Origin: Sphaerospermopsis aphanizomenoides BCCUSP55
Lineage (GTDB): Bacteria; Cyanobacteriota; Cyanobacteriia; Cyanobacteriales; Nostocaceae
DNA: 64,000 nucleotides
Assembly (NCBI RefSeq): GCF_001586785.1
Contig: NZ_LUFH02000011.1
Location: forward strand, 1 to 64,000
Reading direction: 5' to 3'
The notes under the pieces were generated by a model, which did not search any database, was not told the origin of the DNA, and was given only the letters and a program-made list of their open reading frames with translations. The stretch's first letter is position 1. Each line of letters begins with the position of its first letter. A program made the translations under genes and the position numbers. Below, piece by piece: positions 1 through 64,000 of this stretch.

Positions 1-111
1 ACAGGGAACAGGGAACAGGGAACAGATATTTTTCTTCTGCCTCCTGCCTCCTGCCTCCTGCCTCCTGCCTCCTGCCTCCTGCCTCCTGCCTTCTGCCTTC
101 TGCCTCCTGCC
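1..111. repeat. Short tandem heptamer repeats (STRR)
   Basis: The window opens with tandem GGGAACA units (about 1-24) followed by about ten CTCCTGC/CTTCTGC units up to the sigma-factor stop codon. Such heptamer arrays are common between genes of heterocystous cyanobacteria. There are no spacers, so it is not a CRISPR array. Confidence 0.85.
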
Positions 112-1281
112 TTAAATTAACCAACCTTTTAAACGTTTTGCGATGTGGGGACGGCGTAATTTTCGCATGGCTTTACTTTGAATTTGACGTACTCGTTCAC
201 GGGAAAGGTTAAACATATTACCAACTTCTTCCAGGGTGCAGGGTTCGCTGGTTGTCAGTCCATAGCGCAAAGAAATTACATCTTTTTCCCGTGGGGTGAG
301 GACATCACCTAGGACTTCCCAAATCTCCTGACGCATCATGTTTTCGTTCATTTTTGCTTCTGGAGATTGGTTATCTTCGTCTTCTAGTAAGTCCATCAAT
401 TCGGTGTCTTCTTCTTTACCAACACGGTGGTTGAGTGAAAGTGCTTGACGACGCAGTTGTTGGAGTTGACGCAGTTGTTGGACGCTTATTTCTAAACTAG
501 CGGCCATTTCGGCTTCCGAGGGGTTGCGAGCTAATTTTTGCTTGAGTTCCCGTTGAGCTTTTTTAAGTTTGTTAAGTTTTTCAACAATATGTATTGGTAA
601 GCGAATAGTGCGGGCATCATTAGCGATCGCTCGTGTAATTGCCTGTCGAATCCACCAATAAGCATAGGTTGAGAACTTATATCCTTTATCTGGGTCAAAC
701 TTTTCTGTTGCTCGGTTTAAACCCATTGCTCCTTCCTGAATTAAATCCAGAAAAGGAACTCCCCGATTAAGATATCGTTTAGCAATAGAAACTACTAACC
801 GTAAATTGGAGCGAATCATTTTCCGCTTCGCTACTCTTCCTTGATACAAGCGACTTTCCAGTTGTTTTTCTGTCATGTCAAACTTGGCTGCTACTTCGCT
901 TTTGCTCGGTTGCTGTCCCAGTTCTGCTGCTAAAGCTGCTTGTAAGTCTTTTACTTCTTCTAAAAATCTAACCCGCCGTGCTAACTCTACTTCTTCATCT
1001 GGTTTGAGGAGAGGATAACGCGCCATTTCTTTAAAAAACGCGCCTACAGCATCGTCATGTTCGGTTTTATTGTATCCCGAAGGACGAGCCGCTGCCATTT
1101 CATCCCCATCTCGTTCCTCTGACTCCACATTTTCTATGATAGAAGAGTCTTCAAATACTACTGCATCCAAACTATCAAGTGATGGTTCTTCATGGTCAGC
1201 AGCAGTCTCTAGTATTTCCATTGTTCCCAATTCAGCAAGATTCATAGTTTCCTTTCGGGATAATTGCTTTGTTTGGTACAT
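112..1281 (-). CDS. Group 2 RNA polymerase sigma-70 factor (SigC-like?)
   Basis: A 389-residue primary-like sigma factor that directs RNA polymerase to alternative promoters. Region 1.2 is seen around residues 75-90 ([12 protein letters not shown]). Region 2 follows with [36 protein letters not shown] and the core-binding/-10 melting stretch [18 protein letters not shown]. Region 3 starts at [11 protein letters not shown], and region 4 has the -35 helix-turn-helix [20 protein letters not shown]. The N-terminus is acidic and lacks the long region 1.1 of SigA, so a group 2 factor is the best class. The length and the KRLKGWLI end suggest the SigC type, but I cannot exclude another group 2 paralogue. 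It is divergent from priA across 0.7 kb of AT-rich DNA. In cyanobacteria this class responds to carbon, nitrogen or light status. Confidence 0.9.
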
Positions 1282-2022
1282 AATTTAGTGATAGCTGCTC
1301 GCTTGAGGATTGGTAGTTTCCGTAAGAGACAAATACACCCATTTACTTAGCAAAATACAATCTTTCTGAAAATTCCTGAGTCGGAATAAAAATTTGTATC
1401 TGCTTGTCATATTTTGGTTACTTTTAGATACAACTTATATGGTCTTTGCACCCAAAATACCATCTTTTCCCGCTACTAGCAGACATATTCCTTATTTTTT
1501 TCTTAATCACCAAATATGTCAAACCCCTTCCAACCTTCTCCACATTAACAAATATAAAAATTCTATCTAGACTGTCTCAATTTTAAATCTTCATATATTT
1601 TCCTGAATTTTTGTTTGATTTTGAGGATAAAAGTAAATGCTCGCCAAATAATACAAATTACAAAAATGTTAACTTAAAATCCGGATAATATTTATTGTAT
1701 AAAAGCATCTCACATTGAAAAACTATTGAATATCTATCAATGGGTGGAAAAAGACTACTCCCTATTTAGTAGATAAAAAATCCATTGATCAACATTGAAT
1801 ATACTTTCATTTGTGTAGTTAGCATCAAATATTTATTGCACGTATTGTGGAAAATATTTTGTCTAGTAGATTACACAAATAAAAACTTATCAAGTATGAG
1901 AAGTAATAAAAGTATTGCTAAATACAGTTTACCTGTAGTAAAGTAAGAATTTAACCTTAAGTAAGTTGGCATGAATTTTCTCCAGCTAGGTGAGCGAATA
2001 TCTATTAAAAAAGACAAAAGTT
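1282..2022. other. AT-rich divergent intergenic region
   Basis: About 0.7 kb between the divergent sigma-factor and priA genes. It must hold both promoters, but I see no convincing box, RNA gene or ORF; it is simply very AT-rich with homopolymer runs. Confidence 0.5.
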
Positions 2023-4725
2023 ATGTATATTAAGGACGTAAATTTATCTGCTGTGGCTGTAGCTGAACCTGGTGGATCATACCAGTTGAAAACTACTTTT
2101 TATCGCTGGATTGAAGTATTAGCAGATTTTCCCATCAACCCTACAGAATATGAATCAGAAGAAAACCTATATGTATATCACTTACCAGAAGGGTTAGAAG
2201 TAAAACCAGGGGATATTGTGACTGTTCCATTTGGCGCTAATTTGTTTGGAGGGATAGTTATTCGTTTGTTAGCGCAACCTCCAGAAAAATTGTCACAAGA
2301 AAAAATTCGGGATGTAGAAGATGTAATCCAGAGAGGTTTTTTCCCAGAAACTTACTGGAAGTTGATGGAAAAGGTGTCCCATTACTATTATACGAAACTG
2401 ATTCAAGTGGTACGTACTGCTTTACCACCAGGCTTACTGAGGCAATCACAGCGTCGTATCCGCCTAACGTTAGCTGGTGCTGCTGTTCCTACTCAAAATA
2501 CTAACTTAATGTTAATTGACCCGATGTTTGGTACGCCACTGATGCGTGCATACAAACATCCAGATTCTTACCGTGTTAAATTTTATCTATTCAATTCAAT
2601 ACCAAAAGATAGATTAATTAAAACTCTGACCTTATTAAGCTTTCAAAATTCGGTAGGAAAAGTAAAACACAAAGATAGTAATAAGATTTTACAATTACTG
2701 CAACAGCAGATAAATGGTGACTATAGTTTTTTTTACCTACGTAGTCAATTACGTCAATCCCAACAATTTAACTATAGAATACGTGAACTAATTCAGCAAG
2801 GTTTAGTAGAAAGCTATTTAGAACCGCCACGTTTAGTTAAACCGAAATTAGAAAAAGTAGTTACACTGATTGGGCAAAGTTATGAACTTAACTTAGGAAA
2901 GAAACAACAAGAAATTATTGATGTTTTACGACGACAAGGGGGTGAAATGTGGCAAAGTGAATTATTACAAACTTGTAGCACCAGTACCTCTGTTTTAAAA
3001 GCCTTAGAACAAAAAGGTTGCATTGTTATTGAAGAACGGGAAATATTACGGAGAGAACAGAATCCCTTGGTAGCAGGGGATCAAGCCAAATCCTTAACTC
3101 AAGCCCAAACTCATGCCCTAGAAACCATCAAATCATTAAATGGATTTGCTCAAATTTTATTACATGGGGTGACAGGTTCAGGAAAAACCGAAGTTTACTT
3201 ACAAGCGATCGCACCCTTACTTAACCAAGGTAAATCAGCCCTCGTTTTAGTTCCTGAAATTGGACTTACACCCCAACTCACAGATAGATTTCGCGCCCGC
3301 TTTGGTAACAAAGTCCAAGTTTATCACAGCGCCCTTTCCGACGGTGAACGTTACGACACCTGGCGACAGATGTTCACAGGCGAACCCCAAGTAGTCATCG
3401 GGACACGCAGCGCCATTTTTTCCCCATTACCGCACCTGGGTTTAATTATCCTCGACGAAGAACACGACAGCAGCTTTAAACAAGACTCACCCATCCCCAC
3501 CTACCACGCCCGCACAGTCGCCCAATGGCGTGCAGAATTAGAAAATTGTCCTTTAATTTTAGGTTCTGCTACTCCTTCCTTAGAAAGCTGGGTTTCTGTA
3601 AAAGTAGAGAACACCTCCCCAACTCCCCAACTCCCCACCTTCCAATATCTTTCCCTTCCCGAACGCATCAACTCCCGTCCCTTACCACCAGTAGAAATTG
3701 TAGATATGCGGCGAGAGTTACAGGAGGGAAATCGTTCTATGTTTAGTAGATCCCTTCAAGAAGCCCTAGAACAGCTAAAAGAGAGAAAACAACAGGGAAT
3801 TTTATTTATCCATCGTCGTGGACATAGCACCTTTGTTTCTTGTCGCAGTTGTGGTTATGTGCTGGAATGTCCAAACTGTGATGTTTCCCTAGCCTATCAC
3901 CATGTAGAAGAAGGCGCACCACAGTTATTAAGATGTCATTATTGTAATTATGGTCAAGCACACCCGAAATACTGTCCTCAATGCAGTTCCCCTTACCTGA
4001 AATTTTTTGGGAGTGGAACGCAAAGAGTAGCGCAAGAACTAAACCGCCAATTTCCTCACCTTAAATTAATTCGTTTTGATAGCGACACCACCCGCAACAA
4101 AGGCGCACACCGTAATTTACTCACTCAATTTGCAAACGGTGAAGCAGATTTATTAGTGGGTACACAAATGCTCACCAAAGGTTTAGACTTACCCCAAGTT
4201 ACCCTTGTGGGTGTAGTTGCGGCGGATGGGTTACTGCATTTATCAGATTATCGTGCTAGTGAACGAGCTTTTCAAACCTTAACCCAAGTTGCTGGCCGTG
4301 CGGGAAGAGGTGAAGATCCGGGAAGGGTAATTATGCAAACTTACACCCCAGAACATCCAGTGATTGAAGCAGTTAAAACCCATGATTATCACTCTTTCTG
4401 TGATGCAGAATTAGCACAACGTCAAGCACTGAATTATCCCCCTTATGGCAGATTAATTTTATTGCGGTTGAGTTGTTTAGATCCGATTCAAGTTCAGAAT
4501 ACAGCCCAAATTATTGCTACAAATTTTAGTGATCAAGAAGGATTGGAAATATTAGGACCAGCACCAGCTAGTATTTTACGAGTAGCTAATCGTTATCGTT
4601 GGCAAATATTACTGAAATTTACTGCTGATGCACTGCCAAATTTACCAGATTGGGAAGAAATCAGAAAACTTTGTCCTTACTCGGTTAGCTTAACAATTGA
4701 TGTTGATCCCATCAATATTATGTGA
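2023..4725 (+). CDS. priA: Primosomal protein N' (replication restart helicase PriA)
   Basis: A superfamily 2 DNA helicase that recognises abandoned forks and reloads the replicative helicase. From the ATG at 2023 it has 900 residues. The N-terminal 3'-end-binding domain comes first, then Walker A GVTGSGKT at about 382-389, the DEEH box (LDEEHDSSFKQD), and a zinc-binding region from about residue 607 with CRSCG, CPNCD, CHYC and CPQC pairs. The helicase C-terminal motif QVAGRAGRG is also present. A GTG 33 bases upstream (1990) would add eleven residues; the ATG start MYIKDVNLSAVAVAEPGGS looks more like the family's usual start. Residues of about 529-541 (ENTSPTPQLPTF) are encoded by an in-frame heptamer repeat, an insertion between conserved blocks. 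The length is greater than E. coli PriA (about 730), as is usual in cyanobacteria. Confidence 0.95.
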   Translation: MYIKDVNLSAVAVAEPGGSYQLKTTFYRWIEVLADFPINPTEYESEENLYVYHLPEGLEVKPGDIVTVPFGANLFGGIVIRLLAQPPEKLSQEKIRDVEDVIQRGFFPETYWKLMEKVSHYYYTKLIQVVRTALPPGLLRQSQRRIRLTLAGAAVPTQNTNLMLIDPMFGTPLMRAYKHPDSYRVKFYLFNSIPKDRLIKTLTLLSFQNSVGKVKHKDSNKILQLLQQQINGDYSFFYLRSQLRQSQQFNYRIRELIQQGLVESYLEPPRLVKPKLEKVVTLIGQSYELNLGKKQQEIIDVLRRQGGEMWQSELLQTCSTSTSVLKALEQKGCIVIEEREILRREQNPLVAGDQAKSLTQAQTHALETIKSLNGFAQILLHGVTGSGKTEVYLQAIAPLLNQGKSALVLVPEIGLTPQLTDRFRARFGNKVQVYHSALSDGERYDTWRQMFTGEPQVVIGTRSAIFSPLPHLGLIILDEEHDSSFKQDSPIPTYHARTVAQWRAELENCPLILGSATPSLESWVSVKVENTSPTPQLPTFQYLSLPERINSRPLPPVEIVDMRRELQEGNRSMFSRSLQEALEQLKERKQQGILFIHRRGHSTFVSCRSCGYVLECPNCDVSLAYHHVEEGAPQLLRCHYCNYGQAHPKYCPQCSSPYLKFFGSGTQRVAQELNRQFPHLKLIRFDSDTTRNKGAHRNLLTQFANGEADLLVGTQMLTKGLDLPQVTLVGVVAADGLLHLSDYRASERAFQTLTQVAGRAGRGEDPGRVIMQTYTPEHPVIEAVKTHDYHSFCDAELAQRQALNYPPYGRLILLRLSCLDPIQVQNTAQIIATNFSDQEGLEILGPAPASILRVANRYRWQILLKFTADALPNLPDWEEIRKLCPYSVSLTIDVDPINIM
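3609..3647 (+). repeat. In-frame STRR inside priA
   Basis: Units of CCCCAACT occur in tandem within the priA reading frame and encode a Pro/Thr/Gln-rich loop. Similar arrays lie between genes elsewhere in the window, so this looks like a repeat tolerated in a surface loop of the helicase. Confidence 0.65.
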
Positions 4726-4752
4726 TTGAGTAGTCATGCTTGAAACCCTTGT

Positions 4753-4776
4753 AGAGACGTTTCATGGAACTTCTCT
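4753..4776. repeat. Small palindromic repeat between priA and ligA
   Basis: AGAGACGTTTC-ATG-GAACTTCTCT is an imperfect palindrome of the AGAGACGTTCCATGGAACGTCTCT type that I recall as a dispersed cyanobacterial repeat. It sits between the convergent priA and ligA stop codons and could act as a bidirectional terminator, although there is no clear T run. Confidence 0.5.
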
Positions 4777-4816
4777 CCAATCTTTTTCACCAGATTTCTA
4801 ATAGTTCCAAAAAACT

Positions 4817-6883
<2,067 letters not shown>

Positions 6884-6939
6884 TCAAAAAAATAATGCAA
6901 GAGGTCTAATATAGTAGACTTTTTTTAATCTTTAGGATA

Positions 6940-7335
6940 AAGTTTTACTCATGACTTTAGTTTTTGCTATTGTTCCTCATTAAAATTTGGTTTTCTTCCC
7001 CTTCCTTTTTGATTATATAATAATAACAATCTTTTATCTTCCCAATCGTTCATCCAGTTATATATAGTCACCCTGCTCACTTGAAAAATTTCTATAGCTT
7101 TTCTCAGTCTCACGAGGTAAACCCTAATTTATTTACTGTTCCCTGTTCCCTGCGATGCACTGAGCTTGCCGAAGTGTTCCTTGTTCCCTAACACTAAAAA
7201 ACTCTGTACCTCACTAGCTTGGGAAATGCTATATCAATTCAGGAATTGTCACTTCTTCATAGCTTAATAAAATACAATGCGCTCTTTGTCTAACTTGATA
7301 ATGTACACTTTCTTTATATAGGAATCCGGTTTGGT
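6940..7335 (-). pseudogene. IS630-family transposase relic, split by a MITE
   Basis: Reading the minus strand, 7234-7330 encodes FLYKESVHYQVRQRAHCILL...TIPELI, and 6965-7092 encodes EIFQVSRVTIYNWMNDWEDK...KGRGRKPNFNEEQ followed by a stop. Removing the 137-bp element at 7095-7231 together with one TA copy joins the two parts in frame (...TIPELI-EIFQVS...), giving the N-terminal helix-turn-helix of an IS630/Tc1-type transposase. The DDE catalytic part is absent and an in-frame stop follows NEEQ, so the gene is dead. Confidence 0.82.
7095..7231. mobile_element. MITE inserted at TA in the transposase relic
   Basis: A 137-bp non-coding element bounded by TA dinucleotides (7093-7094 and 7232-7233), as expected for IS630/Tc1 target duplication. 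The ends are inverted repeats: left TAGCTTTTCTCAG then ACGAGGTA; right, reverse-complemented, TAGCATTTCCCAAG then GTGAGGTA. It contains TTCCCTG-type heptamers inside. A related element is at 18322-18423. Confidence 0.75.
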
Positions 7336-7356
7336 TTCTGAATTTATTTGTTAAGG

Positions 7357-7383
7357 CAGGGAATAGGGAATAGGGAATAGGGT
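7357..7383. repeat. STRR, GGGAATA units
   Basis: Tandem GGGAATA heptamers beside the transposase relic. Another short run is at 7927-7940. Confidence 0.75.
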
Positions 7384-8314
7384 TTGAGAGGATTAAGGTG
7401 TACGGAGTTTTGTTCAAAAATCAAATAGGAGTCCTATATATTTTCTCTAGTAATTTGGCTGTGTCAAAGTTCAAATCTCTAATAAATCGCCTCTTTTTCT
7501 CTTACTCAATGTCTTGCGACTCTACGTATAAACACATAGAATATCAAAATATGTGCGATAAAGATACCTGATTATTATGGTATTTTATCGCTAAATCAAA
7601 GGTTTTGGTATTATACGGAGTAATAAAATTCCATCAATTTTTATTGGTGCAAGATGTGAGCTTAGTTACTATCAATAATTTATTTTACCAATTTATTATT
7701 ATAATGTATAAATAATTTTGCATGGGTACTTATAATCTAATGTAGATAAAACGTCAAGTTTTTAGTAAAAATTTTAACATCAAGAAATAGAAATTCAAAT
7801 AATATTACTTAATATCCTCACAAGTTCCTCACAATTGTGATTTAGCATGATCAGGTATAGGAAAGTGCTATTCAGAGAAATCTGAATCTAAATAAGGTTT
7901 GCTGAAAAAGTCTTTCCGTTGAGGTAGGGAATAGGGAATAGTTTTAGCTGTCTGTCATCCCTAAATTTTTTGATTTCTCAGTACCAAAATCCACTCTTTT
8001 GATGGTACACCCTTCAAAAACCTTGCACCTACTTTCCTGTTTATCAGCCTCCAACCTTTGATTTATCTAGATTTTTCCCTTATTCGGCAAGCCCTAAATA
8101 CCAAAAATCATTAGGTTTAGGGTAATCTATCGTCGTCAGAAATATTAATTGTGTTTCTCTATAGTGTTTACAGAAAAATTACTGTAACTTTAGTATGGAA
8201 AATTTCATAATTTTGTCGTTAGAGACATCGGGATTAGTGGTTTTATCATTTTGGGACAGATTTCTGAAGTCGCAGCAATTTCACATTAATTGGCTGATTC
8301 CAAAGGAGGATAAA
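7384..8314. other. Gene-free leader of the accessory island
   Basis: About 0.9 kb of AT-rich DNA without a credible ORF before the first gene of the 8.3-18.2 kb island. It must contain that cluster's main promoter, but I can name no box with confidence. Confidence 0.45.
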
Positions 8315-8608
8315 ATGTCAACCCTAGATGAAGATTTAGAAAAATATGCAAATGAAGCCTGGAATCATCACGATATAAAAGCAGGATTCAAGTTACTTGC
8401 AGAGCTTGGTGGAATTGTGGGTCTAGGTATATTTGGATATACTATTCTCACTTCTTGGATTCCTGGTCTTAATGCTCTTGGAATTCCTATTAGTACAGCA
8501 ATGGCCTGTCGTTTACTAGCAACAGCTGGACAACAGTATTGCAATCTTTCTGAAGAAGAAAGGGCAGTAGTAAGGAAAGCAGTAAGATTTATAAGTTCCC
8601 TGTCTTAA
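8315..8608 (+). CDS. Small hydrophobic protein, first gene of the island
   Basis: A 97-residue protein that I do not recognise. The start at 8315 is chosen because a strong Shine-Dalgarno AAAGGAGG lies just upstream; an in-frame ATG at 8195 would add 40 residues with no ribosome site. The N-terminus is acidic and helical (STLDEDLEKYANEAWNHHD), followed by one or two hydrophobic stretches at about 25-65 (LLAELGGIVGLGIFGYTILT, then a segment with GLNALGIPISTAMACRLL) and a charged helical tail. A membrane-associated protein is likely. It is 66 bp upstream of the GrpE-like gene and in the same direction, so probably in the same operon. Confidence 0.75.
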   Translation: MSTLDEDLEKYANEAWNHHDIKAGFKLLAELGGIVGLGIFGYTILTSWIPGLNALGIPISTAMACRLLATAGQQYCNLSEEERAVVRKAVRFISSLS

Positions 8609-8674
8609 ATAGTAACCCACTTTCTTTACTCAATCAAAAATTACAGCAATTAAATAAGAATTAGAGGTAACACA

Positions 8675-9580
8675 ATGAAATCACTTATTGACCACTATCC
8701 AGAAATGGAAACGAGGCTTCGTCAAGAAATAAAAAAAGCAAATACATCGGAAGAAATTGTACAAATTATTCAGAAGGAAATCAGAATAATTGCCCATCAT
8801 GATAGTGACTATATTCTTAGTTTAACTGATTCTCAAAGAACGTTAGCATGGGAAAGATTAGAATCTTTAAGCAAGTCTTTTAATATGTTGACAGCAATTA
8901 AAGTATCTCCAATTGATGGAGAGGAAAATTATCAAAGACATGGGCAAAAACGCCATTCTGGTAAAAACCATCAGGATATGAATAATATTGCCATTGGTGC
9001 CGTTAGTGGGGCTGTTGCAGGAACTGTTGCAGGAATTCCTATTGTTGGCACTGCTGTAGGTATTGCTGTGGGTGCTGGAGTAGGTTTGGCTTCTAACTTA
9101 ATGCCAAAAGATGACAAAACAGAAAAAACTGAGTCAACAGTGGAAAATAAAGTACCATTATTACGGATAAATCTTGATGTCATACTATCTAATTTATATC
9201 AGGGTTTTCAAGAGATTGATCAGGCAGTTACTCGTTGTTTAGAAGAACGCAGAAAACAACCTGATAAACCAAGTTTAGATAAATTGACTGACGTTTTAGA
9301 AGTTTTACAAGATTTAATGGGAGAAGAATTAGATGAACAAAATAAAATCCCTACTTTAGTCAGTAAACAATTAAAACGTATTCCCTCTGTCTTGAGACAT
9401 TATGGTATGGAAGCACGGGTTTATGAACCAAAAGGTGAACCATCTAGTCGGGATTACGAACTGTTTGAGTTTGAGCCAAGTTTAGAGCCTGATTTACAAG
9501 AGTATGTCACCATGAAACCAGCTTTTATTAAAGGTGATGAAGTAATTTTACAAGGGCGAGTAATTGAACCTCAAACATAA
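8675..9580 (+). CDS. Glycine-zipper membrane protein with GrpE-like C-terminus
   Basis: A 301-residue protein of unknown role. Residues 1-100 are helical and charged. Residues of about 104-144 form a Gly/Ala-rich hydrophobic hairpin (IGAVSGAVAGTVAGIPIVGT and on) typical of glycine-zipper membrane segments. The C-terminal 130 residues resemble the nucleotide exchange factor GrpE: a helix (LDKLTDVLEVLQDLMGEEL), then VLRHYGMEARVYEPKGEP, then a beta-rich end with FEFEPSLEPDLQEYV and GDEVILQGRVIEPQT, which follows the GrpE pattern of 'GVE..GE.FDP..HEAV....G..L.GRVLRPA'. That similarity is my reading, not a computed match. An Hsp70-like ATPase lies two genes downstream, so a membrane-anchored exchange factor is a reasonable inference. 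RBS TTAGAGGT precedes the ATG. Confidence 0.7.
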   Translation: MKSLIDHYPEMETRLRQEIKKANTSEEIVQIIQKEIRIIAHHDSDYILSLTDSQRTLAWERLESLSKSFNMLTAIKVSPIDGEENYQRHGQKRHSGKNHQDMNNIAIGAVSGAVAGTVAGIPIVGTAVGIAVGAGVGLASNLMPKDDKTEKTESTVENKVPLLRINLDVILSNLYQGFQEIDQAVTRCLEERRKQPDKPSLDKLTDVLEVLQDLMGEELDEQNKIPTLVSKQLKRIPSVLRHYGMEARVYEPKGEPSSRDYELFEFEPSLEPDLQEYVTMKPAFIKGDEVILQGRVIEPQT

Positions 9581-9621
9581 AGATTTACTAATTCAATATA
9601 CCTCTTTAAAGGAGCAAAAAG

Positions 9622-10179
9622 ATGAGTAACCATATAATTTTCCACGCAGCAAAAGAAGGCTACGAAAATCTACAGTTATTCGGTGATGAACCTAAAGCAA
9701 GGGAATTATCTAACGTAATTAAGCAACACGCTCTGCTTGGTACAGCAGCAGGTATAATTCCAGTACCAGGTGCTGATATTGCCGCCTTAGTAGCTAATAC
9801 TTGGACTATGTATGTTCGTATTAACAATGTAGTTGGTGTATCCTTTGGTGACAATGTGCTGAAATCTATTGCTAGTGGAATTATCGCCAACTTAGCATCA
9901 TTAATTCCTGGAATTGCATTAGCTATTGGAACTGGAAGTTTGCTGAAATTTATTCCTGGAATCGGAACCGCAGGCGGAATTGTAGTTGCTGCTGCGGCAA
10001 ATGTCGCTGTAATGTATGTGGCAGGAAATGTATATCTCAAATCATTAGAAATATTGATTCATAGTGATAAGCCGCTTACTGAGGAGAATATTAAGATGGC
10101 CGCCGAGCAGATATCAAAAGACAAAGATTTTGTGGAAAAAGCCTATGCAGAGGGAAAAGAAGTTGCTAAAAATCGGTGA
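9622..10179 (+). CDS. DUF697-like membrane protein
   Basis: A 185-residue protein with two or three membrane segments. The block GIIPVPGADIAALVANTWTM followed by hydrophobic helices (about 40-145) and PGIGTAGGIVVAAAANVAVM resembles the DUF697/YcjF-type membrane domain, where a PxPGAD turn precedes membrane hairpins. The tail is charged (LTEENIKMAAEQISKDKDF). The order of elements is shared with the 122-residue protein at 15139, suggesting that the two are paralogues. RBS AAAGGAGC lies just upstream. The function is unknown; DUF697 proteins elsewhere are often linked to GTPases or membrane stress, but no GTPase is seen here. Confidence 0.68.
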   Translation: MSNHIIFHAAKEGYENLQLFGDEPKARELSNVIKQHALLGTAAGIIPVPGADIAALVANTWTMYVRINNVVGVSFGDNVLKSIASGIIANLASLIPGIALAIGTGSLLKFIPGIGTAGGIVVAAAANVAVMYVAGNVYLKSLEILIHSDKPLTEENIKMAAEQISKDKDFVEKAYAEGKEVAKNR

Positions 10180-10264
10180 TTAATACTTCTATGAAAGCAA
10201 GTTATGACATTTATCAACATTTCGATTTTTATCATATTTGTCATAACCAATGGTTGGATCTCTA

Positions 10265-10312
10265 TACCAGTTAACCTTCAGTATCACATTGCTACCTGAT
10301 TGTTAACTGGTA
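10265..10312. promoter_or_regulatory. Perfect 11-bp inverted repeat before the Hsp70-like gene
   Basis: TACCAGTTAAC (10265-10275) and GTTAACTGGTA (10302-10312) form a perfect inverted repeat with a 26-nt spacer in the 181-bp gap before the Hsp70-like gene, the largest gap inside the island. It could be an operator or an RNA hairpin that partly terminates or stabilises the transcript. There is no T run after it. Confidence 0.5.
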
Positions 10313-10360
10313 AATGATACACAAAACAATCAACACACCAAAAAAGTAGAGGACATTACT

Positions 10361-12295
10361 ATGAGTAATAACAAGGTTGAAATTATCGGATTTGATTTAG
10401 GACATGGAGAAACGGCCTTGGCCAAAATAGTAGGAGAAAAGGTAGATGAGTCACCAAAGAAACTACTACTTCATAAAATAGAATGTCAACCGACAATGAT
10501 AGCTTATCATCCTGAACAGGGAGTTTTATTTGGTAAACCAGCTTTAAATTTGAAAGCTACTAATTTTCAAATTGCTTTCAAAAAACGTCCAACTTCTGAC
10601 CCCAATTATCAGAAAGTTATGAAAGATTATGTTAAGGCAATTTATGAGCATCTCTTACAAACTGAGCAACTTCAAAAAGATGACCAAAATCATTTTTTTA
10701 TAGGCTGCCCGTCAGAGTGGACTGATACAGAAATAGCTCAATACCAAAAACTGTTAGAATCTTCTGATTTACCTAAAGTTAGCGTAATCAAAGAATCTTT
10801 TGCTGCACTAATGCAGGCAAGAATGAGTAATCTTGTCACAGGTGCAGAGATCAAAGGTAATGTATTAGTTATTGATGTAGGATCATCAACTACAGATTGT
10901 ACGCTTGTGAAAGTAGGAACTCATGAAAAAGATGGTGATTTTGGCATTGACTTAGGTGCTACTTTAATTGATAAAGCTATTCTCAATTATAGTCTTAGTG
11001 AAAATGAAGACGGAAAAGATATTGAGATTGTCTTTCAACAATTCCCTTTTTTCAGACATAGCTGTGAATTTAAGTGTCGTCAGGCTAAAGAAGAATATTT
11101 TTGTATTCCAGGAAATTATCTAGATTACGATTCTAAAGTAGACGGGAATATAAAAATCCAGAAAGTGGGTATTTTTGAGCCAATTGTATATAAGGAAATT
11201 ATCGAGATAATTGTTACAGAACCTTTGAATAATTGGCTGCAAAAATCTAAAGATATTATACCTGCTTTAAAAGGTGTTGACTTGCAAAAAAGCTGGCGAG
11301 ATAATTTCCATGATTTTTTAACTGACACAAAACAAAAATTAGAAAACAAAGGAGTTAAGGTAAATACAATTATCCTCACTGGAAGTGCTACCAAAATGGA
11401 CTTTATTCCTGAAATTGTCCATAAAATTTTTACTAATTGCAAGTGTATAAAAGATACTGAACCCGGTATTTGTATTGCGATGGGTCTTGCCCGTTGGGGA
11501 AAACGTAGTATTAATACAATTCACTTTACAGAGGAAGTTGAGCAATTTTTGCAGAATGAACTACCAAAAATTTTCAAAGATAAAGTAGATTCTTTGCGTA
11601 GTACATTAACGGAAAACTTAGTAGAAGGGTTATCTTCCCAAATAATTAGATCAACCTTGTTGGGTTGGCGTGATCGCCGGGGTATTTACACTATTAATGA
11701 TCTCGAATCAGAAATTATCTCAAGAACAAAAACTTGGCTAGAAGGAACTGGAGGACGAGAAATTATCAAACAATCAATTAATACTTGGATTAAGAATGAT
11801 ATTGTTCCACCTATACAACAAAAAACAGATCCTATCTGTAGAAAATATGGTTTAGCTCTCGATCAACTTGTACCTTCTGCATTAACCTACAATCCCAATG
11901 CTAACATAAATTCAGAAAATCTCAATATTGCTGATCCTACTTTAATTACAGCAATAGTCAACTGGATTATTGGTATTATTGTCACAGTAATAACATTATT
12001 TCTAGCTACAACAGTAATCGGTTTAATCATTGGCTTATTTATTATGTTTGGACTGCAAGGATGGGCTGAAGAGAAGATTAGAGCTTGGGATATACCTAAA
12101 TTAGCGCGTGACAGGGTTTCTGATAATAAAATTTCAGAAATGACCATTGAAATCAAAGGAAAATTGCAAGAAGAAGTTGCCAAAAATATCGCTGAAGATC
12201 AGGAATTTATGAATAAAATTCTTAATCCAGTTAAAGATTGGTTGAGCAAGGAAGTGAGAAAACAAGCAGACTCTGTAAAAATCCTAATCTCTTAA
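10361..12295 (+). CDS. Hsp70/actin-fold ATPase with C-terminal membrane segment
   Basis: A 644-residue protein with the Hsp70/ParM/actin nucleotide-binding fold. Phosphate-1 motif GFDLGHG is at residues 10-16, phosphate-2 motif VLVIDVGSSTTDCTLV at about 168-183, and the adenosine motif IILTGSATKMDF near 340. After the ATPase domain there is no recognisable DnaK substrate-binding domain. Instead a helical region leads to a long hydrophobic stretch at about 527-568 (IVNWIIGIIVTVITLFLATT, then VIGLIIGLFIMFG), probably a membrane hairpin, and a charged helical tail. It is therefore an Hsp70-like ATPase anchored to a membrane, not a DnaK paralogue. RBS GTAGAGGA is upstream. It lies between membrane proteins and a HerA-like ATPase, which suggests a membrane-bound complex. 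Its client is unknown. Confidence 0.82.
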   Translation: MSNNKVEIIGFDLGHGETALAKIVGEKVDESPKKLLLHKIECQPTMIAYHPEQGVLFGKPALNLKATNFQIAFKKRPTSDPNYQKVMKDYVKAIYEHLLQTEQLQKDDQNHFFIGCPSEWTDTEIAQYQKLLESSDLPKVSVIKESFAALMQARMSNLVTGAEIKGNVLVIDVGSSTTDCTLVKVGTHEKDGDFGIDLGATLIDKAILNYSLSENEDGKDIEIVFQQFPFFRHSCEFKCRQAKEEYFCIPGNYLDYDSKVDGNIKIQKVGIFEPIVYKEIIEIIVTEPLNNWLQKSKDIIPALKGVDLQKSWRDNFHDFLTDTKQKLENKGVKVNTIILTGSATKMDFIPEIVHKIFTNCKCIKDTEPGICIAMGLARWGKRSINTIHFTEEVEQFLQNELPKIFKDKVDSLRSTLTENLVEGLSSQIIRSTLLGWRDRRGIYTINDLESEIISRTKTWLEGTGGREIIKQSINTWIKNDIVPPIQQKTDPICRKYGLALDQLVPSALTYNPNANINSENLNIADPTLITAIVNWIIGIIVTVITLFLATTVIGLIIGLFIMFGLQGWAEEKIRAWDIPKLARDRVSDNKISEMTIEIKGKLQEEVAKNIAEDQEFMNKILNPVKDWLSKEVRKQADSVKILIS

Positions 12296-12330
12296 TTTAA
12301 TCTCAACCATAGTAATAGGAGATAATTTAT

Positions 12331-15057
12331 ATGGAATCATCAGATATTGTTCGTCCTCAAGATTTAAAACAGCTAGATATCAAAATCGCTGCTGCTAATG
12401 TAATGTCCCAGTCTCTTCTCTTTAGTTTAGGAAGACAATATCTGGACGTTCAGTTAACAGATGCTAAATACATTCAACCCCTGCCCCCTAAAGGTATTTT
12501 AATGGGAGATCCCTATTTTCTCAAAGTAGAACAAGTGGGAAGTTCTCTAACAACTTCACTGTCTCAACCTTTCACAGCTTTACAAACTGCTCTTTCCGCT
12601 TGTCATAATCCTGAAAAATATCATCTAGTTTTTATTATCTCTAGTGATGGTACTCAAAATCAGGTTTATCTAGGAATTTGTAGTAAGGATAGTTTAGATA
12701 GTTCATCAGAAGATTTTATTGGTAATATTGGCAAATTCTTACAGGGAAATTGGCAAGGAACAAAATTTCGGTGTCTTGATACTGATACTCAAGAAGTAAA
12801 AAGTCATATTGTTCAACCTCTGAATAAATTTCATTACGCTCAAGCAATAACCGGAATACCCTCTCTTAAACCTGGTGATCATCCTGGATATCCCCAAAGT
12901 TTAGATCGTCTTTTAAGTGGGATGCGAGGATCGCCTTTCATGTATATGGTAATTGCTGAACCCATGAGTGAAGCTCAGGTTAATGGTATTATCTATGGAC
13001 TTAGGGAACTCATGGGGCGTGTCCATTCCTTCAGTAAGATTAACTTTAATGAGACTTTTACTCAAGGCATTTCTCTAAATAGAGGACGCACTGATAGCAC
13101 AAGTGAATCTATTGCTGAGACATTCAGTACAAGTTATGAGGAAGTAGATAACTCAGGCTTAAATATGGCTGTACTTACAGCAATGAGAAGTTTAGGTTTA
13201 GGAATAGTATTTCCCCCAATGGCTTTGATGTCCCTTTTGGTGGCTGATGTAGCTTTAGATATTGCTCCTTTACTCAGCAGAACCTATCAACAAACTCAAG
13301 GAAAAACCACCACTAAAACAACAGGAGTGAGTATTTCTGAAAATCAGGGTTTTAATTTAAGTTCAGCACAGGCTTTTGGAGAAGAATATATTAATGCTCA
13401 TGCTCAAGCAGCAGAAGCACAGATTAAAAAATATCTGGAACGTTTTGAACAATCCCGCGCTTTAGGTTGCTGGAATGTAGGAGCTTATTTATTAGCAGAA
13501 AAACCCGATATTCTCCAACAAGCTAGTACCCAATTGCGATCGCTTCTCAGTGGAGAAAACAGTGTTTTTGAACCGATTCGCATTCACGATTTAAAACGAG
13601 TCTGGAATAAAACTAAAAATTCTTTACAGAACTTTGATCACCCAGATTTAGCACTGGTTAATCCTAACAACCAACAGCAAAAACTAGATCATCCACTAGG
13701 AAAAGCATTTAACGGTTTAACCACACCTCTAAATACTCAGGAATTAGCATTATTAGTCAATTTACCCCGCCATGAAGTACCAGGGGTAAAAGTTATGCCC
13801 ACAGCAACTTTTAGTCTTAATCCCCCTGTGGTAGAAGGTAAAGCTATCCTATTGGGTAACGTCTTAGAAGGAGGTGAACCCACACCCCTAAAATATAGTA
13901 TCGCTCTATCAACTCTAGCCAAACACTGCTTAGTCACAGGAATCACCGGCTCAGGTAAATCTACCACCTGTCGGAAAATGTTAACTGAATTAAATCAGCA
14001 ACAAATACCCTTCCTAATTATTGAACCAGCGAAAGAAGAATATGTAGAATGGGCAATGGAATACAACCAATCCTTACCTCCAAATAGCCCAAACCGCATT
14101 GCTATTTATATGCCTGGAATACAAACTTGGCGAGGTAACAAATTAGAAAATAAACTCACTCTTAACCCCTTTGATATTGTTTGGCTGTCTCAAGAAACCA
14201 CACCACAAATTTTATCCCATATAGACCGTCTCAAATCCATTCTTACTGCTGCTTTCCCCATGCAGGAAATTCTACCCATCTTGCTCGAAGATGTCCTATT
14301 TTATGCCTATACTCGTCCGCAAAATTGGTTAGGTGATGATCCGCCTCCTTACGGTACACCTCGGCCTACACTGAGTCAGTTACTTGATCAAATTTCATTA
14401 GTAATTAAAGGCAAAGGATATGAAGATAGAATTACAGCCAACTTAACAGCAGCATTAACTACTCGTGTTCAAAGTCTCAGACGAGGCTGGAAAAAACAGC
14501 TATTTGATCAACCCCAGTCTACAAATTGTCCACAAATATTTGACCGTCCAGCCGTTATCAACTTAGCACATTTGGGGGACGATGCAGACAAAGCCTTTGC
14601 AATGGCAATACTGCTGCAATTTCTTTATGAATATCGTCAAGCTCAAAATGAATTACTGACACTAGAACAGCATAAAAATAATAGCTTACGTCATGTAACA
14701 GTGATTGAAGAAGCCCATCGTATTTTACTAAAAGTTTCATCAGGTTCAATAGAACAAGCAAATCCCCAGGCTAAAGTAGCTGAAATGTTCGCTAACATTC
14801 TCTCAGAAATCCGCGCCTATGGTCAAGGTTTAATGATTGTAGATCAAGTACCAAATCGCTTAGTACCTGATGCTATCAAAAATACTAATTTAAAGATTGT
14901 TCATCGCTTAGTTGCTGCCGATGATCGAGATGCCATGAGTGCTTGTATGGCACTAACAACAGACCAAAGTATGATTATTAATCGCTTGCGTCCTGGACAA
15001 GCTATTGTCTGTGGAGAACAAGATGATATGGCCGCTTGGGTACAAATTTTGAAATAG
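12331..15057 (+). CDS. HerA/VirB4-like P-loop ATPase (DUF87-type)
   Basis: A 908-residue ATPase of the HerA/FtsK superfamily, which usually forms hexamers that move DNA or protein through a pore. Walker A GITGSGKS is at 537-544, followed by a second conserved strand PFLIIEPAKEEY, and Walker B VIEEAHR is at 791-797; ANILSEIRAYGQGLMIVDQVP is the usual sensor region. The 530-residue N-terminal part is unusual: a globular region, Ser/Thr-rich stretches, and a hydrophobic segment near 290-315 (SLGLGIVFPPMALMSLLVAD) that may be membrane-inserted. An N-terminal half of this size is not typical of HerA itself. The only HIP1 site I noticed in the island (near 13536) lies in this gene. It starts 35 bp after the Hsp70-like gene with RBS ATAGGAGA. 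Confidence 0.85.
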   Translation: MESSDIVRPQDLKQLDIKIAAANVMSQSLLFSLGRQYLDVQLTDAKYIQPLPPKGILMGDPYFLKVEQVGSSLTTSLSQPFTALQTALSACHNPEKYHLVFIISSDGTQNQVYLGICSKDSLDSSSEDFIGNIGKFLQGNWQGTKFRCLDTDTQEVKSHIVQPLNKFHYAQAITGIPSLKPGDHPGYPQSLDRLLSGMRGSPFMYMVIAEPMSEAQVNGIIYGLRELMGRVHSFSKINFNETFTQGISLNRGRTDSTSESIAETFSTSYEEVDNSGLNMAVLTAMRSLGLGIVFPPMALMSLLVADVALDIAPLLSRTYQQTQGKTTTKTTGVSISENQGFNLSSAQAFGEEYINAHAQAAEAQIKKYLERFEQSRALGCWNVGAYLLAEKPDILQQASTQLRSLLSGENSVFEPIRIHDLKRVWNKTKNSLQNFDHPDLALVNPNNQQQKLDHPLGKAFNGLTTPLNTQELALLVNLPRHEVPGVKVMPTATFSLNPPVVEGKAILLGNVLEGGEPTPLKYSIALSTLAKHCLVTGITGSGKSTTCRKMLTELNQQQIPFLIIEPAKEEYVEWAMEYNQSLPPNSPNRIAIYMPGIQTWRGNKLENKLTLNPFDIVWLSQETTPQILSHIDRLKSILTAAFPMQEILPILLEDVLFYAYTRPQNWLGDDPPPYGTPRPTLSQLLDQISLVIKGKGYEDRITANLTAALTTRVQSLRRGWKKQLFDQPQSTNCPQIFDRPAVINLAHLGDDADKAFAMAILLQFLYEYRQAQNELLTLEQHKNNSLRHVTVIEEAHRILLKVSSGSIEQANPQAKVAEMFANILSEIRAYGQGLMIVDQVPNRLVPDAIKNTNLKIVHRLVAADDRDAMSACMALTTDQSMIINRLRPGQAIVCGEQDDMAAWVQILK

Positions 15058-15138
15058 TCATCACTTAATACCTCACATCTACAAAGAGATAGATATCTAG
15101 GTTCTAAAATTCTTCAAAATAAAAAGGAGAAATTACTT

Positions 15139-15507
15139 ATGAATGAACATCAGAAAACAAAGTGTCATCAGATTATTCATGGAGCAGCACTTTCAGGAGC
15201 AGGATTAGCTGCTGGAATGGCACAAGTACCAGGTGCCGATGTTCCGCTTTTAATGGGTATCGAAATTACAATGACCATATCATTAGGATCAGTATTTGGA
15301 ATTAGTCTGACTGAATCTGCTGCCAAATCTATAGTCCTTGCCCAGATTGCTACCATAGCTGGTAGAGGAGTATCTCAAGCTCTTGTTGGTTGGATACCTT
15401 TATTTGGTAATGCTATAAATGCAGGAACAGCAGCCGGAGTTATTGAAGCAATGGGTTGGGCAATAGCGAATGATTTTGCTAATCAGTCTAATAGAGACAG
15501 GGAGTAA
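15139..15507 (+). CDS. Small DUF697-like membrane protein
   Basis: A 122-residue, mostly hydrophobic protein. GAGLAAGMAQVPGADVPLLM matches the pattern of the 185-residue island protein (GTAAGIIPVPGADIAALVAN), and a second hydrophobic block with WIPLFGNAINAGTAAGVIEA matches its FIPGIGTAGGIVVAAA. It therefore looks like a shortened paralogue with the membrane domain only. A strong RBS AAAAAGGAGA precedes the ATG at 15139. The function is unknown; it probably acts in the same membrane with the neighbouring products. Confidence 0.68.
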   Translation: MNEHQKTKCHQIIHGAALSGAGLAAGMAQVPGADVPLLMGIEITMTISLGSVFGISLTESAAKSIVLAQIATIAGRGVSQALVGWIPLFGNAINAGTAAGVIEAMGWAIANDFANQSNRDRE

Positions 15508-15589
15508 GTTCAATAGTCGAAAATCGCTCTCTAAATTTACAATACTGATGAAAACTGACAACTTCCCATTTACAAAGGAAGGCAAATTT

Positions 15590-16183
15590 ATGACATCAAA
15601 CTTGAAGTTTAAGAAATTTTCTGATAATTTGACTAATTCATTAACTGATATCTATCGTATCGGTAACTTGAGTTTAGTGTTCATGCTTGGAGGCGTTATT
15701 GTTACAATAGTTGGACACTTTGTTAATGATTGGTTATTTAGTCTTGGTATTTGCTTAATTATTGGCTGTTTAGGCTTCTTTATCTACGCTCAAATCCAAG
15801 GTTTTCAGGAAATATCTCGACTAATTGAAAAAAATAAAACCTCTATTGATTTAGCTCAGGAGACTGCTATTGAATTAACAAAAACTGTTAATCTTATGGA
15901 ATCATTTACCATCAGTCATATCAAAGCATTAGATAAAACTACAGATATGGTTGTACCTCTAGTAACTACCTTACCAATAGTAGGCAGAAAACTAGATAAT
16001 ATGGGCATTTCCAAACTACAAAATGTTTCCAAACATCTAGTAGAGATGATGCTAAAACTTGAAAATATTACTCAAGACATGGAAAAATCTTTAGTAAATG
16101 CAGATGCTCAAAAACTTGCAGTTTATACTCAAAAATTGCGAAAAATTAGTCAGAAAATTAGAACTAATAGTGATCAAAATTAA
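15590..16183 (+). CDS. Two-TM protein with long helical tail
   Basis: A 197-residue protein of unknown function. I place the start at 15590, where AAAGGAAGG precedes the ATG; an earlier in-frame ATG at 15470 would overlap the upstream gene and lacks a ribosome site. Two hydrophobic helices lie at about 24-45 (IGNLSLVFMLGGVIVTIVGH) and 49-70 (WLFSLGICLIIGCLGFFIYA). About 125 residues of charged helix follow, with coiled-coil-like spacing (ISRLIEKNKTSIDLAQETAI ... LVEMMLKLENITQDMEKSL). The architecture is that of a membrane-anchored scaffold or receptor stalk. It is 20 bp ahead of the next gene, so very likely co-transcribed. Confidence 0.7.
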   Translation: MTSNLKFKKFSDNLTNSLTDIYRIGNLSLVFMLGGVIVTIVGHFVNDWLFSLGICLIIGCLGFFIYAQIQGFQEISRLIEKNKTSIDLAQETAIELTKTVNLMESFTISHIKALDKTTDMVVPLVTTLPIVGRKLDNMGISKLQNVSKHLVEMMLKLENITQDMEKSLVNADAQKLAVYTQKLRKISQKIRTNSDQN

Positions 16184-16202
16184 TAAAGAATGAGGTGAAT
16201 AT

Positions 16203-16520
16203 ATGAAAGTTTTAGAAATTGTCAACCTGCAAAGACAACCATTAGGTCGAATCTTATGGGAAGCACCAGATAAGCTCACTTTAGAAGTTGTAGATGCTCG
16301 ATTTGAGGCCAAATTACACAATCTCATAGAAATAGGAAAAAGGGATGGTTTTCCACTGCGAACTGGCAAAAAAGTACAAGAATCAGGTAATTCTATGATT
16401 GTAGATGAGCGAATTACAGTTAAACCAGAAGATGAAAAATTCTTAGCAGCTATGACTGATGCAGTTAGTCGTTATACTTTTGATGGTCAACGAGTTTTTG
16501 GTTTGCTCAAAGAACAATAG
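16203..16520 (+). CDS. Small soluble protein of unknown function
   Basis: A 105-residue soluble protein with an RBS (GAGGTGA) upstream, 20 bp after the previous gene and 12 bp before the metalloprotease. It opens with a beta-rich section (MKVLEIVNLQRQPLGRILWE, then LTLEVVDARFEAKL), has a central charged region, and ends RYTFDGQRVFGLLKEQ. I see no known domain, no signal peptide and no Gly-Gly end. Because it lies directly before a protease and an E1-like enzyme it could be their substrate or adaptor, but this is only position-based inference. Confidence 0.65.
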   Translation: MKVLEIVNLQRQPLGRILWEAPDKLTLEVVDARFEAKLHNLIEIGKRDGFPLRTGKKVQESGNSMIVDERITVKPEDEKFLAAMTDAVSRYTFDGQRVFGLLKEQ

Positions 16521-16531
16521 GAGTAGGGAAA

Positions 16532-17170
16532 ATGAATATTTTTGAATCATTTGATCAGGAAGGAATGAAAACTAATTCTGACACTGGTTTAGAATCTGTA
16601 AAATTAGTTAATTATACAGAAATAGGCAAATTTGAAGATTCTGGAATATTTACTAATCAAGAATTAGGGAATTATTTACGGGACACTTTACCCCCATCTC
16701 ATTTAGAAAATTGTCCTTCTATTCAATATCAATCTGAAAGTAGTGAAAAATATCCTCATGCTTTAGGAACTTTTAATTGTGGAACTCATGAAATTTGTAT
16801 TTGGGGACCTGTAGAACGGTTTGCGGGTGCAGGAGAAATACTGGACACAGTAACTCATGAAGTTGGTCATAATGTTCATGAAAATATGTTAGCAGAGCGT
16901 CCAGCACTTGCTGAAAAATGGAGTCAATTAAATCAACAAAGTTGGGAAACATTTTCCACAGATGGCACAGGTTTTGTCTCTGATTATGCCCGCACTAATG
17001 TTTATGAAGACTTTGCTGAAAGCTACATGACTTATGTTAGAGATCCTGAAAAGTTATTGTTTTATAATCCTGAAAAATATGAATTTATGAGAAATGAAGT
17101 TTTTTCAGGAACAACCTATAGTTCACTTATTCAAGTGGGTAATGTATTATTGTGTGAAGTTAGTAATTAA
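16532..17170 (+). CDS. HExxH zinc metalloprotease, lethal-factor-like fold
   Basis: A 212-residue predicted zinc peptidase. The motif THEVGHNVHE gives ligands H109 and H113 and catalytic E110. About 50 residues later YEDFAESYMTY offers the third ligand, most likely E163. HExxH followed by a downstream 'E.FAE' block is the arrangement in the M34 / anthrax-lethal-factor-like (ATLF-like) group, so I assign that fold tentatively. There is no signal peptide, so it should be cytoplasmic unless exported by another route. It sits 12 bp after the small protein and 16 bp before the E1-like gene, forming a tight trio. Its target is unknown. RBS TAGGAG precedes the ATG. Confidence 0.8.
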   Translation: MNIFESFDQEGMKTNSDTGLESVKLVNYTEIGKFEDSGIFTNQELGNYLRDTLPPSHLENCPSIQYQSESSEKYPHALGTFNCGTHEICIWGPVERFAGAGEILDTVTHEVGHNVHENMLAERPALAEKWSQLNQQSWETFSTDGTGFVSDYARTNVYEDFAESYMTYVRDPEKLLFYNPEKYEFMRNEVFSGTTYSSLIQVGNVLLCEVSN

Positions 17171-17185
17171 ACAAGAAAAAATTCC

Positions 17186-18238
17186 ATGAATTTATTAACA
17201 ACAAACACTAAATTTCAAATTAAAAGGTCTTTATCAATTAAACTTGATCAGGATCGTCCAGTTATTTGGATTGGAAATTTACCTCCCAATGCTATTAAAA
17301 TTGAACATCCTCCATTATATCTAGCAATGATGTTAGAAACATTGTCTATACCTTATACTTTTGCGGAAATATGGCAAAAAATTAACATCCAATATCCTCA
17401 AGCTATTTTCAGTGATGTGGAAAAATATTTCAATGATCTTTTAGAGTTAGGAGTTATTCATCCTCAATTAACAGAAGGAAGATACCACCGTCATCAATTG
17501 TATTTTGATTTTTTCGATGTTTTACCAGAGAATTATGAGCAAATTGTTTCTACAAAAACCGTAGGGTTAATTGGTTCTGGAGGAATTGGATCAACTGTGG
17601 CTTTATTATTAGCAACTGCTGGTGTAGGTACTTTGATAGTATCAGATAATGATGATCTTGAAGAAAGTAATCTCACTCGTACAATTCTTTTTGATGAATC
17701 TGATATTGGCACAAGTAAGGTAGTAGCAGCTAAAACAAAATTACAAGCTAGAAATCATCAAACTACGGTTATTCCTATACAAAAGATGTGTAATGGAGTT
17801 AATTTTGTTAAAGAAAATTTTGCTAACTGTGATGTTTTAGTTTTATCTGCTGATCATCCTTCAGATATACATAATTGGGTCAATACAGCCGCAATTGAAT
17901 TACAAATGCCTTATATTAGTGTGGGATATATAGAAATTTTTGGTTCAATTGGTCCTTTTATTATTCCTGGTGTCACTGGGTGCTATAATTGTCATCTTAT
18001 GAATCAAAAACAATCTTTAAAAAATTATAGAGAGTTAAATCATAATTTTCAAACAGCATCCTATGGTTCTCTTAATGCCCTAGTTTCCAGTATAGCTGTA
18101 AATGAAATTATCAGATATTTTTTCACCTTGGATATCAAAACTCTTGGCCAACAAATGTTGATTAAATCTAACGATTATAGTATATCATTTGTTGAATATC
18201 AAAAACATGAAAAATGCTTTTGTAGTAGCTTAATTTAA
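17186..18238 (+). CDS. E1/ThiF/MccB-like adenylyltransferase
   Basis: A 350-residue enzyme of the ThiF/MoeB/E1 superfamily, which activates a C-terminal carboxylate as an adenylate. The nucleotide-binding loop GSGGIGS is at 130-136, followed by DNDDLEESNLTR, the usual E1 acidic strand and Asn/Arg pair. A structural zinc site is visible as C266xxC269 and C344xC346. Residues of about 30-110 look like a winged-helix (FAEIWQKINIQYPQAIFSDV, then LLELGVIHP) of the PqqD/RiPP-recognition type found at the N-terminus of MccB and some cyclodehydratase-linked ThiF proteins. It is the last gene of the island; its ribosome site is weaker than those upstream. Substrate unknown. Moco or thiamine synthesis is unlikely, as no partner gene is near. 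Confidence 0.85.
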   Translation: MNLLTTNTKFQIKRSLSIKLDQDRPVIWIGNLPPNAIKIEHPPLYLAMMLETLSIPYTFAEIWQKINIQYPQAIFSDVEKYFNDLLELGVIHPQLTEGRYHRHQLYFDFFDVLPENYEQIVSTKTVGLIGSGGIGSTVALLLATAGVGTLIVSDNDDLEESNLTRTILFDESDIGTSKVVAAKTKLQARNHQTTVIPIQKMCNGVNFVKENFANCDVLVLSADHPSDIHNWVNTAAIELQMPYISVGYIEIFGSIGPFIIPGVTGCYNCHLMNQKQSLKNYRELNHNFQTASYGSLNALVSSIAVNEIIRYFFTLDIKTLGQQMLIKSNDYSISFVEYQKHEKCFCSSLI

Positions 18239-18321
18239 ATTAACCAACTAAATTATCTTCATCAACTTCTCATTCTCATGTCATTGCTGTAATATAAAAA
18301 TTTTTTTAGTTATCAATACTA

Positions 18322-18423
18322 TAGCTTTTCCCAGTTTGGTGAAGTACAAAATCATCTGCGTCCATCTGCGTCCATCTGCGTTCAATTATTACTGATTGTA
18401 CTTCACTTGAATGGTAATTGCTA
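18322..18423. mobile_element. MITE, same family as the one at 7.1 kb
   Basis: About 102 bp bounded by TA dinucleotides. The left end reads TAGCTTTTCCCAG then GTGAAGTACAA; the right end, reverse-complemented, reads TAGCAATTACCATTC then GTGAAGTACAA. The interior has CTGCGTCCAT tandem units. The ends match the element at 7095-7231. It begins 83 bp after the last island gene. Confidence 0.65.
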
Positions 18424-18450
18424 TAATATAACTCACTATTACATCAGATT

Positions 18451-19437
18451 ATGAATAAAAAAATTACCCAGCAACCCCCTATCATTATTGCTCATCGAGG
18501 TGCAAGCGGATACCGCCCGGAACACACATTAACAGCATATCAATTAGCAATAGATTTAGGTGCTGACTACATCGAACCAGATTTAGTTATTACCAAAGAT
18601 GGTGTTTTAATCGCTCGACATGAAAATGAAATTTCTGAAACTACGGATATAGCAAATCATCCTGAATTTTCCCATCTCAAAACCACAAAGATTATTGATG
18701 GTGAAGTGAAAACAGGTTGGTTTACAGAAGATTTAACTTTATCAGAATTAAAAACATTAACAGCTAAAGAACGTATTCCCGAAATCCGTCCTCAAAATAC
18801 AGATTATAATGGCAGTTTAGAAGTTCCTACACTTCAAGAAATCATTGATTTAGCACAAAGTCAAAGTTCAAAAATTAGTCGTGTGATTGGCATTTATCCA
18901 GAAACTAAACATCCCACATATTTTCAATCTATTGGTTTACCATTAGAAGCAACTTTATTAGCAACCTTACACACAACTAATTTACCTGTATTTATTCAAT
19001 CCTTTGAAGTTAGCAACCTGCAAGCATTAGCGAAAAAGACTGAATTTCCTTTGGTGCAATTAATCAATGATAGTGGTAAACCCTATGATTTTGTTATTAG
19101 TGATGATAATCGTACATATCAAGACTTAATCAAACCAGCAGGTTTAAAAGAAATTGCTGAATATGCAACAGCAATAGGAGTGAATAAAAATTTATTAATT
19201 CCCAGAGATAAAAATGGTAAATTACAATCACCAACACCTTTAATTAGTCATGCTCATCAAGCAGGGTTACTAGTTCATGCTTGGACATTTCGGAATGAAA
19301 ATTTATTCTTACCTTTAAATTTGCAAGACCATCCCCAAGATGAATATAGACTCTTTTTTGATTTAGGTATAGATGGCGTATTTAGTGACTTTACTGATAC
19401 GGCTGTAACTATGCGAAATTATTGGTTACAATTTTAG
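18451..19437 (+). CDS. Glycerophosphodiester phosphodiesterase
   Basis: Hydrolyses glycerophosphodiesters to glycerol-3-phosphate and an alcohol. It has 328 residues and a TIM-barrel GDPD domain from the N-terminus: AHRGASGYRPEHT with catalytic H15, the metal-binding pair E42/D44 (YIEPDLVITKDG), and the second histidine H57 (IARHEN). The size and the insert after ENEISETTDIANHPEF are typical of the GlpQ-type, which in other bacteria is periplasmic. Here I see no signal peptide, so it may be cytoplasmic or the true start may be obscured. It is monocistronic, followed by a strong hairpin. Confidence 0.9.
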   Translation: MNKKITQQPPIIIAHRGASGYRPEHTLTAYQLAIDLGADYIEPDLVITKDGVLIARHENEISETTDIANHPEFSHLKTTKIIDGEVKTGWFTEDLTLSELKTLTAKERIPEIRPQNTDYNGSLEVPTLQEIIDLAQSQSSKISRVIGIYPETKHPTYFQSIGLPLEATLLATLHTTNLPVFIQSFEVSNLQALAKKTEFPLVQLINDSGKPYDFVISDDNRTYQDLIKPAGLKEIAEYATAIGVNKNLLIPRDKNGKLQSPTPLISHAHQAGLLVHAWTFRNENLFLPLNLQDHPQDEYRLFFDLGIDGVFSDFTDTAVTMRNYWLQF

Positions 19438-19440
19438 AGT

Positions 19441-19477
19441 AAATTGACTGTTAACCATTAATGCTAACAGTCAATTT
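19441..19477 (+). terminator. Hairpin after the phosphodiesterase gene
   Basis: AAATTGACTGTTA (19441-19453) and TAACAGTCAATTT (19465-19477) make a perfect 13-bp stem with an 11-nt loop, four bases after the stop codon. It ends in only three Ts, so termination or mRNA 3'-end protection are both possible. Confidence 0.7.
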
Positions 19478-19650
19478 CGCACAATTTACCAAGTGCTACT
19501 GCAAAAAGAACCACTAGATTTTTGATCGAAATATCTATTATACTACACTAAATCTATCAATTTAGTATACTTGAATACTTTTTAGGGAATTCAAAACCTG
19601 TTTCTCATCTCTAAGCTGTATTTTAGATTATCAACATATTGATCAATAAA

Positions 19651-20832
19651 ATGAGTAATTTGCAATTAAATCGTTTAGGGGAAATCGCTAAACTCTTTTT
19701 GAAACTAGGTGTGATTGGTTTTGGTGGGCCAGTTGCCCATATTGCCATGATAGAAGATGAAGTCGTCCAGCGTCGTCAGTGGTTAACAAAAGAGCATTTT
19801 TTGGATTTGTTGGGTGCAACTAACTTGATTCCTGGTCCCAATTCTACAGAAATGGCTATTCATATTGGTTATATTTATGCCGGATGGTTAGGGTTAATAG
19901 TTGCAGGTATTTGTTTTATCTTACCTGCGGTGTTAATTACAGGTATATTTGCTTTTATTTATGTTGATTATGGTACTTTACCCCAACTTACGCCTTTACT
20001 GTATGGGATTAAACCAGCAGTTTTAGGAATCATTATCAATGCCCTTTGGGGTTTATCTAAAAAAGCCATAAAAACCCGACAATTACTTATAATTGCTGTA
20101 GCAGTGGGCTTAATCACTTGGTTAGGTAAAGTGAATGAAGTTATGGCTTTGTTATTAGGTGGAATATTAGGAATGATTTGGTTACACAATAGTAATCAAA
20201 ATCACAACGGTAATCGAACTAATTTAATGATTGCGGCTTTAACTCTGAGTACCACTTTGCCAACAATAACTATAACTCCCGTTGTTTCTTTGTGGAAATT
20301 GAGTTTATTTTTTCTCAAAGTTGGTAGTGTGTTATTTGGTGGTGGCTATTTACTAATTGCATTTTTACAAGGTGGGTTAGTAAATGAATATGGCTGGTTG
20401 ACACAACAACAATTATTAGATGCCATTGCTATCGGTCAATTTACTCCTGGGCCAGTCCTTTCTACTGCTACATTTATAGGATATATCATCGCTGGTTTAC
20501 CTGGTGCAATTGTATCTACGGTGGGAATTTTTCTACCTTCATTTTTATTTGTTGCTATTTTAAATCCTTTCATTCCTTGGTTACGTGCCTCATCTTGGAC
20601 AAGGTATTTTTTAGATGCTGTTAATGTTAGTGCTGTAGCGTTGATGGTAGTGACGACATTGCAGTTAGGAATCACAATTTTCACTTTAGAAAAAGTGCCT
20701 GATGTAGATTTTTTGGGTTTAGTTATTTGCTTAATTTCTGCAATTTTAGCTATTTTTTATCGTATCAATCCTGCATGGTTAGTTTTGGGTGGTGGTTTAA
20801 TTGGTTTGGGTATTTCAGTTTTTTTAGCTTAG
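19651..20832 (+). CDS. chrA: Chromate transporter, ChrA (CHR) family
   Basis: An inner-membrane protein of 393 residues with the two-domain, long-chain CHR architecture. Two homologous halves are visible: FGGPVAHIAMIEDEVVQRRQ ... LIPGPNSTEMAIHIGY in the first, FGGGYLLIAFLQGGLVNEYG ... FTPGPVLSTATFIGY in the second. Ten or so hydrophobic helices are apparent. In characterised members it exports chromate as an antiporter; in organisms not exposed to chromate the natural substrate is unclear and may be sulfate-related. I use the ATG at 19651 (MSNLQLNRLGEIAKLF) rather than an in-frame TTG at 19639. It lies upstream of the convergent cysK; a sulfur-related link is possible but not shown. Confidence 0.92.
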   Translation: MSNLQLNRLGEIAKLFLKLGVIGFGGPVAHIAMIEDEVVQRRQWLTKEHFLDLLGATNLIPGPNSTEMAIHIGYIYAGWLGLIVAGICFILPAVLITGIFAFIYVDYGTLPQLTPLLYGIKPAVLGIIINALWGLSKKAIKTRQLLIIAVAVGLITWLGKVNEVMALLLGGILGMIWLHNSNQNHNGNRTNLMIAALTLSTTLPTITITPVVSLWKLSLFFLKVGSVLFGGGYLLIAFLQGGLVNEYGWLTQQQLLDAIAIGQFTPGPVLSTATFIGYIIAGLPGAIVSTVGIFLPSFLFVAILNPFIPWLRASSWTRYFLDAVNVSAVALMVVTTLQLGITIFTLEKVPDVDFLGLVICLISAILAIFYRINPAWLVLGGGLIGLGISVFLA

Positions 20833-20904
20833 GTATTCCTACTTCAAAAATGGAAAATTAATAATAGACAATTACCTCTCCCTTTCAGGAAAAGGATTGA
20901 AAAC

Positions 20905-20967
20905 AGGACTTACGCAAAATATCTCTCAAACCCTTAGTTCTCTGTGTCCGGAGTTGACATAAGTCCT
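20905..20967. mobile_element. Short MITE-like repeat, AGGACTTACGCA family
   Basis: A 63-bp element starting AGGACTTACGCAAAATATCT and ending TGACATAAGTCCT. Its left 28 bp match the reverse complement of the right end of the element at 43214-43352. Confidence 0.6.
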
Positions 20968-21047
20968 AGAAAAATCAAAATTTTTTCTTTTTTTTCCCCT
21001 GCCAGGAGGAGGTTTTAAACCTTGAAGGAAACAATTGTCAATTGTTT

Positions 21048-21198
21048 AGGACTTACGCAAAAAAACGAAAAATCAAGGGTTTTGACAAAGGGGTAAAGTG
21101 ATGGAAAAATCAAGGTCGAGGAGAGGAAAACCCCTACACCCCTACACCCTTACACCCCTACACCCAGTCGTCACAGATAACTTCTGTGCGTAAGTCCT
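21048..21198. mobile_element. MITE with perfect 12-bp terminal repeats
   Basis: A 151-bp element bounded by AGGACTTACGCA (21048-21059) and TGCGTAAGTCCT (21187-21198). The interior carries CCCCTACA tandem repeats and no ORF. It ends four bases before the cysK stop codon and so lies in that gene's 3' region. Confidence 0.75.
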
Positions 21199-21202
21199 GT
21201 TG

Positions 21203-22144
21203 TTAACTCATCAATTCTTGAAACATGACTGTACTCAAATAACGTTCTCCAAAAGAAGGCTGAATCATCACAATTAATTTACCAGCATTTTCTGGGCGTT
21301 TACCTACTTCAATAGCCGCACATAAAGCTGCACCGGAAGATATACCTGATAATAAACCCTCTTCTCTTGCTAATCTGCGTCCATAGTTCATTGCTTGGTC
21401 ATCATTAACTTGAAACACTTCATCAATCAAATCTGGACGTAAAATATCAGGAATAAATCCCGCACCAATACCTTGAATTTTATGAGAACCTGGTTGACCA
21501 CCAGAAAGAACAGGGCTATTACTAGGTTCTACAGCTATTACCTGAAAACTCGGTTTCCGTTGTTTAATTACCTCTGCAATTCCAGTAATTGTTCCCCCAG
21601 TTCCTACACCAGCAATTAATATATCTACTTCCCCATCAGTATCCGCCCAAATTTCCTCAGCCGTTGTTTCTCGGTGAATTTTCGGGTTGGCTGGATTTCT
21701 AAATTGTTGCAAAATCACAGCATTAGGAGTGTTAGCAACTATTTCCTCAGCTTTATTAATTGCTCCCCGCATTCCTTGGGGTCCTGGAGTTAACTCCAAA
21801 GTAGCACCATAAGCCCGCAGCATAGCCCGTCTTTCCTGGCTCATGGTTTCTGGCATAGTTAAGATTAATTTGTAACCACGGGCTGCTGCTACCATTGCTA
21901 AAGCAATACCTGTGTTACCGGAAGTTGGTTCTACTAAAACGGTTTTTCCTGGAGAAATTAAACCCTCTGCTTCTGCGGTCAGAATCATGCTTACGCCAAT
22001 TCTATCTTTGACCGAAGCCGCCGGATTCATACTTTCTAATTTGACAACTATTCTGGCTACTACTCCTTCAGCTTGAGGAATTTTGTTTAGCTGAATTAAG
22101 GGGGTTTTACCAATAAGTTCTGTTACGTCTTTAGCAATTCGCAT
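21203..22144 (-). CDS. cysK: Cysteine synthase A
   Basis: PLP-dependent O-acetylserine sulfhydrylase that makes L-cysteine from O-acetylserine and sulfide. It has 313 residues, the usual length. The PLP lysine is K46 in [11 protein letters not shown], the substrate loop is PTSGNTG at about 73-79, and the phosphate-binding glycine loop is [22 protein letters not shown] is the conserved segment near the active site. It fits the CysK (not CysM) type because of the [12 protein letters not shown] and PETMSQERR segments. It is monocistronic, with a MITE right after the stop codon that could affect mRNA 3'-end formation. Confidence 0.95.
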
Positions 22145-23000
22145 TTATTAGCTGTTAATAAACATGGGTATAGGGGTAAAGGAGAGAAAACACAGTTGTC
22201 TACATCCGTTGACCACTAACAAAATTTTAATATCTTTTTGTAGTTATTTAGTTTATTTTTAATTTCAGGTCTATTTTGTCATGATATATTGTTATTTGAG
22301 TACAAGTTTTGACAGCTAATAATTACTCTTCAATATGCTCAATCATTAACGGCTAAAGCCTGGAGGTTGAGTACAAAACTTCCCGCACCCCATTTGAAAA
22401 ATGCTAGTACCCCCTGCAAAAAATACTAGTACCTCTACCCCATAGAAATTTTATAAGTCTTACTAGATAAGTATTGCAGACTTTGAGTGCTAATTTAATG
22501 ATCTTAATAATCCTAATTCCTGTGAAATAAACTCTGTTGTAGAGAGGGGCTGATATAAACATTTATAGGATTTACGCAGAGATTCCCCTCTACCCCCCGA
22601 AATTCCTAGATGCAAGTCTAGAGAACTAGGGGGGACTTCTTAACTCTAATAAAGTTATCATCTTTGTGTAAAGACCAGCTAAAATCTGTCAGTATTAGTC
22701 AATACTAAATGGAGTATATTTCAAATTTTTAATTTTGACTGGCTTGGTCATACTTTATGAAAATTCTTCATATTAATTTCTCACTCATAAACCTGTAAAG
22801 TTGAGATTTTAAATTTTAGATTCAGATCAAAATTAAATCATTAGGTATCATCTACCAGATAGATAAGGAGAATCTAAAATTACTAAATCAAGATATAAAA
22901 TTTGCTAGGTATGTGAGAGTTTAGATTTCCCCGGTGCAGAAATAGACCATAAAATATATTTTCTTACTGGGTAATTGTCACCTAGCAAGGGAGAGCAAAA
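22145..23000. other. Intergenic region without visible genes
   Basis: About 0.86 kb. It contains two short repeats of the form CTAGTACC(CC)TGCAAAAAATA near 22409 and 22425, and a half-site of the MITE family (AGGATTTACGCAGA) at about 22568. I see no RNA gene or ORF. Confidence 0.45.
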
Positions 23001-23429
23001 ATGAAATTAAAAATTTTAAAGGTGCTGACAGTTAGTTTAGTTACTTTAGCGGTGCTATCTCCAGGGATAATCGTCTTTAATTTAATCTGGGGACGACATA
23101 TAGAGTTAGTTAAGACACAGAATTTATCCTGTCAATTCTCCAATATAAATAAAGGTTATGATCCTTTATCTCTTCAGCCAAAAAGCATAAATAAACCTGA
23201 GTCTCCAACTAACATAAAATTATCTCAACCTAATTTTTTTATGCAACTGCAAATTCTAGCTGAACAGTATAAACTGGCTACAATTTGGCAATGGTTGGTT
23301 TTGGGTACACCTATTTGTATTGGCTTCGGGATTCTTGGTTACGACAGGTATGTTGTGTATCGTGCTGCTGTCTTAAAAGCACAAATCGAAATGTTAGAAA
23401 GACTTTGGCAGCAGAGCATTGAGCAATAA
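23001..23429 (+). CDS. Two-TM protein of unknown function
   Basis: A 142-residue protein that I do not recognise. An N-terminal hydrophobic helix (VLTVSLVTLAVLSPGIIVFN, about 8-30), an external-looking loop rich in Asn/Ser/Pro, and a second helix at about 100-118 (LVLGTPICIGFGILGYD) precede a charged helical tail ending in QQSIEQ. An RBS (GGGAGAG) is upstream. The gene is followed by two small co-directional genes. The topology suggests a small cytoplasmic-tailed membrane protein. Confidence 0.65.
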   Translation: MKLKILKVLTVSLVTLAVLSPGIIVFNLIWGRHIELVKTQNLSCQFSNINKGYDPLSLQPKSINKPESPTNIKLSQPNFFMQLQILAEQYKLATIWQWLVLGTPICIGFGILGYDRYVVYRAAVLKAQIEMLERLWQQSIEQ

Positions 23430-23465
23430 TTTTCAGTTTTCTTATTCACCATAAACTAATTTACC

Positions 23466-23729
23466 ATGACAGACGAACGCCAAACTCAGTATTTTAATTT
23501 AATTGATGAACTGCTCAGATGTCCTAATGGTCAAGAACCAGAAGTTTTGGAAGCTCAACCCGAATTAATTGATTCTGGTTTAATACATACAATGCTACAA
23601 GTTGCCACTATGTTTGCCCATGAAGGTAATCAAGATGGCGCTCAGTTTTTATTTTTTATAGCCAAGGAATTAGCTAAACAATTGGGTTTATATCCTGAAG
23701 TTTCCTCCGAGGTTGCACATCAGGAGTAA
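23466..23729 (+). CDS. Small helical protein of unknown function
   Basis: An 87-residue acidic, mostly helical protein (YFNLIDELLRCPNGQEPEVL, then LIDSGLIHTMLQVATMFAHE, then FIAKELAKQLGL). I recognise it only as the type of small conserved protein common in filamentous cyanobacteria. Its stop codon is two bases from the start of the next gene, so the two are translationally coupled. Confidence 0.6.
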   Translation: MTDERQTQYFNLIDELLRCPNGQEPEVLEAQPELIDSGLIHTMLQVATMFAHEGNQDGAQFLFFIAKELAKQLGLYPEVSSEVAHQE

Positions 23730-23731
23730 TA

Positions 23732-24043
23732 ATGCTATTGACTTCAACTGATGCTGGACACATAGCTTTAGAGTTCCTCTTAGCAGACTGGAACATCCCA
23801 GAAGATTATCGAGATTGGTTTACTATCTTCAATTCCCGATTAATGGGTGAGTTTTGGTACATTGTAGAATTGGGTGTTGAAGGTTTTCCTGATAAGTGGT
23901 TTATTCAAGTTTACGATACAGGAGCCTGTGACCCAAACTATACATTTAATTCTCCTATCTCTGGTTCTGAAGGATATTTGGATTTAAAGAATATTCCAGA
24001 TATCATTGCCCATGTTTTAGTTGCTGAACGCAATTCTCGATGA
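23732..24043 (+). CDS. Small protein of unknown function, coupled to upstream gene
   Basis: A 103-residue soluble acidic protein with a mixed alpha/beta look (EFLLADWNIPEDYRDWFTIF, then FWYIVELGVEGFPDKWFIQV, then the acidic DTGACDPNY). CAGGAG near 23722 serves as RBS within the upstream gene. I know no domain for it. The tight spacing with the 87-residue protein suggests that they work as a pair. Confidence 0.62.
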   Translation: MLLTSTDAGHIALEFLLADWNIPEDYRDWFTIFNSRLMGEFWYIVELGVEGFPDKWFIQVYDTGACDPNYTFNSPISGSEGYLDLKNIPDIIAHVLVAERNSR

Positions 24044-24325
24044 AATAAAGCAGCAGTCAGTCATCAGCGGTCAGCAGGAAAATCTTCTTGGTGCATAATT
24101 AATTTTGTAGTCTTTTTGCTACTGCATTTAACTGATATATATGGTCATTATTTAGGGGTGTACTTGAATAAAGTCTCACCCCTTTTTATAATTACAAATT
24201 ACCAATTAATAATTACCAATTATTTTAATTTTTTATTCAAATTAAATTGGCGATTTGTCAGGTTTAATTAACAAAATTATGTTATACTAGATCGTAGTTA
24301 TGGACGCTACAGAAATATCAGTCAA

Positions 24326-24667
24326 ATGATTGCTGAAGATATCCTAGCTCAAGAATTTACCAGAATTGTCAACCATTATTACCCCAGCACTGGGGAAGTG
24401 TTGGCAAGGTGTCATGTGAAAGTTATCACCAGTTTCTGGGGACGACCTGCTAAACGCTTTCAATATATAGGGATTTATTGTTCAGAAGAAATAATGCCCT
24501 ATATCAAAGCGCAAAAGGAAATACTGCGGGAAGTAGCAGACAATATGGGACTCATTCAAGTAGTTTGTGTGAATGCCAAGCGATTGCTGCGCGACCCGAT
24601 GTCCAAACTTCAACATTCTCAACCACGCTTGTGGTTGGAGTTGCAATTAGTAGCAGCGGCAGCTTAG
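24326..24667 (+). CDS. Conserved hypothetical protein
   Basis: A 113-residue soluble protein with no motif that I recognise. It has an alpha/beta pattern: an N-terminal helix (EDILAQEFTRIVNHYY), a beta hairpin (ARCHVKVITSFWGRPAKRFQYIGIYCSEE, too long to be a motif in itself) and a helix before LIQVVCVNAKRLLRDPMS. It lies 14 bp before the decayed monooxygenase gene, so it may once have been in an operon with it. Confidence 0.55.
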   Translation: MIAEDILAQEFTRIVNHYYPSTGEVLARCHVKVITSFWGRPAKRFQYIGIYCSEEIMPYIKAQKEILREVADNMGLIQVVCVNAKRLLRDPMSKLQHSQPRLWLELQLVAAAA

Positions 24668-24680
24668 AGTATCGCCAATA

Positions 24681-25182
24681 ATGAAAACAGGACTTTTCTG
24701 CAATTACGAAAATCATCACCAAGATGCTCGTCGCGCTATCCTTGAAGCGGAAAATCCTTTCGGTTTAATGGGTAGTCCCCCCTTTTCTCTCGTCAGATTG
24801 AAAAATACCGTCAGCAAATATCGACAATTAAATTCCAGCGGTGCAGATAATTTTTTGTTGCTAAAACATCCTCTGAAGCGGTGAGTGAAACCTTACCTTT
24901 CATCCACAAATTTAGCCAAAAAATGACTGCTAATGCGGCGAAAATTCAGCAGAATAGTCCTTTTCTCCAGAAAGCTTACAACCAGACAAATATCTGTGTT
25001 GAAGAAGACTTTCTGATTGAAAATTCCATTATTGGTGATGTCGAAACCTGTCACAGCAAGATCAAGAAATTTCAGGACGAATTAAATCTCGGCACACTGG
25101 CGCTCAAACTCGCATTTTCTTCTCTGCAAAAAATCGAGAGAGTTTGGAGCGTTACAATCAAGAGGTGCGAAATTATGTCTAA
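24681..25182 (+). pseudogene. Decayed luciferase-like flavin monooxygenase (LLM class)
   Basis: The start MKTGLFCNYENHHQDARRAI is the usual N-terminus of this flavin-dependent family, but the barrel core is missing. After residue 22 the frame runs into unrelated sequence; QIEKYRQQISTIKF is visible in another frame (near 24790), FVAKTSSEAVSETLPF in a third (from about 24850), and then the family's C-terminus IIGDVETCHSKIKKFQDELN up to SLQKIE. A further shift gives ESLERYNQEVRNYV and a stop at 25180-25182. The remnant spans about 500 bp where an intact gene needs about 1.1 kb, so there is at least one large deletion and three frame changes. Confidence 0.75.
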
Positions 25183-25546
25183 ACTTCCCTTGCTTCCACC
25201 TGATGATTTACCTCCTGTAGAGGTGACAAAACAGGACGGGATGCTACAAATGGAACTAGAGCAGTCTATTGGCAGATGTTTTTATTATGGGTGCGATGGC
25301 ATTACCCAAGTTTTGCTATCTAACTGTCAGTGGTATATGACCAAAAATGCCACGACTTTAATGTTAATTATAGACTGTCCTGACATAGTATCTTACTGGC
25401 ATATAGTCAGCAATATTCCTCAATTGGGCAATAGATTGGAAAGATGGACAAAGGATGCAAAAATTCGTGTTTACCCGCCTTTTGGTAAGGGTAGACCCTT
25501 TGAAATTGGTGTCAATGAAATCTCTGCTTATCGAGATTGGTTATAA
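25175..25546 (+). CDS. Conserved hypothetical protein
   Basis: A 123-residue soluble protein starting at the ATG at 25175 (MSKLPLLPPDDLPPVEVTKQ). A longer ORF opens at 24881, but its first 98 codons are the pseudogene fragment, so that longer product is artificial. The gene overlaps the pseudogene's end by eight bases. The protein has a Cys-containing middle (GRCFYYGCDGITQVLLSNCQ) and a basic end (RVYPPFGKGRPFEIGVNEIS). I know no domain; the type is seen in cyanobacterial genomes. Confidence 0.6.
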   Translation: MSKLPLLPPDDLPPVEVTKQDGMLQMELEQSIGRCFYYGCDGITQVLLSNCQWYMTKNATTLMLIIDCPDIVSYWHIVSNIPQLGNRLERWTKDAKIRVYPPFGKGRPFEIGVNEISAYRDWL

Positions 25547-25687
25547 GTTTTAGCGCAGGGAACAAGGAATAGGGAATAGTGGTGCAAGCAATACTTGTTG
25601 GTTAAGGGAGAAGGGAAAAAGGGAAAAGAAAAACCTTTACCCTTTTCCTTTTAACCTTTTCTCAAACCTGATGCACTATAATGGAAC

Positions 25688-25770
25688 AGGAATTACACAA
25701 AAGTCTGAAAAAATAAACCGCAAAGGACACAAAGTAATAAGAGCTTATCCAGATTTTTTGCATAAGTCCT
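25688..25770. mobile_element. Degenerate MITE-like repeat, AGGACTTACGCA family
   Basis: An 83-bp element with left end AGGAATTACACAAAAGTCT and right end TTGCATAAGTCCT. The interior AAAGGACACAAAG motif is shared (inverted) with the other family members at 20905 and 43214. Confidence 0.5.
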
Positions 25771-25788
25771 AAGAAAAGGATTTTAAAC

Positions 25789-25826
25789 TATTCCCTATTC
25801 CCTATTCCCTATTCCCTATTCCCTTT
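25789..25826. repeat. STRR, TTCCCTA units
   Basis: Five tandem ATTCCCT heptamers just before the methyltransferase start. They leave little room for a normal ribosome-binding site. Confidence 0.75.
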
Positions 25827-25840
25827 TATCTATACAAACT

Positions 25841-26452
25841 ATGATTAATCAGTTTATAAATAATAAAAAGCAAATCTTTGACCGTTGGGCAAACAGTTAT
25901 GATTGGACTTTTCCTTCTTTTATCTATCAAGCCATTCATAAAAGATTGCTTTCTTACGTTGAATTAGCACCGCAGGCTAATGTACTTGATTTAGGTTGTG
26001 GAACTGGAAGGTTATTAGATAGATTAGCAAGTCAGTTTCCGGAAATACGTGGTACAGGATTGGATTTGTCTCCCCAGATGTTGCGGGTAGCTAGACAAAA
26101 AAACCGCCATCGTCCCCGATTAATTTATGTCGAAGGTAATGCGGAATCTCTTCCCTTTGCTGAGGGTCAATTTAATGCTGTATTTAACACTATCAGTTTT
26201 TTGCATTATCCCCACCCAGCACAGGTTTTAAGTGAAGTAAAACGGGTACTTTCTCCTGGTGGACGCTTTTATTTAGTTGACATTACTGCTAATAAACCAG
26301 TGATTAAACTCATGGCTAATTCCCCCGCTGGAATTAAATTCTACAGTCGAGAACAGCGTCAACAGTTAGGTACTGATGCTGGACTTTTGTGTTTAGGTCA
26401 TTATTATTTATTGGGGCCAGTTTTATTGACGATTTTTGCTAAACCTGGATGA
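25841..26452 (+). CDS. Class I SAM-dependent methyltransferase
   Basis: A 203-residue methyltransferase of the Methyltransf_11/UbiE-like type. The SAM-binding motif I VLDLGCGTGRLLD is at about 48-60, the acidic end of strand 2 follows in GTGLDLSPQML, NAESLPFAEGQFNAVF is motif II, and VLSPGGRFYLVD is motif III. The C-terminal part is short (YSREQRQQLGTDAGLLCLGH) and would set the substrate, which cannot be read from sequence. The upstream 40 bp are STRR, and there is no obvious Shine-Dalgarno sequence. Confidence 0.88.
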   Translation: MINQFINNKKQIFDRWANSYDWTFPSFIYQAIHKRLLSYVELAPQANVLDLGCGTGRLLDRLASQFPEIRGTGLDLSPQMLRVARQKNRHRPRLIYVEGNAESLPFAEGQFNAVFNTISFLHYPHPAQVLSEVKRVLSPGGRFYLVDITANKPVIKLMANSPAGIKFYSREQRQQLGTDAGLLCLGHYYLLGPVLLTIFAKPG

Positions 26453-26468
26453 TGCTGGTAGCAAACGT

Positions 26469-26637
26469 AAGTATTCAGCCGTCAGCCGTCAGCTAATGCC
26501 GGCACGCTACGCTAACAGCTTTGAAGACTGAAATACAAAGAATGAGAACAAATGAGGAGCGTGTAACTTTCCGGAAACTAATGCTTTTAAATCTTTGCTC
26601 TTGGTTATTGGCTGATTACTGATAGCTGAATGCTTAC
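26469..26637. repeat. Dispersed ~165-bp repeat, copy 1
   Basis: A non-coding element with inverted-type ends (ATTCAGCCGTCAGCCGTCAG ... TGATAGCTGAATGCTTA). Its central 55 bp recur in inverted orientation at 44997-45151 with one mismatch. This copy carries an extra GCCGGCACGCTACGCTAAC block. Confidence 0.75.
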
Positions 26638-26780
26638 TAGCAAACATCCATTTCAGGATTAACATTTAAGAGGGTGTAGGGTGTGCTTAATTTTGGATTT
26701 TGGATGAAAGGATTTTGGATTGTTTTGAGCGACTTCAATCTAAAATCTAAAATCTAAAATTTTCTTCCCTGTTCCCTTTT

Positions 26781-29495
26781 CTAAGTTAAATTTTTCAAAA
26801 TCATGCTGACATCAACTGCTAATTTTTGTCCCAATTTTAGTAATTGACGACATTGAGAAGTATCTGCTTGATTATCCAAATTAGTCAGACATAGGGGAAG
26901 TATTTGATTATGCAAACAGCTATAGTAAAGTTCTTGGGACTTTTCTAAAGAAATGCCCAAATTTAACTGATATCCCACATCAATCAATTTTTCTAATCTT
27001 TGGATATCTGTAGCAAAATTACCATTAACATCGTATAACAATTGCCAAAGTAATCGTACAATTAGCTGTTCTAATATTTGCTTACCTTCAGGTATATTGA
27101 GACGACAACGCAGATGTTTTGCTTCAATTGCGATCGCTTCTAATTCTGCTATATGATTCCAACTGATTTGGGCTTCGCTAATATCCTGTTCTAGCGATCG
27201 CAAACTGACCATACAGCGATAACCCAAAGCAATCTCCGCTGCTACCTGCAATTCTTGGGGAACTGCTAACTCATCCCGATGAAAAGCCATAATCACACCG
27301 TAATTATCCCGGTATGTCTGGGTATATAGCTGGTCTAATCTTGTCAGTGTTTCCTGGCTTAACAGCCGCATGATGCGGTGGCGTTCTTCTGCAAATAGAT
27401 TTTGTAAACTAAAGGCTTCACCACCAAAAATCTGTGTCATTACCAGGATAACTTGAGCCGCGCTGGCCTGTTGCAGCGATGCAAATAGCTTTTCCTTTAA
27501 GTGACTATAATCACGTCTGCCGGTAAATGGTTGAATACAGCAATGGAAATCCCAACCTCCTAAATGTAAAACGGCAAATACCAAATTTTCACTTTCCCAA
27601 GTAATATCTGATACTAGCTTCAAATGTCCGACCGCCATACTTAACGCGCCCATCCGTTGCATCTGGTAATCTAACTCATGGGCGGTGTAGCAGTAAACCT
27701 GCTTTTGATAACTGTGAAAATGTTCAGAAATATCCTGTGCAGAGAGAGTATTGTTGTGATTGTTGAATAAAGAAGTAATGGCATAGTGGGCAGCAACTTG
27801 TTTAAACCCAATTTGGGCAGTTAGCACTAATTGACGATAAATTTCAGCGCCATGCTTGAAGTGTTCCACATTACTAGGGGCTAAACCCAAGCGTTTGAGG
27901 AAGCCTTTTTCTAACTGCACACCTGCCACATCTCCTGCTAATTCTAAAGCACGGGCAGCATAACGGAGAATTTGTGTTCCTTCTGGGCGGGAAAGTTCTT
28001 CAAAAAACCAGCCACAACTGGTAAACATAAACAAAGCGTGACGCTGCATTTCCAACAACCGCAAAGCATCTATTTGTTCTGCGGCTTGGAGTTTGCTTTT
28101 TTGATGACGGGAGAGAAAATTGCTGACACTAGCAGGGGAGCGATCGCGCAAAACTTGAATATATTCATCCCTTGCTAACCAGGGATCACGAAATAACTTA
28201 CTTCCATATTCTTCATACACCTCAATCAATTGATCCCGCAACCAGTTCAAAGCATTCCGCAATGGTCTTCGCCATTTTTGATGCCAGACACCTCCTTCTC
28301 CACCGCAACCACAATCATCTTGCCATCTATCCACACCGTGAGCGCAACTCCAGGCTGTAATAGACTTTAACTCCACTTCCCAACTGGGAGGATTTAAACT
28401 CAAGTAATGAGCAAAATTTGTTACCGTCCAACCATGACGGGGAAACTCACCCACAAAAGCATAGGCTAAAGTTTTCTCCGTACCTTTCTTGTGATGTCCA
28501 AAGGTTTCCCCATCTGTAGCCACAGAAATTAGCTGTGCGGGACGATGATCCCCACGTATTGCTGCACCCACCCTACCGGCAAAGTGACTGGAACTATAGA
28601 CGACATCACTAAAACCCATGTCCCGGGAAATTGGTCCGTCATAAAAGAAAATATCAATATAAGGTAAGCCTTCTGTAATTTCTTTGGTAGTTGCGTTAGT
28701 TTTACTCAGCGGTGAAGTTGCGTTGCTCAGGCTAGGCTTTAAATAACAACGATAGGGACGAGTGGGATCAATCTGACTACCACCAACCTCATGCCATTCT
28801 GGGTGGGGATCATTTTCCGTAGGGAAAGGACGACAACGCTGTGCCTGTGATGGTGCGAGAACAATAAAGCGGATATCTTCAGCCACCAACGCTTCTAATG
28901 TTGCATAATCAACAGCAGTTTCTGCTAACCAGATCCCTTCGGGATCACGACCAAATCGAGATTTGAAGTCTGCTTTACCCCAACGAATCTGCGTATATTT
29001 ATCCCGTTCATTAGCCAAAGGCATGATGATGTGATTGTATACTTGCGCGATCGCATTACCATGACCATGCAACCGTTGACTACTCTTAGTATCAGCCTCC
29101 AAAATTCGTTGGTAAACTTCCACATCGTAACGTTCCAACCACGACATCAGGGTCGGACCGATATTAAAGCTCATGTACTCATAATTATTGACGATCCCCA
29201 ACAACTCACCCCGGTCATTTAGCACTCTAGCAAAGGCATTGGGGCGATAGCATTCCCAATGAATGCGTTCATTCCAATCATGAAAAGGTGTTGCACTTGG
29301 TTGACGTTCAATCGCATCCAAATAAGGATTTTCTCTAGGTGGCTGGTAAAAATGGCCATGCACAGTCACATATACACCCTGAGATTTTTTCAGGGGATCA
29401 TGATCAGGCATCTCTTGGGAATCTTGGTTTAACCAAGATGTTGAACCAGAGCTAACCGGCAATTCAGCAGCAGAAGTCATAATATTTTTATCCAA
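26781..29495 (-). CDS. Glycoside hydrolase family 57 protein with DUF3536
   Basis: A 904-residue protein. The N-terminal GH57-type beta/alpha barrel opens with YVTVHGHFYQPPRENPYLD (HGH at 46-48) and includes GIWLAETAVD, whose E192 is the likely nucleophile. The C-terminal half (from about 560) with QMQRMGALSMAVGHLKLVS and LGGWDFHCCIQPF belongs to the DUF3536 type. GH57 enzymes act on alpha-glucans (amylase, branching enzyme), so a role in glycogen metabolism is likely, but the exact activity of the DUF3536 group is not known to me. No signal peptide is seen, so it is cytoplasmic. It is monocistronic and faces away from the Ca2+/H+ antiporter gene. Confidence 0.9.
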   Translation of the reverse strand: MDKNIMTSAAELPVSSGSTSWLNQDSQEMPDHDPLKKSQGVYVTVHGHFYQPPRENPYLDAIERQPSATPFHDWNERIHWECYRPNAFARVLNDRGELLGIVNNYEYMSFNIGPTLMSWLERYDVEVYQRILEADTKSSQRLHGHGNAIAQVYNHIIMPLANERDKYTQIRWGKADFKSRFGRDPEGIWLAETAVDYATLEALVAEDIRFIVLAPSQAQRCRPFPTENDPHPEWHEVGGSQIDPTRPYRCYLKPSLSNATSPLSKTNATTKEITEGLPYIDIFFYDGPISRDMGFSDVVYSSSHFAGRVGAAIRGDHRPAQLISVATDGETFGHHKKGTEKTLAYAFVGEFPRHGWTVTNFAHYLSLNPPSWEVELKSITAWSCAHGVDRWQDDCGCGGEGGVWHQKWRRPLRNALNWLRDQLIEVYEEYGSKLFRDPWLARDEYIQVLRDRSPASVSNFLSRHQKSKLQAAEQIDALRLLEMQRHALFMFTSCGWFFEELSRPEGTQILRYAARALELAGDVAGVQLEKGFLKRLGLAPSNVEHFKHGAEIYRQLVLTAQIGFKQVAAHYAITSLFNNHNNTLSAQDISEHFHSYQKQVYCYTAHELDYQMQRMGALSMAVGHLKLVSDITWESENLVFAVLHLGGWDFHCCIQPFTGRRDYSHLKEKLFASLQQASAAQVILVMTQIFGGEAFSLQNLFAEERHRIMRLLSQETLTRLDQLYTQTYRDNYGVIMAFHRDELAVPQELQVAAEIALGYRCMVSLRSLEQDISEAQISWNHIAELEAIAIEAKHLRCRLNIPEGKQILEQLIVRLLWQLLYDVNGNFATDIQRLEKLIDVGYQLNLGISLEKSQELYYSCLHNQILPLCLTNLDNQADTSQCRQLLKLGQKLAVDVSMILKNLT

Positions 29496-30038
29496 GGTAA
29501 AATTTTAGTTGTGGCGAAAATCTTGTTATATGTACATTTTTACAGTTATTTATGCAGAATATCCGGTATAAACGACATCTGGGGAATAAAGCTTAATAAC
29601 GACTTTGACGAAATAGTCTTAATCCTGCTGGAAATCTGCATTATCACGCGAATATTTGTCATCAGGAAAGAAACAACCTATATGAGATTTTATCACCAGC
29701 AGGTTTAATCAGCCAAAAAAATTAATAGTCTTTTAATTTATTAAAACCTATTTTTTTGATAAAACCCAGAATTTAACTCATACTTTTGCAACGAAACATG
29801 ACAATAGCTCATTAAATCGCAACTTTACTTTATTATCAACTATTTCAGGGTAAATTGACTGATAGGGGCAGGGAACAGGGAACTCTTAACAGAGAAAGAA
29901 AATTAGTTCTTCTTCCTCAACTGCCCAACAGGATTTATATGGGAGTATCTTGTATCTTGATTAAAGTTAGTTACAGCCTGATGTTTCAATTCTTCATAGG
30001 CATAATTAACTAAGTACCGAAAATTCGAGATTATACAA
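29496..30038. other. Intergenic region, no gene seen
   Basis: About 0.54 kb between divergent genes. It contains a short GGGAACA-type repeat near 29870. A 65-codon ORF at 29511-29708 has no ribosome site and no resemblance to a protein family. Confidence 0.45.
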
Positions 30039-31133
30039 ATGTCAACTAAAAACATCATTTTTCTTGGCTTATTAGTGTTTATCCCCATCTCCCTAGCAGC
30101 GCACTTTTTAGAGTGGGGAGAATTGGTAGTTTTCATCACCGCTGGGTTGGCAATTTTACCCCTAGCAGCTTGGATGGGTGAGGCTACAGAAGAAATTGCC
30201 GTTGTCGTCGGTCCCTCATTAGGAGGGTTATTAAATGCCACCTTTGGCAATGCGACAGAACTGATTATTGCTTTAGTAGCTCTCAACGCAGGACTAATAG
30301 ATGTTGTTAAAGCCAGTATCACCGGCTCAATTATTGGCAACTTACTATTGGTCATGGGACTTTCGATGCTTTTGGGCGGACTGCGCTATAAGGAACAAAC
30401 ATTTCAATCTGTCGTGGCGCGAGTAAATGCTTCCTCAATGAACCTGGCGGTAATTGCGATTTTGTTACCAACAGCAATGAACTATACATCTATCGGCATC
30501 AATGAGAGAACATTGCAAAATCTCTCCCTTGCTGTTGCGGTAGTCTTAATTTTGGTTTATGCCCTCACACTGCTATTTTCTATGAAAACTCATGCCTATT
30601 TATATGACGTAGGTGTAGCAGATATAGAACTAGAAGCAGAAGAAAAAAACGAGGAAATCAAAGCAGAAAAACCAAATCTTTGGCTTTGGACTGGTGTATT
30701 GTTAGTTTGCACCTTACTGGTAGCCTTAGAGTCAGAATTCCTAGTTGATACCTTAGAAGTAGCCACATCTAAGTTAGGTTTGACAGCACTATTTACAGGG
30801 GTAATTTTGTTGCCCATAGTTGGTAACGCCGCAGAACACGCCACAGCAGTCACCGTAGCCATGAAAGATAAAATGGATCTGTCTTTATCTGTGGCTGTGG
30901 GATCAAGTATGCAGATAGCCCTATTTGTTGCCCCCGTTTTAGTCATTGCTGGACGAATATTAAATCAGCCAATGGATTTAGATTTCAATCCCTTTGAATT
31001 AGTAGCAGTAGCAGTAGCAGTTTTAATTGCTAATAGCATTAGTTCTGATGGTAAATCTAATTGGTTGGAAGGAACTTTACTCTTAGCAGCTTATATAGTT
31101 TTGGGTTTTGCTTTCTATTTCCATCCAGTATAG
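30039..31133 (+). CDS. Ca2+/H+ antiporter (CAX family)
   Basis: A 364-residue inner-membrane cation exchanger with about eleven helices. The two inverted alpha repeats are clear: GLLNATFGNATELIIALVAL in the first half and PIVGNAAEHATAVTVAMKDK followed by SVAVGSSMQIALFVAP in the second; the GNATE and GNAAEH glutamates are the cation-binding residues. An acidic loop between the halves (ELEAEEKNEEIKAEK) is typical. It moves Ca2+ out of the cytoplasm in exchange for protons. It is monocistronic, and a GGGTGTA repeat follows the stop codon. Confidence 0.93.
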   Translation: MSTKNIIFLGLLVFIPISLAAHFLEWGELVVFITAGLAILPLAAWMGEATEEIAVVVGPSLGGLLNATFGNATELIIALVALNAGLIDVVKASITGSIIGNLLLVMGLSMLLGGLRYKEQTFQSVVARVNASSMNLAVIAILLPTAMNYTSIGINERTLQNLSLAVAVVLILVYALTLLFSMKTHAYLYDVGVADIELEAEEKNEEIKAEKPNLWLWTGVLLVCTLLVALESEFLVDTLEVATSKLGLTALFTGVILLPIVGNAAEHATAVTVAMKDKMDLSLSVAVGSSMQIALFVAPVLVIAGRILNQPMDLDFNPFELVAVAVAVLIANSISSDGKSNWLEGTLLLAAYIVLGFAFYFHPV

Positions 31134-31193
31134 AAAGGGTGTAGGGTGTAGGGTGTGGGTGAGCAGGGGAGAAAAATTCACAGCCACCCCTCA

Positions 31194-34100
31194 CTAATTT
31201 TCCACCCTATCTCTGTTCACTAAACTATCAACAGTAGAGAGAAACTCATGTTCTAAATAAGGTTTAGTTAAATAAGCAGTTGCACCCAATTCTTGAGCCA
31301 ACTGACGATGTTTTTCAGAACTACGAGAAGTGAGAACTACGACAGGTTTTTGAGCCAAAGTAGGATTTTGACGGATATGACTTAATAATTCAAATCCATT
31401 CATCCTGGGCATTTCTAAATCAGAAATTATCACCTCAACTTCAGGATGTAACTGCAATTGTTCGAGAGCTTCTACCCCATTTTGGGCTGAGAATACTTGA
31501 TAGCCAGACTTTTGTAAAGTCATCACCAGAGTTTGACGCACACTAATTGCATCATCTATAACTAATACTATGGGTGGTAATTTTGGTGTTATCCCTACAT
31601 AAGAACTTGGTTGAGATTCTCTAGTATTTGCCGGAGTTGATGCAGCGAGTAACGGAGTAGATTCAATGGAAGTTGCTGGAGATTCCTGAATTTTGACGGT
31701 ATTTGATGCAGCGAGTAACGGAGTAGATTCAATCCTATTTTCCGACATTGGTAAGGCTTGTTTCTGAGACTTAGCAGTAGTTGGTAAAGTCCTGACATCA
31801 AGTGTGGCTTGCATCTGTTGAGCGTCGATCAGCAAAGTACCGTCAATTACTAAAATCAAATTACCATTAGCCAAACTACTACAACCATAAATATATTTTG
31901 GTGGAGTAATGGCACTGCCTAAAGGTCTAATTACTAATTCTTGTTCACCGATAATATGATCAATTTCTAAACCCAATATTCCTTGATTGCGCCGTAGTAA
32001 CAGCACGGGATTTTTCATGATTTCTGTATCAGGATTATGGGGTATATTATTTAAATAATTACTGCCGACCAATGAACCGTTGTAATACATTAAATTGGAA
32101 AGCTTGATGAGGTTCACCATCATTTCTTCCTCACCAGAATTCCAATATAAAATTTGTTTGCCTTCAAAATCTTTAATTTGCTGTTCAGACGGAATAAGTA
32201 TTTTTTCGATACTGTCTAGCAGTAAGGCATAAACAACACCCCCTGCTTGGACTAACATGAGTTTATCTGTGGTCATAGAAAAGGGGATTTTGAGGATGAA
32301 TGTTGTTCCTTGATGGGGAGATGATTGGACGGAAATCACGCCATTAAGAGCTTGAAGTTGAGTACGGACAATATCTAATCCCATCCCACGTCCAGATATT
32401 TCACTCACTTTACCAGCGGTGGAAAATCCAGGTGTAAACATGAGGTTGATAAGTTCGGATTCAGTCAGGTTACGCTCATAGTCTTGACCATGATGATCAT
32501 CTGGGATCACATTAAGTTCGATTGCTCGATTACGAATTTTTCCTAAATTTAACCCTTGACCATCATCCCGCACTTCAATAATAGTCTGACTGCCTTGATG
32601 ATAGGCACATATTTCTATTAAACCTTGTTCATTTTTGCCAAGCTGACGGCGCATTTCTGGAGATTCAATACCATGATCAAAAGCATTACGCACTAACTGT
32701 ACTAAAGGATCATACAGCTTTTCGGCAATAGCTTTATCTATCAAAACTTGTGTGCCGGTGAGTTTTAATTCTACAAGCTTGGCATAAACATTTCCTAGCT
32801 TGTTGACCATTTGCGGAAAGCGATTTAAGATAGTTCCTAAAGGCAACATTCTTGCCTCTACGAGATTATCTATAATGTTGAGAGTGAGGTTAGATTGTTG
32901 CTCACTAATTTGAGTAGATTGTCTCATTAGTAAGTCCAGAGAATCAGCCGTTTCTTGGATTTGTAATGTTTCCTCTAAGGCTTCATGTAATGTTAAATTA
33001 AATTCTGTATATACATCCATTTCTAAAGTATCAAACTGCACATTAGAAACATTTTGTCTAGGTTCTATAGCAACATTATTTCCCTGTAAAGGTAAATCAC
33101 GCAATTGATTTAAAATAGATTGATGTTTGCTCAGTTGCTGACTTAATCGCTCAATTAATTCTAGAACTTGTTCATCATATAAACTGCGTCGTTTTTGATA
33201 AATTAACAATTCTCCTGCCAGATAATTGAGACGTTGCAACCCCTCTACATCTACACGCACAAATGAAGGCTGTCGGGTATTTTTATTTGGGGAAGATTGA
33301 GATTTATCTTCTATTTCTGTTTGATTTATCTCCTGATCCTCAGTAATAAATTCTAAGTTGGATTCAGGGGGATTTGTCACTACTTGATCACTGATAACTG
33401 ATGAAGTGACACTTCCTAAATAATCATCATTTTTAACATTTTCTGCGGTGTGGGTTGGAAAATGATGTTCTCCTGTTTCTGGAATAGTTTCTCCTCCCCA
33501 GATTTCCTCTAATAAATTATAGTCAGTAGTGGAAGCTACAGGGGTAGGTATGGATTTGATAACTAGCAATTCTTGTAATTTAGGATTGTCCAACCATTTT
33601 TTTTCTGCTTCTGTGACAGCAGGATAATGTTTATATTCTTTTCCTAATTCGCGGATTTGCTTTCTGAGTGTACTGATGATGGAGATAGCACTATTTCTGT
33701 TGAAAACTAAATACTGAAATTTGGCCAGGGATAGAAGAATAATTAAAATCACACCCCGACGATAAAGGCAAAGGTTTTGGTGATCCTGTTCTTCTTCAAT
33801 AAAATCTAGAAATTCATTCAGCCAAGTTTCTATATATTCTACTGCTTTCTCTTCATCATCTGAAGAAATTAACAGTTCTAAACTTAATGCTGCTTCTGGT
33901 ATATCTCGTTTGTGATTAAACCAACCAAAAATGTAACGAATTACTTTTAAATAAAATTTGGCATTGGCTGGTTTTAAAGGTTCGTTATTGATGTCACCTG
34001 ATGTAGTTAAAAAATGGTAAAATTCTGTAGTCAAACTAAAAAACTTTTCGGCAAAAGAGTTATTGATATGAATAATAGCTGTCTCTTGTTTGGGGAGTGT

Positions 34101-34931
34101 AGCTAATGAGCTAGTGGTGGGTTGTGTGGCTATGTAATCTGTGACGACTCCTGTCATTGCTTGCAAAGCCAGAGAAGGTGAACCACCACAAGTGCGATCG
34201 CCAGCTAAAACAGCTTTTTGCGCTGCTTGCAAATCAGTTAAAGCAATTTCTGCTATTTGACGTACTTGCTGAGGATTAGCTGCTAGTGCTGCGGTAATTG
34301 TCCGAGACAATTCACCAAAACCTGGTAAATTTAGAGATTCAGCTAAACCTAAAAATACCTCAACCTGTAAGTTTAAAAACTCGACTAATTCCTGATTATT
34401 TAGGGAATTATGAATTGCTTCAGCAATACTTTCTAATCGTTGGGTAACTCCCACTTCAAAGATAGACTGAACAATATCAAATCCCAATTCTTCCGATGTA
34501 GGAATATGAGATTCTGCACCAAAATGATCTCCTAATTTGGTTTGTAATTGTGCAAATGCTGTGGTTGCTCTTTGGAGAATTTCTTCACTATCAATATTAC
34601 TTGATGTCAATTCCGCTGTGACAGCTAACTGAAGACATTCATAACCTTCTAATAATAGTGTGTACAATTCTCCATCTATAACTAAATCAGGACTATATAA
34701 AGCTTTGAATATATCTTCTAAAGAATGGGCAATCATTTTGATGGTGTCTAGCCCAACGGTAGCCGCACCACCCTTAATAGTGTGAGTTGCCCGCATTAAG
34801 TTATGGATTTTAGCGGTACTATGATCTTCTGATAAACTAAATAAATCTTGTTCTATTGTTTGTAATAGTTCAGGGGCTTCTGCCAAGAAATAAGCATAGC
34901 CTTGTTGGCGAATTTCATTGTCTGTAATCAT
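31194..34931 (-). CDS. CheA-type hybrid histidine kinase with receiver
   Basis: A 1245-residue soluble kinase, last gene of the chemosensory operon. An Hpt domain comes first with phospho-accepting H50 (ATHTIKGG), followed by a long helical region. The dimerisation helices lie around 580-700, and the ATPase domain has LVRNAFDHGIES near 745, DDGQGLNLG and GRGMGLDIVRTQ. A CheW-like domain starts near 885 and a REC domain occupies about 1120-1245 with D1171 (ISDLEMPRMNG). A linker at about 1055-1115 contains a duplicated ESTPLLAAS unit encoded by two identical 31-bp stretches. This matches the PilL/PixL/PtxE-type kinases that control type IV pilus motility in cyanobacteria. It phosphorylates itself in response to the neighbouring receptor and passes phosphate to the CheY and PatA-type proteins. 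Confidence 0.92.
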   Translation of the reverse strand: MITDNEIRQQGYAYFLAEAPELLQTIEQDLFSLSEDHSTAKIHNLMRATHTIKGGAATVGLDTIKMIAHSLEDIFKALYSPDLVIDGELYTLLLEGYECLQLAVTAELTSSNIDSEEILQRATTAFAQLQTKLGDHFGAESHIPTSEELGFDIVQSIFEVGVTQRLESIAEAIHNSLNNQELVEFLNLQVEVFLGLAESLNLPGFGELSRTITAALAANPQQVRQIAEIALTDLQAAQKAVLAGDRTCGGSPSLALQAMTGVVTDYIATQPTTSSLATLPKQETAIIHINNSFAEKFFSLTTEFYHFLTTSGDINNEPLKPANAKFYLKVIRYIFGWFNHKRDIPEAALSLELLISSDDEEKAVEYIETWLNEFLDFIEEEQDHQNLCLYRRGVILIILLSLAKFQYLVFNRNSAISIISTLRKQIRELGKEYKHYPAVTEAEKKWLDNPKLQELLVIKSIPTPVASTTDYNLLEEIWGGETIPETGEHHFPTHTAENVKNDDYLGSVTSSVISDQVVTNPPESNLEFITEDQEINQTEIEDKSQSSPNKNTRQPSFVRVDVEGLQRLNYLAGELLIYQKRRSLYDEQVLELIERLSQQLSKHQSILNQLRDLPLQGNNVAIEPRQNVSNVQFDTLEMDVYTEFNLTLHEALEETLQIQETADSLDLLMRQSTQISEQQSNLTLNIIDNLVEARMLPLGTILNRFPQMVNKLGNVYAKLVELKLTGTQVLIDKAIAEKLYDPLVQLVRNAFDHGIESPEMRRQLGKNEQGLIEICAYHQGSQTIIEVRDDGQGLNLGKIRNRAIELNVIPDDHHGQDYERNLTESELINLMFTPGFSTAGKVSEISGRGMGLDIVRTQLQALNGVISVQSSPHQGTTFILKIPFSMTTDKLMLVQAGGVVYALLLDSIEKILIPSEQQIKDFEGKQILYWNSGEEEMMVNLIKLSNLMYYNGSLVGSNYLNNIPHNPDTEIMKNPVLLLRRNQGILGLEIDHIIGEQELVIRPLGSAITPPKYIYGCSSLANGNLILVIDGTLLIDAQQMQATLDVRTLPTTAKSQKQALPMSENRIESTPLLAASNTVKIQESPATSIESTPLLAASTPANTRESQPSSYVGITPKLPPIVLVIDDAISVRQTLVMTLQKSGYQVFSAQNGVEALEQLQLHPEVEVIISDLEMPRMNGFELLSHIRQNPTLAQKPVVVLTSRSSEKHRQLAQELGATAYLTKPYLEHEFLSTVDSLVNRDRVEN

Positions 34932-35040
34932 AATTTTTGAGTTTAGATTTAGGAATTATCAATGGACAATTGATAATTGACAATTGATAATTGGTTAATT
35001 TCTCGTTCCGATACCTGTATGGGAATGAATTGAAGGCTCT

Positions 35041-35125
35041 GCATAACAGCTTATCAGTGACAGCAGAGGCAGAGCCTCTCTGATGGCATTCTCAGTTTCC
35101 AACTGGGAACAAGATAACGAGATAA
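35041..35125. repeat. Palindromic intergenic repeat
   Basis: Between the kinase and receptor genes lie two small palindromes: AGAGGC-AGA-GCCTCT near 35064-35078 and TTCTCAGTT-TCC-AACTGGGAA near 35090-35108. The second resembles the GTTCCCAGTTGGAAACTGGGAAC repeat common in cyanobacterial genomes. Confidence 0.5.
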
Positions 35126-35171
35126 ATTTGGTATAAGTCCTGACTGATAACTGATAACTGAAGAACCAAAA

Positions 35172-38100
35172 TTATTTCACTTTGAACTTACCAGCAGTGG
35201 TTAACAAAGCTTGTGCCATTTCTGATAAGTTCTGGAACACGGTAGCAATTTCCTGAGATTCGCCAAAGGTTTTGTTAGCTATGGCCGCTACGTCATTCAT
35301 TGAAGTTGTTACTGTTGCTGATTGATGCATTTGTTTTTGAGTAGCTTCAGTAATACGCTCAATTAGTTGACTAATTTCCGCAGTTGCAGAAACAATATCA
35401 TTCAAGTTTTGACGGGTTTCATTGACTAAGTTTGTCCCTTCTACTACTTGCTTAATCCCAGTTTCCATTGCGACAGCAACTTCACCAGTTTCTGCTTGAA
35501 TTTCTTGGACTAATTTTTCAATTTCGATGGTGGCTGCTGCTGACTGACGTGATAAAGAACGTACTTCATCGGCTACCACTGCAAAGCCTTTTCCATATTC
35601 ACCAGCGCGAGTGGCTTCAATAGCCGCATTCAAAGCGAGTACGTTGGTTTGGGTGGCAAAGTTACTAATCAAATTCACCACTTTGGAGATTTTTTGTGAT
35701 GATTCACTCAGGCGTTTAATCTTTTTACTGGTTTGGGCTACGGTTTCCCGAATGGCCTGAATAGCATTAACTGTTTGGTTCATGGCTGTATCACCAGAAT
35801 CTACAGTTTTGTTGGCCTGTTGAACTGCAACTTGCACTTGTTGAGCGTTAGCTACTACCGCTTGGGTAGAATCTACCATCTGTTGAATATCGCGTAAGGC
35901 TTGGGTAATTTCGTCAGACTGTGCTTTTGCTAAGTCAGTCAATCCGACGAGGGAAGAACTACTATGGATAGAGGTTTGGGCAACTTGTTGAGAGGCGGTT
36001 TGTACCTGAATAACTATTTGTTGTAATGCTTGCAGAGTGCCATTATAAGCATCCGCTATTGTCCCTAATTCGTCCTCTGTGATGGGAGCGCGGACGGTTA
36101 GATCCCCACTGAGTGCAGGACTGATGGCTCTAAGTAGTTGAATAGAGCGTTGTTGCAATAATTCTTTGGCGGCTTTTTCCCGTTGGGCTGCTTCTGCAAG
36201 TTGGGATGATTGAGTTTGCAGTTGTTTCAAGTATTCGGTTTGTTGTAAGGCCAGTCCTAACTGGTCGCCTATCCGTGCTAACAAGTTAATTTCTGATTCT
36301 TCCCATTCACGGGGTGCAGAGTTTTGATAAGCTGCCAGTAATCCCCAGAGTTTTTCTCCAAATAAGATGGGAGTAATGATATATCCTCTGGCTTCATATT
36401 TTTCAATGATTTCTATGTAGCAAGGATCAAGGGTAGCTTTATATATGTCTGCAACTACCAAGGTGTCACCTTTTTGATAGCGCCCACCTTCGTTGCTTTG
36501 TAGACAAGGGTCGTTTAAAACAGTTTTGATGCCTGGCGCAACTAGTTTCACCCAACCACTAGCTACAGATTCTGCTACAAATTCGCCACCCCAATCGGAT
36601 GTGAATTGATAAACAGCGGCGCGATCGCATTTGAGTTGTTGTCTGACTTCTTGTGTGGTGGTTTTGAAGATTTCTTCTACGTCTAAGGATTGACGAATGC
36701 GGTTGACTATTTTGGTAATAGTTTTTTCTTGTTCAGCGATTTGCGCTAGTTTCTCAGATTTGGATTGTACTTGTTCTATGTAATCTATCTGAGATTTTGC
36801 CAGACTAATTTGCAAACCAATTTGTTCTAAGAAGTTGATTTCTCTGGATTGCCATTCACGAGTACCTGTATTTTGATATGCTGCCAATAATCCCCATAGT
36901 TTTTCGCCATAAAAAATGGGAACTATCATGTAAGCTTTGGCTTCAACTTGCTCTAAAATCTCCAGATGACATTGAGCATGACCTGCTTTGTAAATGTCAT
37001 TGACGATGAAGCTTTCACCTTTGGCATATCTACCACCTTGGGTTTCTTGAAGGTGGCTATCTTCCCAGACCATGTTGAAGTCTGACGTAGCAACTTTCAT
37101 CCAGCCACTAGCTACTGATTCAGCGATGAATTTTCCACCCCAATCAGGATTAAATTGATAAACAGCGACGCGATCGCATCTGATTAGTTGACGAACTTCT
37201 TGAGTTGCAGTTTTTAAGATTTCTTCTAAATCGAAGGATTGACGGATGCGGTTGACTATTTTGTTGAGGGCTTTTTCTTGTTCCGCTAACTGACTGATTT
37301 CCTGAGATTGTAACCGCACTTGTTCTAGATAATCTAGCTGTGATTTGGCTAGGCTAAATTGCAGTCCAATTTGTTGTAAAAAGTTGATTTCTGATGCTTT
37401 CCATTCACGAGTTCCGCTGTTTTGATAAGCTGCGAGTAAGCCCCACAGTTGTTCACCAAAGAATATCGGCACTATCACATAAGCTTTAGCTTCAAACTGT
37501 TCTAGTATGGCGATATGACAAGGGGCTAGACCTATTTTGTATGTGTCATTAACTACAAAAGTTTCACCTTTGGCATATCTACCGCCCTTGGTGTCTTGTA
37601 AATAAGTGTCATCCACTACGGTTTTGATACCTGGCCCGACTAATTTTGTCCAACCAGTACTAACTGATTCGGCTACAAATTCTCCACCCCAATCTGGTTT
37701 AAATTGATAGACGGCAACGCGATCGCATTTCAGGGCTAGGCGAACTTCTTGAGTAGTTGTTCTGAAGATTTCTTCTACATCTAAGGATTGACGGATGCGG
37801 TTGACAATCCTGTTGATAGTTTTCTCTTGTTCTGCTATTTGCGCTAGTTCATCAGTTTTTAATTTGACTGTTTCTAGATAATCTATTTGTGATTTGGCCA
37901 GATTGAACTGTAAGGCTATTTGACTCAGAAAGTTAACTTCTGAACTTTGCCATTCACGGGTGTCAGAATTTTGGTAAGCTGCTAACAATCCCCACAATTT
38001 ATCTCCAAAGAAAATGGGGACATTAATATAAGCTTTGGCTTCAAATGTCTCTAACAGTTCTAAGTAACATAAAGCCAGATTTTCTTGATAAATATCATTT

Positions 38101-39575
38101 ACCCACAGGTTTTCACCTTTAGTAAATCTCGCTCCTTTGGTTTCTTGCAAGTATGTATCTTCAACCAAGGCATTGATATCATTACCAACTAGTTTGACCC
38201 AGCCAGTTCCTACTGATTCAGCGATAAAATTGCCACTCCAATCTGGATGAAATTGATAGATAGCAACGCGATCGCATTTTAGTGCCTGCCGTGCTTCTTG
38301 AGTTGTGGTTTTGAAGATTTCTTCTAAATCTAAGGATTGTCGAATTCTGTTAACTATCTTGGTTAAGGCTTTTTCCTGTTTAGTAATCTGCGCCAGTTGG
38401 TCAGATTGTTTCTGCACTTGTTCCAGATATTCTCCTTGGGAAATAGCCACACCAAATTGCAAGCCAATCTGATTTAAAAAACTTACTTCCCAGTCTTGCC
38501 ATTCCCGTGGTCCAGTATTCTGATAGGCTGCTAATAAACCCCACAGTTTTTCTCCAGAGAAGATGGGAGCAATGATATAGGCTTTGGCTTCAAATTGTTC
38601 TAATATATCAATGTGGCACTGAGCCAAACCGATTTTATAGGTGTCATTGACAATAAAAGTTTCTCCATGAGCGTATCGGCCACCTTTGGTTTCCTGTAAG
38701 TGGGTATCTTCCCAAACCATTTTAAAATCAGGGGTGACTATTTTTGTCCAATTTTTACCCACTGATTCGGAAACAAATTGTCCACTCCAATCTGGGTTAA
38801 AACGATAAACACCAACACGGTCGCATTTTAATAATTGTCTGACTTCTTGAGTAGTAGTTTGAAAGATTTTATCTACATCTGGCTGTTGTAAAATTTTGCT
38901 GATGACTTTAGCTGCGGATTTCTTAGCTAAGGCAGACTGTTGCAATTCTTTCTGCAATTTAAAGCTCTGCAATCTGTAAGTAATTTCTGTAGTTATTTGC
39001 GAGACTAAAGTAATTTCTGCCTCTTGCCATTGACGTTCTGAACCACAACTATGGACTACTAACAAACCCCATACTTTACCATCAACAAATATGGGTACAC
39101 TTAAACTAGCTTTGACTTGAAATTTATCCAGTAATTGTTTTTGATAAGGAGTAGCTTGAATTTGATTAATGTCGTCAATTACTACGGCTTCAAGATAATC
39201 TTGATCGGTATATAAGCCAAATAAAATAGCTGGTAGATTCTCCCCTAAAGATGGTGTCCAACCTGTAGTTCTTGATTCTGCTAAAACAACTCCAGAATCA
39301 GAGTTAGTAAATTGATAAATTAAAGCGCGATCGCCATCAATTTTGTTCCTGATTTGTGATGCTGTTACCTTTAACAAGGTATCCATATCTGGAACTTGGC
39401 GCATTTGTGCTGTTATGTATTGGAAACGTTGCCGCCAAAGTTTAAATTCCTGAGTAATTGCATTCGATTCTTTATGGGTATCATTTGTTAGTGTCCCACC
39501 ATTTTTGTGTTCTACTTTTTCTACTTCTGCAAAGATATTGCTTCTATCTTCATTACTTTGATATACAGTTGTCAT
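35172..39575 (-). CDS. pixJ: Soluble methyl-accepting protein with six GAF domains, cyanobacteriochrome-like
   Basis: A 1467-residue receptor for motility control. There is no membrane segment. GAF1 (about 58-205) has no bilin cysteine. GAF2-GAF6 carry the conserved cyanobacteriochrome cysteine at C320, C503, C686, C869 and C1052, exactly 183 residues apart; GAF2, 4 and 5 have Cys-His, GAF3 and 6 Cys-Tyr. Segments such as DTYLQ-TKGGRY and LEQFEAKAYIIAPIFSGE match the red/green type found in AnPixJ. A HAMP-like region follows near 1145-1200 and the signalling hairpin (ATQTNVLALNAAIEATRAGE) near 1306-1325. It should sense light and regulate the CheA kinase downstream. Phototaxis receptors of this kind are called PixJ or PtxD; the symbol is given by resemblance, and the GAF number differs from those that I remember. 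Confidence 0.9.
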   Translation of the reverse strand: MTTVYQSNEDRSNIFAEVEKVEHKNGGTLTNDTHKESNAITQEFKLWRQRFQYITAQMRQVPDMDTLLKVTASQIRNKIDGDRALIYQFTNSDSGVVLAESRTTGWTPSLGENLPAILFGLYTDQDYLEAVVIDDINQIQATPYQKQLLDKFQVKASLSVPIFVDGKVWGLLVVHSCGSERQWQEAEITLVSQITTEITYRLQSFKLQKELQQSALAKKSAAKVISKILQQPDVDKIFQTTTQEVRQLLKCDRVGVYRFNPDWSGQFVSESVGKNWTKIVTPDFKMVWEDTHLQETKGGRYAHGETFIVNDTYKIGLAQCHIDILEQFEAKAYIIAPIFSGEKLWGLLAAYQNTGPREWQDWEVSFLNQIGLQFGVAISQGEYLEQVQKQSDQLAQITKQEKALTKIVNRIRQSLDLEEIFKTTTQEARQALKCDRVAIYQFHPDWSGNFIAESVGTGWVKLVGNDINALVEDTYLQETKGARFTKGENLWVNDIYQENLALCYLELLETFEAKAYINVPIFFGDKLWGLLAAYQNSDTREWQSSEVNFLSQIALQFNLAKSQIDYLETVKLKTDELAQIAEQEKTINRIVNRIRQSLDVEEIFRTTTQEVRLALKCDRVAVYQFKPDWGGEFVAESVSTGWTKLVGPGIKTVVDDTYLQDTKGGRYAKGETFVVNDTYKIGLAPCHIAILEQFEAKAYVIVPIFFGEQLWGLLAAYQNSGTREWKASEINFLQQIGLQFSLAKSQLDYLEQVRLQSQEISQLAEQEKALNKIVNRIRQSFDLEEILKTATQEVRQLIRCDRVAVYQFNPDWGGKFIAESVASGWMKVATSDFNMVWEDSHLQETQGGRYAKGESFIVNDIYKAGHAQCHLEILEQVEAKAYMIVPIFYGEKLWGLLAAYQNTGTREWQSREINFLEQIGLQISLAKSQIDYIEQVQSKSEKLAQIAEQEKTITKIVNRIRQSLDVEEIFKTTTQEVRQQLKCDRAAVYQFTSDWGGEFVAESVASGWVKLVAPGIKTVLNDPCLQSNEGGRYQKGDTLVVADIYKATLDPCYIEIIEKYEARGYIITPILFGEKLWGLLAAYQNSAPREWEESEINLLARIGDQLGLALQQTEYLKQLQTQSSQLAEAAQREKAAKELLQQRSIQLLRAISPALSGDLTVRAPITEDELGTIADAYNGTLQALQQIVIQVQTASQQVAQTSIHSSSSLVGLTDLAKAQSDEITQALRDIQQMVDSTQAVVANAQQVQVAVQQANKTVDSGDTAMNQTVNAIQAIRETVAQTSKKIKRLSESSQKISKVVNLISNFATQTNVLALNAAIEATRAGEYGKGFAVVADEVRSLSRQSAAATIEIEKLVQEIQAETGEVAVAMETGIKQVVEGTNLVNETRQNLNDIVSATAEISQLIERITEATQKQMHQSATVTTSMNDVAAIANKTFGESQEIATVFQNLSEMAQALLTTAGKFKVK

Positions 39576-39783
39576 CTGTTTTTCCTCGATACTATTTCAG
39601 TTAGTAATAATTGGAAATTTTGAGCTAACAATCTTAAATGATTAAGATGTAAATTACTGGTTTCTTAGGTTTAAAACAATTCTTTCCTCTTTAATAACTA
39701 ACTGAAGTTGTTAGTTATGGACTCACTATTTTTCCTCACCCACACCCCTACACCCTTCTATTTCTACACTATTAAATCCTTGC

Positions 39784-40257
39784 TTAGTTATGACTGCTCC
39801 ACATTGGTGATTGTATAATAGATAACGCATCTAAACTAAAAACCATCTCCTCTGCACCATTAGTAAAGTACCCTTGTAAAAATGGTGACATGGCTGGATA
39901 AAATAGATCAGCCGATGGAGTCTTCATTTGCTGAATATCTAACCACTCAATATCCATCAATTGGCGCACTAAAAGACCCAAATATTTACCCTCTGTTTCT
40001 AGTACAATTGCCATCATTTTTGAGAGGAGATTGGAACTTTGTAAAAGAGGTGGATAACCCAACATTTCTTCTAAATCAACTAACCACAGCATTTCGCCAC
40101 GCCAGCTATAAATACCCAAGACACTATTGGGCATCTGTGGAACTCCACAGACTTCTGTCAATGAGACTCGTAATACTTCGGTGATGTGATCTAATGAAAT
40201 TACTGCTTTATCTCTTACTCCCAAATTAAAACTCAAAAATTTATGTTTCGTGTCCAA
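39784..40257 (-). CDS. CheW-like adaptor
   Basis: A 157-residue CheW domain protein that couples the receptor to the CheA kinase. VPQMPNSVLGIYSWRGEMLW is the conserved core (cf. 'vpg.p..v.GvinlRG.ilp'), followed by LVDLEEMLG. It lies about 200 bp before the receptor gene and 100 bp after CheY, in the order PatA-type, CheY, CheW, receptor, CheA that is usual for cyanobacterial motility operons. The start is LKH-free (MDTKHKFLSFNLG); nothing is odd about length. Confidence 0.88.
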   Translation of the reverse strand: MDTKHKFLSFNLGVRDKAVISLDHITEVLRVSLTEVCGVPQMPNSVLGIYSWRGEMLWLVDLEEMLGYPPLLQSSNLLSKMMAIVLETEGKYLGLLVRQLMDIEWLDIQQMKTPSADLFYPAMSPFLQGYFTNGAEEMVFSLDALSIIQSPMWSSHN

Positions 40258-40360
40258 AGTTAATTTTCCTTTGTACTAGTTGATTTTCTACGCCACTATT
40301 TGAAAACGAAATCTCAATTTCCAATAGTGACTATGATTGTGATCAACCCTGAGAAATTTT

Positions 40361-40726
40361 TTACTTATTAATCAATTTTCTCAAAGTGATTTCTAACTCT
40401 TCTCTATCTACTGGTTTTGAAAGATAAGCTTTAGCCCCCAGCATATTCCCCCAAATTTTATCTACTTCACTATTTTTAGTGGAGCAGAAAACTACAGGTA
40501 TCTGGCTAGTATGAGGATTATTTTGTAATTCTCGACAAATTTCATAACCACTTTTACCCGGTAGAATTACATCCAGCAATATCACATCAGGTTTACTCGC
40601 ATCTATTTTTACTTGCGCTTCTTCACTACTTGTGGCAGAAATTACAGAATAACCTGCCTGTTGTAAGTAACGACTGATCACTTCCATATCAGCCAAGCCA
40701 TCTTCAACAACTAATACCGTACTCAT
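40361..40726 (-). CDS. CheY-type response regulator
   Basis: A 121-residue single receiver domain. The acidic pair ED is at residues 8-9 (VVEDG), the phospho-acceptor is D52 (ILLDVILPGKSG), the conserved Thr/Ser switch is in VVFCSTKNS, and the lysine in AYLSKPVDREE. It has no output domain, so it acts by binding a partner, as PilH/PixH do on pilus motors. Second gene of the chemosensory operon. Confidence 0.93.
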   Translation of the reverse strand: MSTVLVVEDGLADMEVISRYLQQAGYSVISATSSEEAQVKIDASKPDVILLDVILPGKSGYEICRELQNNPHTSQIPVVFCSTKNSEVDKIWGNMLGAKAYLSKPVDREELEITLRKLINK

Positions 40727-41022
40727 GGGAACTACCTATGAAATTATGTTCACTATGGAAATACTGAGATATGCAATCAGACAGATTAAAATATTACTAG
40801 TCTGTATTGTGATTCTATTCTCACTCATTGTATAGATATTTCCGACCGAAGATTTACGTATTCAACATAAGTTTACATGATGTATATTACTGATTTAGCT
40901 GCTATTAAAAACTCATCAAAAAGTTTATTTGACTTCAATAAACTTCTTTCACAACAAGTATTTATTAACCAGTGGAATAGTTTAGCAACTGTTTAGATCC
41001 AGTTGGCCAAATTAACATTTAT

Positions 41023-42234
41023 TTAACTGGAAACTTCTAAATGAGGTGTATTTCTAGCTGTTGAATTAGCTTGTACAGGTAAATATTTGCGTATTACACC
41101 CATCACCCGATCAGCCACTATGGGTTTAGAGATAAAATCTGTTGAGCCTACAACCTTAGCACGAACCCGATCCAAAAGACCATCATTGCCAGTTAAGATA
41201 ATTACTGGTGTATGAGCAAAGGCAGGAATGCGCCGTAATTGAGTACAAATTTCGTAACCACTGGCTACTGGCATAATTAAATCCAAGAAAATTAAATCTG
41301 GTTTTTCCTGAATCAAAACAGGCAAAGCTTGCACAGCATCTTGAACTTTAGTAAACCTCAACCCATGACCAACAATAATATCCTCTAACATTTTACAGAC
41401 AAGAGGACTATCATCCACACAAGCTATAAGTGGTGCGGCCCTGCGATTGATTTGACTTTTAGCTTGTTTAGGGGTAGAGCTTTCACCTTCAGTAACTTGT
41501 AAAGGTAAGTCAGGTACTTCTACTAACTCAATGATTCCTTTGAGTATATAGGGAAGTAAGGAACGAGAAACAGGCATAACATCCTGCTTCATTTTCAGTG
41601 CCAACTCTCGCAGAGTATACTTACCATTAATTAAATTGACAAAGTTTTTGTATACAGAAGGACTAACCATCTGCTGAAGTTGTTCTGTTCTTCGCAGGAT
41701 GGGTGATAAATTAGGCGAAACATTTGCCAAACCAACCTGTGACCAAATAGCCCATGAGTCTTGCATCTGTTTAATCGACATATCTGCACTTGTAAAGCTC
41801 ATAGGCATTTCTAAGATCACGTCTTGGCTGAGATTACAAGTTACAGAAGCAAAGTCTAGTTCCTGGGCTAGATCAAAAAATAGTTCAGCAATTGTGTTTT
41901 CGACAATAGCTTGTATTTGTTCTCGTTGGATTTTTTGTCTTTTGTATAAAATATCCAACAGGTTATAATCCCAGTAGTCTACAGCAAAATCGTCAGATCG
42001 ACAGCGAATTTTATCTAATTCAATCTGCGGACAATATTGAGCGATATGTCTACGCCAACGTCTGAAGGGATGAGTTCCACCTGTTGCCCAGACAATTCTC
42101 CCTAGGCGATAGTAAAAAGTCCATTCACGTCCTTTGGAACTCTTAATATTTAACTTGCCATTGTATTGGAATTGAGTACAGGTTTTAAACTCATGTAGTA
42201 TGTTATGCGATTCTAGAAGTTCTGAGTTGGTCAT
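41023..42234 (-). CDS. PatA-type response regulator (PATAN + receiver)
   Basis: A 403-residue regulator, first gene of the operon. The N-terminal 240 residues form the PATAN (DUF4388-like) domain of the PatA subfamily, beginning with FKTCTQFQYNGKLNIKSSKG and YYRLGRIVWATGG. The receiver lies at about 268-385, with VDD at 273-275, phospho-acceptor D318 (IFLDLIMPVASGYE), and the switch lysine in FISKPIV. In cyanobacterial motility operons this position is held by PilG/PixG. In other contexts PatA governs heterocyst pattern, but the operon context here points to motility. The 1.4 kb upstream has no gene. Confidence 0.9.
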   Translation of the reverse strand: MTNSELLESHNILHEFKTCTQFQYNGKLNIKSSKGREWTFYYRLGRIVWATGGTHPFRRWRRHIAQYCPQIELDKIRCRSDDFAVDYWDYNLLDILYKRQKIQREQIQAIVENTIAELFFDLAQELDFASVTCNLSQDVILEMPMSFTSADMSIKQMQDSWAIWSQVGLANVSPNLSPILRRTEQLQQMVSPSVYKNFVNLINGKYTLRELALKMKQDVMPVSRSLLPYILKGIIELVEVPDLPLQVTEGESSTPKQAKSQINRRAAPLIACVDDSPLVCKMLEDIIVGHGLRFTKVQDAVQALPVLIQEKPDLIFLDLIMPVASGYEICTQLRRIPAFAHTPVIILTGNDGLLDRVRAKVVGSTDFISKPIVADRVMGVIRKYLPVQANSTARNTPHLEVSS

Positions 42235-42997
42235 ACTTTATTCCTATTGTTTCAATAAATCAGCCTCTAGGGAGTCTAATACCAGCTACGTAATAGAAAG
42301 TGATCGTCTGAACATTTACAAAAATATGTGTGGAAACGCTACAAGTGGCAACCAGGCTTTTCTGATAGTATTGCTGTATAACAGTTGCTTAGTTTCGATT
42401 TAAAAGCAACTATAAAGATACTTTAGGAGAGGATTCATTTATTACTGTACACCCTGTCGATATTTTTGAGTACATTTTGATTCCCAGTAGTAACCATACA
42501 GCAATGCTTAAGTATTTAAACTTATATTTTACTTATACTCCATTTTAATCATTATTCACTTATATTATATCCGTGGAATTACTGATTTTAAATTCGTCCA
42601 AATTTGTATTTTCCCAATTTTTACCAAAGAATATAGTGACATTGTTAAGCCTAATTGTTATAAAAAATCACAAAATACTGGATAAGCGGGGATTTTTTAC
42701 TGAAAAAATTGTCACACTACAACCAGAAATTAATTATTAAGAGTCTGGTATATTAATTTAACTCGAAAACAGAAATTTTTATAAAAATACCCATTAGTGT
42801 ATCTTAACTTAACTAAATTTTAAACTTATTAATATGATGGGGTGGTTTTGAAGAAATAAAGAGTAAGGCTGTAGGGAAAAAACTGTGTCTTTCGTTCATA
42901 GTTAGTGGTTATATGTCAACTAAACTGCTAGTAACCAGCCACTTTGTGTTAGTATATTGCATTTGAATAATAACAGTAATAAATAAATTTTAAGCAT

Positions 42998-43022
42998 ATA
43001 AAAAAGTCCGCATTTGCGGACT
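42998..43022 (-). terminator. Hairpin plus T run on the minus strand
   Basis: AGTCCGC-ATTT-GCGGACT (43005-43022) is a perfect 7-bp stem. Read on the minus strand it is followed by a run of Ts, the form of a rho-independent terminator. No gene ends near it on that strand; hglT stops 640 bp upstream of it. Confidence 0.65.
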
Positions 43023-43213
43023 ATGGACATTGGATAAGGTTAAGTTGTCACCAAGAGAGCCTACAAGATGTTAGACTTATTTGTATTTTTGCTGACAGAA
43101 TGTAAAAAATCAAGTTTATAAGTGTAACTGTTAGGACATAACACCAGGAATTAAGTTCATTGCAGGTGAAAGATGACAGTGCTAACAGCCTGTTGGTGTA
43201 TAAGTTTTAGGTT

Positions 43214-43352
43214 AGGACTCATGCACAAGTCATGGAAGAATGAAGCACGTTCACCATTGGCGTAGCGTGCGCTCTGCGCTCAGGTGTTCCCGAAGGGTAG
43301 GAACGAAGGACACAAAGGAAAGAGGGTTTGAGAGATATTTTGCGTAAGTCCT
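43214..43352. mobile_element. MITE-like repeat, AGGACTTACGCA family
   Basis: A 139-bp element from AGGACTCATGCACAAGTCAT to TGCGTAAGTCCT. Its right 28 bp match the inverted left end of the element at 20905. The interior contains GGCGTAGCGTGCGCTCTGCG, a small GC-rich repeat. Confidence 0.65.
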
Positions 43353-43420
43353 AAGTTTTATGATCAATGCACAAAAAATCAGAAATAATTAAAGGATTTA
43401 TGTCAGAAGATTTCTCAAAT

Positions 43421-43456
43421 TTACAAAAGACCCCATAATTGATTAATTATGAGGTC
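43421..43456 (-). terminator. Probable terminator downstream of hglT
   Basis: GACCCCATAATT (43429-43440) pairs with AATTATGAGGTC (43445-43456) with one mismatch and a GATT loop. On the minus strand TCTTTTGT follows. It lies about 200 bp after the hglT stop. Confidence 0.55.
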
Positions 43457-43662
43457 AAAAGATTTTTAGGCACAGTTGAGTACATTACCAATAATTATTA
43501 GTTGAAGCAGGTCATTTCTCCACTAATAAAAATCTGGTAAAGTTTATGAATATCTCAAACATAGAGCCTAAAAGCCCACAGGTCAATTACTCCCCCACTC
43601 TACCAGAGATAATCAAAGATATGTAGCCAGATTGGCTATTTTTCTAGACTTGTGGACAATAT

Positions 43663-44925
43663 TTAATGATTAGACAACTCAACTTTTGTTGGTGTTTGTA
43701 CTAACTGATAGAGTTTGTCTTCAAACTTTTGGCTACATACTGACCAATCAAATTCTAAGATTGAGGGGCGGGCTTGTTGAGATAACTGGGCTTTGAGGTC
43801 AGGATTGGTGAGAATTGTAATGATTTTTGCGGCAAAATCTTGAGGGTTATTAGGTTGAGCAAGAAAACCGTTGTAACCAGGTATTACTTGTTCAGCAGTA
43901 GAAGGAGCAATAGCGGCAACTACAGGTGTTCCAGAAGCTAAAGCTTCGTTATTGGTTGTGCAGAAGTTTTCTGTAACTGAAGGGTTAATAAAAACATCTG
44001 CTCTGGCGAACCAGCCTAAAAGTTCTGTACCATGAGATTCACCCCAAACTGTTACACCCAAGGGGAAAGCTTGAGCGCGGCGACGAATTTCTTGATCTAA
44101 AGGTCCACTGCCAATAATTACTAAATGCACGTTAGGAATTTTAGCAGCAATTAATGGATAGGCATCTAAAATTTGAGTGACATTTTTCTCGGCGGTAATG
44201 CGTCCCACGAAGATAATAGTCGGGCGTTGATCATCGGGTATTGGGTCATAACAGATGTTACGGGGGTGAAATTTTTCGCAATTAATCCCCTGATAGGGAA
44301 CATATTCACCCCGCTGACATTGTAGTTTTTGGTACTTAGATAGTTGTTCTCTAGAAGAAAATAAATTGAGATTATAAGCCTCACTAAACTGCTTGACTAA
44401 CAGAGGAATTAGGGGACGCAGTAAGGTGAAGAGTACATCTCCTAAATAATATCGGATATAAGCCACGATATCAGTATGAAAAATGGAGATGATAGGGGTT
44501 TTGGTGCGTTTGGCGTAGTCAACTCCTAGAGGGCGACCATAACCTTGCAAGAACACAGAATATAACCCTCTCATTTGTGCTGCTTCTTCCACAATGATGA
44601 TATCAGGCTGGAATTTCTCTAATAATTTACTATCGCTCCAATGGCGATGGTTGAGTGGTTGAGGTAGAGATTTATAAAAGATTAGAGGTTCTGTGGGGAA
44701 GGCATAAGATGAAAAGTTAGGAAAAGATTGTAGTTGATCTAGTCCCGGCATGGGACGATTACCTACTTGTTTAGGATACTTATTATTGATTTCTGGGTGA
44801 ATGAGAAAAACTTCATGTCCTTGTTCAAGTAACCAACGAACTCGTTGATGTACTGCAACGGAAACTCCTGTTAAGAAAGGAGCAAACAATCCTGTAAATA
44901 AGGCAATGCGGAGAGGTTTTTTCAT
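43663..44925 (-). CDS. hglT: Heterocyst glycolipid glycosyltransferase HglT (GT4)
   Basis: A 420-residue GT-B retaining glycosyltransferase that adds the sugar head group to the long-chain polyol of the heterocyst envelope. The N-terminal glycine-rich loop is FAPFLTGVSVAVHQRVRWLL, the C-terminal domain begins with TIIFVGRITAEKN, and the E(x)7E donor motif is in VTENFCTTNNEALASGTPVV. In Anabaena PCC 7120 the homologue (all5341, as I recall) is required for the principal glycolipid. The position at the edge of the hgl locus agrees with that. It forms a minus-strand group with the next five genes, though 236 bp containing a dispersed repeat separate it from the next one, so it may have its own promoter. 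Confidence 0.88.
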   Translation of the reverse strand: MKKPLRIALFTGLFAPFLTGVSVAVHQRVRWLLEQGHEVFLIHPEINNKYPKQVGNRPMPGLDQLQSFPNFSSYAFPTEPLIFYKSLPQPLNHRHWSDSKLLEKFQPDIIIVEEAAQMRGLYSVFLQGYGRPLGVDYAKRTKTPIISIFHTDIVAYIRYYLGDVLFTLLRPLIPLLVKQFSEAYNLNLFSSREQLSKYQKLQCQRGEYVPYQGINCEKFHPRNICYDPIPDDQRPTIIFVGRITAEKNVTQILDAYPLIAAKIPNVHLVIIGSGPLDQEIRRRAQAFPLGVTVWGESHGTELLGWFARADVFINPSVTENFCTTNNEALASGTPVVAAIAPSTAEQVIPGYNGFLAQPNNPQDFAAKIITILTNPDLKAQLSQQARPSILEFDWSVCSQKFEDKLYQLVQTPTKVELSNH

Positions 44926-44996
44926 TTGGAAATTAACGGTTTCATGAAATGGCTGGGTTAGGATTTACGCAGCTACTCTTTCATGAAAATTGTCAA

Positions 44997-45151
44997 CATT
45001 CAGCTATGCCCGCAGGGTTTTACAGCTAATAACAGCAAGAGCAAAGATTTAGAAGCATTAATTTCAGGAAAGTTACACGCTCCTCATTTGTTCTCATTCT
45101 TTGTATTTCAGCCTTCAAAGCTGATAGCTGACGGCTGACGGCTGAATACTG
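44997..45151. repeat. Dispersed ~155-bp repeat, copy 2 (inverted)
   Basis: The reverse complement of this stretch matches 26469-26637 closely; the central GAATGAGAACAAATGAGGAG region differs at one base in 55. It lacks the extra GC-rich block of copy 1 and sits between hglT and the next glycosyltransferase gene. Confidence 0.75.
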
Positions 45152-45160
45152 ACAATGAAA

Positions 45161-46420
45161 CTACAATGAAAGTTTGCCATCAATTGGTTGATCTAACCAT
45201 TGATAGGGATGATATTCAACTAAACGAATATTCCAAGGTCCTTGAATGCGATAGGTAAGTCCGCGCCATGTAACTGTTGACATCCAAAGAGAAGATATCA
45301 TTGCTAATCCATAAACCCATTGTGTGAGGGGAATAGCAATTAACATTTTGATGATTGTGGTTAGTGAAACTTGAGGAGTAGTTTGACCTTGAGAGCGAAT
45401 TACTTCTTGTACTCCTAGTTCCATCACCAGCATTAACAATAGTAATCCGATGGTGTAGATGGTGTAGGATTTGAATAAAGAAGCTGCTGTATTCCATTCT
45501 GTCGCTAACAACAATCCAAAAGTTAATACAATTGCTAGAGTAGGAAAGAGAATGCTAGAAACGGCATCACTTACTAAGGCCAACCAATTGGGGTGATACA
45601 GTCGTGAACACAGAATTAAACGTTTGACAGATGCAAAGAAACTGGGTAAATCGCTTTCTTCTCGGTTAACCATTAACAAAGAAGGAACAAATTTAATTTT
45701 AAACCCATGTTTTTTGATGACTTTGTGCATGAGCATATCATCACCAAAAGCTTCTCCCCATTTTTCCAGTAGTTCTGTTTGGTGCAGAACTTCTTTTTTA
45801 ATTGCTAAACTACCGCCCCAAGGAACTTGAAATAAGAACATTTGCACGACAGTGGAGACATTACCGGCATAGCGTACCAATGAACCCCAATATTTTCCTG
45901 TGGGTACATACCAGCGGTTTCCTGTTGTTAGTCCTACTTTTTCATCTGTCAGGGGAATAACTAATTCTCTTAACCAATTGGGGTGAACAATTGTATCTCC
46001 ATCTACTAGAGCAACTACTTGATAAGAATCATCCAAGTCTGCAACAGCTTGCACTAAAGAACTGCATTTGAGACTGCAATTATGCCGTACTGTTCTCAAG
46101 GTGCTAATTTCAAAGTTAGTTGCACCAATTTCAGAGATTGCTTCTTTGACAATTTTAAAAGCCGGATCTTCTGGACTATCAATGATCAGCTTTAAATCGT
46201 ACTGTGGGTAGTTTTGCTTTAAGAGTGATCGCACACAATTCGGTAAGAACGGATCAGCACCTCGTAAACACAGAATTACTGCTGTTTTAGGTAACTGCTC
46301 ATCTGATACTAAGGGTTGTTTGTATGAACGCAGATACCATAAAAATATCAACGTTAAACACACCTGAATAACCAGCCAACCTATCAAAGACTTCGACAAA
46401 AATGTGGTCAAATCTTCCAT
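45161..46420 (-). CDS. Membrane glycosyltransferase, GT2 (ceramide glucosyltransferase-like)
   Basis: A 419-residue GT-A enzyme with an N-terminal membrane helix (about 12-28) and three or more C-terminal helices (from about 285). The catalytic segment shows VVALVDGDTIVHPNWL (donor-metal motif), AFGDDMLMHKVIKKHG, and RLILCSRLYHPNW in the place of the acceptor-binding (Q/R)xxRW motif. This pattern is that of ceramide-glucosyltransferase-like GT21/GT2 proteins, which glucosylate long-chain lipids at a membrane. A homologue has the same place in the Anabaena hgl island, so a role in glycolipid head-group formation or another envelope lipid is likely but not proven. Confidence 0.82.
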   Translation of the reverse strand: MEDLTTFLSKSLIGWLVIQVCLTLIFLWYLRSYKQPLVSDEQLPKTAVILCLRGADPFLPNCVRSLLKQNYPQYDLKLIIDSPEDPAFKIVKEAISEIGATNFEISTLRTVRHNCSLKCSSLVQAVADLDDSYQVVALVDGDTIVHPNWLRELVIPLTDEKVGLTTGNRWYVPTGKYWGSLVRYAGNVSTVVQMFLFQVPWGGSLAIKKEVLHQTELLEKWGEAFGDDMLMHKVIKKHGFKIKFVPSLLMVNREESDLPSFFASVKRLILCSRLYHPNWLALVSDAVSSILFPTLAIVLTFGLLLATEWNTAASLFKSYTIYTIGLLLLMLVMELGVQEVIRSQGQTTPQVSLTTIIKMLIAIPLTQWVYGLAMISSLWMSTVTWRGLTYRIQGPWNIRLVEYHPYQWLDQPIDGKLSL

Positions 46421-46491
46421 AGAATAATTAAGGGTTGGGGACTGGGGAAATGGGGGGATGGGGTGAAATTTCTTTACCTTTTCCCTGTTCT

Positions 46492-46959
46492 CTATGGATC
46501 AAGAGAATATTTCATGTTGATATTAATAGTGGTATTTTTTGTCATTTTGAAACTGGCTTTTGAGAATTTGGGTGTACCAGTTTGGACTGAGACAATAGGA
46601 TTTTGGGAAATTCCAAAACCTTCTGTAGGAATACCAAAAAAGTCTTTGTTGAGTTTACGATCACGGTTTTGATCATCAACAACTGCAACAGCATAAGTAC
46701 CGGGTTTTAATCCGGAAAATACTTTCTTGACAGAACTCCCAGTAATTTTTGTGCAACCACTTTGAACTTCACTAGAACTACTCATCGGAAATCCTTTTTC
46801 AGAGTTATAAACTCTAAAGCAAATCTCACCTGTTTTGTTACGAATACCATTCACTACTACAGTTAGTGTTGTAGCAGGTTCTGCATGAACAGTGTTAGCA
46901 CAACTGAGACTTAATAATGTTGCCAACAATAGATAGGAAAAGCGAAAATGTTTCAACAT
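46492..46959 (-). CDS. Exported DUF2141 protein
   Basis: A 155-residue protein with a clear signal peptide (MLKHFRFSYLLLATLLSLSC ... VHA before EPATTL). The rest is a DUF2141-type beta-sandwich: TLTVVVNGIRNKTGEICFRV, then FSGLKPGTYAVAVVDDQNRD, then FGIPTEGFGISQNP. It should be periplasmic or outer-layer. No activity is known. Its place between two glycosyltransferase genes of the heterocyst glycolipid locus suggests an envelope-related role. It is 18 bp after the GT2 gene upstream on the same strand. Confidence 0.85.
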   Translation of the reverse strand: MLKHFRFSYLLLATLLSLSCANTVHAEPATTLTVVVNGIRNKTGEICFRVYNSEKGFPMSSSSEVQSGCTKITGSSVKKVFSGLKPGTYAVAVVDDQNRDRKLNKDFFGIPTEGFGISQNPIVSVQTGTPKFSKASFKMTKNTTININMKYSLDP

Positions 46960-46976
46960 AATTAATGAATACCAAA

Positions 46977-47969
46977 TTAGTTGGATAAAGCTGGATATTT
47001 TTTAGACTTATGGCTTACTAGTTTTTGCTGTGAACGCCATATTTTTACAGCCATGAACAAATCTTTAATTAATAAAGATTCTGTTCCCGACAGTTTTTTA
47101 ACAATACTCCAATAACACAATATTTGTTCATACCAATTTAGTGAACTCTGACTAAGTGAAATTAAATATTCCTTCAGAATTCGCCAATGAGGAAATAAAA
47201 GCTTGCCATTATTACTAGAATCAAACCACACTGAATACTCATAAAAATTCGGTAACATATCTAATGAGTATTGAGGATTGTTGTGATTAAATGACAAGTA
47301 GTTGGGAAAAAACATACTCAAAGATTGCTGGGGATGACTCCTAGCAAAAAATAAGTATTCCGGGATTTCATAAAATTGTCCAATCAAACCCAGTCTTAAT
47401 AATAAAATCCCATCCGCATTGCCATAACCACCCATAGGAGGGATTTTTTTCAAAGCACTTTGGCGAATTACACCATACATTTGATAACACAGATGTTTGG
47501 TGAGTAATTCTTCAAACCTGACTTGTGGTTTTGCTGAATTAGTATTCAGCTTAATGTCATAATTTTGCAGAAACTCTCCATGTTCATCAATAAAGTAAGT
47601 TTGGGAATGGCACAAGATATAATTGGAGTTTTCCTCCAGTAGCTGTATACATTTACTGAGAAAATCAGGAGCGTGTAAATCGTCATAAGCTGCCCATTTA
47701 AAGTATTCGCTTTTAGACAATTCCAACACACGATGAAAATTACGAGCGCAACCGATATTACTAGCATTGCGATAGTAACGAATACGCTGGTCTTGGGCAG
47801 CATAATTTCTACAAATCTCTTCAGTATTATCTGTAGAAGCATTATCTGAAATAATTAGCTCAAAATCACCAAAAGTCTGATTTAACAGAGAATCTAAAGA
47901 CTCTTGGAGAAATTTTTCGCCATTGTATACAGGCATTCCAATACTTAATTTTGGCTGAGATGTGTACAT
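46977..47969 (-). CDS. Glycosyltransferase family 2, soluble
   Basis: A 330-residue GT-A enzyme. The N-terminus LSIGMPVYNGEKFLQESLDS is the nucleotide-sugar domain start, LIISDNASTDNTEEICRNYA holds the first Asp motif, and YFKWAAYDDLHAPDFL the DxD-like metal site. The C-terminal 130 residues have no named domain. No membrane helix is evident. It lies between hgdA and the DUF2141 gene in the heterocyst glycolipid locus; sugar donor and acceptor cannot be read from sequence. Confidence 0.85.
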   Translation of the reverse strand: MYTSQPKLSIGMPVYNGEKFLQESLDSLLNQTFGDFELIISDNASTDNTEEICRNYAAQDQRIRYYRNASNIGCARNFHRVLELSKSEYFKWAAYDDLHAPDFLSKCIQLLEENSNYILCHSQTYFIDEHGEFLQNYDIKLNTNSAKPQVRFEELLTKHLCYQMYGVIRQSALKKIPPMGGYGNADGILLLRLGLIGQFYEIPEYLFFARSHPQQSLSMFFPNYLSFNHNNPQYSLDMLPNFYEYSVWFDSSNNGKLLFPHWRILKEYLISLSQSSLNWYEQILCYWSIVKKLSGTESLLIKDLFMAVKIWRSQQKLVSHKSKKYPALSN

Positions 47970-48089
47970 ACGCTATCCCCCAATAACTTACACTGAATAA
48001 GTAAAAATTCAAGATTCAAAAGTCAGAATATAGGGTCGGTAGATGACCAAACAGAGATATATAGATTTTGAAAGCTGACTGCTAATTGC

Positions 48090-49094
48090 TTACTTCATCA
48101 ATTTTTGAATATCAGTTTTTTGCAACCATTGATGAGTACGCTTCATTCCTTCTTCCAAATCAATTTTCGGTTTATAATTTAATATGTTTGTAGATTTAGC
48201 AATCGAATAAGGATATGGACGACTCATAAAATCAACAGATTCAGGGAGAATATCGGCTTTTTTGCGAAATAATTTTTGTCCCTGATTTCGCACTCGTAAA
48301 AATAATTTCATCTCCTCTTTAGGCAGAGACATTGGTGCAGGTAAACCTTCCATTGCCGCTAAGTGGATAAAATAGTCTTTCCAGGAAGTTTCTTCTCCAT
48401 CTGTAATATTGAAAATTTCGCCGTAAGTTTCCTTTTCAATTGCTAAAAAAATGGCATCAATCAAGTTGTCTACATATAAATGATTCATCACACCTTTACC
48501 ATCATTGGCATAGGCAAATAATTTTTGTCGCATCATCAGCACTGGTCGTACTATCCAAGGGAGACTTCCTGGCCCATAAACATCTCCAGCACGAATGATG
48601 ATTACGCCAAAATCTGGTGGTGAATTCAGTTTTAAAACTTCTGTTTCTGCTTCAATTTTTGTTTGACAGTAGGGATTGTTATCACTAGCTAATGTTCCTG
48701 TTTCTGTAATATTATCGGCATAGTTAAAGCCATAAACTAGGACAGTGGAAAGATGTAAAAATGTTTTGACACCAGCTTGTTTTGCGGCTTTGGCTATGTT
48801 GAGAGTGCCATTAACATTGATTTCTCGAAACTGTTTAATGTCTCCTGCTTCTTCTGCCAGTTGAGCAGTGTGTAAAATAATGTCTACTCCCTGACAAGCC
48901 TTGTGAGCAATTTTCTCGTCGGTGATGTTACCAACAATAATTTCCACTCCTAAATTTTGCAGGTTTTTATCTTGGACAGAAGAAGTTTGTAGTCCCTTGA
49001 CTTTCATTCCTTGTGCTATAGCTAACTCGGCAGCACGTAACCCGATAAATTCGTCAATTCCGGTGATGAGAATAGTTTGGTTGTTGAGGTTCAT
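48090..49094 (-). CDS. hgdA: NAD-dependent sugar epimerase HgdA
   Basis: A 334-residue extended short-chain dehydrogenase. The NAD-binding loop is modified: ILITGIDEFIGLRAAELAIA where GxxGxxG is usual, so the middle Gly is replaced. The catalytic Tyr-x-x-x-Lys is in NPYCQTKIEAE and the Ser in HLSTVLVYG. HgdA of Anabaena PCC 7120 has been described as a UDP-galactose 4-epimerase needed for a normal heterocyst glycolipid layer; the order hgdB-hgdC-hgdA here agrees. It would supply the sugar nucleotide to the glycosyltransferases downstream. The gene is about 60 bp downstream of hgdC. Confidence 0.85.
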   Translation of the reverse strand: MNLNNQTILITGIDEFIGLRAAELAIAQGMKVKGLQTSSVQDKNLQNLGVEIIVGNITDEKIAHKACQGVDIILHTAQLAEEAGDIKQFREINVNGTLNIAKAAKQAGVKTFLHLSTVLVYGFNYADNITETGTLASDNNPYCQTKIEAETEVLKLNSPPDFGVIIIRAGDVYGPGSLPWIVRPVLMMRQKLFAYANDGKGVMNHLYVDNLIDAIFLAIEKETYGEIFNITDGEETSWKDYFIHLAAMEGLPAPMSLPKEEMKLFLRVRNQGQKLFRKKADILPESVDFMSRPYPYSIAKSTNILNYKPKIDLEEGMKRTHQWLQKTDIQKLMK

Positions 49095-49152
49095 AGTGTG
49101 TTATTGATTGGTAAATAATTTGGTTTGAATTGCTGATTTTGATCCAAATAGT

Positions 49153-50331
49153 TTAGAAAATATCAGCCGGATCGGCGGAGCGAAGTTTATTAATTGCTAA
49201 TGCTCCAGAAGTGATGCAAATTAAAACTGTAGAAGTTAAGACAATCAAGGCATTATTAGAAGTCATCATGATGGGTAATTTAGTAGCTTGCATGGCAAAA
49301 TCATATAAAGCTACGGAAACAATAAACCCTGGTATATAAGCTAATAGAGCTAATATTAATGCCTGTTGGAAAACTACATTTAATAAATATCCATTGGCAT
49401 AACCAATAGCTTTTAAAGTGGCATAGGCAATAAATTGAGTGGCAATATTGCTGTAAAGAATTTGATAAACAATGACTACACCCACCACAGAAGCCATAGT
49501 TAGCATTAAATTCAGGATGAAACCAATTGGTGTTCTAGCTGCCCAGTATTCTTTTTCAAAATTAATAAATTGTTTGCGTGTAAAAATCTGCACATCATTA
49601 GGTAAACTCGCTTTCAAAGTTTCTAAAATCTGATTGGGGTCAACACCTGGTTTAATCTTAATAATACCTACATCTATCTTTTCTGCGGGACGAATGTTAG
49701 GATTAATTCTTAAAAAAGTTGAGTCACTAACAATTAAATTGCCATCAACACCAAAGGAAGGCCCTAAACCGAATAAACCACCAACTCTGACTCGATAACC
49801 TTGAAGAGAATCAAAGGGAAATATTTCAATTGTTTGGTCAGTGTCTCCACGCACAAATTTTTCTGCAATTGGACCGAATTCTGGTCGAGAATTTCTGTCA
49901 AATAACATGACATCAGGAATTTTGAGGATATCTAAATTTTTCTCAACATCGGGGATATTCATCACCGATTCTCCTGGGTCAAAACCGATGACATAAATTG
50001 AATATTTTTCACCAGTAGCCGGATTTTTTAATTTCGCAAATTGCAGATACATGGGGCTAACTGATTCGACACCATTAAACCCTAATGTTTGGTATAATCG
50101 AGTCCGGGAAAAACTTTGATTTGAGGTCAAAGATTTATATTGAGAACTGACTAAAAATAAATCACCTTTGAGATTTTGATGTACTGCTGTCGCACTAGAA
50201 TAGAGTGCATCTTGGAAACCAAGTTGAATAAACATCAGCAGCACAATAAAAGCAATTCCTGCTACAGCTACGATAAAACGCACTTTTTGCTGGGCAAGCT
50301 GTAGCCATGCTAAAGGAATTTTCACATTCAT
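49153..50331 (-). CDS. hgdC: DevC-type ABC exporter permease HgdC
   Basis: A 392-residue inner-membrane subunit with the FtsX/MacB-like topology: one N-terminal helix (about 17-40), a 220-residue periplasmic domain, and three C-terminal helices (from about 268). The start NVKIPLAWLQLAQQKVRFIV and the segment VVGVVIVYQILYSNIATQFI, then YATLKAIGYANGYL, are typical of the DevC family. With HgdB it forms part of an exporter for heterocyst glycolipid or its sorting. No ATPase (DevA) gene is next to it, so the ATPase must be encoded elsewhere. Confidence 0.9.
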   Translation of the reverse strand: MNVKIPLAWLQLAQQKVRFIVAVAGIAFIVLLMFIQLGFQDALYSSATAVHQNLKGDLFLVSSQYKSLTSNQSFSRTRLYQTLGFNGVESVSPMYLQFAKLKNPATGEKYSIYVIGFDPGESVMNIPDVEKNLDILKIPDVMLFDRNSRPEFGPIAEKFVRGDTDQTIEIFPFDSLQGYRVRVGGLFGLGPSFGVDGNLIVSDSTFLRINPNIRPAEKIDVGIIKIKPGVDPNQILETLKASLPNDVQIFTRKQFINFEKEYWAARTPIGFILNLMLTMASVVGVVIVYQILYSNIATQFIAYATLKAIGYANGYLLNVVFQQALILALLAYIPGFIVSVALYDFAMQATKLPIMMTSNNALIVLTSTVLICITSGALAINKLRSADPADIF

Positions 50332-50341
50332 ATATTTTGTT

Positions 50342-50372
50342 ATTAGTCATTAGTCATTAGTCATTAGTCATT
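50342..50372. repeat. STRR, TTAGTCA units
   Basis: About four tandem TTAGTCA heptamers in the 78-bp gap between hgdB and hgdC, followed by TTCCCTA units. Confidence 0.75.
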
Positions 50373-50409
50373 GGGTTATTTATTTCCCCTATTCCCTATT
50401 CACTATTTC

Positions 50410-51618
50410 CTAAATTTGAATGGCAACATCTACCTGCAAGTTGGTTAAACGAGAAACCTTTTGACTATCAGCAGGCTGATCAATAGATATTTTGACTTCA
50501 ACTATTCTGCGGTCTGTATCAGAATTGGGGTTAATGCTGAAGATACTTTGTTTGTCAATTTGCCAACCGATTTCTTTCACAGTTCCCTGTATTTTGCCAG
50601 GAAAGGTGGCACTAGTGATGATTGCTTTTTGACCAACACGCACTTTTTGAATATCGGTTTGATAAACTTCAGCAACTACATTCATTTCTGATGTTTGACC
50701 AACTTCAGCAAAGCCAGATGTAGAGATGACTTCGCCATTTTTAGCATGAATTTTCAAAATTCTGCCATCTATGGGGGATTTAATGTAAGTTAAATTATGG
50801 TCTGCTTTTGCTTGTTGAATAGCAGTTTCTGCACTCTTGACTTCACTTTCTGCTAAGGCCACATCTACATTACGTACTTCTTTAATGCTGTTGAGTCTAG
50901 CTTTTGCTTCTTTAGTTTGATCTTGCAGTGTATTTTTAGTACGTGCAAGAGTGGCTTGAGCTTCTGTTAACTGTTGTTGTGATGTCTTGAGTTGCAAATT
51001 TTTAGTATCTGCAATGGAAGCAGAAATAGCACCATCTTTATATAATTGCTGATAGCGATCGCTCTCTTTTTGAGCATTATCTACTTCAGCTTGAATACGG
51101 TTAATTGTTGCTGTTTGTGCAGCAATTTCTCCTTTTAATTGCGAATCTAAACGGGTAATTGTTGCTTGTTGAGCATTGATATCTCCGGGTTTCGCTCCAG
51201 CTTTTACCTGTGCTAATTTGGCTTTAGCAACTAACAATTTATCAAAGGCTTGTTTGATGGCAGCTTTAGAACGTTCGTAATCCTCTAAATAAGCTAAAAT
51301 TTGCCCTTTGTTTACTTCGTCTCCTTCAGCGACCAACAGTTTTTCCACACGCACACCGTTGATGGAATTAGGAGCAGATAAATGAGTAATTTTACCCTTT
51401 GGTTGCAACCGTCCCAAAGCAGTGACAGCAATTTTTACAGGAGTTGCCGTGGAGGAGTTGAGTGAAGAAGATTGAACCTGAGAATTCGGTTTTAATTTTA
51501 ACTGAGAAAAACTGTAGAAAGATATCCAACCTGTTGCTAAAGCAATAGAAGCTGCTAAAATTATTTTCCATTTCATAGCAGCATTTTTTAATAATCGGCG
51601 TTCTTTGTTTAATGCCAT
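50410..51618 (-). CDS. hgdB: DevB-type membrane fusion protein HgdB
   Basis: A 402-residue HlyD/DevB-family periplasmic adaptor. One N-terminal membrane anchor (about 16-36) precedes a lipoyl-type half-motif (VEKLLVAEGDEVNKGQILAY), an extended coiled-coil hairpin (about 115-275), the second lipoyl half (YIKSPIDGRILKIHAKNGEV) and a beta-barrel (MNVVAEVYQTDIQKVRVGQK). It links the inner-membrane HgdC to an outer-membrane channel such as TolC/HgdD. The internal ATG at codon 15 (MKWKIILAASIA) is another possible start. It is the first gene of the minus-strand group and lies 2.1 kb from hglE in divergent orientation. Confidence 0.9.
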   Translation of the reverse strand: MALNKERRLLKNAAMKWKIILAASIALATGWISFYSFSQLKLKPNSQVQSSSLNSSTATPVKIAVTALGRLQPKGKITHLSAPNSINGVRVEKLLVAEGDEVNKGQILAYLEDYERSKAAIKQAFDKLLVAKAKLAQVKAGAKPGDINAQQATITRLDSQLKGEIAAQTATINRIQAEVDNAQKESDRYQQLYKDGAISASIADTKNLQLKTSQQQLTEAQATLARTKNTLQDQTKEAKARLNSIKEVRNVDVALAESEVKSAETAIQQAKADHNLTYIKSPIDGRILKIHAKNGEVISTSGFAEVGQTSEMNVVAEVYQTDIQKVRVGQKAIITSATFPGKIQGTVKEIGWQIDKQSIFSINPNSDTDRRIVEVKISIDQPADSQKVSRLTNLQVDVAIQI

Positions 51619-53768
51619 ATATTAGTCCTATTTGATTTGTCAAATTATCATCATTCAGCTATCAGTAATCAGTAATCAGCTAATAAAAGCAAGAGCAAAG
51701 ATTGATAATTACAGCATATTGCAGATCAATAAGGTACAAATTTTTATGACAAAGCCTTGCACCAAAAGGGTTTTACTGCTGACTGCTGAATACTTACGTC
51801 AAATTACTGGTGAACTGAGGTAATAGATTTGTCATAAATAATTTAGGATTGCTATGTTTTTATTCCAGTTAGAGCAGATTGCAGGTGAATGAGATAGAAA
51901 ATTTAATTACAAAGCCTTGCAGCAATAAGTTTTACTGCTGATAGCTGATAGATGCTATATTTTCTGCTTAGGGAGAGTCGTCAAAGCTATATCAGTTCAA
52001 ATTCCTAGACTTATCCGCATATTACCTCCGAGAACTTATCCTCTATGGTGTTACTTTGAGGCAGTGGATAAGCCTATTTAGTTTTGTATGAATTGTTCTG
52101 AGACTTTGTAGTCGCTATTGATAATCAGATGGACGGCACAATCAACACTGAATATTACTGGCAATTATCCTCAGTTTTTTCGTGAAGGGAAATTTCATTA
52201 AGTAGTGGTAAATACCATAGTGCTAATCCACAATATCAATTTCTCGATCTTAGAAATTGCTGATGTAATTAACTGAAAAAAACCGGATAAACTTAAGTTC
52301 AATCTTGCCAAAAATATTTGATTTTGTCAAGCGATTAAATTGTACTAATGCTGACGTTCATAAAAATCAAATTTGTAATCATCAACCTAACTCAACTCCT
52401 CTACTTGCTCTGGGGTATTACATTAGAAGCTCATAAATTAACGATTAAATCTGTAATTCTCTTATCAAATCAGGCTTTGGCAACTCAAAATATATATATT
52501 TCCTCACAATTTATGCCACAAGTGTTGAAGTAATTACATCCTAGAAATTAATATTTGCTTTATAAATAACTACTTTGATGAATAAGGTGAGTTATCTTAT
52601 AAATTCATCAAAAACAAAGCCTGAATTATGATGTTTCTCTGAAAAAAAGATATTTATGTTCAAAACCATCTAATGTGTATTTAATGATTTGTAACTGTTG
52701 CCACAAAATATCTACAAAGCTGAATAAATTAGGGAAAATCTACTCAGTCATACTTCCGCACTAAAACCCTTGATTCCTCAATTCTAGTCAAAGATTATAC
52801 GATGATATTGATGATGTCTGTAAAAGTAAGTTCATTAACCAAATATCTTTTTTCTAAACTTACTTGCAATGAACTATTCAATTTCTCTAAGCTGTGCTAG
52901 TCTTTGTATTAATTCAATATTTAAAAGCAGCAAGGCAAACAGTCAAACCATTTGAGAGTAAAAAGGAAAAAATACGAAAAACTAGGCAGATGATGATCAA
53001 ATTAGAACAGGTTAAGTATTTTTTCATATTGCATGAACTTAGGTTCAAGGTGATGTTCCTTCTGTAACGAGCTTGGCAGCTTTTATTGGTTGAATCTCAT
53101 AAAATATATTATCCTGGGTGGTGAAATTGGACATGGTATCGTTCAAAATACAAAACGTTGTAATTAACACCAGTGATAATGCAAAAGGTGCAAGAAAAAA
53201 ACATTTCTGATTTCATGTCTAAGCTTCAGTTTTTATTCTTTAATTGGGATGCAATTCTTGAAAGTCTGTAATCAGTTAGGTATCAAGCGTCAGCCCAGGG
53301 TAAGAGGTTTGAAAATAAACTACAAAAGTGTAAATTTTCCTATTCAACTCTTCTAATTGAGGCTGCGACTATGTTGTACTCGAAAGCGATTTGTGTAGCT
53401 TGGTGTAGTCTGATACTAATAACTGAATACTTACTACTATTCACCAATCTAGTGACGAAGAAACTCCCAAAATATCTTACCAGTTTTTGTAATTTGAGCG
53501 ATCAGTTACCAAAATCTCAATGGTCGTACATCGTATAGTATTTTTTCACCATTTCAGTGTTACCAAATTTTCCGAAAACACCAAAAATGTCAATTATTTA
53601 GATACTTAAGCAAGGCAGTATTTACCGTGTGGTGTTGATGTGGAAACAGCCTTAGTCCTTATGCAGATAAGTGAACTAATGCTTTTAATCAGAGATAGTT
53701 TCACTACTTGTAAGCAACAGAAATTTCTGTAGCTATATCATCCACAGTCCTCAAGATTACTCTATGCC
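51619..53768. other. 2.1-kb gene-free region between hgdB and hglE
   Basis: It has no credible gene, only short ORFs without ribosome sites. It contains a third partial copy of the dispersed repeat (51652-51702) and two related ~75-bp stretches near 51715-51790 and 51870-51950 that share CAAAGCCTTGCA and TTTTACTGCTGA. The rest must hold the divergent hgdB and hglE promoters and a long hglE leader. Confidence 0.6.
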
Positions 53769-56700
53769 ATGATGTCTGCTGATTCAATTAATACTGCCTT
53801 GGCAGAGTTAGAGAAGCTTGTTAACAGTTGTGAAAAAGATTTGATGAGGTTTATAGAGGAAAAAAAGATGAAATCGGATAACCAAATCTCAACTAACAAA
53901 ATTAACAGACAACTGCAACAAAATCCTATTGCTATTGTCGGCATGGCTTCTTTACTACCACAAGCAAGAAACTTACGGCAATACTGGGCAAATATTGTTA
54001 ATAAAACTGATTGTATCACTGATGTTCCTGAAAGCCATTGGAGCGTCAAAGATTACTACGATCCTAATCCTAGAACACCAGAAGATAAAACCTATTGTAA
54101 ACGCGGTGGTTTTATTCCGGAAGTTGATTTTAACCCAATGGAATTTGGGATTCCTCCCAGCATTTTAGAAGTTACTGATGTATCGCAACTCTTAAGTTTA
54201 GTAGTTGCCAAAGAAGCAATGGAAGATGCTGGTTATGGTGAATCTCGTGAATTTAGCCGCGAGAATGTGGGGGTAATTTTAGGTGTGGCAATGGCTAAAC
54301 AATTGGGTATGCCATTATCTGCCAGATTAGAATATCCTGTGTGGGAAAAAGTTCTCAAAAGTAGCGGTTTATCTGACGAAGATACTCAGAAAATCGTCGA
54401 AAAAATCAAAAGTGCATACATCAAATGGGATGAAAACGCATTCCCTGGAATGTTAGCAAACGTTGTCGCTGGACGTATTGCTAACCGCCTCAATTTTGGC
54501 GGTATGAACTGTGTAGTAGATGCGGCTTGTGCTAGTTCCTTTGGTGCTTTAAAAATGGCCATTAGTGAACTGGTGGAACATCGCAGCGATATGATGCTGA
54601 CTGGTGGTGTGGATACCGATAACACCATCATGGCTTACATTTCTTTTAGTAAAACTCCCGCTGTTTCTCCTAGCGACAACGTTAAGCCTTTTGATGCTAA
54701 ATCAGATGGAATGATGTTAGGTGAAGGTATCGCTATGCTCGTTCTCAAACGCTTAGAAGATGCGGTCAGAGACGGGGATAAAATCTATGCAGTTATTAAA
54801 GGAATTGGCACTTCTAGCGATGGCCGCTACAAGAGTATTTATGCACCACGAAAAGAAGGACAAGTTAAAGCTTTAGAACGTGCTTACAATGATGCTGGTT
54901 TTTCTCCGGCAACTGTAGGTTTGATGGAAGCGCACGGTACAGGAACAATGGCTGGAGATCCCACAGAATTTGGTTCTTTGCGCGATTTCTTTAGTCAATA
55001 TGACAACAAAAAACAGCACATTGCTTTAGGTAGTGTAAAATCACAAATTGGACATACCAAAGCCGCCGCAGGTGCAGCTAGTTTAGTTAAAACTGCTTTG
55101 GCATTACATCATAAGATTTTACCACCAACTATCAATATTACTGAGCCAAATCCTAAGCTGGATATTGAAAATTCATCCTTTTATTTGAACACTGAAACTA
55201 GACCTTGGATACGCGCAGAAGGTGAAGCACCAAGACGCGCAGGTGTAAGTTCCTTTGGTTTTGGTGGCACTAATTATCACGTTGTTTTGGAAGAATACGA
55301 AGCCGAACAACAACAAGCTTACCGTTTACATAATGCACCCAGTGAAGTGTTATTATTTGGTTCTACTCCGGCAGAATTAATTACTAAGTTAGAAGCAACT
55401 TTCAATAATTTGCAATCTAACGAAGGAGAAAGACATTACTCCCAATTAGTCCAAGAATCCAAGTCTTTAACTATTCCCAAAACTGCTGCCAGAATTGGTT
55501 TTGTAGCTGAGAATCTACAAGAGGCTTGCAAGTTACTAAAAGTTAGTATTGATTTACTAAAAAATAAACAATCAGCAGTTTCTTGGGAACATCCACAAGG
55601 TATTTATTACCGTTCTTCTGGCATAGAATTGGCTGGTAAAGTAGTTGCTTTATTCTCTGGTCAAGGTTCTCAATACCTAGAAATGGGTAGAGAAGCAGTA
55701 ATGAATTTCCCAGCTTTACGACGGTTGTATGGGTTGATGGATGGGTTGTTAATTAAAGATAATTTGCAGCCTATTTCAGAAATTGTTTTCCCCCATCCAA
55801 CTTTTAATGAAGCTGAGAAAAACGCTCAAATTGCAGCTTTGCAAAGAACCGAATATGCTCAACCTGCAATTGGTGTTTTTAGTGCTGGTTTGTATTCTAT
55901 TTTCCAACAAGCTGGGTTTAAATCAGATTTTGCTGCCGGACATAGTTTTGGTGAATTAACCGCATTGTGGGCTGCGGGAGTGCTGAGTGAAGAAGATTAT
56001 TTGTACTTGGTTAAGTCTAGAGGTCAAGCGATGGCTGCACCAAAAGATCCTGACCATGATGCAGGTAGTATGTTAGCGGTGAAGGAAGATATCACCAAAG
56101 TAGAAGCAGTATTGCGGAATTATCCCCAAATTGCGATCGCTAACTTTAATTCTCCCACTCAAGTTGTTTTAGCTGGGCCAACTGGTGAAATTAAGAAAAT
56201 TCAGCAGAAGTTCCAAGAGTTAGGATATGGGGCGGTATTGTTACCAGTTTCCGCTGCTTTCCACACACCTTTAATTGCATTTGCTCAAAAGTCCTTTGCA
56301 ATTGCAACAAAATCTGTAGCTTTCCAAAATCCCAAAGTTACCATTTTCAGCAACGTCACTGGTAAACAATATCCTCAAGAACCTGCCAGCATTCAAAGAG
56401 TATTAGAAAGTCATCTTTCTAGCTCGGTTATGTTCAAGCAAGAGATAGAAAATATCTATGCTGCTGGTGGTTATTGCTTCGTAGAATTTGGACCAAAACG
56501 CATTCTGACCAACTTGGTAAAAGATATTTTGGGTGAGCGTCCACATATTACAGTTTCACTCAATCCTAGCACCCAGAAAAACAGCGATCGCACCCTCAGA
56601 GAAGCAGCAATACAACTGCGCGTCATTGGTATGGCTTTGAATAATCTCGACCCCTACCAACTACCTCCAACATTACCCCCAGCCGAAACCAAAAAAGTCT

Positions 56701-59195
56701 TAAACGTCAAATTAAGAGGTATTAACTACGTTTCCGAAAAAACCAAAAATGCCTTTGCTGAAGCATTAAACGATGGATTCAAAATCAAAGGAGTTCAAGG
56801 AGTTCAGGAGTTCAGTAGTTCAGGAATAGAAACTTCACTAACAGAAGTTCAAAATTCTAAGCAATTAGAAATTCAAGACCCTAAGAAATTAGAAGTTAAG
56901 AATTCTGCAACTCCTGTAACTTCTTCCACCAACGGAAATGGTAACGGTAACGGTAACGGACACAAGAAAACCCCAGTAATTACTTCTTTGCAACAGTCCC
57001 AGATGAATCCTGTTAACCCTTCAAATCAAGCCACCAAAGAGTTATTACCTACAGTACCCTATGCGCTTGCAGAGCGTCTCGGAGGGAAAATGGAAACACA
57101 CCATAAAAATATCAACTTCCAACAGGTTCTAGAAAGTTTAGAAAACCTCCTGAACCAGTTTCAAAACAACCAAAGCGATAACTTAGAAATACACGGGACA
57201 TACCTGAACCATCAAATGGAATATGCCAGAACATTTTTCCAACTGATGCAACAGCAAAACGCCCTGTTTATTAATAGTAAATCTTCAGAAGCTGCCCAAA
57301 TCAAACAAGTAGTGATGGAAAGCTTCGAGCGCAGCATGATGCAGTTTCACAGCCAACAAGCTGAAACCCTCCGCATACATGAACAATATCTGCGGGAACA
57401 AGTAGAATACACCAAAAACTTTTTCCAACTGATTCAACAAGAATATTCTCTACTAATTGACGGTACAGAAACAATTCAACCCGTAATTCCGCCTCAATTT
57501 ACCGAGACACACACCAACAGTTTGCGGGAATTGATGTCCCCAAGCCCAGAACCAACCATTACAGAAACAGTTGTTCCTCCTACTGCCAAAATAGTAGAAA
57601 CTCAAGAACCTGTAATTATCCAAACTGCACCTGTAATAGAAGCAGTTACCCTGCCTAAAATTGCAGAACCTGTAATAGAAATACCCGCTCCAATTGTAGA
57701 GCCTGTAATAGAAAAACAACCGCAACCATTTGTACCTGTAGCATTAATTCCCGAACCAACAAACCCCGGAGTTAATATTCACGAATTAGGTAAAAACCTC
57801 CTAGCTATCACTAGCGAAAAAACCGGTTATCCCATCGAAATGTTAGAGTTCGACATGGACATGGAAGCCGACCTGGGTATTGATTCCATCAAACGAGTAG
57901 AAATACTGGGAGGATTGCAAGAATTATACCCTGACCTACCCAAGCCAAACCTAGAAGAACTGGCAGAAAAACGCACCATCGGTCAAATTGTTGAGTATCT
58001 GGAAAAGCAGGTGACAGGTGACAGGTTACAGGTGACAGAAGAGGTGACAGGTGACAGGTTACAGGTGACAGAGGAAGTCAAAGAAGAGTTAATAGCTACT
58101 CCCCAGTCTCTAGTCCCCAGTCCTCAGTCCCCAGCCCCCAGCAACGAATATGCAGAACTAGCGCAAACCCTGTTAAATATCACCAGTGAAAAAACAGGCT
58201 ACCCAGTCGAGATGCTAGAACTAGACATGGACATGGAAGCCGACCTGGGAATTGACTCCATCAAACGGGTAGAAATACTGGGAGCGATGCAAGAAGCATA
58301 CCCCGACTTACCCAAGCCAAATATAGAAGAATTAGGCGACCTGCGGACAATTGGACAAATCGTGAACTACCTCCAGAAGCTGGTGGGAGGCGAAAAAAAA
58401 AAGCTTGATGCTGACGCGATAACCGCAGATTTCATTCCCCAAGTGGTGGACTTAACCCCACCACCACCAGCAGACCCAAATCTTCCTCGTCGTCCGGTCA
58501 AACTAAAAACTTTACCCCGACCTGATTTTTGGGAATGCAAACTACCAGAGGGACACATTGGTGTAATCACTGATGATGGTTCTCTCACCACCACCAAACT
58601 GGCTCACGCACTCCTAGAACAAGGTTGGAAAGTAGTAGTTTTGAGTTTCCCCCAATCATTAGTTCCTGAACAGTCGCCATTACCAGTAGGAGTTACCCGC
58701 CTCACCTTGGCGAATATGAGTGAAGAACATCTACAACTACTACTGCAAAGCATCAGCATTCAACACGGAAAGATTGGGGCATTTATTCACCTACATCCAC
58801 AATTCACAACCACAAATATTGGTTATTTAGAAACAGAAAAAGCGATTGTCAAACACATCTTTTTGATGGCGAAACATCTAAAACAATCGCTTAACACAGC
58901 CGCCAATTTAGAAGGAAGAGTTAGCTTCTGCACAGTTGCCCATCTTGACGGCACATTTGGTTTAGACCACACAGAAAACTTCGGAATTATTGGTGCAGGA
59001 TTATTAGGATTAACCAAGAGCTTGAGATGGGAATGGCCAAAAGTATTCTTGAGAGCAATTGATTTAAATCCCAACTTAGATCCACACCAATCAGCAGAAT
59101 ATATTGTAGCAGAACTGCATGATTCTAACAGATATATCGGTGAAGTTGGTTATAGCTCCAAGGGAAGAGTAACACTCGTAGCCGAAACTGAATAA
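53769..59195 (+). CDS. hglE: Heterocyst glycolipid polyketide synthase HglE (KS-AT-ACP-ACP-psiKR)
   Basis: An 1808-residue PfaA-like synthase making the long alkyl chain of heterocyst glycolipid. KS occupies about 48-480 (C254 in DAACASS, EAHGTGT, GHTKAAAGAAS); AT follows at about 615-920 (S726 in GHSFGE). Two helical repeats sharing HxxYLxxQxEY lie at about 1110-1235, then a Pro/Val/Glu-rich linker. ACP1 and ACP2 follow with phosphopantetheine serines S1373 and S1497 (DLGIDSIKRVEIL), joined by a repeat-encoded linker. The last 190 residues look like the structural half of a ketoreductase without an NADPH loop; the catalytic half is in hglF. A second start at 53868 has a better ribosome site (GAGGAAAAAAAG) and would remove 33 residues. 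Confidence 0.93.
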   Translation: MMSADSINTALAELEKLVNSCEKDLMRFIEEKKMKSDNQISTNKINRQLQQNPIAIVGMASLLPQARNLRQYWANIVNKTDCITDVPESHWSVKDYYDPNPRTPEDKTYCKRGGFIPEVDFNPMEFGIPPSILEVTDVSQLLSLVVAKEAMEDAGYGESREFSRENVGVILGVAMAKQLGMPLSARLEYPVWEKVLKSSGLSDEDTQKIVEKIKSAYIKWDENAFPGMLANVVAGRIANRLNFGGMNCVVDAACASSFGALKMAISELVEHRSDMMLTGGVDTDNTIMAYISFSKTPAVSPSDNVKPFDAKSDGMMLGEGIAMLVLKRLEDAVRDGDKIYAVIKGIGTSSDGRYKSIYAPRKEGQVKALERAYNDAGFSPATVGLMEAHGTGTMAGDPTEFGSLRDFFSQYDNKKQHIALGSVKSQIGHTKAAAGAASLVKTALALHHKILPPTINITEPNPKLDIENSSFYLNTETRPWIRAEGEAPRRAGVSSFGFGGTNYHVVLEEYEAEQQQAYRLHNAPSEVLLFGSTPAELITKLEATFNNLQSNEGERHYSQLVQESKSLTIPKTAARIGFVAENLQEACKLLKVSIDLLKNKQSAVSWEHPQGIYYRSSGIELAGKVVALFSGQGSQYLEMGREAVMNFPALRRLYGLMDGLLIKDNLQPISEIVFPHPTFNEAEKNAQIAALQRTEYAQPAIGVFSAGLYSIFQQAGFKSDFAAGHSFGELTALWAAGVLSEEDYLYLVKSRGQAMAAPKDPDHDAGSMLAVKEDITKVEAVLRNYPQIAIANFNSPTQVVLAGPTGEIKKIQQKFQELGYGAVLLPVSAAFHTPLIAFAQKSFAIATKSVAFQNPKVTIFSNVTGKQYPQEPASIQRVLESHLSSSVMFKQEIENIYAAGGYCFVEFGPKRILTNLVKDILGERPHITVSLNPSTQKNSDRTLREAAIQLRVIGMALNNLDPYQLPPTLPPAETKKVLNVKLRGINYVSEKTKNAFAEALNDGFKIKGVQGVQEFSSSGIETSLTEVQNSKQLEIQDPKKLEVKNSATPVTSSTNGNGNGNGNGHKKTPVITSLQQSQMNPVNPSNQATKELLPTVPYALAERLGGKMETHHKNINFQQVLESLENLLNQFQNNQSDNLEIHGTYLNHQMEYARTFFQLMQQQNALFINSKSSEAAQIKQVVMESFERSMMQFHSQQAETLRIHEQYLREQVEYTKNFFQLIQQEYSLLIDGTETIQPVIPPQFTETHTNSLRELMSPSPEPTITETVVPPTAKIVETQEPVIIQTAPVIEAVTLPKIAEPVIEIPAPIVEPVIEKQPQPFVPVALIPEPTNPGVNIHELGKNLLAITSEKTGYPIEMLEFDMDMEADLGIDSIKRVEILGGLQELYPDLPKPNLEELAEKRTIGQIVEYLEKQVTGDRLQVTEEVTGDRLQVTEEVKEELIATPQSLVPSPQSPAPSNEYAELAQTLLNITSEKTGYPVEMLELDMDMEADLGIDSIKRVEILGAMQEAYPDLPKPNIEELGDLRTIGQIVNYLQKLVGGEKKKLDADAITADFIPQVVDLTPPPPADPNLPRRPVKLKTLPRPDFWECKLPEGHIGVITDDGSLTTTKLAHALLEQGWKVVVLSFPQSLVPEQSPLPVGVTRLTLANMSEEHLQLLLQSISIQHGKIGAFIHLHPQFTTTNIGYLETEKAIVKHIFLMAKHLKQSLNTAANLEGRVSFCTVAHLDGTFGLDHTENFGIIGAGLLGLTKSLRWEWPKVFLRAIDLNPNLDPHQSAEYIVAELHDSNRYIGEVGYSSKGRVTLVAETE
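58011..58076 (+). repeat. In-frame 33-bp tandem repeat in hglE
   Basis: Two 33-bp units, each built from GTGACAG/GTTACAG heptamers, encode VTGDRLQVTEE twice between ACP1 and ACP2. The same heptamer occurs between hglF and hglG. Confidence 0.85.
58099..58141 (+). repeat. In-frame CCCCAGT repeat in hglE
   Basis: CCCCAGT/CTCAGT heptamers encode TPQSLVPSPQSPAPS, the rest of the inter-ACP linker. They are STRR-like and do not resemble neighbouring coding sequence. Confidence 0.75.
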
Positions 59196-59214
59196 CTTGT
59201 AAGGTGGGCAATGC

Positions 59215-59395
59215 CCACCACACAAATAAACAGTGTTTCGCGCAAAGATACAAAGGAGCAAAGACGCAAAATATATTATCTTCTTCTTTTCGTCTCTTCT
59301 TCTCTTCTTCCTTCGTGTCCTTCGCTTTCTTCGTGGTTCATTAAATCTTCTCTTTGCGCCTTTGCGTCTTTGCGTGAGATTTTAACAAATAATCT
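59215..59395. repeat. Palindromic repeat between hglE and hglF
   Basis: A CGCAAAGATACAAAGGAGCA arm on the left and a TTTGCGCCTTTGCGTCTTTG arm on the right form a large imperfect inverted repeat of the kind dispersed in cyanobacteria. A 69-codon ORF over it is a by-product. Confidence 0.6.
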
Positions 59396-59551
59396 TCTGT
59401 TAGGTGAAAAGTTTTTTTAAAACGAACCACAGAAGCACAGAGTACACAGAGAGAGGAAACAATTTTTTTAACTATGCAGACCAATGAAATGTTTTGAATT
59501 TAGGCATTTTTAATTTTTAATTTTTAATTTTTAACTCATCACCGAGGAATT

Positions 59552-61282
59552 ATGACTGCAACACTTCAAGTTAATCCATCATCTGTCTTCGTTGTCAGTG
59601 GTGGAGCAAAGGGAATCACTGCACAATGCACAATTAAATTAGCACAAAATCAACCTTGTAAATTCATTCTTTTAGGTCGTTCGGAAATCACAGAAGAACC
59701 AGAATATGCTCGTGATTGTTTAGAAGATGCTGCTTTGAAAAAACGCATCATGGAAAATTTGATTTCTCAAGGTGAGAAACCAACACCCATGATGGTACAA
59801 AAGATATTTAATGAAATTAATTCTAGCCGAGAAATTAAAAAGACTTTGGCTGCAATTGAAGCCACTGGAGCAAAGGCAGAATATATCAGCGTTGATGTGA
59901 CTGATACAGTAGCATTACAAGAAAAACTCAACACTGTAGCTCAAAAGTTTGGACAAATTACAGGTATTATTCACGGTGCTGGTAACTTAGCAGATAAGTT
60001 AATTGAAAAGAAAACTTCTGAGGATTTTGAAAAGGTTTACACAGCCAAAGTTCAAGGATTACAAAATTTACTGAATTGTGTTAATCCTCAGCAATTACAA
60101 CATTTAGTTTTGTTTTCTTCGGTGACTGGTTTTTATGGGAATATAGGACAAAGTGATTATGCCATAGCTAATGAAATTCTCAACAAATCAGCCCACCAAT
60201 TTAAAAAACATTACCCTCAAACTCATGTAGTCGCAATTAACTGGGGTGGTTGGGATAGTGGGATGGTGACACCACAACTAAAAAAAGCATTTGCTGAAAG
60301 AGGAATTGATATTATTCCTGTAGAAATTGGCACACAAATGTTAGTTAATGAACTACATCCCGCCTTTCAAAATCAATCCCAGGTGGTAATTGGTAGTCCC
60401 ATGAATCTACCACCCACACCCTTAGAAACCGAACTAAAAAATCATCGCATCCGCAGACGGATGACATTAGCAGAAAATCCCTTTTTGTATGATCATACAA
60501 TTGCCGAGGTGCAAGTATTACCAGCTACCTGTGCCATGTCTTGGATGATTCATGCTTGTGAAGAAATTTATCCAGGTTATCGCTACTTAAACTGTAGAGA
60601 ATTTAAGGTATTAAAAGGAATATCCTTTAATTCCAGCCTTGCCGATGAATATATTCTAGAAATTCAAGAATTATCCAAAGCTGATGGTGAATTTATTGAA
60701 TTTCAAACTAAGATATTGAGTAAAAATGCCCAAGGTAAAACCCATTTTCACTTCTCTGCTATCATCAGAGTAGTGGGAAAAATGCCAGAAGCACCCATCT
60801 ATGAATCTCTGAATCTCACAGAAGATAACATTATTACCACCACAGGTAAAGGATTTTATCAAAATGGTGATTCAACCTTATTTCATGGGCCAGCATTTCA
60901 GGAAATTACCAGAGTGCTAAATGTTAACCCTAATAAAATTACAGTCGAGTGTTGTTGGCAAGAAATATCTGAACAAGCACAAGGACAATTCCCTGTTAAA
61001 TGGCATAATCCTTATACCACAGATATCAGTACCCAATCACTTTGGCTGTGGTTAAACCACTTTCATCAAGAAGTATGTTTACCAGGACAACTAACATATT
61101 CAGAACAATTTTTAGCTGTACCTTGTAACTCACCTTTTTATGTATCTTGTGAAATCGAAAATAAAACAGATACTGGTGCAACTGCTAATTTTATTCTGCA
61201 CAGTCGAGAAGGAAGAATATACTCCCGCATTTTAGGAGCGAAAGCAGTAATTTGGCCGATGAAAATGTTAAACAAGAAGTAG
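59552..61282 (+). CDS. hglF: Ketoreductase-dehydratase HglF
   Basis: A 576-residue protein with a catalytic ketoreductase followed by a dehydratase. KR: NADPH loop VVSGGAKGITAQ, catalytic S190 and Y203 (LFSSVTGFYGNIGQSDYAIA), and NWGGWDSGM. DH: a double-hotdog from about 295 with H315 in FLYDHTIAEVQVLPATC, then HGPAFQEI and an Asp in YTTDIS. It reduces and dehydrates the beta-keto intermediate held on HglE. The name follows the Anabaena order hglE-F-G-D-C-A-B as I recall it. There is a 356-bp gap from hglE filled with repeats. The KR's structural partner half is at the end of HglE. Confidence 0.82.
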   Translation: MTATLQVNPSSVFVVSGGAKGITAQCTIKLAQNQPCKFILLGRSEITEEPEYARDCLEDAALKKRIMENLISQGEKPTPMMVQKIFNEINSSREIKKTLAAIEATGAKAEYISVDVTDTVALQEKLNTVAQKFGQITGIIHGAGNLADKLIEKKTSEDFEKVYTAKVQGLQNLLNCVNPQQLQHLVLFSSVTGFYGNIGQSDYAIANEILNKSAHQFKKHYPQTHVVAINWGGWDSGMVTPQLKKAFAERGIDIIPVEIGTQMLVNELHPAFQNQSQVVIGSPMNLPPTPLETELKNHRIRRRMTLAENPFLYDHTIAEVQVLPATCAMSWMIHACEEIYPGYRYLNCREFKVLKGISFNSSLADEYILEIQELSKADGEFIEFQTKILSKNAQGKTHFHFSAIIRVVGKMPEAPIYESLNLTEDNIITTTGKGFYQNGDSTLFHGPAFQEITRVLNVNPNKITVECCWQEISEQAQGQFPVKWHNPYTTDISTQSLWLWLNHFHQEVCLPGQLTYSEQFLAVPCNSPFYVSCEIENKTDTGATANFILHSREGRIYSRILGAKAVIWPMKMLNKK

Positions 61283-61446
61283 GTGACAGGTGACAGGTAA
61301 CAGGTGACAGGTGACAGTAATTAGATTATTTACTGTTACCAATAACAAATAACTACAAAACCACGTTTGGGGGAATCGCGTAAATCCTAAAAAACTATTG
61401 GGGAATTAAAAATTAATTCTTAATTCTTAATTCTTAATTCTTAATT
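61282..61446. repeat. STRR block between hglF and hglG
   Basis: GGTGACA heptamers (61282-61317) follow the hglF stop directly, and TTAATTC heptamers (about 61407-61446) precede the hglG ribosome site. Confidence 0.8.
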
Positions 61447-61474
61447 CCCTCATACCCCAACGAGGATTTCAACA

Positions 61475-62836
61475 GTGGAAAAAATAGCCATTATCGGATT
61501 ATCATGCCTCTTTCCCGATGCAAACAATCCTGAACAATTTTGGCAGAATCTCAGCGAAGAAAAAGACTCAACCTCTGACATTAGCGTTGCCGATTTAGGT
61601 TTAGATCCTAGCATATTCTACGATTCAACCAAAGGCAAACCGGAAAAATTCTACTTTTTAAAAGGTGGATTTATCCGTAACTTTGACTTTAACCCCAGCG
61701 AGTACAATTTACCTGGGGAATTTGTCCAAAGTTTAGACAATACATTTAAATGGTCACTGTATGCAGCTAAACAAGCAATTATTAACAGTGGCTATTGGGG
61801 AAATCAATCTGCACTCTCTCAATGCGGCGTAATTTTAGGAACTCTTGCTTTACCAACGAAAGCATCTAATCAATTATTTGCACCGATTTATCAGCAAACA
61901 ATTGCACCTGCAATTAGTGAACTTTTGCAGGAAAAAGATTTCCGTTTAGGTGGTGCATTAACCGCAGCCAAAGCATCTCCTTATAATGCGATGGTTTCCG
62001 GTTTACCTGCTGCCATAATTTCCCGTGCATTTAGTCTTTCTGGAACTCATTGCTGTATAGATGCTGCCTGTTCATCATCATTTTATGCCATTAAATTAGC
62101 ATCCCATTATCTGCAATCAGGTAAAGCCGATTTGATGTTGGCTGGTGCTATTAGTTGCTCAGATCCGTTGTTTTTAAGAATGTTATTTTCAGGTATTCAA
62201 GGATATCCAGAGAATGGCATTAGTCGTCCTCTTGATAAATCATCACGCGGGTTAATTACCTCCGAAGGCATAGGAATGGTAATGCTCAAAAGATATAGTG
62301 ATGCTGTCAGAGATGGAGACAAAATTTTAGCAACAATCTGCGGTAGTGGTTTATCTAATGATGGGAAAGGTAAACATCTCCTCAGTCCCAATGCTCAAGG
62401 GCAAATTACCGCCTATCAAAGAGCTTATGATGAGGCCAAACTTGACCCCAAAACAATTGATTATTTAGAGTGTCACGCTACCGGCACTCTCTTAGGAGAT
62501 ACCACCGAATCTAACTCTATTGAAGGCTTTTTTGGTGAAAAACAAGCAACGCCTTTAGTGGGTTCAACTAAAAATAACGTCGGTCATTTACTAGTTGCTG
62601 CTGGCATGGTGGGGATAACAAAGACCATTTTAGGTATGTCTCATAATGTTATCCCAGCCACTATTAATGTCAGTGAACCTATAGGTTCTGAAAATCATGT
62701 TGTTTCGCCACAAAACATTGTCAGAACCGCCACACCTTGGCCGAGTAAAGGAACTAAGCAAGTAGCTTTGAGCGCATTTGGATTTGGTGGAACAAACTCT
62801 CATTTAGTTTTGGAAGAAGGGGAAGTCAGCAAATGA
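61475..62836 (+). CDS. hglG: Beta-ketoacyl synthase HglG
   Basis: A 453-residue stand-alone ketosynthase. The catalytic triad is complete: C199 (DAACSSS), H334 (ECHATGT) and H371 (NNVGHLLVAAG). The N-terminus EKIAIIGLSCLFPDANNPEQ and the C-terminus SAFGFGGTNSHLVLEEGE are standard. The start is a GTG at 61475 with GAGGA upstream. With the next protein, which lacks the catalytic Cys, it probably forms a KS-CLF heterodimer, as the two fused domains of PfaC do. The stop overlaps the next ATG (ATGA), so the two are translationally coupled. The symbol is by gene order. Confidence 0.85.
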   Translation: MEKIAIIGLSCLFPDANNPEQFWQNLSEEKDSTSDISVADLGLDPSIFYDSTKGKPEKFYFLKGGFIRNFDFNPSEYNLPGEFVQSLDNTFKWSLYAAKQAIINSGYWGNQSALSQCGVILGTLALPTKASNQLFAPIYQQTIAPAISELLQEKDFRLGGALTAAKASPYNAMVSGLPAAIISRAFSLSGTHCCIDAACSSSFYAIKLASHYLQSGKADLMLAGAISCSDPLFLRMLFSGIQGYPENGISRPLDKSSRGLITSEGIGMVMLKRYSDAVRDGDKILATICGSGLSNDGKGKHLLSPNAQGQITAYQRAYDEAKLDPKTIDYLECHATGTLLGDTTESNSIEGFFGEKQATPLVGSTKNNVGHLLVAAGMVGITKTILGMSHNVIPATINVSEPIGSENHVVSPQNIVRTATPWPSKGTKQVALSAFGFGGTNSHLVLEEGEVSK

Positions 62837-64000
62837 ATATTCAAGCAAGAATGAACGCAAAAATTGCAATTGTGGGCATGGATGCCTTTTTTGGTGAATG
62901 TGATGGATTAGATGCTTTTGAAAGCAGTATTTATGATGGAAAACAGCATTTTATTCCTTTGCCTGAAAAAAGATGGCATGGAATTAATGAACAGGAAAAG
63001 TTACTGCAAGAGTACGGTTTAGAAGCAGGAACAGCACCAGCAGGTGCGTATATTAGAGATTTTGAAATTGACACTTTAGCTTACAAAATTCCTCCGAACG
63101 AAGTTGAAAAACTCAATCCGCAGCAAACATTATTATTAAAAGTGTGCGATCGCGCCCTCAAAGATGGGAAAATTCAACCTAACGGTAATGTCGCCGTAAT
63201 TATTGCTGCGGACACAGAATTGTCTGTACACCAACTACAACAACGTTGGAATTCATCTTGGCAACTAAAAGACGGCTTAAATGCCGCAGAAATTTCCTTA
63301 CCACCAGAAAAAATTAGCCAGCTAGAAACCATAGTTAAAGATAGTATTCATCACCAAGTTGATACTGGTGAATATCTCAGTTATGTCGCCAACATCATGG
63401 CCAGTCGCGTTTCTTCTTTGTGGAATTTCTCTGGGCCTTCCTTCACTATTAGCGCCGTAGAAACTGCCACTTTTAAAGCTTTAGAATTAGCCCAAATGCT
63501 ATTAGCAACCAACGAAGTTGAAGCAGTAGTTGTCGGTGCTGTTGACTTAGCAGGAGGAGTAGAAAATGTCTTACTTCGCAGCCAATTTGGCCAAATAAAT
63601 ACAGGAATAAATACTTTAAGTTTCGACCAAAAAGCTGATGGTTGGACTGTGGGAGAAGGTGCAGGTGCAGTTGTCCTCCAGCGACATGATACAGCATTGG
63701 CAAACAATCAACGCATATATGCAGTAATTGATGGTCTGAGCATCGGTCAATCTCCTTCAATGGCTATAGATGCGGCTACCATTCACCAAGTCTGCAAACA
63801 AACATTTCAACAAGCAGGAATTCAGCCCCAAGAAGTCAACTATTTAGAAGTCTGCGGTAGTGGCATACCCACAGAAGACACAGCCGAAATTAACGGTATC
63901 CTCCAAGCTTATCCCCCCGTTGGTGATGGTTTACACTGTGCCATTGGTAGCGTCAAAGCCAATATCGGCCATACTTTCGTCGCTTCTGGTATTGCCAGTT
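62833..64000 (+). CDS. hglD: Chain-length-factor-like protein HglD, 3' end outside window
   Basis: At least 389 residues, open at the window edge. It has the ketosynthase fold (KIAIVGMDAFFGE, SSLWNFSGPSFTISAVE, WTVGEGAGAVVL), but the catalytic Cys is replaced by E210 (SAVETAT) and the first His motif reads GSGIPTED. SVKANIGHTFVASG is kept. This is the signature of a chain-length factor, the inactive partner that sets chain length. It overlaps hglG by four bases. In PfaC-like proteins an acyltransferase or dehydratase would follow; that part is not visible. The symbol is by recalled order only. Confidence 0.78.
   Translation, partial: MNIQARMNAKIAIVGMDAFFGECDGLDAFESSIYDGKQHFIPLPEKRWHGINEQEKLLQEYGLEAGTAPAGAYIRDFEIDTLAYKIPPNEVEKLNPQQTLLLKVCDRALKDGKIQPNGNVAVIIAADTELSVHQLQQRWNSSWQLKDGLNAAEISLPPEKISQLETIVKDSIHHQVDTGEYLSYVANIMASRVSSLWNFSGPSFTISAVETATFKALELAQMLLATNEVEAVVVGAVDLAGGVENVLLRSQFGQINTGINTLSFDQKADGWTVGEGAGAVVLQRHDTALANNQRIYAVIDGLSIGQSPSMAIDAATIHQVCKQTFQQAGIQPQEVNYLEVCGSGIPTEDTAEINGILQAYPPVGDGLHCAIGSVKANIGHTFVASGIAS

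Follow-up and report, generated by a model that had tools for sequence, protein, structure and literature searches.

The window, meaning the whole 64,000-nucleotide stretch of Sphaerospermopsis aphanizomenoides BCCUSP55 DNA that was analysed, carries a gene for a photoreceptor of a Pix/Ptx-type phototaxis system that is orthologous to AnPixJ and NpR6012, and we place the probability of this reading of its identity, lineage and age at roughly 85%. Judged from the sequences, the even spacing of its five tandem bilin-type GAF domains is old and common to its relatives, and a recent copying event is not its source. The last of these domains, GAF6, is a putative two-cysteine site reacquired within the red/green lineage.

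Receptor gene and genomic context

The receptor gene sits between the CheW and CheA genes in a locus that is a conserved five-gene phototaxis operon (Table 1). Of 19 named loci in Nostocales, 18 have the same order of three genes upstream of the receptor and 18 have CheA downstream, and in both gene-order exceptions the receptor is close to a contig end. The response regulator combining DUF4388 and receiver domains is one that we take to be PixG/PatA-like.

Table 1. Features of the receptor gene and its neighbours (window coordinates)
Feature	Coordinates	Strand	Description
CheA	31194..34931	minus	Hpt, HATPase, CheW-like, receiver (Pfam)
Receptor gene, AnPixJ-type	35172..39575	minus	ORF of 1467 aa, ATG start; six GAF, HAMP-like and MCP signalling domain
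MCP signalling domain	35280..35825	minus	Residues 1251-1432 (Pfam)
HAMP-like stretch	36018..36128	minus	Residues 1150-1186 (Pfam, under cut-off)
Unit 6 (GAF6)	36195..36743	minus	549 bp; Cys1052-Tyr, LNDPCL; NpR6012g4 positional orthologue with second Cys
Cys1024 codon (GAF6, DXCF position)	36504..36506	minus	28 residues ahead of Cys1052
Unit 5 (GAF5)	36744..37292	minus	549 bp; Cys869-His, WEDSHL
Unit 4 (GAF4)	37293..37841	minus	549 bp; Cys686-His, VDDTYL (Trp lost)
Unit 3 (GAF3)	37842..38390	minus	549 bp; Cys503-Tyr, VEDTYL (Trp lost)
Unit 2 (GAF2 and half-linkers)	38391..38939	minus	549 bp; Cys320-His, WEDTHL; AnPixJg2 orthologue
GAF1	38982..39389	minus	Without Cys at bilin position
CheW	39784..40257	minus	Pfam
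CheY-like receiver	40361..40726	minus	Pfam
DUF4388 + receiver response regulator	41023..42234	minus	Pfam

On the receptor itself, Pfam finds six GAF stretches, an MCP signalling domain and a weak HAMP match below the cut-off, and all of the NCBIfam matches listed score far under their curated cut-offs. A membrane helix is not evident in the receptor, as the top 19-residue Kyte-Doolittle window reaches 1.54 and the usual threshold for such a helix is about 1.6. Two features absent from the preliminary description are the missing bilin-position cysteine in GAF1 and the extra cysteine of GAF6 (Cys1024, in DPCL). In the PDB, the whole receptor matches 3w2z best (286 bits), an entry identified in PMC11284453 as AnPixJg2.

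The C-terminal MCP domain and the neighbouring CheW, CheA and receiver genes are those of AnPixJ/NpR6012-type systems. Moreover, GAF2, which is the first bilin-type GAF, groups with AnPixJg2 of Nostoc PCC 7120, and GAF6 groups with NpR6012g4 of N. punctiforme and other last units. There are between 2 and 6 bilin-type units per protein among 79 homologues, and most of these proteins (48 of 79) have three, whereas the receptor has five, with a second cysteine in the last. Another many-GAF MCP receptor encoded beside Che genes, PtxD (NpF2164) of N. punctiforme, is required for positive phototaxis (PMC5812497). However, PtxD has seven GAFs rather than six, and the units of L132, a seven-GAF MCP protein likely of the PtxD kind and the only one in the tree from a set (L132-L134) assigned by GAF number alone, lie on branches separate from the receptor units.

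A function in phototaxis rests on what is described for the relatives Synechocystis PixJ1 and N. punctiforme PtxD (PMC5812497). In such a pathway, each of the five GAFs would bind phycocyanobilin through its own cysteine, and light would flip the bilin between its 15Z and 15E states. This change would travel along the helices that join the GAFs to reach the MCP domain, CheA activity would then change, and the receivers would relay the signal and thereby steer type IV pilus motility.

Age of the tandem array

The five bilin-type cysteines are located at residues 320, 503, 686, 869 and 1052, as described previously, and the step is always 183 residues (549 bp). When the protein is matched against itself at lags of 20-799, the peak is at 183 with 499 identities, while the multiples 366, 549 and 732 give 397, 263 and 142 and the best other lag gives 124. 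For the DNA (lags of 20-2299), the top two lags are 549 and 1098 bp. The common origin proposed for the five tandem cyanobacteriochrome GAFs agrees with the trees, wherein all units fall in the red/green lineage.

The preliminary description went on to attribute this regularity to recent duplication or gene conversion, which was not borne out. There is some evidence in favour of units that arose by recent tandem duplication or are homogenised by conversion, given that the 549-bp period is exact, that the linkers are common to the units, and that the linker codons of different-position units are slightly closer within species (identity of 0.67) than between species (0.64). In addition, another unit of the same protein is closer than the same-position unit in 19 of 660 sliding windows against L050 and in 39 of 660 against L001. 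However, synonymous divergence between units inside the receptor is near-saturated (dS of 1.14-2.63), and comparing every unit with the one at its own position in four relatives that have six GAFs gives a dS of 0.65-1.19; taken unit by unit, the lowest within-protein value exceeds the highest same-position value in all five cases, although the overall ranges touch. Identical DNA in register extends over at most 23 bp between any two units, and the core codon identity of different-position units is 0.55 both within and between species. A tree of 206 units likewise groups them by position and not by species, with a first-unit clade of 48 units plus AnPixJg2 (FastTree local support of 100) and a GAF6-type clade of 18 units (99) that adjoins other last units and NpR6012g4. 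Younger pairs do exist elsewhere, in that g5 and g6 share nucleotide identities of 0.81-0.90 in five homologues with six bilin-type units. We therefore regard recent copying or homogenisation as a most improbable source of the array. No gene conversion between units was detectable in the window's species by dS, identical runs, codon identity or the tree, and conversion confined to the linkers, where these identities are 0.67 versus 0.64, was set aside.

The old array preferred here is shown by comparison to be built from first, middle and last kinds of unit. The middle kind multiplied in the S. aphanizomenoides lineage before the split of its near relatives, and the 183-residue period, which is found in nearly all related arrays, has been retained ever since.

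Junction lengths and joining helices

In the 79 homologues, a junction length of 75 residues is found in 177 of 194 cases. There are eight short junctions, which may stem from one or two events at most; they are exactly one heptad shorter, and the change lies within the predicted continuous helix. The nine long junctions have an additional two or three residues that are placed after the helix. A regular expression split the 194 junctions as 53+22 in 146 cases, 46+22 in seven, 53+24 in eight and 53+25 in one, cut another 30 three or four residues early at VS or IS (by eye, 53+22 in 29 and 46+22 in one), and gave no match in two. Between GAF5 and GAF6, a continuous helix of 52 residues is predicted (mean pLDDT of 84.6). 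The hydrophobic periodicity of this linker is weak, wherein the period-3.5 power, one of six periods, was reached by 78 of 2000 shuffles. Perhaps a fixed length required of the joining helices has preserved the even period, a proposal to which we give about even odds.

The idea that the linkers of tandem cyanobacteriochromes follow a general heptad rule was considered and rejected. The sample comprised 673 junctions (671 kept) from 195 sequences sharing entries with the homologue set. At 60% identity there are 174 clusters, including 63 and 66 at the modal lengths of 68 and 75, and only 6 of 45 off-mode clusters fall on a seven-residue ladder (two at 61, three at 82 and one at 89), roughly the number expected by chance. 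At 45% identity there are 64 clusters, with 27 and 19 in the two modes and 4 of 18 others on the ladder. Thus, the two modal lengths differ by one heptad, and past them no heptad rule is apparent. A motif-based helix length over diverse proteins was also dropped, as the helix end was misplaced in many rows, the motif was matched in the next helix in many further rows, and 230 of 671 were unmatched. Most coiled-coil linkers of PadC phytochrome-cyclases differ in length by multiples of seven, and smaller classes lie at -4 and +2 (PMC9587094), but these linkers join PHY and GGDEF domains whereas the receptor linkers join GAFs.

A doubtful extension is a phase-locked spine on which cyanobacteria gain, lose and recolour entire light-sensing cassettes of 183 residues, each receptor having 2 to 6 of them, with nearly all joining helices at one of two lengths a heptad apart. 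Holding the helices at these two lengths would couple each added colour channel to the same MCP output.

Bilin sites and colours

The earlier assignment of Cys-His to GAF2, GAF4 and GAF5 and of Cys-Tyr to GAF3 and GAF6 was confirmed. The different colours that it was taken to signify are likely, but these residue pairs are not the main clue, and the tryptophan of the WXDXXL motif and the second cysteine matter more. This tryptophan is present in GAF2 and GAF5 only, with V, V and L at its position in GAF3, GAF4 and GAF6. All five bilin-type units group in trees with AnPixJg2, NpR6012g4 and Slr1393g3, away from DXCF GAFs. GAF2 and GAF5 would be red/green sensors, whereas GAF3 and GAF4 would be atypical and might not bind bilin. 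There is one Fe_bilin_red gene (Pfam) in the genome.

The absence of the tryptophan from GAF3, GAF4 and GAF6 could also mean that these three are structural spacers and that GAF2 and GAF5 alone sense light. This is unlikely because the bilin cysteine is present in all five units, all 18 units of the GAF6 clade preserve DPCL, and XRG domains with cysteine in place of this tryptophan bind bilin and photoconvert (PMC11284453).

The second cysteine of GAF6

Cys1024 occupies the DXC position, and the residue that follows is L and not F. The spacing of 28 between second and canonical cysteines recurs in the 6 of 18 GAF6-type units that were measured and in 11 GAFs of the same genome having both cysteines; the pair was not found in 5 other reference GAFs. 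The DPC motif and this spacing resemble those of DXCF GAFs, and GAF6 might be an ordinary DXCF-lineage domain that was recombined into the array. However, GAF6 scores 184 bits against 6bhn (NpR6012g4 by its record title) and 79 bits against 4fof, whose sequence is identical to that of 4glq, given in PMC11284453 as TePixJg. The GAF6-type units also remain inside XRG when the motif columns are masked, and a tree uniting them with ten same-genome DXCF GAFs is rejected (p-AU of 0.016, the tested group having been defined after inspection of an initial tree). Neither the PDB scores nor the masked tree places GAF6 with DXCF GAFs, which makes recombination very unlikely.

Under reacquisition within the red/green lineage, Cys1024 would form a reversible second link to the bilin, a thioether at C10, and one state of GAF6 would absorb blue or violet light. 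We predict this two-cysteine cycle with good confidence, and the regained cysteine probably shifts GAF6 to blue light. Rockwell, Martin and Lagarias 2017 reportedly includes Anacy_3174g6, whose name would make it GAF number six of a protein from Anabaena cylindrica. No mention of Anacy_3174 was found in the literature searched, wherein the dual-Cys/DXCF subject is covered thinly. Reacquisition of the DXCF cysteine in XRG cyanobacteriochromes (doi 10.1111/php.12708) has already been described, as cited in the introduction of PMC11284453, and GAF6 likewise has its second cysteine at the DXCF position of a red/green-lineage GAF. In AM1_1186g2 of Acaryochloris, also an XRG domain, the second cysteine links reversibly to the bilin but resides in the alpha3 helix (PMC6628166).

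Implications

These observations correct a tempting misreading, in that the exact repeat spacing of a tandem protein may be ancient and maintained by selection rather than a sign of recent copying. The two-cysteine GAF6 adds an example to a reacquisition already in print. There is also a natural series of 2 to 6 units, with one red/green unit now two-cysteine, in the family that contains the well-studied red/green domains, and this series allows one to ask how many colours may be combined in a single phototaxis receptor.

Receptor and gene neighbourhood

Six GAF stretches are recognised by Pfam in the receptor, and the bilin-type cysteines of GAF2 to GAF6 (Cys 320, 503, 686, 869 and 1052) are spaced by exactly 183 residues. 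Self-matching is likewise maximal at 183 residues for the protein and at 549 bp for the gene, which bears out the exact period claimed in the preliminary description. Absent from that description is the lack of Cys at the bilin position of GAF1, and a second cysteine in GAF6 (Cys 1024, within DPCL) was overlooked. With a highest hydropathy window of 1.54, the receptor looks soluble from its sequence.

Features of the window and of the receptor it encodes
Feature	Position	Strand	Remarks
Distant MreB/actin-like ORF and HerA-like ATPase ORF	10361-15057		MreB/actin-like ORF (Pfam, below cut-off) immediately precedes the HerA-like one
Sodium/calcium exchanger	30039-31133	Opposite to CheA	Adjoins the CheA gene
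CheA	Downstream of receptor	Same as receptor	
Receptor ORF	35172-39575	-	1467 aa
HAMP match	Residues 1150-1186		Pfam, below cut-off
MCP signalling domain	Residues 1251-1432		Pfam
CheW, CheY-like receiver, DUF4388-receiver regulator	Upstream of receptor	Same as receptor	
Polyketide synthase-like genes	53769-61282		KS-AT-ACP (1808 aa), then KR/dehydratase; possibly heterocyst glycolipid synthesis genes

In 18 of 19 named Nostocales loci the three upstream genes lie beside the receptor and share its strand, and the same holds for CheA (18/19). The exceptions to this gene order are the loci L013 and L015, where the receptor is close to a contig end. The Na/Ca exchanger was found in none of the 19 named Nostocales stretches, although in several of them one flank is short. 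The genome contains a single bilin reductase gene (family PF05996), and therefore bilin production is possible.

Conservation of the period

Of 85 non-redundant complete proteins, four were removed because their domain matches were split (L044 and the three seven-GAF proteins), and another two, out of the 81 left, had a first unit that did not exceed 50% identity to the window's. The resulting 79 homologues are best hits rather than a random sample, near-copies remain among them, and one (L028) is from another family. Seven of them carry 2 bilin-type units, 48 carry 3, ten carry 4, nine carry 5 and five carry 6. Inside the GAF, the CDR Cys and the REW Trp lie 108 residues apart in 262 of 273 units. 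Junctions between bilin-type GAFs measure 75 residues in 177 of 194 cases, 68 in eight, 77 in eight and 78 in one, and the GAF1-GAF2 distance is 68 in 77/79 homologues. When read by eye, the eight 68-residue junctions lack seven residues within the helix, each after GAF3, and the extra length of the 77- and 78-residue junctions is in the turn following the helix. A 7-step length as a general law for tandem junctions is not shown: among diverse tandem junctions, lengths other than 68/75 fall on the ladder in 6 of 45 cases (174 clusters), or 4 of 18 with looser clustering (64 clusters).

AlphaFold2, given an alignment of 50 of the 79 homologue sequences, predicts for GAF5-GAF6 a single helix from construct residues 149 to 200 with a break at 201-204 (mean pLDDT 84.6), and the relative domain placement is unsure (pTM 0.58). 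The best Foldseek match of this model in the PDB is 3w2z, and NpR6012g4 (6bhn) is fourth. The spacing and the predicted helix fit a fixed-length helical spine, of the kind known from PadC linkers (PMC9587094).

Age of the units

A FastTree phylogeny of 206 units, drawn from 48 AnPixJ-type proteins, a seven-GAF protein and 20 references, clusters the units by position. First units, including window GAF2, form one clade with AnPixJg2, and NpR6012g4 falls with the last units. Among these last units, window GAF6 and 17 others make up a single clade (support 99). GAF3, GAF4 and GAF5 lie inside an 80-row middle-unit clade (support 99), outside which are four g3 units of other proteins. Within it, GAF3 belongs to a position-specific clade of 15 rows and GAF4 to one of 14, and the 11-row GAF5 clade holds GAF5 of near relatives plus GAF5/GAF6 of two arrays with one extra unit.

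Values of dS, which are rough and near saturation above 1, range from 1.14 to 2.63 between units inside the receptor and from 0.65 to 1.19 against same-position units in the six-GAF relatives L050, L001, L002 and L052; these ranges touch, and for all five units the lowest within-protein value exceeds the highest same-position value. The receptor of a fifth species, L004, carries an additional unit and lacks any GAF3 from the window GAF3 clade; its best match to window GAF3 has a dS of 1.20. Identical DNA runs between window and L050 same-position units are 17 to 38 bp. Another window unit is closer than the same-position unit in 19 of 660 sliding-window comparisons with L050 and 39 of 660 with L001. 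Codon identity at shared residues of different-position units (units 3 and up, five species) is 0.55 both within and between species for the core, 0.67 within versus 0.64 between for the linker, and 0.56 for both in the C-terminal helix.

The preliminary description took the exact period to imply recent duplication or gene conversion. Between window units, identical in-register DNA runs reach at most 23 bp. Together, the dS contrast, short identical runs, codon identities and positional grouping indicate that there was no recent duplication, and no detectable conversion, in the window's species. Younger pairs occur in other arrays, namely g5/g6 of L004, L078, L075, L076 and L077 (0.81 to 0.90 identical).

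Colour motifs and the second cysteine of GAF6

The Trp of WXDXXL, employed by typical red/green domains of the expanded red/green (XRG) lineage (PMC11284453), is present in GAF2 (WEDTHL) and GAF5 (WEDSHL) and absent from GAF3 (VEDTYL), GAF4 (VDDTYL) and GAF6 (LNDPCL). Among the 79 homologues it is kept in 79/79 first, 49/115 middle and 58/79 last units. The final GAF of another AnPixJ-type array (L117:1984-3120, which spans the last two GAFs of that receptor) has CEDTHL, an instance of the CXDXXL motif, which elsewhere in the XRG lineage is linked with the formation of PVB (PMC11284453).

If the second Cys marked GAF6 as a member of the DXCF lineage, grouping with such domains would be expected. 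The Cys-Cys spacing of 28 is indeed that of 11 same-genome GAFs in which a script found both Cys (ten of DXCF or EXCF type and one DPCI), and no such pair was found by the script in five further reference GAFs. However, joining GAF6 to ten DXCF GAFs from its own genome, a group picked after the first tree, is rejected (p-AU 0.016). GAF6 stays inside XRG when motif columns are masked, scores 184 bits against NpR6012g4 versus 79 against 4fof (TePixJ chain), and shares DPCL and Cys-Tyr with all 18 units of its clade. Placement, scores, spacing and clade-wide DPCL thus indicate that a red/green domain has gained a DXCF-type Cys. In another receptor (L062:2122-3261), GAF4 has WYDTCL with Cys-His, the Trp being kept alongside a Cys at the DXCF position, and this is probably a second, separate gain.

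Relation to known receptors

A 2017 report on XRG domains with a reacquired DXCF Cys reportedly includes Anacy_3174g6, which would be an orthologue of window GAF6. Such domains, first described in 2017, combine PCB-to-PVB isomerisation with a reversible C10 linkage (PMC11284453). The receptor is therefore of an already known kind, and GAF6 is probably a further member of the known variant.

The sequence comparisons establish the gene content, lineage, spacing and conservation of the receptor. Bilin binding, Che signalling and pilus-based phototaxis are described for its relatives (PMC5812497), with which the receptor would share them. Its array may then provide five channels, two red/green, two atypical and one two-Cys, that would converge on one MCP via the joining helices.
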